A DNA stretch of 64,000 nucleotides from Agarophyton chilense (lineage: Eukaryota > Rhodophyta > Florideophyceae > Gracilariales > Gracilariaceae), in contig JARGXX010000068.1 of assembly GCA_030374765.1 (NCBI GenBank), forward strand, positions 434,001 through 498,000, written 5' to 3'. The notes beneath the pieces are model-generated. The model saw nothing but the letters and a program-made list of their open reading frames with translations. It was not told the DNA's origin and made no database searches. Position 1 is the stretch's first letter; each line of letters begins with the position of its first letter. A program made the translations under genes and the position numbers. Of the stretch, positions 1 to 64,000 are shown in pieces.

Positions 1-298
1 GCGGCGAGTCACAGCGACTCAGTTCGTATTGTTACTAGTATGTACTGATTAAGCCCTTCAAAATTGTCCAGCGACTCAGAGCAATGAGTTTCGTGAACAG
101 GGCAATGCTTTGTTTGATGGGTGTGTTCATGATGGTTTGATATTTTTCGTATCGGATTTTTCTCGTGCCAAGGCGATGACCGCGAAAACAGAAAGCGCCC
201 CTGTCGAATGCATCTTCTGAGAACGACTCGCAGTCGGTTTCATACACACCCAGTTTTCAGATATAGTGGAGTCTCTCGACGTAGGGATACCCCAGTTT

Positions 299-1057
299 AT
301 GGCACAGAACGCGCAGAGAAAAGGCCGCGAGTTGGTAGTTTTGGTTCATGGCCTTTTTGGACATCGATTTCAGCTGCTTCCTGTAGCAGTCTCGCTCTCC
401 CGTCGCTTCAACGTTTTGAACTTCGGTTATAGGAGCAGAGCAGATACTTTACATGGACATTCTCAGAGTTTACTAGACGTAGTCGAGACGCGGCTAAAGA
501 TGGAAAAACAACCAGTTCACTTTGTCTCGCACTCTTTTGGTGGGCTTCTCGTTCATCGAGCTTTCTCGCAAGGTCTAACCGAATTACTGGGTGATGACAT
601 CAAACGCAGTAGATGTGTTCTTTTGAGCCCTCCGCTCAGAGGCTCGTCACTTGCGCGAGCATTTCAGAGGGAAAACATTCGCGGGCCAGAGGCAGTCAAA
701 GGTTTAATTCATGGAGCCGCCAAAATGATACTTGGTAACAAGAGCGGTGCGGAGCTTCTCATGCATGATGAGCATTGGTTTGCGCAACAGCTCGGGGAGG
801 TACCGAAGGAAGTGGAGATACTGGTGGTCGCTGGACACCGTGGTAAATTAAATCCTCTCATAGATGAGGATTCTGATGGGGTTGTTGGCGTCAGAGAGTC
901 GTTGCTGCGTCGTAGCCATTATCGCGTGGAGGTTGACTACAATCATAAGCTCATGATGTACAGTCCAGCTGTCATCACGTCAATATCAGACTTTTTAGCA
1001 GGGAAGCAAGTGGGAAGTTTGATTCATGGCTACGCAGATAAAGCTTGTGCGGTGTGA
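299..1057 (+). CDS. alpha/beta-hydrolase fold protein (lipase/esterase-like)
   Basis: The 252-residue protein has the layout of a small serine hydrolase. An oxyanion-type strand LVVLVHGLFGH lies near residues 12-22. The nucleophile elbow VSHSFGG places Ser79 as nucleophile (Ser replaces the usual first Gly of GxSxG). A candidate acid Asp193 lies in SDGVVGV and a candidate base His216 in YNHKLM, in the expected order and spacing. No signal peptide or membrane segment is seen, so it is probably soluble. The substrate cannot be deduced; the family includes lipases, esterases and thioesterases. The open frame extends to 266 only through a GTG, so the first in-frame ATG at 299 is chosen. A short 5' exon further left is not excluded. 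The next gene lies on the opposite strand, 3' end to 3' end. Confidence 0.75.
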   Translation: MAQNAQRKGRELVVLVHGLFGHRFQLLPVAVSLSRRFNVLNFGYRSRADTLHGHSQSLLDVVETRLKMEKQPVHFVSHSFGGLLVHRAFSQGLTELLGDDIKRSRCVLLSPPLRGSSLARAFQRENIRGPEAVKGLIHGAAKMILGNKSGAELLMHDEHWFAQQLGEVPKEVEILVVAGHRGKLNPLIDEDSDGVVGVRESLLRRSHYRVEVDYNHKLMMYSPAVITSISDFLAGKQVGSLIHGYADKACAV

Positions 1058-1493
1058 GTGGTAAGTCAGGTGCTAGTTGAGTAAACACGCTGAAAGGCAT
1101 CCGGGCTTCTCAACTTGTGTCGCAACAGTGAACCATCGAGGCTCTATGCTACTGACAAGAGTAGAGTCGTACCTATGAACCTGAAGCTTTGGTTTTGTAG
1201 TTTTTGGCTTTAGCTTAAGCGCGTATGACTAGGAGGGGAGCTGCATTGCGCTCTGATGAGCAACCTGATAGGTTAATGATGCATCTTTCATCAAGCCCTG
1301 TACCCCGAAACAAATCGAAATACTTCTGTTGCATCATAACTTTTCTGTTGAGGATCTTGTATTCCCAATCATTTTGTCCTATAGTGAAGCCAGAAGTTGG
1401 GGGATGACAAATGAAACGACTTGGCTGCGAATTGAGGTCGGTCTTCACATGGGATGAAAAGCAAGGATTTGTGGATTGCATACGCATGAAGTT
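1058..1493. other. convergent intergenic spacer
   Basis: This 436-bp stretch separates the 3' ends of the hydrolase and the kinase-like gene. I see only short overlapping open frames without family features and no canonical AATAAA. It probably contains the two 3' UTRs. Confidence 0.4.
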
Positions 1494-3020
1494 TCACAAG
1501 TACTTTTTTGCAACCTCTGCGCTTAACGCACTGAAGAGCCTTATTTCCGCATTTAGAGTGCTTAAGAAATTATTTTCTTTCTCGACACCATACAGCTCAT
1601 ACTCCAACAGCAACCTATACATTGTTAGTGCTGAATGCAGCAACGAAGCCAGCTCTAGAACAACAGCGTAATCGTCATCATTCAGAAAAGTACACCAGTA
1701 CTTGCAGTAAGAAATTAGAGCCTCTTCAACTTTTTCATATTCAATAGAATCGTTCAGCTTTCCCCAACTGACCGGGTCCACGAACGGATGCGAAATCTCT
1801 GCGTTCTCCCAGTTATAGAACCGATAAACGTCTCCACCCATTTCCCGACTCCCTATATTCCCAGGTCGTAAATCCCCGTGGACGATTGTATTCGGAATTT
1901 GATAGCTGGAGAGTTTTCGACAGGCTTTGATAATGTTCTCCACTTCTGAACGAAGTCCTTGCACATTGAGCATACCTTCTAAGCTGCTTTCAAGCAACAG
2001 GTTTGTTGCTGGATGATAGGTTACCCAAATGATGTTAGAAATAAGCCAGTTGCAGTCGCGAACTCTTGCTCCTGCAGCCTTTAGCTTTTCTAGATGATTC
2101 ATGGACCTGACATGCAACTTTACCATGGTATTCATCAGCTCAATGTAATCGGGCTTCTCATCTTCAATGTTTCCGGCATCTCTCTGAATAATGAGACAGT
2201 CACTGTCATGAACGGCTATAACGATTGGAGCAATGTCTTTGACAAGTTCATTGATGACTACTGTTTTATTGCCTTCTCGAGTCATGGGCAGAGAAGACTT
2301 TACGTAGATTGATTCCACCGGTTGTTCAGTACACGAGTCATCGGAAAATTCCAAGCAAACATCACAAGACCAGAGAACAGAAGTTCGCTTTGCATTTAGC
2401 ACTTCGAGATCTGACTGAACATCCATGCCCTTATCACAAAGTATGTCTTTGACCCAAGTATTCACTTCTAACGACGAAGTGATGAAAAGCAACGGCTTTG
2501 TATTTGAGAACACCTCCCTGTCGAATCCCATCACTTCTGCAATAAGGCTACTTAAGTCCATTCTCATGCACATGTTCAGCTCGAACCAGTTCATCTGCCA
2601 AAGATTGTATACAAGTATCCAGCGCGCCTTTTCACAAGCGCAAGTTACTTCCTCCAGGGGGTCTAACAAAATCACTTGCAGATCATCGTATTTCCTTCCC
2701 CATAAGATACATGGGGCAGACTTGCTCCACAAATATCTCGAAATGTGCATACGTACACCAAGCACTTTTCTCAGATAGCTCTCGATTTCATCCATATCCG
2801 AAGACCAGCTTTTGACATCCGATGACAATGGTTGTACAATCGGTAGAGCAAGATTTCCATCCGGTAGAACCTGAGCCAGCACACGGTCTCGTCGTCGAGA
2901 CGAAATAACCAAAACAAAACAGTGGCGACTTAGCTGACCCTTTTCTGCAGGTTCCCATATCCTTCTTTCAGTGGTGGATATGGTAAAGTTCTTGGCTCCA
3001 TCAACGTCACTCAATTCCAT
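1494..3020 (-). CDS. APH-fold (aminoglycoside phosphotransferase-like) kinase family protein
   Basis: The 508-residue protein carries the catalytic-loop signature of the APH/choline-kinase superfamily, IVHGDLRPGN (His381, Asp383, Asn388), about 120 residues from the C terminus. The metal-binding IDWxxA block that normally follows about 20 residues later reads FYNWENAEISHPFVDP, so the usual Asp is Asn403. The segment around 270-283 (VIAVHDSDCLIIQRDAG) resembles the strand before the alpha-helical lobe. The first ~120 residues (CFVLVISSRR, VLPDGNLALP) faintly recall a Nudix fold, but no Nudix box is visible. The known family phosphorylates small molecules; the substrate here is unknown and the Asp-to-Asn change questions activity. 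The frame opens with a TTG at 3041; the first ATG, at 3020, is used. Transcription runs away from the CtIP-like gene. Confidence 0.7.
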   Translation of the reverse strand: MELSDVDGAKNFTISTTERRIWEPAEKGQLSRHCFVLVISSRRRDRVLAQVLPDGNLALPIVQPLSSDVKSWSSDMDEIESYLRKVLGVRMHISRYLWSKSAPCILWGRKYDDLQVILLDPLEEVTCACEKARWILVYNLWQMNWFELNMCMRMDLSSLIAEVMGFDREVFSNTKPLLFITSSLEVNTWVKDILCDKGMDVQSDLEVLNAKRTSVLWSCDVCLEFSDDSCTEQPVESIYVKSSLPMTREGNKTVVINELVKDIAPIVIAVHDSDCLIIQRDAGNIEDEKPDYIELMNTMVKLHVRSMNHLEKLKAAGARVRDCNWLISNIIWVTYHPATNLLLESSLEGMLNVQGLRSEVENIIKACRKLSSYQIPNTIVHGDLRPGNIGSREMGGDVYRFYNWENAEISHPFVDPVSWGKLNDSIEYEKVEEALISYCKYWCTFLNDDDYAVVLELASLLHSALTMYRLLLEYELYGVEKENNFLSTLNAEIRLFSALSAEVAKKYL

Positions 3021-4328
3021 GCTTTTGAACAAAAAGAACAACTTTTTGCAGTGGTTGGGAGACTAGCAGACACTCGAGAACAGCTTTTGCTTAATTAGCG
3101 ATGATGGGCGAGGTAAAGAACAGTAAGAACAATGGCGATCGGCGGCAGAAACAGAAGATAAACGCGTTAGATGCATGACTTGCAAGCGATCGACTCTGAA
3201 ATCCTCTCGGATTCTCTCGGAGAGAGTAGGTCTAGAGGGGGCAGCAATATTCATATTACCTCGCAGCGACGACAAAGTGCAGATGAAGTACTATGGAAAG
3301 TCAAATTACGAAGTCAGCCGTGTGAAGCCCAAAATGAATTCTTCTTGCAATCCCCGTGACTTCACTCGGTTGCGAAGCGGTATTTCCCATAGGTTCAAGA
3401 TGCTCACCAAAGCGCCGTTGAAACGAGTAAAATTGCATCTCAATTCAATAATATGGTTGTGCTGTGCTGTTTTACCCATGCGAATGCTGAAGAAATCATC
3501 TGAAGCTAAAAGCAGCATTGATCTAGTAAAGCGAAAAAGCTGAAAAGCTACAATGCATAACGCAATTGCCAGGTAAGCGTAGGAGCCGCATCCAGTTTCA
3601 ATAGTGTTCGTACACGTCAGACGGCGGAACGTTCCAAACAGAGGAGAATCTGTCTTACATATGAAAGAACATTGAGAAGAGCAGTTCGACTTGCACAGCC
3701 AATTACTCGACGGGATATTGAAGGGTGGGGTGGGGTTTCTGTGTTTTTCTGGAGCATGACAGCGAACAAAAGCGTAGTCCCTCTCCCCATGTGAATGCAC
3801 TAGTTTGCCATAATCATGAGACAGCATCGGCCACCACCGAATATTGACAGGATCCTCTCACAAACCCGCTTCAAATCATGTGGTGTTCATCCAATTTTTG
3901 TGCGTCATTGGAAACGGCGTGGTTGGTATTGGAGATTTGTATCTCACCTCATGACGTTTGAAAAATCAGCGTGCGACACCCACACAACAAAAAAGAAGAA
4001 GCAAGACGTAGTGCAAGCAACCAACGCAGGTCGATTCGCCAAAGAGGACGGCAGATAACTTTACATACAAGGTGGTTTCACTTTGATGTGAGAGAACACA
4101 TCTGCAGCGTAGATCCAGCGATGAAGCCAGTATGGCACGAGACATTCCTGCGATGCAATACTCAACTGCTTTCATCGCGACGCCCACAAGCAGGGACTCG
4201 CGCAAGCACGCGCGTCCCGGTGGGGCGGGGTGCACATTGCTCACTGTGGAGCAGGCGCAGTTTACAACAGGCGCGCGCGGCATGCGCCTCGCCATCGGCC
4301 GCCACACGCATTGCTCCATTGCGTTTAG
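3021..4328. other. 1.3-kb divergent intergenic region, possible small ORF
   Basis: This lies between the 5' ends of the kinase-like gene (-) and the CtIP-like gene (+) and should hold both promoters. The only ATG-started frame of note is 3306-3827 on the minus strand (173 residues). It has an N-terminal cysteine cluster (LCKSNCSSQCSFICK) and one hydrophobic stretch (YLAIALCIVAFQLF). It matches nothing I recognise and I do not call it a gene. GC content rises sharply from about 4,180. Confidence 0.3.
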
Positions 4329-5345
4329 ATGCAAAGCGACACAAAAAAAAAGCGCCCCAAGCGCAACGCAGCGGCGGCTACCGACGAGCGAGACCGCGGC
4401 ATGACGACGCGCGACGACGACGCCGCGCTAAGCGCCGCCGTGGCGCCGCTGTTGGCCACGCTTGGCGGCGGCGGCGGCGGCGGCGTGCGCGTCGATGTGT
4501 TACATTCGCTGTTACGCGTCTTGGTGGCGCACATGGAGCTCTTGATGCGCGCGCAGCGCGCGCTGGACGCCCGTTTGCGCGAGCGTCAGTCCCGCGAGAC
4601 GCTCAACGCCGACGAAGACGCCACGCAGTCCCCGCCTCCGCCGCCTCCGCCACCCCCGCCGCCCTCGCCGCCCCCGCCGCCCCTGCCGTCGCCCCCGCCG
4701 CCCCTGCCGTCACCACCACCGCCCCAGGCGCCGTCGCTGCCGCCGCCGCCATCGTCGTCGCCGTCGATGGACGACAGCTGTTCACAGCGCTCGCCGCGCT
4801 GGCCGAGCGCCACGCAGCGAAGCACGCCTGCGTCGCCGCGCTCGCGCCTCAAGCGGCGGAAGCGCCGCGCGTCGCAGCGCGCGTCCGCCACGCCGCGCGC
4901 CTTACGTCCGCACCAGCTCACCTTTCCGTGTGAGCCGCCGCCCAATCCCAATCCCAATCCCCATCCCAACCCCAACCGCGCTCGCGCTCGCGGTGACGAG
5001 CAAGTTCGCTTGGGCGCGCACGCGCGTGGCGCGCTTGTGGGTTACGATACGCCACGTGCTGCGGCGCAAGCTGCCGCCGCCATCTTGCGTGCGCAGCGTG
5101 AGCGAGCCACGCCCCGCGTACAAGGCGCAGCTCGCGGCGCGGAGCGTACGTCGTTTCGAGCTGCGCCGTGTGTGCAATGTGAACGATTCTTTCGCGCCGA
5201 GGCTGCGGGACACACTGATGAGACGCAGACGTACGAGCGACTTGTACAGAGTGCTTGTCGACATCGTCGTCAGTATCAAGTGGCGGATACGCCCAATGAT
5301 TTTTGGCAACTCACGTTTGACGATACTGAGACGCAACCGCCTTGA
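4329..5345 (+). CDS. CtIP: CtIP/Sae2/Com1-family DNA-end-resection factor
   Basis: The last ~60 of 338 residues match the Sae2/Ctp1/CtIP C-terminal domain. A CxxC pair (Cys281, Cys284) lies in CVQCERFFRA, a CRHR block (Cys310-Arg313) follows, then TPNDFWQLTF (321-330) ending in DDTET. In known members this domain activates the Mre11-Rad50 nuclease for double-strand-break resection, and the conserved TP before FW is the CDK site (human T847, yeast S267). Here it is Thr321-Pro322. The N-terminal ~90 residues contain a short helical, possibly oligomerising stretch (VLHSLLRVLVAHMELLMRAQ). The middle is a low-complexity proline tract (102-140), a basic patch (KRRKRR, ~175-180) and a PN repeat (~205-216). 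An in-frame TAG lies directly before the ATG, which fixes the start. The gene converges on DNA ligase I with only 58 bp between the stops. Confidence 0.85.
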   Translation: MQSDTKKKRPKRNAAAATDERDRGMTTRDDDAALSAAVAPLLATLGGGGGGGVRVDVLHSLLRVLVAHMELLMRAQRALDARLRERQSRETLNADEDATQSPPPPPPPPPPPSPPPPPLPSPPPPLPSPPPPQAPSLPPPPSSSPSMDDSCSQRSPRWPSATQRSTPASPRSRLKRRKRRASQRASATPRALRPHQLTFPCEPPPNPNPNPHPNPNRARARGDEQVRLGAHARGALVGYDTPRAAAQAAAAILRAQRERATPRVQGAARGAERTSFRAAPCVQCERFFRAEAAGHTDETQTYERLVQSACRHRRQYQVADTPNDFWQLTFDDTETQPP

Positions 5346-5403
5346 CCGTTTGTTTCTTCACCAAACAAGCGCAACAAAGGGAAACGGCCAAGGGTTTTAA
5401 CTC

Positions 5404-7707
5404 TTAACCATCATCCGCAACCGCCGATTGATTCAAGTACATGTCAACCACCTGTTCCGCCGTCGTGGCCTGCTCCGGCGCCTTGTCCTCCCTAACACGA
5501 ACAAACCTTGGAAACCGCAACGCCACCCCTTTATCGCCCGCAACGCGTCCAATACCCGCCGTATGTTGCGGCGAAATGGACAAGTCCGCACATTTCACTT
5601 CCCAAACCTGCACAGGCTCAAACCACACATCCGGTTTCAAACTACTCACACTCGGCGTTCGATAGTACGATTTTTCCTTTTCACTGATCCGATTCTGCTG
5701 TTCATCGTTGAAGAACTTGCCAAACTCCTCCAGCTGCACCTCTGAAAAGCCCGTGCCAATCTTACACACTGATTGGTACTCCTCGTTGTCGCCGTCGTAA
5801 CACGCCAGCAGAAACGCCCCGTACGCACCGCTTCTCTTGCCGCGGCCCCGATAACCGCCAATGGGCACAAGGTCCAGCGAGTCTCCGCACCCGTCCAGAT
5901 AATCCTTCTTCACTTTGAGCCAGTTCTGGCTGCGATTCGCCGGCTCATACGTGGAATTAGCGCCATCCAACGCCTTGACCATCAACCCCTCGCACCCCTC
6001 CTTCACGCTCGAGTTGAGCAGCTCCATGATCTGCTCGGGATCCTGCGAATCCTGCCCCTTGGCAAACATGAATCGGCCCTCCCGTTGTTCAAAAGCGTCC
6101 AGCAGAACGCTGCGTCTCTTGTTCAACGGCTGTTCTATCAGGCTGTTTCCATCAAAGTAAAGCAAATCAAACGCAAAGATACACACCTTCACCTTAATGT
6201 CCTCCGCATTCACATCCTTTCGCTTTCGACTTTGCAGCTCCTGAAACGGTAGAATCTTCTTTCGCTGCACATCGTACGCAACCGCCTCAGCGTCAATGAT
6301 GAACGAGGACTTCTTGTACTTGTCGCGCAACGCGGTGGGCAAATGTCGCACCAAGTCCGGGTACTTGGGCGTCAAATTCTCCGCATTCCTGCTATAAATC
6401 TTCATGGAGCCGTCGGTGAGGCGATGAATCTGGGCGCGTTCGCCGTCATACTTGTACTCACACGTGAAGGAGACCTCTGCAAAGCGCTCCAACACCTGAG
6501 AAATGGCCTTTGTGGGCTTTGCAAGCATGGGCGATACCGGCACACCCGGCAGTAGCTGACAGGCGTCACTGAGACGCTCATCAATAGCGCCGAACTGCAA
6601 CATGTTGGGGATGATGATATCCCACACCGGCAGTCGCGAATAGACAGCATTAAGCACGGCAGTGGCGTCCTTGACCATCTGTTCGACGTGCTGCTCTCGT
6701 TCCGACAGGCGGGTCTTCTTGGTTCCGTCCGTGTGCAGCAAAAAGTGATCGGAGACATTTTCATGGTGCAGTACGACGGCAGCGGCCAGAGCGGCGATGA
6801 CGGTCTTGTCTGCCAGGTGAATGCGCAACTTTCCCGACAACGCGCGCGCAAGATACTTGGCCTCAGTCTTAGAGGCGGCCACCAACATCTTGAGAATAAT
6901 AGCTTGCTTTTGTTGCTGTGCGTTCTTCCCCGACACGGAGGCAATACATTGGAGCTCGGAAAACACTTTTTGCACGGTGAGCGGCGGCGGCGGGAACATG
7001 GTTTTCTGCGTGGTTCTCGAGTGAAACGCCACATCTCCTAAGTCGCCCAACTTCTTGTACGTGGCCTTGAGGGCCGACAGTGAACGACCGGTGACAAGGG
7101 ACAGACTCTTAAGCAGGATGCCGTCGCCCACGCCGAGCTCAATTCCGTGGTGCGCCGGGGCCAGACGATTGATGCAGAGGTAGATGGTGCGCACGAGATC
7201 GTCCGGACATGTTGCGATGATGTCGCGGAAAAGAGAGCACAACACGGCCTGGATGTGCAGGCGACCGGTGATGGCCTCCACGTTGGTGAAGGCGTGCGCC
7301 AGCGTGGCGTACGGCACGGGCTTTCCGTGGGCGCCAGCGGCGGCGCGTTCGGGCTTTAGCTTTTCAGCGGGCGTAGGGCTTTCAGCGCGCTTGGGGCTTT
7401 CATGGCACTGGGGGCTTTTGGAGGGCTTGGGGCTTTCATCGCGCATGGGGCTTTCATTGCGCTGGGGGCTTTCATCGCGCTGGGGGCTTTCGACGGGATG
7501 GGGTTTGGGGTCGGGGTGGTGCGGAGGAGCAGGCGAGTGGGCGGCGGAGGTAGGGGTGCGCGGGCGCTTGCGCGGGGCGGGCGGCGATGGCGGCTGAGCG
7601 CGCGGTCGCTTCCGCGGTGCCTTCCGCGGTGCCGCGGAGGAGGAGGACGACGACGACTGCGCGGAAAGCGGACGGAAGAAGGCTGTGAGCGTTCGCTGCT
7701 TACGCAT
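5404..7707 (-). CDS. LIG1: ATP-dependent DNA ligase I
   Basis: The 767-residue enzyme seals nicks in Okazaki fragments and repair patches. Domains: an N-terminal PCNA-interacting PIP box QRTLTAFF (Gln4, Leu7, Phe10, Phe11), which also fixes the start codon; a disordered basic and Ser-Pro-rich tail to ~120; the DNA-binding domain (~125-385); and the nucleotidyltransferase core with motif I EYKYDGER (adenylated Lys419), motif III FIIDAEAV (~469), motif IIIa FAFDLLYFDG (~511), motif IV EGLMVK (~573) and motif V WLKVKK (~596). The OB domain ends with the RFPR block (~731). All hallmark residues are present and the length suits nuclear LIG1 rather than LIG3 or LIG4. The tail contains 6-residue ESPxRD-type repeats encoded by an 18-bp minisatellite. 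The upstream region carries E2F-like palindromes. Confidence 0.95.
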   Translation of the reverse strand: MRKQRTLTAFFRPLSAQSSSSSSSAAPRKAPRKRPRAQPPSPPAPRKRPRTPTSAAHSPAPPHHPDPKPHPVESPQRDESPQRNESPMRDESPKPSKSPQCHESPKRAESPTPAEKLKPERAAAGAHGKPVPYATLAHAFTNVEAITGRLHIQAVLCSLFRDIIATCPDDLVRTIYLCINRLAPAHHGIELGVGDGILLKSLSLVTGRSLSALKATYKKLGDLGDVAFHSRTTQKTMFPPPPLTVQKVFSELQCIASVSGKNAQQQKQAIILKMLVAASKTEAKYLARALSGKLRIHLADKTVIAALAAAVVLHHENVSDHFLLHTDGTKKTRLSEREQHVEQMVKDATAVLNAVYSRLPVWDIIIPNMLQFGAIDERLSDACQLLPGVPVSPMLAKPTKAISQVLERFAEVSFTCEYKYDGERAQIHRLTDGSMKIYSRNAENLTPKYPDLVRHLPTALRDKYKKSSFIIDAEAVAYDVQRKKILPFQELQSRKRKDVNAEDIKVKVCIFAFDLLYFDGNSLIEQPLNKRRSVLLDAFEQREGRFMFAKGQDSQDPEQIMELLNSSVKEGCEGLMVKALDGANSTYEPANRSQNWLKVKKDYLDGCGDSLDLVPIGGYRGRGKRSGAYGAFLLACYDGDNEEYQSVCKIGTGFSEVQLEEFGKFFNDEQQNRISEKEKSYYRTPSVSSLKPDVWFEPVQVWEVKCADLSISPQHTAGIGRVAGDKGVALRFPRFVRVREDKAPEQATTAEQVVDMYLNQSAVADDG
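7374..7494. repeat. 18-bp coding minisatellite in the ligase tail
   Basis: About seven imperfect copies of an 18-bp unit beginning GGGGCTTTC encode the ESPQRD/ESPKRA-type repeats of DNA ligase I on the minus strand. Each unit supplies one Ser-Pro, a minimal CDK site. Confidence 0.7.
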
Positions 7708-7810
7708 GTTGGCGGAGGCAAGGAGACAGACTCAAACGCAGACGCACAGGCGGTGGCGATGGCGGGGTGGAGAAGGCACAACGGCGATGCACCGAGCGAG
7801 TGCGCAGCTG

Positions 7811-7822
7811 CTTGGCGCCAAG
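7811..7822. promoter_or_regulatory. E2F/DP-like palindrome 1
   Basis: The 12-bp sequence CTTGGCGCCAAG is a perfect palindrome with the TTGGCGCC core typical of E2F/DP sites. It lies 104 bp upstream of the ligase ATG. DNA ligase I is a classical S-phase gene, which supports a functional reading. Confidence 0.6.
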
Positions 7823-7873
7823 CCGTCGTACAGCGCAACTCACTGTGTGTGTATTGTAGGCACCCCACTGCGA

Positions 7874-7885
7874 TTTGGCGCCAAA
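7874..7885. promoter_or_regulatory. E2F/DP-like palindrome 2
   Basis: TTTGGCGCCAAA is a perfect 12-bp palindrome and an ideal double E2F half-site (TTTSSCGC on both strands). Its centre is 63 bp from that of palindrome 1, close to six helical turns. Confidence 0.65.
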
Positions 7886-8165
7886 CCACGGCGCAACCCA
7901 CACACATCACACACGTGCACACGCGACACACTTACCCACGTGGTCGACTCGTACACGTCTCAGAGCTGTTGTCCTCACATACTGCGGCCAACGGCCAGAG
8001 CGCACGACGTGTGCGCGCCACGACGTGTGCGCGCCACACACACGCTGCTTTGATCTGCACCCCCCACCACCTGCGTGTGGCCTCAGAAACACGCGGGCGG
8101 CTGCAATACCGCCTCCGGTTACCAGCTCCCTCTACACCCTCCACCTCCCACCTACACCGCACTCT

Positions 8166-8214
8166 CTTCCGCCTCCGCCTCCGCCTCCGGCCTCCGCCTC
8201 CGCCTCCGCCTTCG
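8166..8214. repeat. CTCCGC hexanucleotide repeat
   Basis: Degenerate CTCCGC/GCCTCC units run immediately upstream of the protease start codon, probably in its 5' UTR or core promoter. Confidence 0.6.
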
Positions 8215-8228
8215 CGACCGGCAGCAGC

Positions 8229-9629
8229 ATGACGTCGCGTCCCGATGCCGTCGCTGTCGCCGCCAGTGCGCCACCGCCGCCGGCCTTTTGCGCAGCGTCG
8301 CCGTTGCTGCCGCGTTTCGTGGCGCCCGTCCCAAGGCGTCTCTCCACGTCGCGTCGCTCGCTTGCACCGCGCGTGCACCGTCGTCATGTCCATCTCCCCC
8401 TGTCGCCGTCGCCATCGCCATCGCCGTCGCATCTGCCGTCGTACACCCCCTCCTCCCCACGCGCCCCCCCACGCGCGTCGCTCATCCCCGCGCCCTTGGC
8501 CAACATAGCCAGCACAGGCGCCGGCGTACTCGTGCTAGGTTTCATTGTGTTTGTGCATGAATGCGGTCACTTTGTAGCAGCCCGTGTTCAAAACATTCGA
8601 GTGAAGAACTTTTCCATCGGCTTCGGACCCAAATTGTACGCGTTCACGCCGCCTGGGTCGGAGACGGAGTTCACGTTGCGATTGCTACCTCTGGGCGGGT
8701 ACGTGGCATTCCCAGAGCATGTGAGCGTGGACCAAAATAGCGGTGAGACAATGGTGAGCGATGACGCCGATATGCTGCAAAACCGCCCGTTATTGGATCG
8801 TGCCATTGTGATTTCGGCGGGCGTGGTGGCCAATTTGGTGTTGGCTTGGAGTTCTATTTTCGCATCCATGTCGCTGTTGGGCGTGCCGTTGTACAGCTTT
8901 GAACGCGGGGTGAAGATTGAAAAGGTGGTAGATGCCAACGGGGCGGCGGCGGCTGCAGGCATTCAGGCAGGCGACATTATTGTAGGCGTGGATGGAAAGC
9001 AATTGCTCGATTCGGTGGACAGCTCTGCGCAAGTAGCTGAATACATCCGCACAAGCAACGGACGTGATATACTGTTTGGCATAGAACGCAACAACTCTAC
9101 CATTCAAGTGTTGGTGACACCCAAGTGTTGCACTCGCGACGGCAGCTCACTAATGGGCGTCCAACTCAACTCACGCATCACAATGCAACGTAATCACAAC
9201 GCGTCACTTTTGAACGTGGTTCGCAGCACCAACAACGAATTCACACGACTGTGCACGCAAACGTGGAACGGACTTCGCGCCACAGTGAGCAACTTTGAAC
9301 AATCATCCAAAAACCTGTCGGGCCCCATCGGGGTGGTTTCCATCGGCGCGCAATTGGCACGCGAGGACGCGGCAGCTCTGTTCACATTTTGCGCAGTCAT
9401 CAGCATCAATCTTGCCGTGATCAACGCACTTCCACTGCCCGCTCTGGACGGCGGTCAAATGGTTCTTCTGGCGGTGGAGTTTGTGCGCGGCACGCCCGTA
9501 TCTCTCCGCATTCAAGACGCCATCAATCGCACGGCGCTGTTGCTGTTTCTGGCCTTCTCCGGCGTGCTCGTCGTGGGCGATCTGGAGCGGCTCAACATTG
9601 TGGCCGCGCTGCAGCAACTGTTCAGCTGA
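8229..9629 (+). CDS. plastid-type site-2 protease (RseP/ARASP-like intramembrane metalloprotease)
   Basis: The 466-residue protein is an M50B intramembrane zinc protease. The first hydrophobic segment carries HECGH (His110, Glu111, His114), the zinc-binding and catalytic motif. A single PDZ domain follows (~227-297, GVKIEKVVDANG ... AGDIIVGVDG). The third zinc ligand is Asp407 in NALPLPALDGG, preceded by PIGVVSIG. The first ~90 residues are rich in Ala, Ser, Arg and Pro with almost no acidic residues, as in a plastid transit peptide; I infer import into plastid membranes, as for plant ARASP and cyanobacterial RseP-type enzymes. In-frame sequence continues 5' to about 7875 but has no ATG, so 8229 is chosen. 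The gene shares its promoter region with the divergent ligase gene. Confidence 0.88.
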   Translation: MTSRPDAVAVAASAPPPPAFCAASPLLPRFVAPVPRRLSTSRRSLAPRVHRRHVHLPLSPSPSPSPSHLPSYTPSSPRAPPRASLIPAPLANIASTGAGVLVLGFIVFVHECGHFVAARVQNIRVKNFSIGFGPKLYAFTPPGSETEFTLRLLPLGGYVAFPEHVSVDQNSGETMVSDDADMLQNRPLLDRAIVISAGVVANLVLAWSSIFASMSLLGVPLYSFERGVKIEKVVDANGAAAAAGIQAGDIIVGVDGKQLLDSVDSSAQVAEYIRTSNGRDILFGIERNNSTIQVLVTPKCCTRDGSSLMGVQLNSRITMQRNHNASLLNVVRSTNNEFTRLCTQTWNGLRATVSNFEQSSKNLSGPIGVVSIGAQLAREDAAALFTFCAVISINLAVINALPLPALDGGQMVLLAVEFVRGTPVSLRIQDAINRTALLLFLAFSGVLVVGDLERLNIVAALQQLFS

Positions 9630-9987
9630 GAGCAGCGCACACGTGTGTGTGTGTGCGCACGTGTGATACGGGTGTACGTGTGACACGGGTGTGGTGTAAG
9701 CGCGCGCGTGGGTGGAAGCTGTTTTTTGTGTGCAAACGAACACGCACAAGTTGTTTATATTACACAGTAAAGCGCGGCGCGCGCGGCAGCGCCAGCAGCA
9801 GCGCGCGCGTCGACACACAGCCACTGCGCTCCGACGCAGCCGCACTGCAGACGCGCTCCGATCGAGCGACTCCCCACGCGCCCGCTGCTGCCGCCCGCGC
9901 CCGCACGCCGCGCCGCCACCTCCGCACTGTCAAGCTTGCCGTCGGCTTGCAGCCCGCCCGCCCCCCCCCCCCTCTCCCTACCCCCCC
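9630..9987. other. intergenic spacer with GT-rich tract and TATA-like site
   Basis: A GT/ACGTGT-rich stretch follows the protease stop (~9641-9700). A TTTATATTA motif at about 9754 is the best TATA-like candidate for the downstream zinc-finger gene. The zinc-finger frame is open through here but contains no ATG. Confidence 0.4.
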
Positions 9988-11154
9988 ATGCCGCCGCTTC
10001 ATACGCGCCTCATTTCCGTCGCGTCGCCGTCGGCTTCGTCACCTTCGCCTTCGCCTTCTCCTTCGCCTTCGCCTTCTTCCTCCCCGTCTGCCGTGCCCCC
10101 TCCTGCCTCTCCTGCCCGCTCGCCGTCGCACCCTGCTGCTGCTCCTGCTCCTGCCCCGCTCCCCCCCATCTCCTCCGCTTCTTCGCCGCCCCACTCCACC
10201 GTCGCCGCCACATCTACCGCCGCCGCCGCCGCCGCCGCCGCCACCGCCGCTGCCGCTGTCTCCGCCGTCTCCGCCGTCCCCACCACCGCCGCCGCCTCCG
10301 TCCCATCGCACACTTCCTCACATCCGCCGCTTCCAACCGACCCGCTCAAACCGTCCTCCTCCGTCGTCGCGCCCCCTGCACCCCCCTCCCCGCATGCCGC
10401 CGCCGCTGCCGTCCAACCCTCGGCGCTCGATGCTTCGTCCCATCTGCGCCCCGTCGTGCTACAACACCCCGCGCACCACGCCCTCGCCGCACACGCCCAC
10501 AAGAAGACCGATCCCACTCTTGAAGCCGCCATGAACGCCGCCATAGCCAGCTCCGTCGCAATGCATCTTCCGCCCGTCCCTCCCCCGCCACCTCCACCCC
10601 CGTCAAATCCCGCGTCTATGGCCCATCGTTCCGTTTTACACCACCACGCTCTGTCGCCCGCACGTCCGCCCGTTTCCGTCTCGCACGCGCTTCCACCCGC
10701 TCTTACCCCCATCGTGCGCACCATCCACAAAAAGACTTCTGCCCCTGCTTCGTCGGGCGCTTGTACTGTGTCTTATGTATGTGATGTGGTGGGCTGTGGC
10801 AAATCGTTTAGCAAGAAGTTTAATTTGAAGGCCCACAAGAGAGTACATACCGGCGATGAGCCTTTTGTTTGTAGCTATCCTACCTGTGGAAAGCGCTTCA
10901 AGTGGAAGTCCAGTCTTACCTTTCACGAGGGGCTACATCTCAACACACCCGACGAACCTCCTGTCCCCGTCTCCGTCCCCGTTTCGGTCTCCGTCTCTGT
11001 GCCTGTCTCCGTCTCGGCCCCCACTGCCGAGCTCACCACTGCGTCCAACGCTACCGCCGCTTCCTTGCTTGCTACCAATCACTCGCTTGTGGATCGTCGC
11101 CCTTCACCCCCTTCCGCCACTGCCACCGACGCTAGTAAGCACCACAACGTGTAG
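9988..11154 (+). CDS. C2H2 zinc-finger protein with two TFIIIA-type fingers
   Basis: The 388-residue protein has two adjacent C2H2 fingers near residues 265-287 (CDVVGCGKSFSKKFNLKAH) and 295-317 (CSYPTCGKRFKWKSSLTFH). Both have C-x4-C-x12-H-x3-H spacing, joined by the linker TGDEPF, a variant of the canonical TGEKP. The type resembles TFIIIA/YY1-like DNA-binding proteins, so a nuclear transcription-factor role is likely. The rest is low complexity: SP repeats at 19-35, an alanine run (~76-90), proline runs and a C-terminal VPVSV repeat (~325-345). An upstream in-frame stretch starts only with GTG, so ATG 9988 is used; the N terminus is uncertain. Targets are unknown. Confidence 0.75.
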   Translation: MPPLHTRLISVASPSASSPSPSPSPSPSPSSSPSAVPPPASPARSPSHPAAAPAPAPLPPISSASSPPHSTVAATSTAAAAAAAATAAAAVSAVSAVPTTAAASVPSHTSSHPPLPTDPLKPSSSVVAPPAPPSPHAAAAAVQPSALDASSHLRPVVLQHPAHHALAAHAHKKTDPTLEAAMNAAIASSVAMHLPPVPPPPPPPPSNPASMAHRSVLHHHALSPARPPVSVSHALPPALTPIVRTIHKKTSAPASSGACTVSYVCDVVGCGKSFSKKFNLKAHKRVHTGDEPFVCSYPTCGKRFKWKSSLTFHEGLHLNTPDEPPVPVSVPVSVSVSVPVSVSAPTAELTTASNATAASLLATNHSLVDRRPSPPSATATDASKHHNV

Positions 11155-11505
11155 ATCACACCGTCTACTACCATCACAACCATGTACATGACTGTCCTTG
11201 TCTCTTTGTCTCTCTTTTGTGTTGCGTAAAACAAAAACTGAGCACCTTTCTCTGTATGCGTGCACTGCGCCCACTCTCAACACCCCCGCCATTGCACACA
11301 CACACACACCATAACCGTTCCACTGCGTCGCGAGCCAAGTCCACTGCCACATCATCGCCCATCACCCCATCTCTTACACCCCCATGCCACCTACACACCC
11401 CCTCCCCCACCACCACATTGTTCTTCCGTTGCTCTCCCCTCGCAACCACCCCCTCGCCCCATACCCTGCATCTCGCCTTTACATGCTCCGTCCCGCCCCT
11501 TCGCC
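11155..11505. other. intergenic spacer between two + strand genes
   Basis: It holds the 3' end of the zinc-finger transcript and the promoter of the secreted protein. A short CA run lies at about 11296-11310. No other feature is seen. Confidence 0.35.
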
Positions 11506-13308
11506 ATGCCCGCCGCCACGCCCCTTCTGACCGCCGCCACCCTACTACTCCTCGCCGTCGCGCGCGCCACACCCCGCCCCGCAACATGCTGCTTCCCCCC
11601 CGGCCTCACCTTCGACGACTGCGACGCCGCCCACCCCTGCGCCCCCGACAGATCTTGTCTCACGGCCGACACGCTATCTCCGTGTCTCCTCCGTCGCAAT
11701 TGCATTTGTTACCCGCATCGTATCGAAGCCTGTGCCTCATCTGCGCAATGCACGCATGGCGAATTGTGTGCCGCACGTCCTTATGATAGTTTGGCGTTTT
11801 GTGTCAGTGAAACTGTCTTTACTTTAGACGCTACTTTCGTTGTTTACGATGAATGTTGCGATGATTCATTGCCGGTGCGTCCGTCCCATGAGAAACCCCC
11901 CGTCGTTACGGAGCCGCAACGCACCGTTCAACCAACGCCTACCCGGACGCAAACGCCGACTCCGACCCCGACCCCAACGCCGACCCGCTCCGCAGCGGCG
12001 ACATCAACAGCCGTCGTAACGAAGCCACGTCCATCCGCAACGCCCACAAGCACCCCATCCATTCGTCCATCGCGCTCGCCGCGCCCATCAACCCAACCTC
12101 GCCCCACACCGTCCCGATCCAAAGCGCCGCAACGATCCCCCCGTCCCAGCCCCTCGCCCCGTCCGCAAGTCACCGCCGTACAGCCAGTGAAACAACCTCG
12201 TCCATCCCCCACGCCACGCCAATCACCTCCCCAGAGAACGCGACCACCAAAGCCGACGGGCGGTTTGGCGGGCGATCCGTGTCGTCGTCGCGGCGATTGT
12301 CTTGGCTATCGAAAGTGCGTTGACACTCGCACTAAACGCGATTGTGGCGGGGGTGATTGCGTCTGCGTTGGTTCGCGCATTTGTGTGTGTAATGACCAAT
12401 GTACCGATGGCGAAGTGTGCTCTGGCTCGCCGGGCAGGGCGTATTGTTTCTCGCCCCGCCTCATTGAGAGTTTGTCGTATGCGCAGGCGTTGCCGTGTCC
12501 TGTTACAAAGCCCACCTCCACACCATCTCCGAAACCGCGCCCCAGCGCAACAGGTCTCACGGGCGAGACTTGTCGCATTGACAAGAACTGCGATGGCGAG
12601 CGAAAATGCGTTGCTGCCAGGGGTCGCACCTGCGTCACATCGGGCGTGTTGTGTGACGGCCGACAGCAGTCGTGCACTGTAGGGGATGAGCGTTGTTATT
12701 GTTACTTACTTCGCGAGTGCAACTGTTCGCTCGACTGCGAGGACGGCGAGATGTGTACTTCCACCCTGTTTGGTCGCATCTGTCTGTCGCCGCTTATCAC
12801 GGCCAATGACTCCGTTTTGAACACCATTGGCTGCCCTTCCGCTGCTACGGGGGAAAGTTCGGAGGATCCCATCTTGATTGTCAACCTTGTCGCACCAGAG
12901 AATCTCGACGGTGATGAACAGGCGTCGTCGTCAAATTCTCCTCTTGCCAACGCTCAGCAGGACATTGATGACCAAGTCTGTATTGATGCGAACGCACTGA
13001 GTCATCTGCACGTCAATGATCTCGTTTACAAGACGCACAGAATCGCACGTGTGTTGTGTGATGGGCATCAAAGTTGTGCCACGCCGGGGCACATGGTCGT
13101 TTTCAACGGACGGGCAATGATGATGAGGACGTATTGCGACCTCGTGTCGTGTGATCAGCGCATCATGCAAGTGAACAGTCCTCGGTTCAAACCGAGCATT
13201 CGAATTCCATCAAGCACTGATGGCCTGCATTTTACAGCGTTCGCCGCGAGGTATCAGACAAGAATGGAGGAAATCGCACTCACCACTGTTGTACATGCTG
13301 GATTGTAA
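11506..13308 (+). CDS. secreted cysteine-rich repeat protein with Pro/Thr/Ser linkers
   Basis: The 600-residue product starts with a clear signal peptide (LLTAATLLLLAVARA, cleavage near residue 21). Three cysteine-rich modules follow. Each ends in a related block: QCTHGELC...FCVS (~78-100), QCTDGEVC...YCFS (~298-318) and DCEDGEMC...ICLS (~405-425). They are separated by linkers rich in Pro, Thr and Ser, including a PT repeat near 145-160, typical of O-glycosylated extracellular proteins. The last ~150 residues form another domain with several cysteines and no membrane anchor. I infer an extracellular or cell-wall protein; the modules resemble small disulfide repeats but fit no family I can name. 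Start chosen at the ATG opening the signal peptide, although the frame is open from 11260. Confidence 0.65.
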   Translation: MPAATPLLTAATLLLLAVARATPRPATCCFPPGLTFDDCDAAHPCAPDRSCLTADTLSPCLLRRNCICYPHRIEACASSAQCTHGELCAARPYDSLAFCVSETVFTLDATFVVYDECCDDSLPVRPSHEKPPVVTEPQRTVQPTPTRTQTPTPTPTPTPTRSAAATSTAVVTKPRPSATPTSTPSIRPSRSPRPSTQPRPTPSRSKAPQRSPRPSPSPRPQVTAVQPVKQPRPSPTPRQSPPQRTRPPKPTGGLAGDPCRRRGDCLGYRKCVDTRTKRDCGGGDCVCVGSRICVCNDQCTDGEVCSGSPGRAYCFSPRLIESLSYAQALPCPVTKPTSTPSPKPRPSATGLTGETCRIDKNCDGERKCVAARGRTCVTSGVLCDGRQQSCTVGDERCYCYLLRECNCSLDCEDGEMCTSTLFGRICLSPLITANDSVLNTIGCPSAATGESSEDPILIVNLVAPENLDGDEQASSSNSPLANAQQDIDDQVCIDANALSHLHVNDLVYKTHRIARVLCDGHQSCATPGHMVVFNGRAMMMRTYCDLVSCDQRIMQVNSPRFKPSIRIPSSTDGLHFTAFAARYQTRMEEIALTTVVHAGL

Positions 13309-13609
13309 TGTTAAACAATTGGTTCGAGTCTGTTCTTTCATGCCGCACCTACCCACTACCTGCGTTGTATCTAATAAAAAGTTTCGACGATTGCAATTCA
13401 GATTACAGCTAACAAGTACTTTACCATTGGTGCTTTCGACATGGACTTCATAATAAGAAACTAGGCGTTTTTAGGAGATCTTCGTGGGCGTTCGGCGACT
13501 ATAATCATCTTTGTATAGGCAAAAGGTCACTAGACAGGCATGGCTTTTCCCGTTTTTTTTTTTTTGAGTGGTCGCGTACAAGCCGTCGCTACCCAACTTA
13601 GAGGGTAGG
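13309..13609. other. convergent 3' region
   Basis: About 300 bp lie between the stops of the secreted-protein gene (+) and the bromodomain gene (-). It contains an AATAAA for the former and a T-run near 13549-13565. Confidence 0.4.
13373..13378 (+). terminator. polyadenylation signal AATAAA
   Basis: A canonical AATAAA lies 65 nt downstream of the stop codon of the secreted cysteine-rich protein. Confidence 0.55.
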
Positions 13610-15916
13610 TCATCTTCCGCTGGCGTGATATGACGGACTGGGTAGGGGAGTCCCAGCCGCTTGCATAGCCTGTTGATGAGCAAGATTCCTTTCCCTCCGC
13701 CTTCGCAATAAATCAGCTTCTTCCCCACCAGACGAGTCCGACTCTTCTGAGCTGGATTCATATCCCGAACTCCCGCTGCCATCCGAGTCGTCAGAATCCG
13801 AGCTGGAGTCACTGTCGTAGAAGGACTTTTCATTGTCCTTGACGTTTCCTTCCAGTAACGCTGGACTCTTTCCTTTGCTGGATTTTCGCAATTGTGTAGT
13901 CAGTGATTCAATCTCTGCGACCACTTGTTTGTTAGACATTTCGAATATGTCAGTGTTTGGATCACCCTTTTTCTTTTTCCGCAGCTCCTGGGTCACGTAT
14001 GCTTCCATGTCCCGCAGCACTTCGTTGTCTAGGCTATCAATGTCCAGCTCAATTTCCTCGTTGTGATTCACCTCCATCGACGCCTTCGCATTCTTAGTCG
14101 CCAAGGCCACAATTTTGCTCAACTTGTCCGAAGGCAACTTGCTCACGTTTTTGCTTAGTTGTAGTTTCTCCTCAAACGTCATCGGAACATGATACAAAGC
14201 CTTGGCTTCTAACAAGTACGAAGCGCCACCAGGCGCTGGTGATGCCGGTGATCCGGCTTCGTTCACGGTGCGTTGCCTTCGCAATGCCCGTAGTCTCGTT
14301 TCCATCTCCTCGATGGTCATGCTCTTTTTCCCTTCTTTCTTGTCTTCCTCCGCAGGCTTGGGCGGCTTTTTTTTCTTCGCAATAGTCTTTGCCGAAGTCT
14401 TTCCTTTCATCGACCCCTGAACTTTCTTCTTCTTACCGGTAGTGCTCTTGGTAGCTGTGTCTGCTGCAGCCGCCCCCGACGTGCTGTTCTTCAACTTCTT
14501 GGTCTCTATCGGTCTATCTACGTCGATGGGCGCACTCGGAATCTTCTTTCGCTTCTTGGACTTCTTCACTACCTGTGTAGAGATCTGTTCCATTGAAGGC
14601 ATATGAGCCATCCTCGACTCAAACTTCTCCAGAAGTCGGGTGGCCGACTCATAGTAAAAGTCCCCAACACTATTGTAAGTCCTGGCGTTCTCAAAAATCA
14701 AACGCATGTCAGCCTCGAAGGACTTTGCGTCAAATATCACTTCCTCCACTTCTTTCCGACCAGGCGCAGCCAGGTAGTACCCAGACTCTAGCCGATTTCT
14801 CACCGTCTCAAGGTCCATCGGGTTCGTAATGATGTCAAAGTATCCCGGCAGCTGATCCACATTCCACAAGGATTCTATTGGCTTTGAGAATCCAAAAGCG
14901 TCTTTCAAGCGAAGAAAGTCTTTGACAAGACGCAGACAAAACAAAACTTGTTTGTTTTTCGAAGCAGAGTTCTTTGGGAACGTGGCGCCCCGTTCCCCAG
15001 GGTGCGAAGAGAGTAGAACCGAAGGTGTTCGGACGCGTGCAGAACCCCGATTTCCGGCTGCAGAAGTAGTGGACAATGGGGGCTTCGATTTGCTAGCTTT
15101 AGCGCTGTGACTGCCTGAACGCGGCAAGTCAAGCTTCCCTTTGGGAGGGACATCTTCTATTAGACTGAGATCTACGCTGACGACTTTGTCTCTGCTAGCG
15201 GACGTCTTCCCTTGTACTCTTGATGGAGAAAGCGCACGCGTTCTATTCTTATGTTTGGTATCACTTGGGCCGTTTATAGGCTTCTCCGCGACGCGCACAG
15301 CCGCTGGGGATGGGTTTTCACTGCCGTCCAGAGCCAGTCTCGGGCTCAAAAGTGGCTTCTTTCCTTCTAGCGAAAGTTCACGTCGCTTGCGTTTGGGGGA
15401 GAGCGATTTGGGTCTTCTGCCATTCGCTCGAATCGGTTCCCTCTCGGTGGCGCGTCTGGCTAGTTTGGTAGGTCTCCGAAGTTGTTCATCTCCATTGTGA
15501 TCCGGGTAAGAACGGCGCAATCGGCGCGATCTAGAAGGCGACGACTGAGTCAAAGAGTCGCCTCTTGGAATGGTGCGCGAGGGAATTGATTGAGAAGTAG
15601 CATTGAAGGAATTGGCAGTAAACTTTGTAGGAAGCGAGGCCTGTTTCTCTAGAATGCTTCGCTGGTGCGTTATTTGGTTAAGCCTTCTCAACAACTCGAT
15701 TCGACGCGGATCCTGCGAGGCGGAATGGGACGGGGCTTCGAAGGCGACAAGTTGAGAGCCGTTCGCTACGAGCGACTGATGAGCTGATCTCGCGTGGCCG
15801 CGGTCGGTGGACCTGCCACGACCGCGACCACTCCGTTTTGCGGCAGCCAGGTCGGATACGAAGCGCGCGCACAAGCAAGCCAAGGAAAGACGGCAACGCA
15901 AGAGAATGCGGTGCAA
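13610..15916 (-). CDS. BET-family bromodomain-NET protein (GTE/BRD-like), 5' end unresolved
   Basis: The open frame encodes 768 residues. The bromodomain spans about 325-432 (CLRLVKDFLRLKDAFGF, IITNPMDLETV), and the acetyl-lysine-binding Asn is Asn415 in ENARTYN. The NET domain spans about 578-640 (MTFEEKLQLSKNVSKLP, EIELDIDSLDNEVLRDME). Lysine-rich stretches flank both, and an acidic Ser/Asp tail plus RRRRERN follow, like the SEED region of BET proteins. One bromodomain plus NET is the plant-GTE arrangement. Such proteins read acetylated histones and recruit transcription machinery. There is no ATG in frame before the bromodomain (the first Met is ~residue 367), so the start must come from an upstream exon. 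Splice-like signals exist upstream: GTGAG repeats near 16,010-16,030 followed by a pyrimidine tract. Confidence 0.82.
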   Translation of the reverse strand: MHRILLRCRLSLACLCARFVSDLAAAKRSGRGRGRSTDRGHARSAHQSLVANGSQLVAFEAPSHSASQDPRRIELLRRLNQITHQRSILEKQASLPTKFTANSFNATSQSIPSRTIPRGDSLTQSSPSRSRRLRRSYPDHNGDEQLRRPTKLARRATEREPIRANGRRPKSLSPKRKRRELSLEGKKPLLSPRLALDGSENPSPAAVRVAEKPINGPSDTKHKNRTRALSPSRVQGKTSASRDKVVSVDLSLIEDVPPKGKLDLPRSGSHSAKASKSKPPLSTTSAAGNRGSARVRTPSVLLSSHPGERGATFPKNSASKNKQVLFCLRLVKDFLRLKDAFGFSKPIESLWNVDQLPGYFDIITNPMDLETVRNRLESGYYLAAPGRKEVEEVIFDAKSFEADMRLIFENARTYNSVGDFYYESATRLLEKFESRMAHMPSMEQISTQVVKKSKKRKKIPSAPIDVDRPIETKKLKNSTSGAAAADTATKSTTGKKKKVQGSMKGKTSAKTIAKKKKPPKPAEEDKKEGKKSMTIEEMETRLRALRRQRTVNEAGSPASPAPGGASYLLEAKALYHVPMTFEEKLQLSKNVSKLPSDKLSKIVALATKNAKASMEVNHNEEIELDIDSLDNEVLRDMEAYVTQELRKKKKGDPNTDIFEMSNKQVVAEIESLTTQLRKSSKGKSPALLEGNVKDNEKSFYDSDSSSDSDDSDGSGSSGYESSSEESDSSGGEEADLLRRRRERNLAHQQAMQAAGTPLPSPSYHASGR

Positions 15917-17188
15917 GGCGTTGTTTCCGCAATTGCTTCAACAAAACTCGTGGAAGGGGGTAAACAGAAAGAGATGTGGGTGGGGGGGGAAGTGAGGGAA
16001 AAAGAAAACAAGTGACCTCACTCTCACTCGTTGACGCTACTGCGCGACGAATGAAGACGACGCGGAAGAGACGAAACGACGAGGGCAGGGTCAGTGGAAT
16101 GAAATTTCGGGTGGACGTGAGACGGGCAGACGACTTGATGGTCACATGGCACGCGGGGCGCGCGTTCGAATTAGAGAGGCGCACACAAGCGTTTACAAAG
16201 CAAGGTGCAATAGCCTCCAGCCCAAAAACAGACAGTTAGGCTAGCGACAAAGGTGCGACGTTGCGCAGAGACACGACGAAGGCGCGGTACAAATGTGTCA
16301 TACGGCGCGAACGACCGGGGTGACGGGGGGTGTTGATCGCGCGGTACGGTTGCGATGCTGCGGGGGAGGGGGGCGGGAGGCTGTGTGTCGGTGACGCTAG
16401 CTAGGTGTGACCAGTGGTGGTAGGCGGGCTGCGTGGGTTCGGTCGGGGCGGGGGTGGGGGGTGAGGCGGGGGAAGATTGTGAGAGGAAACGCACCTGCAC
16501 ACACAAGTCCAGAGGGGCACACGCAAGGCGGGTGCAAATACGGCAGACGGGCGCAAGGCAGTGACGACAAAGAAAGCGGGCGGGGCGGCGGAGAGAAAAA
16601 GACGGGGAGGAAGTGAGAAAACAAACAAGTGGGGGGCGGAAACGGAAAGGGGAGAGAGAGAGACAGCGTGGAGTGCGAACGTTGAGGGAGAAGCAGAGCG
16701 CGAGAAGGAGCGCCAGTGTGAGTGCGAGTTGAACGACGCGATGAAGTTTTTCAGTTGCTGCTGGGCGCACGGCGCTGACGTCTTGGCTCGGCACTCTGCT
16801 TTCACGCCAACTACAAAGCCGAAAGATATGTTGGCGCGAGCGCGCTGATCGCAACACGCGGCCACGTGGCGCGCGTGGTGAACTCAGCAGCGTACGCTGC
16901 AGCGTACGCTCTGCTGCTGGCCGCCACGACGCACCTGCCGCCCGTTCTGCCCACGTTGCCATCGTCACCCATAACGTTGACGTTCAGCCGCTCCCTCCTC
17001 CATCCCCACCTTCATCTTCCTCCCTTGTCCTTGCTATCGTCAACTTGCATGCAGTATGCGCACCATGCATCATGCATAATGCATCATATACTGTACCGCC
17101 AACCCTGCCGACCATGCATTGTTAAACTACCCGGCCTTGTACATCCACACAGTACACTGTCACAACAAGCGCTCCCCACTCCTCCCCG
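15917..17188. other. intergenic region upstream of the bromodomain gene
   Basis: The 1.27 kb probably contain the 5' exon and promoter of the bromodomain gene and the 3' UTR of the membrane-protein gene. Several long open frames cross it, but all start with non-ATG codons and show only composition bias (Ser/Pro/Arg). Purine-rich sequence dominates 16,440-16,720. Confidence 0.35.
16831..16910. promoter_or_regulatory. cluster of palindromic sites (E2F-like half-site, G-box, 22-bp palindrome)
   Basis: Within 80 bp lie TTGGCGCG (16831), the perfect palindrome GCCACGTGGC containing a G-box (16861-16870), and a perfect 22-bp palindrome made of two AGCGTACGCT units around TGCA (16889-16910). It may be the promoter of the bromodomain gene; orientation is not proven. 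Confidence 0.4.
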
Positions 17189-18640
17189 TCACCTTCGTGA
17201 TAATCGTCGCTGATACCCCCATCCAGCCCCATTCGCGCCCGTCTCTGCCCCCAAATAGTACTCGCTAAAAGAGCTGTTCGTACACGATCGTCCACTCGTC
17301 GACATCGACCCTCTCTTCCGGCGGAACATTGCCTTCCGCACCCTCTGCTTGTATCGTTTCGCTATAAATTCCGCAATCACTCCGCCAATCAAAAATGCCA
17401 ATGCCGTCACCACAAACGCTATCCCCGGAGCCCGTAAATTCCTCTTTGAAAAGCATCTCGCCACGTACACTTCAGACGCCGCCGTTGGAGCTCTCTCGCC
17501 GCTGAATCCAGACGACATGCGAACGACTGTCCCAATGCTGCCTCGAGAGCCTATCCAGATCAGTTCTACGCCCTTAATCGCTAAAGGTAGCGTGGTCAAC
17601 ACATCGCTCAACAAAGTGTATATAAGCATCGTTGCAGAGCTAACATCTGCCAGCATTGCAATCGGAATCAAATTAAGCCACAGCGGAAAGAATAAAACCG
17701 TTATACTCGAAGGGCTCAGAGCATCGCTTACTTGTTGCATCAGCTGTTCTAACGGATATGTGGCCCTTACTACAGCAACGTTTTCACTCAAAAATACCGC
17801 CTTGAAGAAAGCAGGCTCGGCCGTGGAACGATGCGCTACAATAATTGTGGTGGTGTTGGACACAAACTGCCGCGTCTCTTCTTCTGCTCCGTCTGGAGCC
17901 CTCAATGGTAATCTCATAAGACCATACCCGCCGCCGCGACTCATCGTTTCGACGAGGTAGAAACGATCAAAATCTCCGAGATGCTTCTCCTTGTTCTCGT
18001 TTGTAATTCCAACATTCAGATACCATGTGTTGTTCCAACGATACGCCCCTAGTGCATTCACCCTGCAAGTCTGTGTAGCTGTTTCAAAAGGGTAATTGAA
18101 AATCGTGTCTGCGTCAGTGAAATTTGTTCCGGCATGACTTGCGATCGCCACAGCGTTATCCATGACCATCTTGTTGAATTTGAAGATAATTCGGTGCAAC
18201 TCTTCTTGATCCTTCTGATCCGCAATGAAATCCGTCACGCAATCTATTCTAGATTTCACCGGGAACCGTAGCTCAATTTGGTCTTGTGCGGCATATCTCC
18301 ATTGCTTATCTTGTAAATCGCACAGTTTAAGATGGCCAGAGCGTGAATTTTTACGGTGGGATGATCGTCGCGATGAGGTCGATAGTTGTTCCAAAATAAT
18401 ACCTTCCACTTTTTCCAACGTATCCAGCGCTCTATCGGCGTTTTCGACAAACCCATCAACATTCCGAAGCACTTCGATCATTGGCGCTTTATCGGAGAAA
18501 AAGAAGTATCGTCCCGAATACCATTTGTATTTCTCTTTCGGAGGAATAGGAGAGGGCGACGGCGAGTAGCATGGACGCGCCATACCGAGACCAACGAGCC
18601 ATAGAAAGAACTGCAATGCTAGGATGACGTGCCCGCGCAT
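17189..18640 (-). CDS. membrane protein with signal peptide, unknown function
   Basis: The 483-residue protein begins with a signal peptide (ILALQFFLWLVGLGMA) at ATG 18640; an in-frame extension to 18670 starts only with GTG. A large probably lumenal or extracellular domain (~25-310) has sequons (NFT, NNT, NTT) and a few cysteines. It is followed by a long hydrophobic region (~313-362, at least two passes) and a second one (~405-426, GIAFVVTALAFLIGGVIAEF). A basic Ser-rich tail of ~57 residues follows. I recognise no domain. A type I or multi-pass surface or endomembrane protein is likely. It is the last host gene before the retrotransposon block. Confidence 0.6.
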   Translation of the reverse strand: MRGHVILALQFFLWLVGLGMARPCYSPSPSPIPPKEKYKWYSGRYFFFSDKAPMIEVLRNVDGFVENADRALDTLEKVEGIILEQLSTSSRRSSHRKNSRSGHLKLCDLQDKQWRYAAQDQIELRFPVKSRIDCVTDFIADQKDQEELHRIIFKFNKMVMDNAVAIASHAGTNFTDADTIFNYPFETATQTCRVNALGAYRWNNTWYLNVGITNENKEKHLGDFDRFYLVETMSRGGGYGLMRLPLRAPDGAEEETRQFVSNTTTIIVAHRSTAEPAFFKAVFLSENVAVVRATYPLEQLMQQVSDALSPSSITVLFFPLWLNLIPIAMLADVSSATMLIYTLLSDVLTTLPLAIKGVELIWIGSRGSIGTVVRMSSGFSGERAPTAASEVYVARCFSKRNLRAPGIAFVVTALAFLIGGVIAEFIAKRYKQRVRKAMFRRKRGSMSTSGRSCTNSSFSEYYLGAETGANGAGWGYQRRLSRR

Positions 18641-19573
18641 TGAAGCTGATTGTCTGCGAATGTAGCTCACGGAAGCGCACTGTAGACCGATGGAGTGACT
18701 TTGTCAGGCAAGCACCCTGCTCGGTTCGGTGCGCCAATGATCAATATTTGACGCTAAATGCAACTTCGCACTCTCGACCACTGACTGATGGACGGGGTGG
18801 GGAATGGCAACTTCCTGTCTCGGCACGCGATTCACAGTTTGTTTCCTCACAGAAGCGAAGCAACTTCTTTTCGAGCATGAAGAGTGGTGGAGCTGGGTGA
18901 ACTGCTTTTGGAATGATCGACTATTGGCGTCTTCTTGTTCTTACACAAGTGCAAACTTACGCTGTGGAGGAGGCTTTGCGAAGACAAAACATGCAAAACC
19001 AGATTTCAAGAGGAACGCGGAAAAGATTTTATTTACAGGTTCAAGCGCAACTGGGGCAGGCAACATGTGGGAAATTAGGAAGCCCATCTTTCGTTGGCAC
19101 TGCTTGCTTCGAATGAGTTCCGCGAAAGAACAGCGCGCTCTCTCCTCGATCTTTGACGCCCACCAGCAACAGCGGTTCAATTCTTCTCTTCCCATTTTTC
19201 ACGCATAGCATCAAGAAATTGAATCGTTACTTTCCAAAAAGTAAAGATTCGTGTGTGAACTAACGAAATTTCTATACCTCTCAAAACAGGACCAAAGCCG
19301 TTTCTTCGTGATAAGTTGCAGCCGCAGGCAGCGCAGCGCAACCCGTGACACGTCTGCAGCGTAGAATCTATACAGCTAATTTCAACACGCCACTGTCAAA
19401 CACTATCATTCTATAAAACAGTATACCAAATTTACTTACCTCTACGAATTCTTAAAACAGCAACCCAACTGTAATCACAATGCCAGCCTGTAATAGCCAC
19501 TCATTGCTCCCTACTTTTCGATGACAGCAATAAGGCGGCACAGATTTGCAGATGTTCTTGTGAACGACATATC
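18641..19573. other. boundary between gene island and retrotransposon block
   Basis: The sequence upstream of the membrane-protein gene becomes AT-richer toward element 2. The longest open frame (18804-19208, +) has no recognisable feature. I see no gene, repeat or LTR signature here. Confidence 0.35.
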
Positions 19574-19746
19574 TGTGGGCCACGTGTGGTGCACGGGCCA
19601 CGTGTGGTGCACAGCGCACCACACGTGGTCCGGGATATTAGATTATATAAACCCGGCGTCGTGAGCAGCGACGCCGGGTAGAGAGGGAAGGAGAAAAAAA
19701 AAAAAAAAAAGAAAGGGTACGCTTGCCCAGAACAACCAAGCTTTCA
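19574..19746 (+). repeat. 5' LTR of element 2 (173 bp)
   Basis: It begins TGTGGGCC and ends TTCA directly before the primer-binding site. It contains two direct 15-bp copies (19580-19594 and 19598-19612) of CCACGTGTGGTGCAC and an inverted 13-bp copy (19616-19628). A TATATAA box (19644) comes next, then a hairpin and an A-run at about 19694. No second copy was found, so the left border is inferred from structure. Confidence 0.6.
19644..19679 (+). promoter_or_regulatory. TATA box followed by 11-bp perfect stem-loop
   Basis: TATATAA at 19644-19650 is followed at once by ACCCGGCGTCG, a 7-nt loop and its exact complement CGACGCCGGGT (19651-19679). This is the presumed core promoter of element 2. 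Confidence 0.55.
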
Positions 19747-19769
19747 TGGTACCACATCCAAGGTTCGAA
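19747..19769 (+). other. primer-binding site of element 2
   Basis: It starts with TGG right after the LTR. Its reverse complement reads like the 3' part of a tRNA: T-loop TTCGAAC, 5-nt T-stem, 7-nt acceptor strand, discriminator A and CCA, 23 nt in all. The tRNA identity is not determined. Confidence 0.65.
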
Positions 19770-19778
19770 GAAGTTCCG

Positions 19779-20122
19779 ATGTCGTCGTCATCTAACGTTC
19801 CGCGCGTTTTTTTCACATATGATTCGTCGGCCGACGTCGGTCGTTTCTTATTCGCATATGAGAATGTCGTCCTGCGAGGGAATTCTGACAAATAAATAAC
19901 TCTGCAGTTATTATGTCATCTGGAAAGAATCACATTTAATTTCGTCTACAAGAACTTCGAACGTGATGGCTCCCTCATCGAAGAGACTCAGAAGTACGCG
20001 ATTGTTAATTCAAAGCTTTTGGCGGCGTTCACGAAAAAGACCCCACCGAAGGAGGAATTCCGCATTTCAGTCGCTGCTAAGTTCGATTCGAAGGTTGTAA
20101 TGGGCTCTCTGGCCCATTTGGA
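19779..20122 (+). pseudogene. element 2 gag, 5' part
   Basis: The ATG at 19779 lies 10 nt after the primer site and opens a frame reading MSSSSNVPRVFFTYD and onward. A TAA at 19893-19895 interrupts it, after which the same frame continues to 20122, where element 1 begins. The continuation is at 28455. It is the N-terminal part of a retrotransposon Gag with no motif beyond its position. Confidence 0.6.
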
Positions 20123-20756
20123 TGTCGTATAGTGGCAGAAGGTCTGACCTTTGAGGTTGTCATTATATTAGACTGACGCTGAAGGTGATGGATGCGAGGG
20201 ATCATCGGCCATGCAGCTCCGGGCGATCTACCATCTAGATGTTGTCAACCACGTGTAGTGTTGACATGTAACTTCTGTTTGATTGATTGTTAGTAATTAT
20301 AATTGTAATTATATTTGTTTTAGTACAGTAGTGGAGTGACCACCTCGCACTGTAGCCAGTGCTGGCCAGGTCTTTGACGCTAGGTCAGAGACCGTGCCTT
20401 GCTGGCACCTCCCGGGTGATCTGGAGAGTGCAGTCCACTGCATATAGAGAACTGCACCTCCCCCATCCTAATCTGATAAATACAGGCACCACTTGGGTCA
20501 CGACTATACCTTTCGGTTCATTGTTTCTCAACTACCACACAGGCTTTCCCGCGCGTCGACGCCTACCATCGTTCACCTACACGGTATAGGCTAGTTGCCC
20601 CGCCGTTTTCACCTGCGAGTTTTCACGGTGCCCTGTTACCATCGAGGTTTACTACGTCTACCTTCTAGGGTTGAGCGTCAACACGCTCCCTACGGTTGAG
20701 CGTCACTACGCTCCCGAGACAAAACAGTAGGATACCCCACAGGTGATTGTACGACA
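20123..20756 (+). repeat. left LTR of element 1 (634 bp)
   Basis: It begins TGTCGTATAG and ends GTACGACA, i.e. TG...CA with 7-bp terminal inverted repeats. A G-box CACGTG lies at 20250. It is followed by TTGTTCTCCCGACTTAG, one base away from the TGG-starting primer site of elements 3 and 4. A 76-codon open stretch (20359-20589) is almost unchanged in the other copy. Confidence 0.85.
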
Positions 20757-20903
20757 TTTTGTTCTCCCGACTTAGAAAGAATATTTAGGTTTCGTCGTAC
20801 CTTCAAGGTTCACACGAAATTCCGAGAAGGATTAGACGCTCGTACACCTACTTGGTTTCAGGAAATCCCGCAAAGCTATACAGGATACCACCATTGGTCA
20901 CAA

Positions 20904-23072
20904 ATGGAACGACCTAAAAGGAATACGCGTGGTGCGAGCGCCCCGCCAAGCCATAAAGGTCTTAAAGGAGCCCCATCGGCTCAAACGATTCTGGAAAACC
21001 CCGAGGAGGTGCTCCGGCACCCTCGGGACAAAACCAGAAAGGTACATGGTCCGCCGCCTATGGCAACGGAACCTCAAAGGGAATTACCAATTGAGGTTGC
21101 AGCGGAGGAGCTATGTCCTCAGCTCGAAGAGCGAACGAAAGCGCTCGTCACCCTCGCAGTCAAGGATGCATTCACCGTAAAAAAGAAGTCGGATACCCGG
21201 ATGGTTTCGCCCTCAATGGACGTCGATGCTTTTACCCGTGTTGTGGTTGATCGAGCAGCTCAAGAGCTATCGGAAAGAATACCTGAAATGGTGAAACAGT
21301 CTCTCTTTACAGATGCTAGGGAGCATGTTTACCGCGCTGTGCAGGACCTTTGGGTTTCCGAGGGATTCCCAGAATCCCGACCTACACAGGGGAACATCGC
21401 AAAGCGCATACCACAGGGGTTCCAAATGGGTCATTCCACCCATTCCCAACACTTACCGACTGATAGTGAGTACCTACAAGTTTCAAAGCAGAGTCAAGAG
21501 GTCCCGGGGAAGGTAGATCCTCAAGACGTTTACCTGCCACCAATGACTGGTTTCGTTCAAAAGGATACCCATGGAGGTGGTCCCAAGGATGATTCGTCTG
21601 ACTCGTTGGATGAGCGACGAAGAAACCGAAAAGGGAAGAAGCGGAGGACGAAGAGGAGAATGAATCGAGAAGATGATTCAGACCCCGACTCGTCAGACTC
21701 CAGTTCCGATACGAGTTCATCGTCGGATGATGACCGTAAATGTAAGAAGAAGAAGAAACCGAACAGGTCGACGAAGAAGTCGTCGAAAAAGAACCGAAAG
21801 GGTAAAAAGCGATACAATGAGTCGCCCGACTCTGAGACGGACACCGAAATGGACCTGGAGGTGGACCAACCGTTGAACGATATGTTCACCAAAGCGGTTG
21901 ACTACAGGACTTATCGGTTGATCAGCAAATCTTCTGAATATACCCAAGAGGTTGCTCAGAAGATTACTAAGCACCACAAGAAGCTCGGCTTCCAAATGGG
22001 TGACACAACCTTCACAGGGACGGATCCTATTGCGGTGATTGAGTTTCTACAGAAGTTCAAGCTTGCATGTGACCAAAATGGTTTTTCCGAGGGCGCTGCT
22101 ATGTGGCTATTTCAGTTTTACCTTAAACGACAAGCATACTACTTGGTGCAGGGTAGGCTCCGCGGCAATACCTTAGCGATGGATGAGGATGGCACGGAGA
22201 TGTTTGAGTCATACCCAGAAGTGGTCAATTTCCTTTTGGAAACATACGCCACCGATGAGGTTATCCAAGAAGCTTACTCGGAAGTCCTCGCTTACCATCA
22301 AAGGTCTGGGCAAACCGAATCGGAGTTTTCGCTCGCGCTTGGGAATCTGACAACCCGTTGTGGTAATGGGTTTACTACCCCTAGGTTAAAATCGCTATTT
22401 GCCGACAATGTCGACAAAGCGATCTGTTCCCAGGTACGCAATTACCTGGCCACTAACCGAAAGGTAGACTAAAATGGGCTGGCTCGATACTCCCAGGGCC
22501 TTGGAGATACCCTTCGGCTGGGAAAAAGACCACCCATGCCTCCAACCTCGAAGGATAAACCGAAAAGGTCGGTCTTGGAAATTGAAGATACCGCAACCTC
22601 AGAGGGTAGCTCGCACCTCGAAGTACCTACAGGGACCGCTATCCACTTGGTAGCGACCCAGGGGCTGTTCTCGAAACCTTCGACGGTAGGAAATTGGTCG
22701 TCAACGCGTACACAAAACTCGGTACAATCGCCGCCAAGTGCGGTGAGCTCGCATAGGATGCAGGGAGCGAGCTCCCATAACTCGCCACCCACATCCTACG
22801 CCACTGCTCCTACCAACCAGGTTTCGAGACCCTCCTCAATGGTAACGCGAGATCCCCAAACTGGAGGCCTCGTTTGCTGGTTCTGTCTCGTGACAGACCA
22901 TTTGAAAAACAATTGCGCTAACTTACCTCCAGGGATGAGAGACCAGTTGATTCAGGCTGGCATGCAGAATCACCAACGCCTCTATAAGTCTTCAACGCAA
23001 GCACCAAATAGGTTCCAACCCCGTACACCGGTACAGGTCAATACCATCGAGGAAACACCAAACTTGGACTAA
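20904..23072 (+). pseudogene. element 1 gag
   Basis: Opening at ATG 20904, the frame encodes a charged N-terminal region with a Ser/Asp/Lys-rich stretch and then a capsid-like retrotransposon Gag domain (for example FTGTDPIAVIEFLQKFK, SGQTESEFSLALGNL). A TAA at 22470-22472 interrupts it. In the same frame a CCHC zinc knuckle follows, CWFCLVTDHLKNNC (CX2CX4HX4C), near 22875. The natural stop is TAA 23070-23072. pol is in the -1 frame relative to gag and is already open before the stop. Confidence 0.8.
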
Positions 23073-26000
23073 ACCCCTCCCGTACAGGAAGAAAAAACCG
23101 AATGATTGGCGTAATGGCCGAACCCAATCTGCAATTGGAAGGCCAATCGATACCCAGAACCTTGAAGGTGGAAGAGAACACGTCACAACCAGGTCCGGTT
23201 TGTCATATGAAGTACAACAACTATAAAGTACGTGCTTCAATGTGTTTCTCCGATCGCCTTGCGGTTCCGGTCACCTGCGTGTTGGATACGGGGGCCGGCC
23301 CAAACGTCCTGAACTCCCGCGTCATACCTGAGGCGGTACTTCGGAACTTGAGCCGACCTCCCGACAACAACCCGCTGGTGGATGCAAATGAGCGCCCATT
23401 AAACCTTAGAGGTATGCTCACCACTGTGGTGCAGCTCGGACACCTCAAGGTAAGACTGCAATTCTTCGTAGTCGACCGGTTACCAACAGACTGCCTACTA
23501 GGTACTAATTTCATTGACAGACATGTCAAAGCAATCCTTCCTGGTTCCCGTACCGTCGCTCTACGTCTCGGGGGACGAATTTCCATTTTAGGTAATACGG
23601 AGACCAAACGGGGATGGTTCGTCAAACCGAAAAAGACGATATCCACCGAAACGGTCGCCAACAAAGTGCGCATTACCAAACAGGTTGTTATCCCGCCAAT
23701 GCCCCAAATATTGGCACCGGTGTCGTGTGCGACCCCCGGGCTGGTCATAATACAAAACCATCCGAGGTTAGCACATCGACACCTCACCTTGATGGCCAAC
23801 GGGATTGTCGACAACATCCCAAATCAATCCTTTAAGGTGTGTCTCAGCAACTTCAGCAGTCATGACGTGAAGTTGCCGAAAAATACCAATGTTGGCATCG
23901 CACTACCGGCACCACAAGAAACCTTCACCGTAGCTCACACTGATCTCGGCGAAGTCGCCTTCGATAAGGAAAGGGGGTGCGCAAATGCGTCCACAGCCAC
24001 AAAGGTATCGATAAATACCAACTTGGAATCAAAGCTAACCGATAAGGCATCGGTAGACAAAGAAGAGGAACCTGACCCTGAGAGGCAATGGCAAGATACA
24101 GTCCAGATCGATGAAGAAAACGGCCAACTGCGAGGCCGTATTATCGACCTTCTGGAGGAGTTTGAAACCATGTGGTCAGGCCATCTGGGCCAAATTAAGG
24201 CCACACAGCATCGCATCGAGCTCCTCCATGACTCCAAGCCGATTTATCAGCAACCATACCGTGCAGGTCCGAAGGCGAGAGAAGTAGAACTCAAAGAAGT
24301 GGAGCGAATGCTCCAAGAAGGGATAATTTAACCAGCCAACTCAGATTGGACTAGTCCCGTGGTTCTGGTTCAGAAGAAAGGAGATAACCGTATGAGGTTT
24401 TGTGTGGACTACAGGAGGCTCAATAGCGTGACTATCAGGGATTCGTACCCGATACCTAGAATGGATGAGTGCATCGAATCCTTGGGAGATGCGCAGATAT
24501 TTACCACGTTGGATGCCAATTGGGGTTATTGGCAGGTACCCGTAGGTAAGGAAGATCGAGGCAAAACAACCTTCACGTGCCATGCAGGTTTGTTTCGCTT
24601 CACGCGGATGCCTTTTGGGTTACGCAATGCTCCAGCCACCTTTCAAAGGGCGCTGGACATCATCCTTTCGAAGATTAAATGGAAAACCGCCTCGGTATAC
24701 ATCGATGATGTAATCATCTATTCCAGATCGGTAGAAGAGCATTTTGCACACGTACGCACCGTACTAACCCTCCTAACTGAGGCGGGGGTGACGCTGAAGC
24801 TACGCAAATGCGTCTTCTTTACCAGAACGGTTGAATACCTGGGACACATCATAGGCCCTGGTACCCTGGAAGTTGCGCCAAGCAACATTAGAGCCGTACA
24901 GGAGGTCAAATTGCCACGATCCCAGACAGACGTACGATCCTTTATAGGTTTATGTAACGTCTATCGTCGCTTCGTGAAGGGATTCGCGAAAATAGCCGCT
25001 CCCCTCAACAAGAAGCTCCAGAAAAGTGAACATGAACGGTTTGCGAATCTATCGAACGAAGAAATGGATACCTTTGAGGAATTGAAACGAGCGCTGTTGT
25101 CGCCGCCAATCTTTGCGTTACCGAAAACAGGTCTTTCATACACGCTGGATACAGATGCATCCCATGCCCAAATTGGTTGTGGTCTCATGCAGGAGCAGCA
25201 CAACGGAGACAAATTACCTATATGGTACTGGAGCCGCGCTATGAATGAGGTGGAGCAGAACTACACGGTAACCGAGAAGGAATGTCTAGCAGTAATGTGG
25301 AGCATGTTGATGCTCTGTCCATACCTGTATGGTGAGCGCTTTACGTTGCGCACGGACCACGACGCGTTAAGGTGGATCCTCGGACTCGCAGATGCGTCTG
25401 GTAGACTTGCCTGTTGGAGGTTGAGACTGTCAGAGTTTGAATACGACGTACAGTACCGTCCAGGTATCAAGCACAACATAGCTCACGCTATGTCACGCTT
25501 AAACATCTCAGGGTTAGAGACAAAACCGGTGGACGATGATATCCCTTGCTTTTTGGTGTCAACAAACCAAAATGGTACCGGTGAACAGCTAGAAGGATGT
25601 TGGGACTTACCTGAAGAAGGTGCTTTGCGGAACACCGACATGGCAACGCAGATACTGACCCTAGAGGAAACGAACGTCATGCCCGTAACCCGAGAGGAAT
25701 TTCTACGAGAACAGGCCCAGGATGCGTACTGCAGAACCCTGGCTGACCAAATTGGTTTCAAGGGATCACCGTTCGATGTGGACCACAATGGGTACATCGT
25801 GAGAAGGTCAAAACCACACATTGGTATCAAGGCTACGACACTATACGGAAGAGAACCAAACTGGGTGGGATGAGCTGGTCCAACCGCTCACCTACTCCTC
25901 TAACCTTCAGGTACACCGGTCAACGCAGACCACTTCCTTTGATTTGGTTCTTTCGCGACACCCCCCAGGTATTGTAGAGCAGAGAGATCATACCACCAGC

Positions 26001-26864
26001 ACTGCAGCTGGCGCACTGACCCCTGCCCAGGTCAAGCGGAATACCCTTGTGAGATTGAGGAGGGCTCTCAAACATGCAGAGAGCCGCCTCACTGCAGCCC
26101 GGAAGCGGTATAAGGCCGACTACGACCGTAGGGTAACCAAATTGGTTTCTGTATCCTCGGGAAAATATATCTACATAGACAACCCACCTTCAGGTAAAAG
26201 ACCACGACCGGGTGGTGAAGCAGACGATGAAGCTATTGACAGAGATATCAATTCGAAGCTTCCACCCACATCAGTGGGACCTTATAAATTATTGAACGCA
26301 TCAGACCACACCGTTACGCTTCACCAAGATGGAATACCGATTACGATATCGATTGACCGTATTACGGTAGCACCTGAAACGGTTCAACATCGCATTGAGG
26401 CAGTCAATTCAGCCCGAGAACCCAGAGCGGTAGCTCTGCGCACTCGACCCTTGGAGGACCCCACCCCTATTGAGGTGAGTGACGAACTACAACGGGATGA
26501 TCCGGATTACAACCCTCTAACAGGGACGAAAATTGACCCCCAAACGGTAACAGCGGGAGCTCCCGACCCGGCTCCCACACACGAAGCTCCCAACTCGGAA
26601 CATATGAACCCTCGAGGTAGCGTTCCCCCAAAAGATCAGGACCAAACCTCAGAGGAATTTCCCGTTGACCGTCTTGTGGGCCACACGCGAACCTACAATG
26701 GTTTGAAGTACACCGTCAGGTTGTACGGCTGGGGCCCAGAAGGGGACACCCTCGAACCCCCAGCCGCAATAACCCCCACACTTCCGTATCAGGTACTGGC
26801 GCCGTCGCAAGGAGCCGATGCCTGCAGACGGCTAACCTTAGACCTTCGTGGTACTCAGGCCTAA
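23069..26864 (+). pseudogene. element 1 pol (PR-RT-RNase H, integrase core deleted, chromodomain)
   Basis: Protease: VLDTGAGPN at about 23281. A TAA at 24329-24331 replaces the codon that is Glu in element 4. RT: FCVDYRRLN, TTLDANWGYW (Ser to Trp) and an intact YIDD. RNase H: DTDAS, EKECLAV, TDHDALR, and AHAMSR where ADALSR is usual. After GYIVRRSKPHIG, near 25835, the sequence jumps to HYTEENQTGWDELVQPL, the far end of the integrase core. The HHCC finger and the DDE triad, roughly 195 codons, are gone and the frame shifts. A C-terminal chromodomain-like block (FPVDRLVGHTRTY ... VRLYGWGPEGDT) follows near 26,660-26,760. It cannot make active integrase. Confidence 0.8.
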
Positions 26865-26995
26865 GGAAAGGTGAGAAAAGACGTCGTTTTCCGCAGAAGG
26901 TGGACGCATATGCGTGTCAGATTACCTACAAGGGAGGACACGAAAGAACAACCAAATGTAACAGTAGAGGAGACCAGAAGAGAAATCAATTTACT

Positions 26996-27821
26996 TTAAG
27001 AAGGACCTGTCGGTTTAGGAGCAATGGAATCAGGAGGACCCGTGTTATTGACCACCCACGGAGGAAAACTTGCAGAAATGCTAGGAGCCATCGACCTAGG
27101 AGGCAGCGAAGGAGCGTTAGCCCCGCCACTGGGGAGAGGAGTCGAAACCAAAAGAGGATGAACGAAAGGAACCGCCGGAGTGGGTTGCAAAACCGCAGGG
27201 TTCAAGTTAACACCTAGAAGGGGATCCGTCAAAGGATCAGATGGCGCAGCAGCAGAGACGCTTGCCAGATTGGCAACCTGACGGGTGGCCAGTTGGTACA
27301 TGTCCAACTAAAACTGATTCCGGAACTCACCAAGTTGGTTCAGCGCCTTCATGTATTGCGCATGGCGCGTTAGAAAACCTTCAAGGAGCGTTAATGCAGC
27401 AACCACGGAGATTGGCCCATCCCTCTGAAAGTTGGTGACGCAAGACTGGCGAATTCGAGCCAGCAAACCGACCACGGCCGGAGAATCCATCATAGGTTGA
27501 GGCGGAGGACGAGCAATACCCGCCAACAGAGATCGAACCGGACCAGCCACCTGCGAGGAGCTCGGTTGAGTAGGAGTCACACCCGTAGGGGTAGGCGACT
27601 TACGACCTTGAGGTAACGGCTCGGACGGAAAGGAACTAGCATAACGACCAACCGGTGTCTCCACAGTACCGTGATAAGGTTCGGGGCTCGCGGGAGCTTC
27701 ATGAACAGGAGGCTCCCCGGGATAATATTGGGCGTGGCGAGGCACAATCTCCCAACTTGCGGGATCAAAAGCCAAACAAGTCCTTATCATTGAACCCAGC
27801 ACAGGTGTACAACGAGTCCAA
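26996..27821 (-). pseudogene. element 1 antisense ORF (aORF), C-terminal part
   Basis: The minus-strand frame is open except for one TAG (27308-27310) and covers about 275 codons. It contains WEIVPRHAQYYP, which lines up with aORF blocks IPRRHVPDYYP (element 3), MPVGHPTGFI (element 4) and VPADHPRGYV (element 5). The N-terminal half is missing because the inverted LTR starts at 27822 within it. Pro/Ser-rich sequence forms the end, as in the other copies. Function is unknown. Confidence 0.65.
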
Positions 27822-28454
27822 TGTCGTACAATCACCTCTGGAGTATGCTACGGTCTTGCCTCGGGAGCGTAGTGACGCTCAACCGTAGGGAGCGTGTTGA
27901 CGCTCAGCCTTAGAAGGGAGACGTAGTAAACCTCGATGGTAACAGGGCACCACGAAAACCCGCAGGGGCAAACGGCGGGGCAACTAGCCTATACCGTGTA
28001 GGTGAACGATGGTAGGCGTCCATGCGCGGGAAAGCCTGTGTGGTAGTTGAGAAACAATGAACCAAAAGGTATAATCGTGACCCAAGTGGTGCCTATCTTT
28101 ATCAGATTAGGATGGGGGAGGTGCAGTTCTCTATATGCAGTGGACTGCACTCTCCAGATCACCCGGGAGGTGCCAGCAAGGCACGGTCTCTGACCTAGTG
28201 TCAAAGACCTGGCCAGCACTGGCTACAGTGCGAGGTGGCCACTCCACTACTGTACTAAAATAGATATAATTACCATTACAGGTACTAACAATTACTCAAC
28301 CAGAAGGTACATGTCAACAATACACGTGGCTGACAACACCTAGATGGTTGCTCGCCCGGAGCTACATGGCCGATGATCCCTCGCATCCATGACCTACAGG
28401 GTCAGTGTAGTATATTGACAACCTCAAGGTCAGACCTTCTGCCACTATACGACA
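27822..28454 (-). repeat. right LTR of element 1, inverted (633 bp)
   Basis: The reverse complement matches the left LTR over its whole length, from TGTCGTATAG (at 28454) to GTACGACA (at 27822), with the U3 side more diverged than the rest. The G-box is conserved. Its inner end abuts the broken aORF, and its outer end abuts gag of element 2. Confidence 0.85.
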
Positions 28455-31400
28455 AGGGCAGTTCGAAGAGCTCTCTCTCATAGTGAAAAAGAAGTTTGAA
28501 GCTTCTACAGCTTCTGCAGACGAAGATTGGACGTGCAGTCATTGCAAGAAGCCAGGACATGGATCAAAATATTGCCCATCCAACCCGCATCGTGACACAA
28601 GGTGTGCACGTTGTGACAAGATGGGCCACTCCAAGACCACTTGCTGGTCGAAAATCAAGAGAGAGGACACTCGTGCCGTCGGATTTGAGGGCGCTAGACC
28701 CGAATCAACGGAAGAGATGAAGCTGAAGAAGGAAGATAGTGTTGCTCATGTTGCAGTTGTGCAGGAAAGTACTGCCGAGGATGTCTTTGCCGCCGCGAAG
28801 AGGAATGCAGATGGGAAGGCACTCCCCAAACAGCCCCGCAGCAACTTGATGGATATTGACGCCTTGGTCAACTTCACCCCCATGGCCCCTCACACTGTTG
28901 CGAGAGCTAAGGCGAAGAGGAAGACCAAGAAGACGAGGAAGACGAAGAGTTCTTCCCATGGATTACAGGATCACGTTGGAAAGTACAACGTTATGGCCGA
29001 GTTAGCGGCTGCCGCATCTGGATTGACCTTTGGGCAGTTGCTGCGTGGGGATGCAGAGGAGGCTAGGAAGCTTTTGAAGCACCTTTTGTCAGGCAGAGTG
29101 CCGTTGAATCATGTTTCCGTTCTGCATGCCACTGACCTTTCCGGTCGTTTGAAGGTGGTCGCCGTCAGGCTCTTTGGAACAGAGGCAAACGCCCTCCTGG
29201 ATTCTGGAGCAGTGCCGAACCTTCTCTCGTCACGAATGTGGAAGCAGTGGACCACCCAATCTGCACCTACCACGAGGAGAGTGACCGTTGCAGATGGATC
29301 AGCCGCTAATGTGTGGGGTTGTGTGAAGGACATTCCAGTCTCCTTCGGGAAGTTAACAGTTTCTATGGACTTTCTGGTTGTTCAGAAGACCCCATTCGAT
29401 GTCATAATAGGGTGCCCAACGTTAGAAGCCTTGCAAGCGCAGCTGGACTTCAGCCGTCAGCGGGTGAGTCTTTCTTTTGGAACCGAAGAAGTGTGGTTGC
29501 CCCTATACAATGAGCCTCCCATCTTCAACGTAGCTCGCACAGATAGTGAGGACTTCACATCCCCAGCAGACTCTGGACCGGATGAAGTTCCGGTTGAGTC
29601 GTCTTCGTCCTCGTCGAATTCGGGGGACGAATCGGTTGGTGAAACTGATTTGGTTCTTGACATCATGAATAAGGAACCGTACGAGCCAGATCTGGAGTCG
29701 GTGATGGACGCAGTGGGGACCTCGAGTGAGGACGAGGAGAGTAGCCGTTCGGCACTCCCAGCTTCGAAGCTGAAGCATCTTCTCCAAGGGGTTCAAGGGA
29801 GCCTGACCGTCACACTCAAGGGTACTGAAATCATACCTTGGGGCATGAGTGACCTTCGAGTCGCTGGTGTTCCAGTGGTCCACTCCTTTTAGTTGACCGA
29901 TGATACTCCTATCCATTCTAGAGCACGCAGGTTGCCGCCGAAGTACAACGCAATTATACAAAAAGAAGTGGATAAGTTGCTGGAAGCGGGTGTTATCACC
30001 CCGTCCAGTTCAGACTGGTCCTTCTTCGTAGTCATTGCGACGGAAAAGGATGGCAGGCCAAGGTTCTGTGTCGATTACCGTCAGTTGAACCGAGTGATGA
30101 AGGCTGATCGTTGGCCTCTACCCAAGATCGAAGAGATCTTCGACGACCTAGCTGGGGCGAAGATCTTCACGACACTGGACTTGTATACAGGGTACTGGAA
30201 AGTTCGGGTGTCGCAGAACTGTGATGAGATGACAACGTTCACTTGCCGTCACGGCACGTACAAGTTTGAGGTTATGCCCTTTGGGTTGATGAACGCTCCG
30301 TCGACGTTCAAGCGGATGATGGACGCAGTCCTACGTGGACTACCATATGAAATGGTGTACGTCGGCGATGTCTTCATCTTCTCAGAAAACTTCGCGGATC
30401 ATCTCAGTCATTATCAGGAGGTATTTGAAAGGATTCATGCCGCAAACCTAAAGGTTAAGGTGACTAAGTGCAGATTTGCTCAGTCTGAGATAAAGTTGCT
30501 GGGACATGTGATCAACAAAGAAGGTATTCAGGCTGACATAGGAAAGATATCGGACATTGTTGACGCATCCGTACCGAGAACCACCACGGAGCCGAGAAGC
30601 TTTTTGGGGTTGGCAGGCTACTATCGTCGCTTCATCAAGAACTTTGCCGAAAGTTCGGCGACGTTAAACACCGCTACTTCTGTCAAGAAGAAGTTCCAGT
30701 GGACTCCGGAGATGCAGGTCGCGTTTGAAGATCTGAAGAGGAAGTTGACGACGCCGCCCGTCCTGGTGTTACCCGACTTCGAAGCGCCCTTCGTCGTGGA
30801 GACCGACGCATCGTCGGTGGCTCTTGGAGTGGTGCTAGCTCAGGAGAAGTAGGATGGGAAGGTTCAACCCATTCAGTATGCTTCCCGGACGATGACGGAA
30901 GCCGAGAGGAAGTACACTACGTGCGAGAGAGAGGCTCTTGCGGTTGTGTTTGCCCTGAAGAAGTTTCGAGTGTATCTTCTGTCGGAGGTACCGTTCACGG
31001 TGATAACGGATCATCGGGCGTTGCAGTACGTTTTAAAGAAGAAAGATCTTCATGGAAGGCTAGCCCGTTGGCTGAACCTATTGGCAGAGTATGACTTCGA
31101 GGTCAAGTACCGCCCAGGTTCTACCAATGCAGCCGCGGATTATATCTCAAGGATCCCAACGACCAAGAGGGCGAGTCCGTGGATAGAGGATGAGTTGTCC
31201 AGCGAGATGGTCGCAACCATCTCGTGGGCCGACCCCAAACTGTCGGGGTTGGAGCCCTACTTGTTGAACGTTGCTCGGTTCCTCTCCGGAACGCAAGTGC
31301 AAGAAGAGAACCCCCGCATCCGACTGGCGATTCGCCGTAACGCGAAGAAGTTCATGCTCTGAAACGATACACTTTTCCGTAGAGATCTTGATGGGCTTCG

Positions 31401-32538
31401 TGCGATACCGGCGAGGGACACACGACCAAAGATATTCAGCATGTTTCATGACGATATTGGACACTGGGACGTTGCTACCACGAGGAAGTATGTCCGGGAT
31501 AGGTTCTGGTGGCCAGCAGTGTACTGGGACATTACTGATTATTTTGGTGGTCGTGTAGGATGCCAAAGGGCGAGAAGACTCCTGACATATCGAACTAACC
31601 TACGGGCACCGAACACGGGACTGTTCGAGACCTTTTCGATAGACTTTGTAGGGCCTCTGACGTCATCGTAGGGAGGAAAGAGGTTCGCCATAATCGCAGT
31701 GGAGCACCTCACGGGATGGCCTATTGCATGGGCCACCGAGATCTTCATTGCCGATACAGTGATAGACTTCGTGGAAAAGGAAATAGTCCGCCCATTTGGC
31801 CCTCCGAAGACGACCATTTCGGATAATGCGAATGCCTTCACGGCCAGAGCGGTTGCATCATTCATGAACACACATGGGATTACGTGGAGGACAGTCCCGC
31901 CGTATGCTCCCAGGGCGAACGGTAGAGCCGAGAGGATAGTTGGCACGATTAAGTTGGCCATCAGGAGGACAGTACTACACACAAACCTGGACTGGGCAGA
32001 ATGACTGCCGCAAGTCCTGTACGGATATCGACGCAGGAGTCGAGGAACGGTACCGTCCCCGTTTGAGTTACTTTATGGTCTTCGTACCCGGATGATCGCA
32101 AACGATACACTCGCTTTACTGCCTGGAGCAACGCCGAGGCAGAGGACGCTCGAGCTCCTAGGAACAGCTGGCGAGAGAGCAATCACAGTGGTGAAGGCCT
32201 ACATTCCCCGCGAACTGAAGGGAAAAGTGAAGTACTTCGAAGTTGGTGATGAGGTTCTAGTCGCTCATGGGCCTGCGTTCAATAAGGTGAAGAAGTGGCA
32301 TCCGTTCCAATCGTTCTATTACGGGCCTTGCCGTGTGAGCAAGGCAGATCATCCTCGCTACGAGCTACAGTCGTCGACAGGTCGAGTCACTCGCAATACC
32401 ATTCATGCGAGGAGACTCACCCCATACGAAAGGTCTCCAATGCATCTGCGCATGGAGAGTACGAACATGGTATGCTGCGACGGTAAGGAGCATGGCGTCG
32501 CACCATGCGGGCAAGTCCGAGTTGGGCCAGGGCGCTAA
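28455..32538 (+). pseudogene. element 2 gag (3' part)-pol polyprotein
   Basis: One reading frame runs through the region, with stops at 29890 (TAG), 30850 (TAG), 31360 (TGA), 31669 (TAG) and 32002 (TGA). Two CCHC knuckles (CSHCKKPGHGSKYC, CARCDKMGHSKTTC) lie near 28520-28640. The protease block is LLDSGAVPN at about 29195. RT: FCVDYRQLN, TTLDLYTGYW, but the catalytic YxDD reads YVGD (GGC at 30364), so a metal-binding Asp is lost. RNase H: ETDASSVALG, ADYISR. Integrase core pieces include DFVGPLT and TISDNANAFTARA. An SH3-like C-terminal domain (FEVGDEVLVAHGP ... YGPCRV) ends it. No chromodomain is seen. gag and pol are fused, unlike elements 1 and 4. Confidence 0.8.
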
Positions 32539-32618
32539 GAGGATGCGCTGGCACGATGGGTGGTACATGGTCGTATAGAACGATCACTGCTTCCCTGATC
32601 GAGAAACTCCTCACCATC

Positions 32619-32628
32619 GGGGGGGGGA
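32619..32628 (+). other. candidate polypurine tract of element 2
   Basis: A run of nine G and an A lies about 80 bp beyond the end of pol, where a plus-strand primer is expected. The following sequence does not match the 5' LTR. Confidence 0.35.
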
Positions 32629-32630
32629 TC

Positions 32631-35253
32631 AAGACAAGAACAAACCGTTCTTCTGGGTTCGCTTAAGCAATCGAGTGTTCCCGGACGGAGCGCTCCTGAG
32701 ATGTTCAGGCCTAGGAAGGTGTGGTGCGGAGGGCGCCGAAAGGCAAGCGGTTTCGTTGCGCTTTCGTCGCTGGCGCCGACTAGCTGATTGTGACATAGAA
32801 CCCGAGTGTCCAGACGGGTGCGCGCCCGGAGAGGGCTGCCCTGCACGACGCTCTGCCACACGACGCCGCACCATTTCCTTCGAATTCTTAGGCATCCGGG
32901 GAGCCAGTCGCTGGCGCTAAGTGGGTTGCGGATAATGATGGAGGCGCGGGGCGCAGGTCGAAAATTGCCACAAACGTAGGCGCACACGGAGGGCCACAGC
33001 GGTAATACCCGATTTGCAGCGGGGGTAGACACGAAGAAGCGCAAAAGATGTACAAAGTCAAGGGAAGGTGGCGGCGCGGAAGACGGTAAGGATACCACGA
33101 TGTAAAGCCTGGATTTATGTATCGCAATTTTTCTAGAAAATAATATTGTTGATCTTTGTGACGGTGGCTCCATGAAGACGACTTTTATATTGAACTTGGA
33201 GATCCTGAGCTTCCGAAATCTTGATATCTCACACCTGGCACCGGACGTTAGGGCCTTTTCAATATACACGTCGTAACGCGGTTTGATGCTTACGGTGATC
33301 TTTTTACACCTCCAGTTGGCGCTGACTCTGCAAGATGATGCTGCTGACGGGACAGTGCTTCAAAGCTTAGTTAAGAGATGGAGGACGACGGCGAGGTTTC
33401 ACAAGATGAATAACGACACGAAAATTTTGCCGGGCGTGGGGGTTGTTCAGAGGTTCTGGAGAGGGTGTACAGTGGGTATTGGATAGTGCTTCCTTGGTAA
33501 TTCTGACGGCTTTTACTTACGAATCGGAAACTTTCATAGTTGAGTATTCGCTCAATGATATCGCAGACGTTTGCACTATATGTAAGATGAACATAATTCA
33601 GTACTTGCACACAATACAGAAAGAGAAGTGAGAGTCATTTAATCTTGAACAAATGCCTAATTGACGTAGAATGTGAGTCCTACGCCGCACCACGCGGTTC
33701 CGTTAACTACAGGAGGTGCTAAAAAATTCCCAGTGAGTGACGGGTTCGAAGAAATGATCTCCATATTCTCGTTGAAAAGCACACCCAACCCTCAAATAAA
33801 GAAAGAAAGAAGCAGAAGGCGGATGACAAAAGAGGCACAGATCGTGCTAAGGGATGGTTTGGTTTCCAAGTGAGAGGGGTGATTGAGCCGCTAGTTGTAG
33901 AGCAACGCCTGGGCGTATATCTGGTCGGGGCACCATTCATATGGCGTCCGATATATCGGGGATCACGTTGATGATTTTATGAGTAATATTAGTTTTTAGT
34001 ATTTTAGACACCCAAGAAGGTATTTTAGTAAAGTCTCTACAGTAGCACCGTAGAGGACGGATGGACGTGCAAGGCTGGAGTTACACGCAGGATACGCGTA
34101 TGGACCAGGATTGGTTTGCACTACTATAGTCTACACGTGTAGTTCACTGTCTAGAATAGAACTAAGCGATGGCTTCACCGCCATCGCTACCACCAAGTGA
34201 ATTGTAACCGAGTGCTTGGCTCTAGACTATGTCTCCAACCCGAGTCTCCATCTCTTAACGGGAGGAACCGTCACCAGTTTGGCTAATCTATCCCTTCGGG
34301 AAGCTCAGGCGTCACTGTACCATTGTTGTTGGTTTGTTTCTTTCTTTTGTTTTTTTCCTGTGTTAAAGATAGTACACCGCCCCTGTATGGAATTACTTCT
34401 AACCGTCTTTGTTTCGCTTATCCAGTGTGGATACCCTTTTCATAGGTCTGTACGCGTGGTCGTGCGTCCTATTTTGGCCCTACATTTTCGCCCCACACTT
34501 TGCCGTTGTCCGCGAAATATCTTTGTCCTTGGATCCCGCTTTGATTCTTCCCCTTTTCCTGGGTTCATCACCTTCGTAGGTATTGCCTGAACCATCGTGA
34601 TCTTACACCCACGAATCGGTGGCACGAAGGCTCGTTCGCTGAGTTACCCCTTGTCACGAGAGCGGGACACAAACACCCGAGAGCTTTTTCCCCATCAGGG
34701 ATTGCTCTACACTATTGTCGAACTGTTGTGACCGGCGTTGGTCGGATCCGATCGAGACCGCCCTTATACAGACAATTTGAAGGCATTCCCGCTCGAAAAT
34801 TTGTGCAATTTCCAGTCCAGCATGACCCAGCCTTCCTATAACTGCGCAACTAATCGTCGCAGAATGCATTTTCGTTGCGTGCTGAATTCGTGGTTCTCAA
34901 TAAAATTTCTTTTTTCATCTCTACATCCAAATAATAACTTATTTACCTATTAGTTGATTGCAACTGTAGGGGCGATGTGTGTCGCTTGCCCTAATATACA
35001 CGAAGCGGCACGAATTTGACTCGTGCGTTTTACACGCCTCACAGTTCCCTAAGAGCTACAGGTATTGTTTCCCGGTTGTAGCACTATGACTGTGAGAGAA
35101 ATACTGTAACTCTACTTCACTCTGAACTCGTCGTTCTTGAGCTTAAGACTAGATTTTCTACTGTGATGCTTCATTTTTCCAAATTGCACCGCAGCAAAGA
35201 CATCATGATGGTTTATGACAGTTACTGGTTTATGCGTATCATGGTTTCGAAGA
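32631..35253. other. unassigned repeat-like sequence
   Basis: No gene is supported. A 244-codon minus-strand frame (32535-33269) starts with GTG and has no family features. A perfect hairpin AGCGATGGC/GCCATCGCT lies at 34165-34188. From about 34,000 to 34,920 the style is LTR-like: the GCACTACTRTAG motif shared with the element 4 LTR, then a T/C-rich stretch. It may be a degenerate solo LTR. Confidence 0.3.
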
Positions 35254-35658
35254 TTATGGGTGATCAAGTATCTTTCTTCGGAGCTCTTCATAGTTGGTGT
35301 TGGGTAGTGTTTTGGTGAGGCTGTCTGCTAACAGTTCTTGGGTGAGTATGCGGTGTAGAGATATGGGATTTCAGCTATGTTTTGTTTCAAATAATGTTAA
35401 CGGATGTCGATTCACTTCTTTCGTTTGGTTGGAGCTTGGTTTTTGTCTTTCAAGGTTGCTGAGAAAACATGGATGTAATGCTTCTTCGGGTGATCCGTGG
35501 AAAGATGCTCTGTTTGCAACAACTATCAAAGCCAAATGTCTGTTGAATTGCATTTTTAGCGTCGATGTATTATTGTAAGTTGTGTGGATTTCCATGATGA
35601 GGTTAACAATGTGTTTTTTTGAATGTTTTGTATGGAATGGTTCCTGCTGTGTATGCAT
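35254..35658 (-). pseudogene. Ty1/copia RNase H relic
   Basis: Read on the minus strand, the segment ends with ELLADSLTKTLPNTNYEELR before a TAA at 35254-35256. This is the hallmark end of copia RNase H (ADxLTKxL...F..LR). Further upstream on that strand ASFHGSPEEAL matches the start of a copia RNase H domain, in another frame. Frameshifts and stops make it non-functional. The upstream pol, LTRs and gag are not recognisable. Confidence 0.6.
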
Positions 35659-36541
35659 TGCTGACTTTTGTTCTAATTTGTTATTGATTTGTGTGCCATT
35701 GCGCTTCAGCTACAACCCTAGGCTGAGATGAGTGTTAATTATGTAGTGCTGTAGAGGTTTGAAGGCCACTAACCCATACTGGGTAACCGAACGCTGAAAT
35801 AAGAGTAAATTATGTCGCAGGTGCTTATCGCTTACTGTACATGTCGTAATAGTTTGATTACTGATTTGAGAGCGGATTTTGAATCTTTCGTGGGGTTTTC
35901 ACGACGTATGTGATTTTGAAGCTGTGTCGTAGTATTTATCAATGGATATGATGCATTAGAGGTATATGAATTTGTACGTGAGGGTGATGGGCCCCAATGT
36001 CGAGCAAGAATGTATCAGTATGTTCGTTATCGGTTTTGGATGTGACATCTACGGGTGGTGGTTGGTGAAAAAGGGAGTGAGACACTACATTGAATTGGAG
36101 TTGATGCAATACCAGGTCTTTTTTGCATAATAGTTGTAGTTCTTCTAGAGGTGCGCATAATAAATGAGCCTGAGGTTTTATCTGATATTGTTGGTGACCG
36201 CAATCCGTGAAACTTTCGTCAGTGTGAACTAATGGTATGTCTTGCGATGTTTGGAATGTGCAGGGTATCGATATAGGTCGGAAACGGCGGTGTACGTATA
36301 AATAACGGCGGGATGGGCGATAAAGAATTCGGTATTGGCCTCCGCATCGAAAGGCCCCGGTGACTATTTGGGGGTGATTTGTCTTCGGAGGAAGACAAAA
36401 ATGAAAATGATCGTTAGTTGAGAGCGAGAATTGGTTTATTTAATGATTGAAGCTCTTTCAAGCTTCGAAGAAACTATTTGATTGTTTTCGGTTTTTTAAG
36501 GCGTGTTCGGGCTAGGATCGGAGTCAGTGTGTTGTTCTTCC
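35659..36541. other. AT-rich degenerate sequence
   Basis: Probably the remainder of the copia relic upstream of its RNase H, but I cannot assign RT or integrase motifs with confidence. No gene is supported. Confidence 0.3.
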
Positions 36542-36987
36542 TGTGAAGGAGCAATGATAACGGTTGAGCTCTGTAAGCCGCTGGGCCCTGAGATATCCTA
36601 CAGCGGACACGTGGACGGGTCGACTTCAGGTGGACTCACGTAGATTATTAGTTAATTTTAAGTAGTACAATAGATTAGCATTATAGTGCCAGGGAGATCC
36701 CAGCGCCTCGCCAGTACTATTTACTTGGCTCGAGTGACGCTGCTCCCTTAGAATAAGGTAGGCACCGTTAGGATACTAAATAACCCCTTTCGGTATATTA
36801 GTTCCACCAATTGGTCTTCAAGCCATTCTTTCCGTAGCTTCAACGTGTAGGAAAACGCAGAGAACTCCAGCCCATTTCACCAAGTACTCTGGGAGTGCCG
36901 CCGTCAAGGATTCGAACCTTAGGACCCGCTCTACCACGCTACCACCGGTCGAGACCCGTACGCTGACCCACCTGTCATTGCGTTACA
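36542..36987 (+). repeat. 5' LTR of element 3 (446 bp)
   Basis: It runs from TGTGAAGG to GCGTTACA. A G-box lies at 36608. The 71 bp at 36900-36970 are identical in both LTRs and contain a tRNA-like motif on the minus strand. Confidence 0.85.
36900..36970 (-). other. tRNA-like invariant block in the LTR of element 3 (copy 1)
   Basis: On the minus strand it contains a consensus Pol III B-box GGTTCGAATCC inside a 4-bp T-arm (AAGG/CCTT) and an A-box-like D-arm GTAGCGTGGTAGAGC about 10 nt before it. No anticodon arm fits between them. The same 71 bp recur unchanged at 45873-45943. Confidence 0.45.
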
Positions 36988-36990
36988 TTT

Positions 36991-37006
36991 TGGTCTCCCG
37001 ATTTAG
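36991..37006 (+). other. primer-binding site of element 3
   Basis: TGGTCTCCCGATTTAG lies 3 nt after the LTR. It matches the site of element 4 at all but one position, so both use the same tRNA primer. Confidence 0.65.
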
Positions 37007-37112
37007 AATCCTCTAGAAATAATTGAACGGACCACTGGAACGAAGAATTATCTAGATTCAAACCTTTGGTTTAATTCCCCAACGGACCAGAAGTAGAGAA
37101 GCAACCGCCATT

Positions 37113-39325
37113 ATGGATGCAGGAAACAGACCCAACCGACAAGACCATAGGACTCATATGGCAGGACGATGTGCGACTACAACGCCGGCCAAGTCGCCTG
37201 ACCCTCAGGTTTATACCCCTAGTGACGGCAGGAGCACTAGGAGCCAGCTGCAAGAAGTACTGACCCCCTGGATAACCCTGAAAGGATTCGCCGAGAACCC
37301 ACGGTGGCAGCGCGCTTACGAGAACGCCTCATCAGGGCCACCTCTATACCAGGGACACCACAAGGAGAACCCCATAAGGTTGAAAGAATTAGAGAGAATG
37401 TTCCCGCCTGGTTTGCCGAGCTTCTCTGGCCTCGTCTCCGTGAGCTCTACTCAGCCCACAAGGATTCCATTGTAGACATTCGACTCGCTATGGCGATTGC
37501 TGACCAAACAGATTACCTCATCACGCTAATTGTCCCTAAGGTAATGCAGTCTGAATTATTCATAGACTCCTTCCTACAGGCCGTTAAAGGAGCAGTCACC
37601 CGCCAGGCAGGCAATTTTGTCCCTAGGACCACTCCACCGTAAATTAACCATCCGGTCCCCATATGGAAACCCCCTACCGAACCCACAGGAGTGGCGTCAT
37701 TATCCGCCCCTCGCTGGGAATACCATCAGGAAAACCCAATGGTGGAGCAATCAAGGAGTAAAAGAGAAGTTCCACCTCTAGATGAGAGACAGGTTGCCCA
37801 CCAGGAGAATTCAAGGGAGGGACAATCGAGGAGCAGAAGAGAGGCTCTGCGTCTAGATGAGAGAGAGATTGCCCTACCCAAAGGAGAGTATGAGGTACAG
37901 CGACCTCAGGGCTCCATCGGATCTGATAGAAAGATCGATCCGTTAGTTCCCTATTCCACTGAAAAGAAAAGAAGTAACCGCAGGAGAAAGAAGAATATAA
38001 GAAGCAAAAAAACAGACCATTCGTACACCAGTGATTCCGAATCGGCCTCGACTGAAACAACCGGATCGGCAGTAGATGAGGCTTCCGTTCGAGGCCTCAG
38101 ACCACTGACAACCTCACACGAGCTTTCCTTTAGGGTTCTAGACTACCGAAATTACCGGCTGGCCAACAGGTCTGCAAAATATTCTGGTTCGGTAGCTCGC
38201 AGAATCGCCAAATGGGCCAAACGGATGCAACTAACCATCACTGACAAGTTCTCGGGTTCTGATCCCATTACTGTCCTTCGGTTTCTCAGTTTGTTCCGTA
38301 CGGCCTGCGGTCCGAACGGGGTCCACGAGGGGGCCGCCCTGTATCTTTTCCAATTTTTCCTTATAGGACTGGCGCGTGACCGAGTGGTTTCAAAGATATT
38401 CGGCACAATTGACCTCGAGGATGATCAAAACCGTGAGCTCCTCAAGTCACACCCTCAGGTTGTTCATTACCTCTTGTAAACTTACGCCACGGATGAAGAT
38501 AAAATGGATGCCCACCAGGAAGTGATCTCTTTTAGGCAGAGCTCCAACATGACCGAATCGGCTTTCGCAGACGACCTATGGAAGATGGGTTACCGATGTG
38601 AAAATGTATTCTCCGAATAACTGCTTAAACGTCACTTCATCACGGGATTACTCCCTACCATTGGGACACATGTCCGCAATTACGACACGGAAACCCCACA
38701 ATACTCCTTGCGAAGGCTCGTCACTTATGCCGAAGGTTATGACAAAACCTCTAGGACGTCCAAGCGGAATGCTGACGTATCCAGAGGACACGCAACTCCA
38801 TTGCGTAAACCCAACCAAGCCTATTTGGTTAGCTCCACGGAGTCGGAAATGGATGCATCACTCCATTACGCCGATTGGGAAGATGCCCTCACGGTCAATT
38901 TCAGTGCCCCTCTGTCTGGGCCCCTATCATTTATCTCCCAGGAGACCACAGTGACCACTGGACCACCCACCCCCAAGTATTCTCCCTATCCGCCCCGAAA
39001 GGACGTTTTTGTTCGCGCCCCAAGGGCTTGCTTCCTCTGCCTTTCCATGGCCCTACCTTTTGACTGCACGAGATATATACCTGAGGACGCACGAAAAAAC
39101 CTCCTAGCCCTCAGGGAAGAGAATTACAGGGTGCGGAGATCCGAAGAAATCTTTAAAAAGGCACAGCAACAAACCAAAAGGACCGCTGGAATTTCACGCT
39201 ATGCCACGCCTGTGAACACTCCGATTAAAGCTCCACAGATCCACGCCATTGTAGACCATATGGGCGACCCAGAAGAGGAATCTTATCCTCAGGAAGAAAC
39301 GGAAACCCCATCGGAAAATTCTTAG
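37113..39325 (+). pseudogene. element 3 gag
   Basis: From ATG 37113 the Gag reading shifts frame near 37,380 and is broken by stops (e.g. TAA 38477-38479). The capsid-like part is recognisable (FSGSDPITVLRFLSLFR, HEGAALYLFQFFL) and similar to element 1. The zinc-knuckle position reads CFLCLSMALPFDC, where the His of CCHC is lost. Confidence 0.7.
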
Positions 39326-39453
39326 ATGGTTAACGGGAGGCAACTCCTCCCTCTTTAATCCCTTGCTTCAACCAAATGGAAGGTCATGAGCCAAACAGCT
39401 CTTCACCTCCCTATACCAACCACCCAGAATGAACCACTTAGGATGAACCACAA

Positions 39454-42400
39454 TTGCAACACAGTAACGACCGGGTCTGTATCCTCAGGAAAGAGAACTA
39501 CAAAGTTCGAGTAACTGTGGGACTTCGTTCCAACAACTCTCGAGTGACCACAGCCGTATTGGAAACAGGCACCGGTCCCAACTTGGTCCATCCGAAGCTA
39601 CTCCCATTGGGTTGGCAAGATTTCGTTCAGGCAAAGAAGACCCCAAGGATTACCGATGCATCACGTAGACCAATGAACATTGAATGGATAGTACCACTTT
39701 ACCTCCAGGTAGGACAATTCGAAGTCCGCACGTGGTTCTTTGTATATTCTAACTTCGGCGCTGAACCAATCCGAATGGGCAAGGACCCTTGTCCTCGTGG
39801 CGAAGAATGATGGCTGCGTTAGGTTTTGCGTCGACTACAGGAATCTGAACGCAGTAACCAAGAGGGACTCATACTCGATACTCCGCATGGATGACTGTCT
39901 GGATTCCTTAGGCGAAGCTGTCCTATTTACCACACTGGAAGCTAACTCGGGATATTGGCAAATCCTTTTGGCCGAAAATGCAAGAGCGCTGACAACCTTT
40001 ACCACCCGTGAATGTCTGTTCAGATTTATTCGGATGCTTTTTCTTTTGAAGAATGAACCAGCCACTTTCCAACGGGTTATGGACATTATACTGTCAAGAG
40101 TCAAATGGAAGATCGCCCTGGTCTATTTGGATGGCGTTATAATCTTCTCACGAACCGTTAAGGAACATCCTCGCCACGTGAACAAGGTGCTAACAATCCT
40201 ACAGGACGCTGGATTAACATTGAAACTCCGCAAATGAGCCTTCTTCCAGGCTCAGTGGACTATTTCGGTCACGTCGTCCTCCCAGGAAAGCTAAAGGTGG
40301 CCACACGGACCACAAATGCGATTCGTAAGGCTAAGCCTCCCAGGACCCACACGGAACTACGATCCTTCGTGGTCTTGTGCAATGTTTACCGACGGTTCGC
40401 TCAAGGTTTTCCAAGGTCTCGGCCCTTCTCTACGCGATGCTGAAGAAGGGAAGACCTTCGCAGTTCGAAGCCCTTACCGACGACCAGTACGAGGCATTTC
40501 AGAGCGTAAAGGACAAACTGCTGAACCCACCTATATTGGCTTTACCAAAACTCAATAGGCCTCTTTTCCAGGACAAAGATACATTTGAGGTCCAAGTGGG
40601 ATGTGCTCTGCTATAGGAACAGGAGTCACCGAAGGACTATCGACCTATTGAAGACTGGAGCAGAACGCTCACCAGCGCGGAGCGAAACTACAGTACTACC
40701 GAAAAGGAATGTCTAGCCATCGTATGGTCTGTATTGACACTCCGTCCGTACCTCGAGGGAACTACGTTTTCCAATAGGACAGACCATTATTCACTCCACT
40801 GGTTACTGAATATGACCGATGCATCAAGTCGCCTCGCTAAGTGGCGCCTCAGGTTGTCAGAATATAACTACGAGATAACCGATAGGCCGGTCATCAAGCA
40901 CCAGGCAGCAGATGCCCTATCGCGAATCATTACCGACGGAACTGATGACACTCCATTGGACGACCTAATTCCTACCCCCTTTACAGACGATGGACCTCAG
41001 AAGTATACGGAAACGGATGACCGTATGGGTAAGGTCCAATCGGATGATCCTGAGGTAAAGGAGAATGAAGTATACTTATTGGACTGGGAGACAGTACCCC
41101 CCAATTCGACACCACCTCAGATTAATGCGATAGCCCCAGAGGAAAAAGAGCTCCTCGTTATAACTATTTAGGAACTCCTACAGGCGCAGGTCAAAGACGA
41201 GGACTGCAAGGAAACAGCCCAGTTGGTAGGAACCCCTGGATGCCTGTTCGAATATGACCGATTTGGACTACTATGTCGCCGCTCACCGCTGGATGGCGCA
41301 CTCCACCGCGTAATACTAACTTCGCTAAAGGTGCGATTCCTATACCTCGCCCATTTCCCCCGCTTGGCTGGCCACCCAGGAGGCCGACGAATGTACCAGA
41401 CCCTAAGGAAGTTCTTCTACTGGACACTAATGGCGCAGGACCTATGGGAAACCGCACGGAACTGTACATCGTGGGCGCAAAATCCGAGGGTCTCGCGCCA
41501 ATCATCAGACCAAATTGAAACTATTCCCCGCAGAAGTTCCGATGGAAGTTGTCGCGATGGATATACTTCGGCCTCTGCCCAAGTCGTCCCATGGAAAAAG
41601 GTTTGTCTTGGTTATAACCGATAGGTTTACCAAAACTTACCCGAGCCCTAACCCTAGGAAAGACAACGGCCACGGATGTCACAACGGCCTTCTTGTCCAA
41701 CTGGGTATATCCATATGAAATACCACTCTACCTCCTTACGGATAGAGGCATCCAGTTTGTATCCAAATTCTTCTCATACGTTTGTGCTACCTTAAAAATC
41801 ACACATGTGACTACCACGGCGTACCCCCCGCACCCAAATGGCCAAGCCAAACGCTTCAACCGCACCTTTTTGGACAGATTGGCACACTACGTATCGGAGC
41901 ACCTAATGGACTGGGACGACTACGTTGAGCCACTGGTTTATGCCTACAACACGTAGGTGCCCGCTTCCACGGGGACAACGTCTTTCGATTTAACGCTATC
42001 GAGAGCGCGGTCGCCGATAGCTGTGGACCTTGAGGAGTCAATCATACCCCAGGACATAACCGAAGGAATGACTCCTACCCAGGCGAAGCGCTACTTGCGC
42101 CGACAGATCGACGGCATTACCCAATCGGCCAGAACTGTACTATTCAAAGCCCACCTGCGCTACAAGGTCAATTTCGAACATGCCGTTTGGAACACACCGA
42201 CCTTTGGGAAAGGAGACCTGGTTTATCTGGACCGGTCACCGAAGGACGGTGAGGAACTCGAGGACAATACGCGGAAGCTCTTACCCCGCTCTACGGAACC
42301 ATACAGAGTCCTTAAGGCCAATGAACACATCATCACGTTACTAATTGACGGCCTACAGGACAATGTATCTATTGAACGGGTGACACGAGCCCCCAGCTCT

Positions 42401-42936
42401 CCTACACCACCAAAGTCCCAGCCCCCTGGCCCAACGGAGTCGCCACGACCTCAGGTCGACGCTCAAGTCCCCACACCCCCTAAGGCAGTTCCAGCAGACT
42501 CGACTAGCCCACGGACCCGATGGTCACTGCCAATGACGATGAACCATCTCTTCAAACCGATTCCAATGGATTCGCCGCTCTGGACCACACTCTCCTGCCG
42601 AAAAATGAATACCAACCGGAGTATGTGATTGAGCGCATCATCTCTGCAGGTCGGGGACTAGATGGAACTATGCGCTACCGCGTCCGTTGGTTCGGCTACA
42701 CACCTGGGGAAGACACTTGGCAAGAGCCTCAAACTATTCCGGCTAGTTTTATCGCAAGCTATTGGCGCAGAACCGGCCGCACGGAGCGCAGCCTTCAGGA
42801 GGGGGCAACAATTGGTCCGAATAATCCCATAACGCCTCCCAAATCGCCTCCCGATACGACGGTTCGGCAGAGCCTGACGGTTCGTCGTAGCCCCTGCATC
42901 AGGGAACAAGGTAAGTCCTTCGGCTACACATTTTAG
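39454..42936 (+). pseudogene. element 3 pol
   Basis: The protease active site reads LETGTGPN (Asp to Glu). The protease-RT connection present in elements 1 and 4 is deleted near 39,745-39,770. RT: FCVDYRNLN, but TTLEANSGYW (Asp to Glu) and YLDG instead of YxDD, so two catalytic aspartates are gone. A TGA at 40235-40237 and later frameshifts break it. RNase H (TEKECLAIVWSVL), integrase (DRGIQFVSKFF, NGQAKRFNRTF) and a clear chromodomain (YVIERIISAGRG ... YRVRWFGYTPGEDTW) follow in pieces. All domains are in the standard chromovirus order. Confidence 0.75.
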
Positions 42937-43213
42937 GAAGACCTGAAACGCTCTCGAGGTTGGACGACGTCCCGGGGCACGCACGTTTGAGGTACAAGAG
43001 CGACCTTGGGAAAGCACAAGCATTATTTTATTCGACTAACTAGCAGAGGTATAACAGCCCTCACCATGACCTCAAGGTTCGGGGAAGCGCTCGGAACACC
43101 AACAGGACTCACTGGGGCGGCGCAGGAGTAACTTTGTCATCTTCATTGGAACCTGCAAGAGCGAAACCGGGACTAGGGTCACCGGAGGAGCCTACTGGAC
43201 CACTAGGACCGGC

Positions 43214-45075
43214 CTAAACGAGCCGAGCACGCTTCTTCGGCGGAGATTTCCCCGAGGAACTATGGTCACTATCGAAAGCCTCCCAATCACTCAAATTTAG
43301 ACCATACCGGTCATCCAAGTCGGCAGTCACCCTCTGGGACATCATCTGTGAATACTGCTGCAGGATATTGACCATGGCGATCTTCAGATCCTGACCCTGT
43401 GGGACAACCGCGGCGTAGCGCGCCGAGCGGCGCGCCCAGAAGCAAGCTTCCCGCAGGACTGTCTCAATGTCCATCGAGGCTGTAATACCGACGGTACGGC
43501 AGACATGGTGGAGATCCGAAGCCGCAGCCGTTACCTAAGCGGGAAAGTGTGGCAACGGAGAGGACGGAGAGATTTCGACGCCCCCAGTGGACGTTTGAGC
43601 CAGTGCATCACCTACAGAACGTCTGGCCTCGACAGTAACCTCTCCAGGAGGATTGTCCACCTGGGCGACGGGCGGCTCATAAGAAAGCTCATCCTGAGGA
43701 GCAGCGCACGGAGGAGATGGAGGAGGGGAAGCGGTCAGCAACAACACAACGGACCCGACCGGAGGATGAACGCCCTCGACGTGTAGGACAAAGGGATCTT
43801 TACGGAAGGATTCTCCATCGAACATACCAGCAGGAACCAACGGCGTGGCTTTCACATCAGGCTCAAAGCACAGAGGATCGAAACCAATGGCCTTCGGATA
43901 ATAATCGGGCACATGACGCCTCGGGATGTCCGATGGTTGATTTCTCAAAGGCTTGGCGGGACAGGCACGAGCGTCGTCCCGACCATGCGGATGTAGCGGA
44001 ATCGGCGTGAATGAGTCCGTATCGTGGTCATAGCAAAGGAACCCGGGAGCCTTGCCCTACTCCACCTGTAGGACATGATCCAAAAGGGCCTCAGTCTCCT
44101 CGACGTCGAACTGGGTCCCACGGACGATATTCTGGATGCCCCGGTTCCCTAGGAAACGGATCATGATGTCCGGGAGCGGGATTAGGCGACCTCGAGGACC
44201 GGATATGTTTTCATCGTACCACAACCTCCAATCCTCCGAAGGGACATTACCACGGATTCTGTACTTCGCGGTATCCAGGAAGGCCATAAGGGACATCACG
44301 CCGAACTCAACGAAGAGTACCTGCCAGGATAGCCACGACCTTCGGACATTGTCATCGCCCATGAGTTGGGAGGAGTTGTACACCACCACAGACGGCATGG
44401 GATCCAAAAGGAGCGGCGAGACACGCCAATACATGGCCCATTGGTTCCCATCCTCGTGGGGAAGCGAATGATATAACGGAAGACGTTTATCTGCACTCAT
44501 GTCGTGGAACTTCACCTGGTGCCACCAAAAGAAGAACCCCAGGGATTGTCGCAAACGACCATCGGGCTCGTGCATCTCGTTCCAATAGACCCTATTGGAC
44601 ATCCAAAATAGGCGGTCATACGGCGGCCAGAAGCACATAAGAGCCAAGAGGTTGTGACCCGCGGGAGGAAATCGCACATGAGGCGAGATGAAGTCCGTGT
44701 ATAGGTCCGAAAGAAGTTTGTTCTCCCTGAACTGGTATTCGGCTTCCTCCTCGCAGCGGAGGTATGGCATGTCCGCTTGGATAAGGATGCGACATCGCGT
44801 CGCCGAACGCGGATTCACAGGACGGCGCAACCATCGGTTACACCAAGAGACGCTGCGCGCGTTCTTGCTGCCCCTCCGGAAATCGGGTATCTTGGCAAAC
44901 CTTCGGGCGTCGAGATACATATGACAAAACCGTGGTATTCTTCCACAGAGGACGGGAGAATGGCATGACGCACTGCCCGCGGATTCCATTCGATGGTATG
45001 ATCATAGCGGTCCCCGGGATGTTCGTAAGCCACTTGGTATCCCGAGGAGGTCCTCGCTTTGTTGTTCGAAGCCAT
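43214..45075 (-). pseudogene. element 3 antisense ORF (aORF)
   Basis: ATG 45075 opens a minus-strand frame that shifts once near 44,850. It then continues in one frame to 43214 with stops only at 44057-44059 and 43532-43537, about 620 codons in total. Blocks shared with the other copies include AVRHAILPSSVEEYHG (compare AVRDDELIDSYVEDG), the WWS/WHQ region and IPRRHVPDYYP. The end is basic (KSPPKKRARLV), a possible nuclear-localisation signal. Function is unknown. The retained length despite decay implies that the ancestor was a real gene. Confidence 0.65.
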
Positions 45076-45500
45076 GGTGCCCCTGCCCACAGGCTGGTCC
45101 GCCGGGAAGTGAATAGGACGACCGACGGAAGCGACAAAGTCCGGAAGGAGAACGACATATCCGATGGGCTTATAAGGCGAGTTCGGCATCGCGCGCGACC
45201 AATGGAAAAGTACCACGATGGGAAGGCGAGGTGACGGAATCGACCCGAACGGACTGACAGGCGTGAACCACGATGGACGAAGCGCTGACGGTCGCCAAAG
45301 GAAGAACGGAGACTAAGAAAGAAGCCAATGGACCGTCTCGGCAACGCGACGCGAGGAATACGCCGGTGATGCCCCTATGGCCAGCGCTCACGGCGCGTGG
45401 GAGTTGCAGTCCTTAGGCAATTTAATTGCCCTACGACGCCAATGGTCAGCTCCTGGGTCAATCATGAGGCCATCTGGACTTGGCCGTAACGGCCGAATCC

Positions 45501-45514
45501 TAAGGAGGGAGATA
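45501..45514 (+). other. polypurine tract of element 3
   Basis: The purine-rich stretch TAAGGAGGGAGATA directly precedes the 3' LTR, where second-strand synthesis would be primed. Confidence 0.6.
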
Positions 45515-45960
45515 TGTGAAGAAGCGATGATAACGGTTGAGCTCTGTAAGCCACCGGGCCCTGAGGTATCTTACTGACGACACGTGGACCGGTCGACCTC
45601 AGGTGTACTCATGTAGATTATTAATATATTTTATTTAGTTTAATAGATTAGCATTACAGAACCAGGGAGATCCCAGCGCCTCGCCAGTACTATTTACTTG
45701 GCTCGAGTGACGCTTCTCCCTTAGAGTAAGGTAGGCACCGTTAGGATACTAAATAACCCTCTTTGGTATATTAGTTCCACCCTTTGGTCGTCAAGCCATC
45801 GTTCCCTTAGCTCCAACCTGTAGGAATACACAGTAAACGCCAGGCAATTGCACCAACTACTCTGGGAGTGCGGCCGTCAAGGATTCGAACCTTAGGACCC
45901 GCTCTACCACGCTACCACCGGTCGAGACCCGTACGCTGACCCAACAGTCATTGCGTTACA
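45515..45960 (+). repeat. 3' LTR of element 3 (446 bp)
   Basis: It has the same length and ends as the 5' copy (TGTGAAGA...GCGTTACA). The G-box is at 45581 and the invariant tRNA-like block at 45873-45943. Confidence 0.85.
45873..45943 (-). other. tRNA-like invariant block in the LTR of element 3 (copy 2)
   Basis: Identical over 71 bp to 36900-36970, although the preceding ~80 bp of the two LTRs differ at roughly one position in five. Confidence 0.45.
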
Positions 45961-46255
45961 CGAATTTACAGATGCGGCGGTACGTAATGCACATGAGATC
46001 AGCTCGAGAACCCTCGTGACAACACAAATAACCAGATAACAGTAGAGAAAACAACACACACACACACACAGAAAGCTGTAGAAAAGGGCGGTAAATGCGC
46101 AACAGTAGAGGGTATCCTCGGAACAAGAGCTATATCTTAGAACCGTTAAGAACTGATACTATACGTTCTCCTTCGCGGTAAACCAGTTTAGGATTTCTAG
46201 GACTCACCAAGATCGTGATTAGGTTGGTTGGTTGGCCTTCCGCCGTCCTCATCTG
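45961..46255. other. spacer between elements 3 and 4 with CA microsatellite
   Basis: About 295 bp of apparently non-element sequence with a (CA)n run at about 46054-46070. No gene is seen. Confidence 0.4.
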
Positions 46256-47168
46256 TGTAGAGCAACGCCCAGTCAGGGGATACTTGAAGATGCAACTCAT
46301 AGAATGAGGATTGAACCCTCCGAGGGTTATGATTATGATCCCCTCTAAGGTGTGCTGAGGTGGCACTGTTTTCCGGTTATATTTCGCCTATAAGGGAAAA
46401 TTTGGATGGCCCATGGTTGGATTGGCCCCGTGATACACGTGGCTTAATTTGGCACCGATTTTTCGGATATTTGTTAGAACGTTGAATTTTTGGGCCCTGA
46501 CAATGGGATCTCCACGTGTATGGCCCTGAGCAGGTGTGCACTACTGTAGAGTTTAGTTAGTGGGCCCTACTTAGGGAGTTGAGATCTGACAGTCCGAGCT
46601 CAAAGTAAATGGTAACCAAGGTTGGTCTTCGATACCTTTAGAGGTTCTTCGTCGCCATCGTTTCGGCCTTACAACCTGGAACGGGCTCTGGTTAGCAACG
46701 CCTGCGTAGGGACACGACTCCACTTGGAGAGTGCCCACGTTTGGGTTCCGTGCAACCGCCCCCTTGGGACCGCTCAGACGACCTGCGTGCACGATACCCC
46801 GTGGGGGTTCTGCTTACTTGTTGCGTGCTTTTTGTGTTTCCTTTCGAGGACAGGTTTTCGCCCCTGTATTGGGTTTCTTTTGTTGTTTCGCCCCTTTTCT
46901 GGTTCTCGGGTCCGCTGCCTGTTAGTGCCCGACCCTCGCCCCGTTTTTCCTCTTCGCCGGATTTTCCCCATTCTTTGGGATACCCATACCCATTCCCGAT
47001 CCAACGGTTTCTACCCCTCACCTCCGTCGGTACTGCCGGAATCCCCCGTGGGAGTTACACCCCACACTACGGGTGGAACGGAGGGCTCTGTCTCTTAGTC
47101 TGCCTCCCCCAAGGAGCAAGGCTTCGAACACCTTGAGAGCACTTCCCGTCGCCGGGTTTTGCTCCACA
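46256..47168 (+). repeat. 5' LTR of element 4 (913 bp)
   Basis: It runs from TGTAGAGC to GCTCCACA, with 8-bp near-perfect terminal inverted repeats. G-boxes lie at 46436 and 46513. A 3' copy at 57139 matches. Confidence 0.85.
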
Positions 47169-47170
47169 AG

Positions 47171-47186
47171 TGGTCTCCCGACTTAG
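47171..47186 (+). other. primer-binding site of element 4
   Basis: TGGTCTCCCGACTTAG lies 2 nt after the LTR. Its complement ends in CCA like a tRNA 3' end; the tRNA is not identified. Confidence 0.65.
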
Positions 47187-47395
47187 AAGCCGTTCTCGGA
47201 CTTTTGGTTTGGTCATCCACGTGTTGGAATATCTCTTGGAAGAGGAAGCACCGTCGTGAAGATTTGTTGTAGTGGTCCCCTTTGGAAAGGGTGGAATTGG
47301 TTTTTATTTTTGTTTTGTGTTACGTCATCCGTTCTCCGGGAATCTCGTGATCGAATTTCATCGTTACCCCGAATCGTCGGTGTCGTGTCTGCAGC

Positions 47396-49426
47396 ATGTC
47401 GCCGCCTACCCGTGGTTCCAGGACTGGATCGAACCGTCAAGCGGATTCAGTGCTTACGGCCCGGCCTAGGTCGAGGAGCTCAATTCCCGAAGGTCGGAAC
47501 GATTCCGGTACCGATCCGGACACTCGGAGAGCACCCTCAGTGGTTTCAGGTCCTCGAGAGGTCGTGGCTGTGAGCCCAGCTCCAGTGGTGGAGACCCCCT
47601 CAGCAGCACCCCGAAGTCGGGCCGACCGTGAATTACAGCGCCTGGAGACTCGAATTGATATCGCCAACGCGGCTCACATCGAGCTCCTTCAGGAGGTTAC
47701 TACCCTCCGCCTCAAGGTGGAGGACGCCCAGGTGCGGGGAGTCGCCGATGACCTTCGTACCCTGAGGAGGGATGTGAACTCCTTTTTGGAAAGCTTTGGT
47801 ACCCCTGGGGTCTTTATCAAGGAGTACCGGAGCCTCGTGGAGGAACACCGCGTGCAAGCGGAATGCTTCCGAGCTCGGCTGGACACCCTCGAGGCCATTA
47901 TCCGTATGGACGGAGACGCAGAAGCCTCGAAGGATAAACCCGACGTTTCGGAAGACGAAGAACACCGCTCCGCTAAACGGGACTGCCGCAAGTCAAAGAA
48001 GAGGGTTCATCTCCAAGAGGATTTATCGGATTCCGATCCCAATCGCTCGTCATCGAGTTCGTCCTCCGAATCTTCGGATAGTGAAGATGAACGCCGGTCA
48101 TCCCGGGCGACTCGGTCGAAGGCTACTTACACCTCTCAAGGGGCAATCCGTACCCGGAAGAAGGGTAGGAAACACCTTGGATTAAGGGAGCTGAAGCCGA
48201 CGAATCCTCTCTATCGGAATCTGCTATCGTACCGCTATTACCGGTTGGATAACCCTTCGGGAGATCGAACATCCCGCGGAACGGGTAAGGTCAAGGACTA
48301 CATCAAAAGGCTAAGCATCACCCTACAGAAGAGGGAGTTCACAGGAACAGACCCAATTCTGGTGCTCGATTTCCTTGCGAGGTTCGTCCAGGAGGCTGAC
48401 ATCCTCGGTATGAGTGAAGCGCAAGCGTATCTTGCATTACCCTATTTCTTAAAGGGGATGGCTGAAGACCAGTTCAACTCCGTCCGTGGATCATCCCGAG
48501 CCTCGGAAGGGGGAGTCACGTGCTGGCCCGAAGCGGTGCAGTACCTCTTGAGGTCATACGCTACTGGAAATGCGATTCAGGAAGCAATCCTTGCATTAAG
48601 AGATACGCAGCAGAAGCCGATGGAAACCGAAACGGTGTATTCAACTCGCTTGAATAAAGCGTTTCACCGATGCGGCAATGTATTCCCCGCCTACGAGAGA
48701 TGCTCCATGTTTGTGGATGGTTTGGACCCCTCGATAAGGGCATTGGTTGCCCGACATCGGGAAGAGTAGCGCAAGCTGACCTACTTGGAACTGGTTCAGT
48801 ACGCCCAGGCTGAGGGGGATACTCTCCGTGCCCGGCAGAACCAAAAGAGTCGGCCGACACGTGCACTCCTCGCCGATGAAGGTAACTCGTCTTTGTCACT
48901 CGCAGGAGGCCCTGCCCCTGTGGGGGTCAATGATAACATTCACTTCATGGGAAGTAGCCCCGAATCTATGGGTACGTCTGAGTTGCCGTCGACATCCGCT
49001 CCGACTACGGATGAAGATCCTGCACTCTATACCCAAGGACGGAGGGTGCCAGCCGCATCGCTACCTTTTGCGAATACCGCTGCTCAGTTCTCTCGCCCCG
49101 GATGGAGGGATACAGCACCACGTCGCGTGGATTCACGTCCACAACCGAACCCGGCAGAGCTGATTTGCTATTTGTGTTACCTCCGTGGTCACAAAGCACC
49201 AGACTGCACATTTCTCCTGCGGGAGGGTTCACGAATTATCGCTCAGTACGAGGCTCTGACCCCTGAGGAGAAAGCTCGAGTCCCGAGTGGGTCCTATGAG
49301 GAACAAAGGATACTCCGAGCTCACCTTGCTGACAGGGATACAGAACTTGTACCCGCGAACGGGGAACAACCGGTCCCCTTCGAGGCAGCTGCACCGAATT
49401 CGGTGGGGTCCGCTTCGAAAAACTAA
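47396..49426 (+). pseudogene. element 4 gag (one in-frame TAG)
   Basis: ATG 47396 starts a 676-codon frame interrupted only by TAG 48767-48769. The N-terminal region has a predicted coiled coil (LQRLETRIDIANAAHIELLQ) and an acidic Ser-rich stretch. The Gag domain includes FTGTDPILVLDFLARFV and METETVYSTRLNKAFHRCG. After the stop the frame continues to a CCHC knuckle CYLCYLRGHKAPDC near 49168. The terminal TAA is preceded by TCG-AAA-AAC, and pol is in the -1 frame. Confidence 0.8.
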
Positions 49427-52400
49427 ACTTGGGAGTCTCCCCTGCGGGAGGGGCGTCTTCTAAGCCGGAGTTGAAGACGCCCGAGGCGCTCCAGCTTCGC
49501 TCCCCAGCTGTGACTATCCTTTCAAGGAGAACGGCTGACACCGACGTTAACTCGGGATACTTTAGTGTCCTCCGTCGCCCGTGGATACGGTCCCGTAATC
49601 TCCGTATTCCGGATCGAGTTATGGTAATGGCCAAGCGGAATTATAAAGTATTCGCCGACTTCGGCCTGTCCAACCAGTTTATGGTTCGTCAAATATCTGT
49701 CCTGGATACAGGAGCCGCTCCTAACCTAATTCATGTTGAATTGTTACCCCCGCTGCTCCGGGTTCAAGTTCGTACCGGTCCACGTTTGGATATCGTCGAT
49801 GCGAACAACCACCCGCTACGGACACCGGGTACAATTTCCCTCATGGTGAGGTTAGGCTCCTATCTCGTTCAGCTAGAGTTTATTGTATGCAAATCACTTG
49901 CAACACCAGTCATACTGGGTTGTGACTTTTGCGACCGCTTCGTGGAAGCCATCCGTCCTCGGAATAGAACTGTGGAACTCGAAGACGGGTCTACGATCCC
50001 AATCGTTCGTAAACCCTTACAGGGAGCAGCGCGAACACGCGTTCCTCTCCCTGTCGCACAGAAATCTGTGAAGAAGGACCAGGTGTCTACACGGGTAAAG
50101 GTTGCGAAGTCAGTGGCTATCCCGCCAGAAACCCAGGTTTGGGTCACAGTTGTTACCAAGCAAATTGGTGTGCATATGGTACAACCGAACCCGTCTCTGT
50201 ATACGCGGCGTCAACTCGCCCTTACGAATGGGGTTGTCTCCGTGGAACCGGATAAACCTTTCAAGGTTTTGGTAGCCAACTTTGGAAAGACAACGCAGTA
50301 TTTGGTCAAACACCAGATCCTGGGTTCTGTTCTTCCACACCCGCATGCGGTCGTACCTACAAAGATCTCTATCGCAGAGGTCCTTGGTGTGGCGGACCCT
50401 AAGGAGGGGGAGGACACTGCCGGAATCGCGGAAGAAAGTGAGCATACGACTGTAGCTCCACACGCCGAACACTTTAAACCTCAGGAGGTTACGGCCCCTA
50501 TCACAGGAGCAGACCAGACGGATCCTGTTCAGGAATTGGAAAAATGGGATCTCAACCATGTACCCGCATCTCATCGGGAGAAGCTGAGGCACATGCTTTG
50601 TGAATTTACCCCCATGCGGGATGGTTCCCTTGGAACTATTGGGATTACAGAACACCGCATCGACTTGTTACCGAACACTCGGCCTATTGCCCAACACCCT
50701 TACAGGTCTGGACCGAAAGCTCGGGAAGAGGAGAAATCTCAGGTGGAGAAGATGCTTAAAGCGGGCGTAATTGAACCTGCCCAGTCCGCTTGGGCCTCAC
50801 CCGTGGTGTTAGTTCCGAAACCGGATGGATCGTGGCGTTTCTGCATCGATTACAGACGCCTGAACGAGGTAACCATTAAGGATGTGTACCCGATCCCTCG
50901 GATGGACGAATACATCGACTCCCTTGGGAGCGCTACTGTTTTCTCTACCCTCGACGCCAATTCGGGCTACTGGCAAGTCCCTATTAGGGAGGAAGATCGA
51001 GACAAAACGGCTTTCGTGTGTCATCAAGGACTTTTCCGATTCCGGAGGATGCCTTTTGGGTTGACAAATGCTCCCGCAACGTTTCAACGGGCGATAGACA
51101 TTCTGTTGGCTCCCTTCAAGTGGAGGACGTGTCTAGTGTATTTAGACGACATTATTGTCTTCTCCAACAACCTGGATGACCATCTCGAACACGTCAGGGA
51201 CGTAATGAAGATACTCCACGACGCGGGAATCACCTTGAAACTCAAGAAGTGCGAGTTTTTCACCGATTCGGTTAAGTATCTGGGTCATATCATCCGTCCC
51301 GGACAGGTTCTAATCGATGAAGTGCGAGTGAAATCCTTGAAGGAAGCAAAACACCCGAAAAATCAAACGGAGTTGCGATCCTTCTTAGGTTTGTGTAACG
51401 TGTATCGCCGATTCGTCCTGAACTTTGCGAATATTGCCACCCCCCTCAACAGGCTCCTGGCGAAGGGACAACCAGTTGAACTGGAACCTTTTGGCGACGC
51501 GGAAGCGTCTGCCTTCACGGCACTGGTGAATGCCGTAACATCACCGCCAGTCTTGGCTCTACCCAATCCTGGGCTCTCTTACGAAGTGGACACCGATGCT
51601 AGTGCAAACCAAGTAGGGTTTGCACTGTTCCAATCCTTTGAGGATGGTGAACGTCACCCTATTGGGTACTGGTCACGTTCCCTGAATGTCCATGAAAGGA
51701 ACTACTCCGTCTCCGAGAAAGAATGTTTAGCCGTTGTGTGGGCCTTAGCTACACTTCGCCCCTATCTGATGGGTACTCGTTACAAAGTCCATACGGACCA
51801 CGCATGCTTGCGTTGGCTCCTGGAGATCTCCGAACCCTCGGGCCGCCTTATGCGCTGGCGTCTCCGACTGTCGGAATTCGACTTTGAGATCCTGTACAAG
51901 AAAGGGAAGCTGAACACTCAGGCTGATGCACTATCCCGCTTGGGAACCACAGCGGAAACGGAACCCTACGAGGACGATGACATCCCATGTTTTATGGTAT
52001 CGGACCTCGAGGGAGGAGCTCAACCGCTGACGGATGATGTTTGTGACGATATACTCGTCAACGAGAGTCTGGATTCGCCGACCGGCTCTTTTATACCTAT
52101 CTCTCCAGAGGAGATGATACGCGAGCAACAGCTCGACCCATTCTGTACACGGATTCGGGCTCGCTTCAACGGAAGATTTCAGTTACCTTTCGAGGACGAC
52201 AATCAGGGTTACCTAATCAGGACCGTTGGACCTCGCCCAAGGATAGTGGTGCCGCACACCCTACAACAGAGGGTATTACACCTCACTCACTATGTGAAGG
52301 TTGGCGCCCACCCCGAGGGAAGAAAACTGTACCTCACGTTGAGAAGGGACTTTTACTGGCCGGCAATGGCATTCGATTGTTACGCCGTCAGACGGGCCTG

Positions 52401-53961
52401 CGCCAATTGCGCCAAGAATGACGTCAAACTTCGGAAGCACTCTAAGAAGCTGACGCTGTTCCCGGCAGGGGCTCCACTCGAATTCGTGGCCATAGACATC
52501 CTAGGGGAGTTTATCAGGACGCCCCGAAGTCATCGGTATCTGCTTGTCATTTCTGACAGATTCTCTAAGCTAACGAGAACTGTGCCGCTGAAGCGGATCA
52601 CCGCCGCTACCGTCGCGCAAGCGTTCGTGACCCATTGGGTGTTCGTATACGGACCGCCGGTGCAGTTGTTATCCGACAACGGAGGGCAATTCGCATCAAA
52701 GTTCTTTCAGGATGTATGTCGAATCCTTGATGTAAGGAATTTATTTGTTACTACGTATCACCCTCAGGAGAATGGCCAGGTGGAGAGGTTTAACCGCACG
52801 ATACTCAACGCTTTGAGATCGTATGTTGCGGATCACCCCAAAAATTGGGACTTGTACACAGACGCTATCACGTATGCATAGAACACCCAGGTACATCGGG
52901 TTACATCTTTATCCCCATTCGAACTGGTACTGTCGAGGACACCGCCGCCGGTCGCCATCGAGGCTCAACCGACGCCGTCGACGTACCCGTCACCGGGATT
53001 GTACCGAGAAGCCTGGAAGGAGTGGCTTACGAAGATGGTGCCGATAGCCCGGAAAGCAATGGACAAAGCTCAACGCGCCTACAAGAAGGACTTTGACAAT
53101 CGGGTTCGCAAACCTCTACCTCAGGTAGAGCCCGACGACTTCGTCTTCCTTCGAAAGGAATACTACAATCCTGAAAAGGGACGTAGGCACAAGCTTTCGC
53201 CAATTGTAGACGGACCCTATCGCGTGGTTTCTGTAGACCCGGACACGGTGGTATTGGATATCGCTAACCGCCACGAACGGATCTCCAGGGACCGCATCAC
53301 ACGAGCGCTCAACCCAAATGTGGAAGTGGTGTCGGCACCGACGCCCTCCACAGGGGATGATTCAACGGAAGTTAACCCGTCAAGCGGAGATTCGAACACC
53401 CGCCCCGTTATACTTCCGCACCCGGAACGTGGTTTAACCGACCTACCGGAAACTTCGGATACTCCCGAACCTGGGCCCGCTCCCTCAAGGGCCCAGTCAA
53501 CGAACTCTTACAGAGTTACTCCCCCACCGGAGGTAATCAAGCCTCCTGGCTCTCCGCCTAAGGAGGGGGAGGAGGACTTAGTTCCTTCGCAGGAGGATGT
53601 TTTGGCGTCAGCCAGTCGCCCTAACAGGGAATCTAGTTCTCACAGTGAGACGGCGAGCCCGACCGAGCCGGCGACAGAGAAGTCACAACCCCAGCGTATG
53701 GGTAGCGACATCACCGCCGACCCAGCCGAGCACGACGTCAGAAAAGATGACGAAACCCCGCCTAGGGAGAGTCGTGTGGAGAACTCCGCACCCGGAACGC
53801 CTACAGAGCCGACGATCACCCGCCGCCGCGGACGAGACACTGAGGTGTCGCACACTCAAACCCCGCTTTCTTGGGAACGAGCTGTGTCAGAGGACCCGCA
53901 CGGGGAAGATCTCGACGACGAGGTTGACCAAATTTGGCTCTCCGTTATGGAATGGGAATAG
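49417..53961 (+). pseudogene. element 4 pol (PR-RT-RNase H-integrase, one in-frame TAG)
   Basis: pol is open in the -1 frame from at least 49417, overlapping the gag stop. Counting from 49429: protease VLDTGAAPN (Asp93); RT FCIDYRRLN (~471), STLDANSGYW and intact YLDD (~571); RNase H DTDAS (~720), EKECLAV, TDHACLRW, ADALSR; integrase HHCC finger (~950-1000); core with AIDILGEF (~1022), LLSDNGGQF (~1082) and NGQVERFNR (~1117). All catalytic residues are present. A TAG at 52879-52881 sits where element 5 has Tyr (TYAYNTQ). The same frame then continues through the integrase C-terminal domain to 53961. This is the best template for the ancestral polyprotein. Confidence 0.85.
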
Positions 53962-54126
53962 GAACTCCTATGGAGACACTGGAACCCTCAGGAATGAGAA
54001 AGAAATGAGTGAGACCCGTCTGGGACAGCTCAGGAGAGTGCTAGCGCGTGTCGAAAGCGCCACCTAACATCCGCTTGCGGAGTGGCAACCGGCGCCCGCG
54101 CATTTATGTGGCACACGTCGAATGGC

Positions 54127-54226
54127 ACCGAGCCAATCAAAAGGCTCTGACGACCAACCGTCGCGCAACCCGCCTCACCGAGCCAATCAAAAGGCTCTGA
54201 CGACTAACCGTCGCTCAAACCGCCTC
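54127..54226. repeat. two 50-bp tandem repeats with CCAAT-containing hairpin
   Basis: Copies at 54127-54176 and 54177-54226 differ at three positions. Each contains GAGCC-AATCAAAA-GGCTC, a short stem-loop. They lie between the pol frame and the chromodomain frame. Confidence 0.75.
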
Positions 54227-54510
54227 CGTCGCACGGCGCGTTGCACGAGAGCAACCTTCGTCCCCGTAGCTCGGGTTGACGTTGAAGTCCTACCGCCCTG
54301 AGATTGGAGACGCTACCGCGTCGCAGTTTCTCAACCGTCACGGAATCTAAGAACACCTTTGTTATCGGAAAGATCTCAGCTTTAAGAAGAACCCAAAACT
54401 GGGCCGTTTTGACTCCGTAGACGGAAGTTACAACGTAGCCCACAGGCCACTCGGCGCCGTTTGGACGAAGTGCTGAGACCCGCTTGCAACACGGAAAATA
54501 ACCCACCGGG

Positions 54511-54801
54511 GTGTGTCTAGACCCTACGTTGACACCCTCAAGGGAACTAGAGCGTTCCAAGATGGAAGAGAAGCCCGAACAGGGAAAAGTGTACCCGCAG
54601 GAATTCGTTATCGATCGCATCGTGCGTCACATCTACACCTCCGAGGGAGAAGTCCACTACCAAGTCCGATGGTACGGATTCTCGCCTGATGAGGATATAG
54701 TGGAACCCATTGAGCACCTTCCGAGGTCTAAGGTTTTATCCTATCACCGACGCACTCGGGTAACCTTGCCTCCAAATCTGGATCGTGCCCAAGTCGGGTA
54801 A
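54511..54801 (+). pseudogene. element 4 chromodomain segment
   Basis: The frame, in the same phase as pol but separated by stops, contains FVIDRIVRHIYTSEGEVHYQ and VRWYGFSPDEDIVEP, a classic chromodomain, then PRSKVLSYHRRT. In element 5 the corresponding domain is joined to pol, so ~550 bp of extra sequence here have detached it. Chromodomains guide integration of chromoviruses toward modified histones. Confidence 0.75.
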
Positions 54802-54973
54802 GCCACCACGGGAACTGTTGTGGATGCGACCTCGAAGTGAGGAAGATGTTGGACCTCTGAAGAGGAATTGAGGAGAGTATCCCGAAGAACACGTATTGAG
54901 AGGGAATGTCTACTGGCCCTCGGCCTAGCGCCGTTAACCGGGGAACACAGCACCGGTTATCGGGACAGTTTAT

Positions 54974-55136
54974 GATGAAAAAGGAAAAGAAGACCCAAGA
55001 AGTGGAGAAGAAGATTAAGAAGAAGATTGCACCCTAGGAAGGGAAGAAGATGAAGACGAAGATGAAGAAAGTCCTAAGAAGGAATGAAGAAGATGAAGTA
55101 GAAGTTAAGATCCTAGGAAGGAAGAAGAAAAGAAGT
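54974..55136 (+). repeat. GAA/AAG-rich purine tract
   Basis: About 160 bp consist mostly of GAAGAA/AAGAAG triplets. It lies between the convergent 3' ends of pol and the antisense ORF and is pyrimidine-rich on the antisense-ORF strand. Confidence 0.6.
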
Positions 55137-55202
55137 TATGCAAATATCAGAAGTTTACTATTGTCGCCAAGCTATGGACTCTACAATTACCCGAAGGCGG
55201 AA

Positions 55203-57059
55203 CTACGGAAAGCCCGAGGAGGGACCCGCCCCACCGTTGGGATTCTGACCCTGATGGTACGCCGAGGCGAAAGCCAACATCTGGCTCACATCCGTCATAC
55301 CCGGGGGAATCGGAATGCCCGCGTTCACGAGGCCTTGTCGCACACTATCCGCTTGCGGAGTGGCAACCGGCGCCTGTGCAAGGGTGTTCACACCCCACCC
55401 GGGGGGAGCAGATGGACCGCCACCGGATGCATTCGCCGCCGCAGCTGAGGTCGTTCCCACTGGTTGGAAGGGTGCAGATGGCTCCACAGGGAGTACTCCA
55501 CTAGGAGCTGGCATGTCGTTATCCAACGCTGGATCGTGCAGGTCTACTGGAGGCTCGTACTCGTAATCGTCGGTATAAATGAACCCCGTCGGGTGTCCCA
55601 CCGGCATCGGTCGAGGCGAGTCCATCAGCGCCCGTGCTTGCGCCGCGCTGATGCAAACCCCTTCGAAGGGATTGTAATAGACCCAGTTACCGGAGCCCGG
55701 ATCGTACCGGCCAGGAGACCTGTCTCGCGCGGATCCTACCCCTGCGGGCTGATTTTCCACTGGAACTCGATACCATTGGGTTTTGTCGATCACGTCCAAG
55801 ATTGGATACAGGTCTTGCACGTTGCTGACCGAACCCAACGCTGGGACAAGGTCGATCTGACGCATGAAGGTCCGTAGCATCGGAGGAATATACCAGACAC
55901 GGAAATGGTCATGAGCATCCCAGAGGAGGTGCGCCGCTACGCGGGCTGCCCACTCGGCTGCAACGAGGGCCCAGTATCCCGAGTTCGGGTCGTGCATCAA
56001 ACGAGACCCGATATAGTAGATGCACGGGGGCAGTTCAGCAAAGCACCCTCGGGGGACCTCGACCTTACTCCACCAAGCTGGAAGGGGCACGAATCGCCCA
56101 ACCTTCGCCGTGTTACGGATACGCTCCAGTTCCATGTGAGGATATGGGACAAGGAACCCGAAACGGGAGCGCGAGCGGCGCTCGAAGCGCACGCGTCGAT
56201 CGAACCCATACTGGGTAAACTGCCGTTGAAGGTACCTGAATTCAGCCCGAAGGATGGGACGACTCCATTGGAGCATATCTTCTCGGAAAGGAAAACCCGG
56301 TCCGCGGAACTCGGCTTCGGGAAAGGCTGCCAGGTTATCCCCGTAGGAGACCTCACCGTACGTGCGGTAATAGGCGACATCGAACCCGTACTCCGGGGGA
56401 ACCAGATGGTCAAAGCGTGACCTCTCCAATCGCCGGTAGGCCAGAGCCGCCATCGCTGCGCGCGCCTTGTCCAGGGACTCCCCGCGACTGCGGTATAGAT
56501 ACTGAGGCTCTATGGCCACTCGCGCCCTCCAATCGGGAGAACGTACAACCTCGATAGGTAGGCCACCCGGCAATAAGCCGTCCTCCACGTAGGAGTCGAT
56601 GAGCTCATCGTCGCGAACCGCTGTCGGATGGAACCACGGAGCGCGGGAATATATCACCGGATCGGTAAGGGGACTCCACCTTCGAAAGGATTCGTTTGAG
56701 ATCCCATCTCTGGAGTTTGCTACCAAGGGCATCGCATGAGCGGAGTTCCACGCCACCGCGTTAATGTCCAAATCCTCCTGAGGATGTTGGTCGCTCGCCG
56801 AGGCAGAAGGTTCGGTACCTGACGGAGCCTCATCCAAACCGGAGAAATATCCACCCTGCTGGGGAGTTTCGTTATCCACCGGCGCGGAGGCCGACGGCCC
56901 CGAGAGTGGGTTGGTGACGTATGGGTTCATTCCCTTGAGAGGGTTGGTTGAGACTGCTGTTGCGAGAAGTTGCGTATCGCCGAAAGTCGGAGGAGTAGAA
57001 GAAAGTTGTACCGATGTGCCGGTTTTGTGGCGATCCTCAGAAGTGGTGAAGGACCCCAT
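55203..57059 (-). CDS. retrotransposon antisense ORF protein (aORF), intact copy
   Basis: The 618-residue protein is encoded on the strand opposite to gag-pol, between the chromodomain and the 3' LTR. The start ATG is 80 bp from the LTR. It is homologous to the ORFs at 58818-60611 (element 5) and 43214-45075 (element 3) and to the fragment at 26996. Shared blocks with element 5 include APWFHPTAVRD, YRTYGEVS, SRPILRAEFRYLQRQ, LPAWWS and RGCFAELPP. The first ~100 residues and the last ~120 are low-complexity (Pro/Ala/Gly/Ser). The core is rich in Trp, Tyr, Phe and Arg. No signal peptide, membrane segment, zinc finger or known catalytic motif is seen. A transcript would presumably start in the LTR. 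Function is unknown. Confidence 0.7.
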   Translation of the reverse strand: MGSFTTSEDRHKTGTSVQLSSTPPTFGDTQLLATAVSTNPLKGMNPYVTNPLSGPSASAPVDNETPQQGGYFSGLDEAPSGTEPSASASDQHPQEDLDINAVAWNSAHAMPLVANSRDGISNESFRRWSPLTDPVIYSRAPWFHPTAVRDDELIDSYVEDGLLPGGLPIEVVRSPDWRARVAIEPQYLYRSRGESLDKARAAMAALAYRRLERSRFDHLVPPEYGFDVAYYRTYGEVSYGDNLAAFPEAEFRGPGFPFREDMLQWSRPILRAEFRYLQRQFTQYGFDRRVRFERRSRSRFGFLVPYPHMELERIRNTAKVGRFVPLPAWWSKVEVPRGCFAELPPCIYYIGSRLMHDPNSGYWALVAAEWAARVAAHLLWDAHDHFRVWYIPPMLRTFMRQIDLVPALGSVSNVQDLYPILDVIDKTQWYRVPVENQPAGVGSARDRSPGRYDPGSGNWVYYNPFEGVCISAAQARALMDSPRPMPVGHPTGFIYTDDYEYEPPVDLHDPALDNDMPAPSGVLPVEPSAPFQPVGTTSAAAANASGGGPSAPPGWGVNTLAQAPVATPQADSVRQGLVNAGIPIPPGMTDVSQMLAFASAYHQGQNPNGGAGPSSGFP

Positions 57060-57125
57060 TGGGAGAAGTATGTATAGTGATCGGAAAGTTAGACACCCGC
57101 GGCTCGGAATGTTCTTCCTCGTCTT

Positions 57126-57138
57126 AAAGAAGGGGAGA
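57126..57138 (+). other. polypurine tract of element 4
   Basis: AAAGAAGGGGAGA immediately precedes the 3' LTR start TGTAGAGC. Confidence 0.65.
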
Positions 57139-57905
57139 TGTAGAGCAACGCCCAGTCAGGGGATACTTGAAGATGCAACTCATAGAATGAGGATTGAACC
57201 CTCCGAGGGTTATGATTATGATCCCCTCTAAGGTGTGCTGAGGTGGCACTGTTTTCTGGTTAGAATTCGCCTATGGCGTGGAGATTCGGATGGCCCATGG
57301 TTGGATTGGCTCCGTGATACACGTGGCTTAATTTGGCATCGATTTTTCGGATATTTGTTAGAACGTTGAATTTTTGGGCCCTGACAATGGGATCTCCACG
57401 TGTGTGGCCCTGACCAGGTGTGCACTACTGTAGAGTTTAGTTAGTGGGCCCTACTTAGGGAGTTGAGATCTGACAGTCCGAGCTCAAAGTAAATGGTAAC
57501 CAAGGTTGGTCTTCGATACCTTTAGAGGTTCTTCGTCGCCATCGTTTCGGCATTACAACCCGGAACGGGCTCTGGTTAGCAACGCCTGCGTAGGGACACG
57601 ACTCCACTTGGAGAGTGCCCACGTTTGGGTTCCGTGCAACCGCCCCCTTGGGACCGCTCAGACGACCTGCGTGCACGATACCCCGTGGGGGTTCTGCTTA
57701 CTTGTTGCGTGCTTTTTGTGTTTCCTTTCGAGGACAGGTTTTCGCCCCTGTATTGGGTTTCTTTTGTTGTTTCGCCCCTTTTCTGGTTCTCGGGTTCGGT
57801 GCCTGTTAGTGCCCGACCCTCGCCCCGTTTTTCCTCTTCGCCGGATTTTCCCCATTCTTTGGGATACCCATACCCATTCCCGATCCAACGGTTTCTACCC
57901 CTCAC
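57139..57905 (+). repeat. 3' LTR of element 4, cut by element 5
   Basis: It matches 46256 to about 47021 with few differences and stops after CCCCTCAC, where the TG end of the element 5 LTR begins. The remaining ~145 bp should lie beyond element 5, outside the window. Confidence 0.85.
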
Positions 57906-58770
57906 TGTAGGACAATGCCCCCAAGGGGGAAAACCTACGAAGACGTCCGGATCTTCCTCTCACGAGGTAACCGGCGCGGTAGAGCCCTCCCAGGGATCGG
58001 CGCGCAATGCCGGGTGTAAGCCGGAGCCGAACCGTCGTGACGGGCGCAGGGAGGCTGAAAAAAGCCGAGAATATCCGCCGAAGTGGTGCTTGCGTATCCT
58101 CTGAGGAGGCAAAACCCACGAGAGTGGCGAGCACGACAGGTGTCAGTGCGAGCCGCAAGAGCGGGAATTGCCCAATGAAGGGAAGGAAAAGGGAAGGAAA
58201 ATGGGAACGGAGGCAAGAGGGCGAGTTTGACCACGAGTCGCAAGAGGGGACTCGGGAATAGCCGGCAATGCCGGGTGTAGCAAACCGTATACACGGGCGG
58301 AACCACGAAAGTGGGAATAGATACCCAACACACGAAGGCTGCTTGGACGTCCAAGGGGGTTGGGAAGCCGTGCACCACGGGAAATCCCTCCGTAAGGAGT
58401 TGTATATCCGCGCAGGCGGTTCGACCCAGAGCCAAGATCTGGAAGACCAAGATCACCCTTGTTGGGGAGACTTTACTGGACCGGCGGCCGCGAGGCCGGC
58501 GGCCTAAGTACTGTAGTCACCGTAGAATAGAATAAATAAAGTCTATCCTAAATAGCTAAATGTCCGTCTAATAAAAGGGGCCAATCTGGCGGCCACGTGT
58601 CGTGCGGGCGCTGCAGCCACGTGTATGGCACCCGGTCCCGCCGGTGCATCACCGGCGTTCCGGCCATCACCGTGAAAACGGATTGCTCCTACTCATAACG
58701 AGGTTGCACGCCGGAGGCTCCGGAAAAAACTTAAGTCCCAAAAAACCTCCCTGGAGGACGTTGCTCTTCA
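57906..58770 (-). repeat. 3' LTR of element 5 (about 865 bp, inverted in the window)
   Basis: On the minus strand it begins TGAAGAGCAACGTCC (at 58770) and ends CCTACA (at 57906). Two G-boxes lie at 58594 and 58618. AATAAATAAA at about 58531 may be unrelated. Borders are inferred from TG/CA ends, the purine tract and the cut in element 4. Confidence 0.7.
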
Positions 58771-58786
58771 TATCCCCCCCCTTAAG
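58771..58786 (-). other. polypurine tract of element 5
   Basis: On the minus strand this is CTTAAGGGGGGGGATA directly next to the LTR start. Confidence 0.6.
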
Positions 58787-58817
58787 ACAGGGCGAACACC
58801 TCGAAGAGGAAGTCGGC

Positions 58818-60611
58818 ATGGCAGCTCGTCATGATAAGAGCGCGTCCGACACCGGGTCTCCGGAAACCAACACACCTTCACCAAGGATCCCACGCACGCC
58901 CTCCGCATCCGATTCCAACCACAGCACACCAACACGCACCATGTCCAACCCCGACCGTCATAACACATCCGCGACTCCCGCCCTTGGCGGTTCCACCGGC
59001 TTCCGGTCCGCGCCCCACCCGGGGGATGTTACCAACCGAACTCCGGCCGTCAACCTCGCGTACGAAGACCGCCGTATTGGCGCCCGCTTTCGCGGACAGG
59101 CGGACCCACCGCAGTGGCCGACCTACGACGCCCTTGTGGGTGCAAATCCGAGAACTCGGCATGGCTCCGCGAGGTTGCGGTATGCGCCTTGGTTTTACCC
59201 ATTGGCTGTCCGCGACGAGGATTTGATCCAATCCTACACCGATAATTCGGAGATGCTCCCGGGCGACCTGCCCGGCGTGGTGACCCTGTCCTGGGATTGG
59301 CGTAATCGTATCGCCATCCCGGTACACCACATACTCCGCCGACGCGGTGAATCCTCTGCGGAGGCTCAAGCCGCGCTTGTGCAGGTCGCTTATCTCAGGC
59401 ACCATCGGGCGCCTTTCGAGTTCCCGATACCGCCAGAGGTCGAATTCGACGTCCACCTTTACCGCACTCGCGGGGAAATGTCGCACTGTGACCGTCTTAA
59501 CAGATTGGAAACCCTCGCTTGGAGGGGCACACCGATCGCTCGGCAAGAAGCCCTTTGCTGGGCACGACCGATTCTTCGGGCAGATTACCGCTACCAACCG
59601 CGGCAGTCGCGCTCGAACTTCCTTCAGAACTTCTTCCGCGATGAGCGGCGTTGGCGGGCCCGGACCGAGTATTTCGTACCGTACCAGAACACGGATATTG
59701 AGCGCATCGCGCCTGCTCACCGACGTGGTCGGTACGTCAGTCTCCCAGACTGGTGGTCCTCCTTGGAGGCGTGCTGGGGTTGCTTCGTTGAGCTGCCCCC
59801 AGTATTCACCTATGTAGGGTCGTCGTTCTTGAAAGATCCCCATTCGGGGTGGTGGTCCGTCGTGGTAAGCGAATGGGCCGTCCGCACTGCGGCTTTTATC
59901 CTCGCTGAGGCGTACGACCAATACCGATTGTGGTACGTGCCACCGGGTGTGCGGGCTGCGATCTGTCGTTTGGACATGCGCATCCCCCTCGGGGGCGAGG
60001 CGAACGAAGAAGAGATGCTGGGCCTCTTCGACTTTGTGGAGGGGGTCCAGTGGGATGAGGTCCCGCTGGAGAACTCCCAACGCATTCAACCGCGTCGCGG
60101 GTCTGGCCCCGGACTCGGGAGGAATACCGCGCTAGCGGGGGATTTCGTCTACTTCGACCCCTGGGAGTACCACGAGATCAGCCGCGAGAAAGCGGAAGCC
60201 AACCGGCATGGGCCGCGTGAAGTCCCGGCCGACCACCCGCGAGGGTATGTCGACTCGAGCGACTATTAACGCGACTATGCGGATGGTGACCTGATGGTCG
60301 ACAACGAACCGGAGGATCCGGGTTACGCTCCGATGGAGGATGACGGGTCCGGCGAGGCCGGTGAGGAGTCCGTTGAATACGGTGGTGCGGCTCCATCCGG
60401 GGCTGCTGATGCCGTGCGAACGGATTCCTATCCGACTCCATCGGTGGCGGGCCCGCCCGCAACCGTCGCTGGCGCGGAGCGGGGCGAGGTCATTGCGCGC
60501 TTCCTTCGGGAGGTGGGGCTTCGCCCTTCCGAGATCTCGGGTGATGTGGCCGCCATGCGGGATGCCTTAGCCAACCGCCTGGGCGGAGGTCCACCTCGTG
60601 CGGAGGAATGA
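58818..60611 (+). pseudogene. element 5 antisense ORF (aORF), one in-frame stop
   Basis: ATG 58818, 47 bp from the LTR, opens a 598-codon frame interrupted only by TAA 60267-60269 just after GYVDSSDY. The same frame then runs to TGA at 60609-60611. It aligns along its length with the intact 618-residue copy of element 4 (APWFYPLAVRD, YRTRGEMS, ARPILRADYRY, LPDWWS, GCFVELPP, VPADHPRGYV). In-frame sequence 5' of 58818 lies in the LTR and has no ATG. An AATAAA follows 60 bp after the stop. Unknown function; one mutation from intact. Confidence 0.7.
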
Positions 60612-60637
60612 CCGGAGCTTCCGATAGAATGTAGGGC

Positions 60638-60676
60638 GGCGCCCCTAGGGCGCCCTTGCCAGTAGTGAGAAATAAA
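60638..60676 (+). terminator. GC stem-loop and AATAAA between convergent aORF and pol
   Basis: GGCGCCC-CTA-GGGCGCC (60638-60654) can fold into a 7-bp stem. AATAAA at 60671-60676 is a canonical polyadenylation signal for the plus-strand aORF. pol of element 5 ends at 60944 from the other side. Confidence 0.5.
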
Positions 60677-60943
60677 AGAAGAGGGTCGCCTTTCCGACGC
60701 CCTTTCTCAAGTCCACTTCTTTCTTTCCGGGGTACCGGCCTTCAACCGGGGTTCCGGCGTTGCAGGGAACCAGCCTAGCTGGGAGTCCCGTGTTTAACGG
60801 TGAGCGCTTCGCGCGCGGACCAGGTAACTGGCACGACCACCAACGAGGTTGGGATAGCGTGAGCGGTTGCTTCCTTCCCCGCGTTGGGGCATGGACGGAG
60901 ATGGCGCGTGGCGCCATCAGCCATTCCATTCCGTGTTCACGGT

Positions 60944-63900
60944 TTATCCCTCTTGGGCGTTTACCAGCGTGGCTGGGAGTGCGGTTCCCACAAGGCGGTG
61001 GTATCGCATTACCGCAGAGCGCGGGAGGTGCTCGATGGGCTCCGGGGTGTCCCACTCCGGCCCGTATTCGTACCAGCGGGTCCGGTACTAGAGCACCCCG
61101 TGCCCATCGTAGCTATGTCCGACGATTCGGTCGAGGACGTACTCCTGCACGTAAACTTGCCGGCCTTGCCGGGTGGTGATAACCAGAGCCTCAGCGCCGC
61201 GTGGTGCTGGGCTCGTCGTCGCCTGTTCCGGGTCACCCGGTTTGTCATTCCGCTCTGCGGTTCTTGCCGGGTTGCCGAGGCTGCCGTACCGCTTCGCGGA
61301 AGTTGCCGGCGCGGCCGGGTTGTGTTTCCGCTGGGCGGTAGAGGCTTTCCTGAAGTCCGCTCTTACCGCGAGTTTGCGGGGGTCCTTCCGTCTTGGTGAC
61401 GGTTCGCCGGAGGCCTCCACTTGATTTGCGACATGCGGCGTTCCCATTGGTGGGCAGTTTCCGCTGTGCAGTGCGCCGCGGGCGGTGAGTGGTTCACCGT
61501 CCCGGCGGTCCGCCTCGGCGGGGTGGCTATCAGCCAATGACCGGGATGCCGGGTGCTCATTGGTCCGATCTCCCGCTCGGGTCACGTGACCTTGAGAACG
61601 GGTGGTCGGGCCGTCGCGGACGGTTGGCTCCGATTGTTCGTCAAGGGAGGCGGTTTTCGACTTGTCGTCGCGCCCCTTTTCCCCCATGGGGTTCGTACCG
61701 TTCTCAACGGAGTGGCTCGCTAGACCTGCTTGCGCAGCGCCCGCCGGAGTACCGGTATCGACCGAAACGCTCGGTGTGCGATCGCGAATGCGCGGGGAGC
61801 CCTTACTTGCTTCCACGCGATGCGGAGCGTCCGTAGGGTCTCGCTTCCCGGCTTCGGGTCTTCGAGCGCCTTGGTTCCCCTTGCGGGGTTGCGTGGCGGT
61901 CGGATTGACCGCCGCGTCCCGCGGGAGCGGAGTAACGTCCGGCGACGATGCTGGATGCCCGCTCGGGGGCCTTGCCCGGGGTGTCCGGTTAAACTTCCGT
62001 TGCGACGGCGATGCTTCCGCGATTGAGTGGGTCCCCTCCCCCTCCTTAGACGGAGCGACTGGTGATGGTGGGCTAACCGCATGGCGGGTATAAATACCGC
62101 TACGCGGCGCCCGTAAGGGTAGCTGGCCGCGAGGGCCAGGTGTTTCCGGCATTGCCGGTGGTTCCGATAAAGTCGGTATATCGGAGAGACCCCGTGAGGG
62201 GTGCGGTACCACGGCGGGGCGTGGTGCCACCGTTGTACCCGTGGTATCCGAGGCCGTTTCGACGGGGGCTGATGCGGTTTCCGCCTGCAGCGGTGGGGCG
62301 GCTACGATGCGGTCTTGTGAAAGACGTTCGTGGTCGCCGTTCTTGTCCACCACAACGGTGCCGGGGAGGCAGGACACGACCCGGAACGGACCTTCAGCGA
62401 CAGGCGAGAGCTTGTGACGCTTGTCGGTCCGGGGGTTGTAGTACTCCCGGCGAACGAACACGTAGGTTCCCGGCTTGGGCGGTGCCGGTAGTGGTCCGCG
62501 CAAGCGGTTATCAAAGTCCCGCTTGTAGGCGGCCTGGGTACGTTCCATGGACTTCCGGGCTACCGGTACGAGCTTGGTAATCCAGTTCTTCCACTTGAGG
62601 CGGTATTGGCCCACGGATGGGAAAGAGTTGACCCTGTGTTGGGGTTCGACCGCCACTGGCGGGGGTGTCCTGGAGAGCACAAGCTCGAAGGGAGTCAGAC
62701 CGGTTGTCCGGTGGACCTGCGTGTTGTAGGCGTAGGTGATAGCATCAGCATAAATGTTTCACTTCATTGGGTGATCGGATACGTAGGAGCGTAGCGACGC
62801 GAGTAGGGTGCGGTTGAAGCGTTCCACCTGCCCGTTTGTTTGCGGGTGGTAGGTGGTAGTAAACAGGTTCTTGACGTCGAGGATGCGGCAGACGTCCTGA
62901 AAGAACTTAGAGGCGAACTGCTTACCGTTATCGGATAGAACCTCTATCGGAGGGCCATAAACGAACGCCCAGTGCGTAACGAAGGCGTTCGCAACCGTGA
63001 AAGCGGTGATCTTCCGTAAAGGTACGGTGCGCACCAGCTTCGAAAAGCGGTCAGTGATAACCAAGAAGAACTTGTTTCCCCTGCGCGTCTTGAGTAGAGG
63101 CCCGAGAATGTCGATTGCGACAAACTCGAGGGGCGCCCTTGCGGGGAAAAGCTTCATCCGTTTGGAGTGCTTCCGGAGTTTCACCCGGTTCTTTGCGCAT
63201 TGGGTGCAGAACTGCACCGTAGCGTAGCAATCAACCGCCATAGCGGGCCAATAAAAGTCTCTTCGCAGGGTTAGATAAAGTTTTCTCCCACCGGAATGTC
63301 CCCCGAGGGTCGGGTAGTGTGAGAGGTGGAGCACCCTGGTTTGCAGGATGTGGGGGATCACGATCTGGGATCGGTGGTCCACCGTCCGGACGAGGTAACC
63401 GATGTCGTTTACCTCGAACGGGAGGTCCTCTCCACCGTTTAGGCGTGCCCGTATGCGCGTGCAGAACGGGTCGCCGAACTGTTCTCGGATCATCTCCTTG
63501 GTGGAGATGGGTACAAAGGTCCCGGGTACGGGTGTTTCATTCTCGCGCGCTGCGAGTAGCTCATCCATTTCCATGGTGTCTTCCCCGGTTTCGGGCCAAT
63601 CCGACTCCGTCGGTGTTTCCCCTTCCAAGGTAAAGCACGGGATCTTGTCGACCTCCGGGTCGGCAAGTGCTTCACCTGTCGTAGGTAATCGAGAGAGGGC
63701 GTCTGCTTTGGTGTTCTGGGCACCCTTCTTGTAGACGACCTCGAAGTCGAATTCCGCTAAGCGGAGGCGCCACCGCATTAAGCGGCCAGAAGGATCTGCG
63801 ATGTTCAGCAGCCACCTCAACGAGGCATGGTCCGTGTACACGGTGAAATGAACGCCCATGAGGTATGGGCGCAGAGTGGATAGCGCCCAGACCACTGCGA

Positions 63901-64000
63901 GGCACTCCTTCTCGGAGACCGAGTAGTTGCGCTCGTGGACGTTCAGCGTGCGGGACCAATAGCCAATTGGTTTGCGTTCCCCCTCGGGGGTGGTTTGGAA
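60944..64000 (-). pseudogene. element 5 pol (RNase H-integrase-chromodomain, partial)
   Basis: The frame enters from the right edge within RNase H (PIGYWSRTLNVHERNYSVSE, TDHASLRW, ADALSRL). It continues through the HHCC finger (HLSHYPTLGGHSGGRKLY, CTQCAKN) and the integrase core (AIDILGPL, LSDNGKQFASKFF, NGQVERFNRT). TGA 62759-62761 follows, most simply a Trp codon changed by one base. The same frame resumes with TYAYNTQVHRTTGLTPFELV, the integrase C-terminal domain, a long Pro/Arg-rich linker and the chromodomain YVLDRIVGHSYDG. A TAG at 61088-61090 splits the chromodomain, which continues as YRTRWYEYGPEWDTPEP to TAA 60944. Only two stops break ~1,010 codons. Confidence 0.82.

Follow-up and report, generated by a model that had tools for sequence, protein, structure and literature searches.

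An antisense accessory gene in chromodomain Ty3/gypsy elements of a red alga

Several Ty3/gypsy retrotransposons in a 64,000-nucleotide stretch of the genome of the red alga Agarophyton chilense (hereafter the window) carry a long reading frame on the strand opposite to gag and pol. This layout raises the question of whether these antisense ORFs (aORFs) encode a protein and, if so, how the protein might be expressed and what it might do. The genome searched comprises 79.8 Mb in 135 contigs. The best named match of the DNA ligase I encoded at 5404-7731 is the Gracilaria domingensis protein (87% identity, residues 370-770), which points to a red alga related to Gracilaria. According to passages of a report on Gracilaria genomes, that of G. 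chilensis measures 76 Mb and that of G. domingensis 78 Mb, and repeats make up 45.7-66.2% of the genomes described (PMC10388701).

We interpret the aORF as an ancient accessory gene that encodes a protein and is probably transcribed from a promoter on the antisense strand of the 3' LTR. It is very likely that the aORF is a protein-coding accessory gene of a red-algal group of chromodomain Ty3/gypsy elements, situated antisense between the chromodomain and the 3' LTR and kept in diverged families by purifying selection. The joint statement, that such a gene exists and that a promoter within the 3' LTR drives its antisense transcription, has somewhat better than even chances of being correct.

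Arrangement of the elements and their antisense frames

Four LTR families, A to D, are present in the window, and each corresponds to a Ty3/gypsy element with a chromodomain (Table 1). Element A extends from 46256 to 57904, and its orientation is fixed by the polypurine tract that directly precedes its 3' LTR. The Pfam domains of its pol follow the Ty3/gypsy order of reverse transcriptase (RT), RNase H and integrase. The gag region of this element has no Pfam match behind its name. No clear 5-bp target duplication flanks element A, and element B starts right where the 3' LTR of element A ends (57902-57910); the second LTR of element B is outside the window. Element C is probably older, because its LTRs are only 89% identical. 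The frames scanned in element D yielded RT and RNase H matches without an integrase core. A 3' LTR belonging to this element was not observed at the expected site, and an inverted LTR copy adjoins the cut end of aORF D. Positions 28411-32073 belong to a different Ty3/gypsy element with an aspartic protease and RT. No chromodomain or aORF match was found for this element over the span given.

Table 1. Coordinates of element features in the window. Genome match counts include the window copies and refer to the best candidates scored.
Feature	Position	Strand	Basis or remark
5' LTR, element D	20123..20758	+	LTR comparison within window
Chromodomain, element D, within 3' open frame of pol (25803-26864)	26652..26801	+	
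aORF D, C-terminal fragment (256 of 876 codons)	26999..27766	-	85% identity to L069; at least 150 genome matches
Inverted D LTR copy adjoining cut end of aORF D	27820..28454	-	92.9% inverted match to 20123-20758
5' LTR, element C	36542..36987	+	89% identity to 45515-45960
Chromodomain, element C	42622..42777	+	tblastn, E 2.3e-6
aORF C, broken (frameshift and stops)	43112..45075	-	67-78% identity to L048 open frame; at least 126 genome matches
3' LTR, element C	45515..45960	+	Pair of 36542..36987
5' LTR, element A	46256..47020	+	97.7% identity to 3' LTR (767 aligned bp); TG...CA termini
gag region, element A, two open frames	47351..49426	+	Placement; 28-33% identity to D/C counterpart
pol, element A: RT, RNase H, integrase	49333..53961	+	Pfam RVT_1, RT_RNaseH, Integrase_H2C2, rve
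Chromodomain, element A, past pol stop	54598..54750	+	tblastn with B and D chromodomain queries, E 1e-14 and 2e-5
aORF A, intact, 618 codons	55203..57059	-	At least 71 genome matches
Polypurine tract, element A, touching 3' LTR	57126..57138	+	AAAGAAGGGGAGA immediately 5' of TGTAGAGC
3' LTR, element A	57139..57904	+	ATG of aORF A 80 bp from LTR
3' LTR, element B (minus-strand element)	57906..58770	-	TG...CA termini by inspection; same LTR type upstream of aORF in 30/30 fetched B copies
aORF B, single in-frame stop at 60267-60269	58818..60611	+	At least 77 genome matches
Chromodomain, element B, stop-containing in window copy	60986..61141	-	
pol, element B, 3' part (remainder outside window)	61088..64000	-	61% identity to pol A, 672 aligned positions

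The chromodomain lies inside the pol frame in element D and, apart from the stop in the window copy, in element B. In element A it lies ~640 bp past the pol stop (53961-54750), and many chromodomain matches elsewhere in the genome, several of them beside A-family aORFs, occupy a 120-codon open frame. Because of this placement and the 120-codon frame, the family A chromodomain may be expressed by splicing, by frameshifting or separately. The strongest genomic chromodomain match (G000:C113:592415-592564, 66.7 bits) has no aORF of families A to D nearby among the matches listed.

The original prediction placed the aORF antisense to gag-pol, between pol and the 3' LTR, and this placement agrees with the polypurine tract of element A and with the features that flank the frame. 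The chromodomain is antiparallel to the aORF in all four window elements. Among 68 copies fetched from the genome (8 of A, 30 of B and 30 of C), the flank fetched upstream of the aORF contains an LTR of the same family in 67 (8/8, 30/30 and 29/30, respectively), and this LTR is oriented as in the family majority in 8/8, 29/30 and 27/29 cases. An antiparallel chromodomain follows the aORF stop in 55 of the 68 (A 8/8, B 30/30, C 17/30), a count that may be too low for C, whose loci were fetched with 1,500 bp flanks. The same arrangement of LTR and chromodomain is found around L069, the one full-length relative of aORF D that was read elsewhere in the genome, with an 876-codon open frame. This constant placement indicates that the aORF belongs to these elements. 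An ATG stands at position 1 in all copies whose alignment reaches that position (A 8/8, B 29/29, C 14/14), a condition that itself favours a match there.

The state of the individual frames is more varied than first described. A long antisense ORF had been reported in all four elements, with length and frame said to survive among them. A homologous ORF does occur in all four at the same position and orientation, but only that of element A is intact, as one open frame. The in-frame stop of aORF B had been overlooked. Likewise, 43214-45075 is not one ORF in the window copy of C: the ATG at 45075 is in a different frame from the remainder, with the break near 44932, and in-frame stops at 44057 and 43535 precede the stop at 43214. 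The window copy of D consists of C-terminal codons with one internal stop. Elsewhere in the genome, the frame of the C copy L048 stays open for 655 codons beginning at its ATG, and 42 of the 71 A matches listed are free of in-frame stops by hand count. Because the best-scoring copies were fetched, the sample favours intact frames.

Could such a frame be a coincidence of base composition or of codon bias in a sense gene? The region is GC-rich (55-58%), which lengthens chance ORFs. However, the longest open stretch over the aORF A region spans 644 codons, whereas 2000 Markov resamplings gave at most 410 (mean 170). Moreover, no sense ORF longer than 180 codons overlaps aORF A, which speaks against opposite-strand codon bias as the cause of its frame, an objection that the original prediction had itself raised. 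A chance ORF is rejected on these two grounds. The finding of a homologous protein in four families and in a protein from a public contig contradicts coincidence further for A and B, and we assign this explanation a negligible probability.

Relationships among the antisense proteins

The aORF proteins of A and B are 41-42% identical over 390-419 aligned positions, and C and D are remote homologues of these two, with 18-26% identity in the core. Profile comparisons with hhalign gave P values of 1.3e-10 for AB against D, 2.3e-10 for C against D and 1.3e-6 for AB against C, compared with 0.17-0.48 for reversed-sequence controls; these profiles have little depth (Neff 1.0-1.7). In a small set, pairwise BLAST joined D to A (E 5e-8), to B (2e-11) and to C (6e-16), and B to C (6e-5), with no direct link between A and C (E 0.08 and higher). 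Thus, the earlier statement that all four proteins are homologous holds, but the shared motif blocks cited for it are those of A and B and are not supported for C and D, which are far more divergent.

One relative was found outside this genome. This protein, P0002, is encoded on a public 21,947-base contig and shares 49% identity with aORF A across 91% of the A sequence. Its 75 listed matches in the genome, many of them at family A sites, reach just 49-52% identity, and its source is therefore probably another species. Profile searches, which had been proposed as a check on the original prediction, were run against Pfam, PHROGs, PDB and proteins and returned nothing beyond P0002. The protein profile search, like the other protein search, scored the best 8000 of 5.8e9 proteins by shared words and is of limited sensitivity. 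In Pfam, PHROGs and PDB no aORF relative rose above chance; the best PHROG and Pfam matches, to one member each, had chance-level E values of 0.22 and 0.32, respectively. A scan of viral contigs that is sensitive to close relatives only found no relative either.

Where they are resolved, the aORF and pol trees, both small, agree in how they group the families. In the tree of the aORF core, A pairs with P0002 and C with D (0.998). In that of the pol RNase H, A pairs with B (0.911) and, with the 28411-32073 element as outgroup, C with D (0.754). Raw pol identities do not put C closer to D (C-D 46%, A-C 49%). The aORF evolves faster than pol: in the parts compared, identity is 43% versus 68% for A-B and 22% versus 45% for A-D.

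These trees bear on the possibility that the aORF is a separate mobile or host gene that recombination has moved between LTR families, rather than an inherited part of the elements. The small size of the trees, and raw pol identities that leave C and D unresolved, give this idea some room. It is nevertheless very unlikely, given that the two trees agree as far as resolved and that the aORF keeps a constant position and orientation relative to the chromodomain and LTR in the families examined.

Selection on the antisense frame

The aORF frame is under purifying selection, most clearly in family C. Pooled pN/pS in the coding frame is 0.49 for A, 0.70 for B and 0.49 for C, and stops per copy in this frame number 0.25, 0.60 and 3.6, respectively, compared with 3-23 in the other frames. 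In four of the five non-coding frames the pooled ratio is 0.81-1.30. Frame -1 has ratios of 0.45 (A), 0.80 (B) and 0.57 (C), which are below or near those of the coding frame, together with ~20 stops per copy. This low ratio could be counted in favor of a coincidental frame; in our reading it arises because frame -1 shares silent positions with the coding frame. The coding-frame value for B is close to that of its opposite-strand frame -0 (0.81).

On the tree of family C, pN/pS is 0.387 on internal branches and 0.708 on terminal branches (Fisher p 1.3e-10). This is the pattern expected if live lineages are constrained while inserted copies decay. When the C branches are read in the five wrong frames, the ratios are 0.90-1.90 in four of them and 0.48 and 0.79 in frame -1. 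Internal and terminal branches do not differ in B (0.63 and 0.78, p 0.36) or in A (0.45 and 0.45, p 1.0). Between the A and B cores, pN is 0.41 and pS is 0.71, near saturation. Indels are multiples of three in 25 of 27 cases in B, which probably represent few independent events, and in just 6 of 22 in C.

These ratios, together with a frame retained in four families, are strong evidence for a protein-coding gene. The selection on the protein that had been proposed from the letters alone is thereby supported.

A different reading is that the functional product is an antisense RNA that pairs with element RNA and tunes its level or the copy number. The layout would yield convergent transcripts, and passages of one report discuss non-coding antisense transcripts of LTR elements in plants and insects (PMC7264820). 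However, the constraint tracks the codon positions of one frame, and amino acids are kept across families with saturated silent sites, which an RNA-only role does not predict. An antisense RNA alone is thus disfavored and seems quite improbable, though RNA and protein roles could coexist.

Expression, product and comparison with known systems

For the protein-coding gene that we favor, expression would probably be driven by an antisense promoter in the U3 region of the 3' LTR, at a distance of 47-440 bp or more from the start codon. The resulting mRNA would be separate from, and convergent with, the gag-pol RNA. The hexamer CACGTG occurs in all four LTR families (at 20250, 45581, 57320, 57397, 58594 and 58618, counting one LTR per family), although within the window these LTR families have no BLAST similarity to one another. 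Each of the six lies no more than ~260 bp from the U3 end that faces the aORF, and all of them read CCACGTGT on one strand, as do 10 of 10 when both LTR copies are counted; outside these LTRs, 4 of 19 CACGTG sites read so. The motif was spotted post hoc, and its conservation among element copies does not clearly exceed that of other CG-centred hexamers. The CACGTG sites are thus a good lead for the putative antisense promoter, not proof of it.

Other sites were also noted in the window. Three of the four CCACGTGT sites outside these LTRs cluster within 41 bp at 19581-19622, some 500 bp upstream of element D's 5' LTR and not within any delimited LTR. CACGTG sites of other context (not CCACGTGT) at 7912 and 7937 lie between divergent host genes for DNA ligase I (5404-7731) and an M50 protease.

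The five aORF proteins range from 581 to 876 residues and contain 44-68 arginines and 14-19 tryptophans. Proline, serine, glycine and alanine together account for 40-59% of the C-terminal 100 residues in every protein and, with the exception of C (25%), for 41-52% of the N-terminal 100, compared with 28-31% of the central part. Four of the five have a calculated pI under 7, and simple nuclear-signal patterns match one short basic run, in C. The aORF B copy at L012:1744-3534 has one lysine in 597 residues, where 9-11 are expected from base composition. Lysine avoidance was not upheld as a general trait: A has 6 versus 10-12 expected, but C and D are at expectation.

What might such a protein do? 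We tentatively propose that the arginine-rich product, with its conserved core of ~250 residues and tails rich in proline, serine, glycine and alanine, may regulate the element in trans. The step regulated would be, again tentatively, transcription, silencing or a nuclear step, rather than a structural or envelope role. A trans-acting regulator is preferred by analogy with proposals for plant and retroviral antisense genes.

Somewhat less probable, and on balance unlikely, is a structural or enzymatic protein, such as a second particle component, a packaging factor or a movement protein, possibly derived from a host gene. The divergence of the aORF (A-D identity 22-24%) is closer to that of gag (28-33% for A-D, shared part) than to that of pol (43%), as might suit such a role. 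An origin of the aORF from gag was rejected, since all six gag-aORF comparisons gave hhalign P values of 0.22-0.88, and this absence of gag similarity also argues against a structural role. In addition, the two protein searches, of limited sensitivity, found no cellular relative, and an antisense promoter of its own would be an unusual route to a particle protein.

An envelope-like protein would fit the location, because the site between pol and the 3' LTR is the env site, and D has a 19-residue stretch with a mean hydropathy of 2.04. A mean of 1.6 is often used as the cut-off for membrane segments. The best windows in A, B, C and P0002 fall below it (0.93-1.36), and the aORF is antisense to pol and the chromodomain, whereas env-like ORFs are in the sense direction. 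We regard an envelope role as most improbable.

The regulatory reading draws on comparison with the plant Retand lineage of Tat-type Ty3/gypsy elements (Grande, RIRE2 and Retand). Passages of two reports describe aORFs between pol and the 3' LTR in these elements, present in most copies and across distant species (PMC11963269, PMC7264820). The red-algal aORFs resemble them, as far as those passages describe them, in antisense orientation, in position between pol and the 3' LTR and in broad presence, the last as seen in the best-scoring copies fetched. Text in one of the reports states that 97% of Retand clusters encode TRP28, equivalent to PF04195, and that the carriers are non-chromovirus elements (PMC11963269). 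In contrast, the carriers described here have a chromodomain, and their host is a red alga. None of the seven aORFs scanned matched PF04195 at E values up to 10, in a sequence-profile search whose filters drop most matches above 0.1. A genome search for PF04195 also gave no match, but its controls were silent too. A relation to PF04195 is thus rejected at the sequence-profile level, in agreement with the initial failure to recognize any relation to plant aORFs. The red-algal aORF may work like those of Retand elements, yet it is not a member of that group.

The elements otherwise resemble chromoviruses in combining a pol that encodes RT, RNase H and integrase with a chromodomain. The family A chromodomain, past the pol stop, departs from the chromovirus layout, in which it is placed at the integrase C terminus. 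Chromoviruses of green and red algae are mentioned in an earlier report (PMC3605345). The terms "antisense" and "additional ORF" do not occur in a survey of plant LTR elements covering six chromovirus clades (PMC6317226), nor do "LTR" and "antisense" in a paper on Gracilaria sex chromosomes (PMC12502185). Our searches of open-licence PubMed Central papers turned up no earlier report of such an aORF in red algae.

Retroviral antisense genes, including HBZ of HTLV-1, APH-2 and HIV-1 ASP, share with the aORF the property of being protein genes on the antisense strand. The aORF, known here from its sequence, has no Pfam or PDB match to link it with them. In HTLV, according to two reports, an antisense promoter resides within the 3' LTR (PMC7264820, PMC10186651). 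If the red-algal aORF is expressed, antisense accessory genes are not peculiar to plant Retand elements and some retroviruses, and a red algal genome gains a so far unannotated protein family with hundreds of copies. Another protein at that location, apparently unrelated to the others, would then allow comparison of why such genes are antisense and why they lie there. There is a possibility, a little short of even, that red-algal chromoviruses independently evolved an antisense regulatory gene or acquired one from elsewhere, in which case the layout arose separately in these chromoviruses, in plant Retand elements and in HTLV-type retroviruses, with unrelated proteins. If so, these separate origins would indicate that having an antisense regulator under separate control has repeatedly been advantageous to LTR elements.
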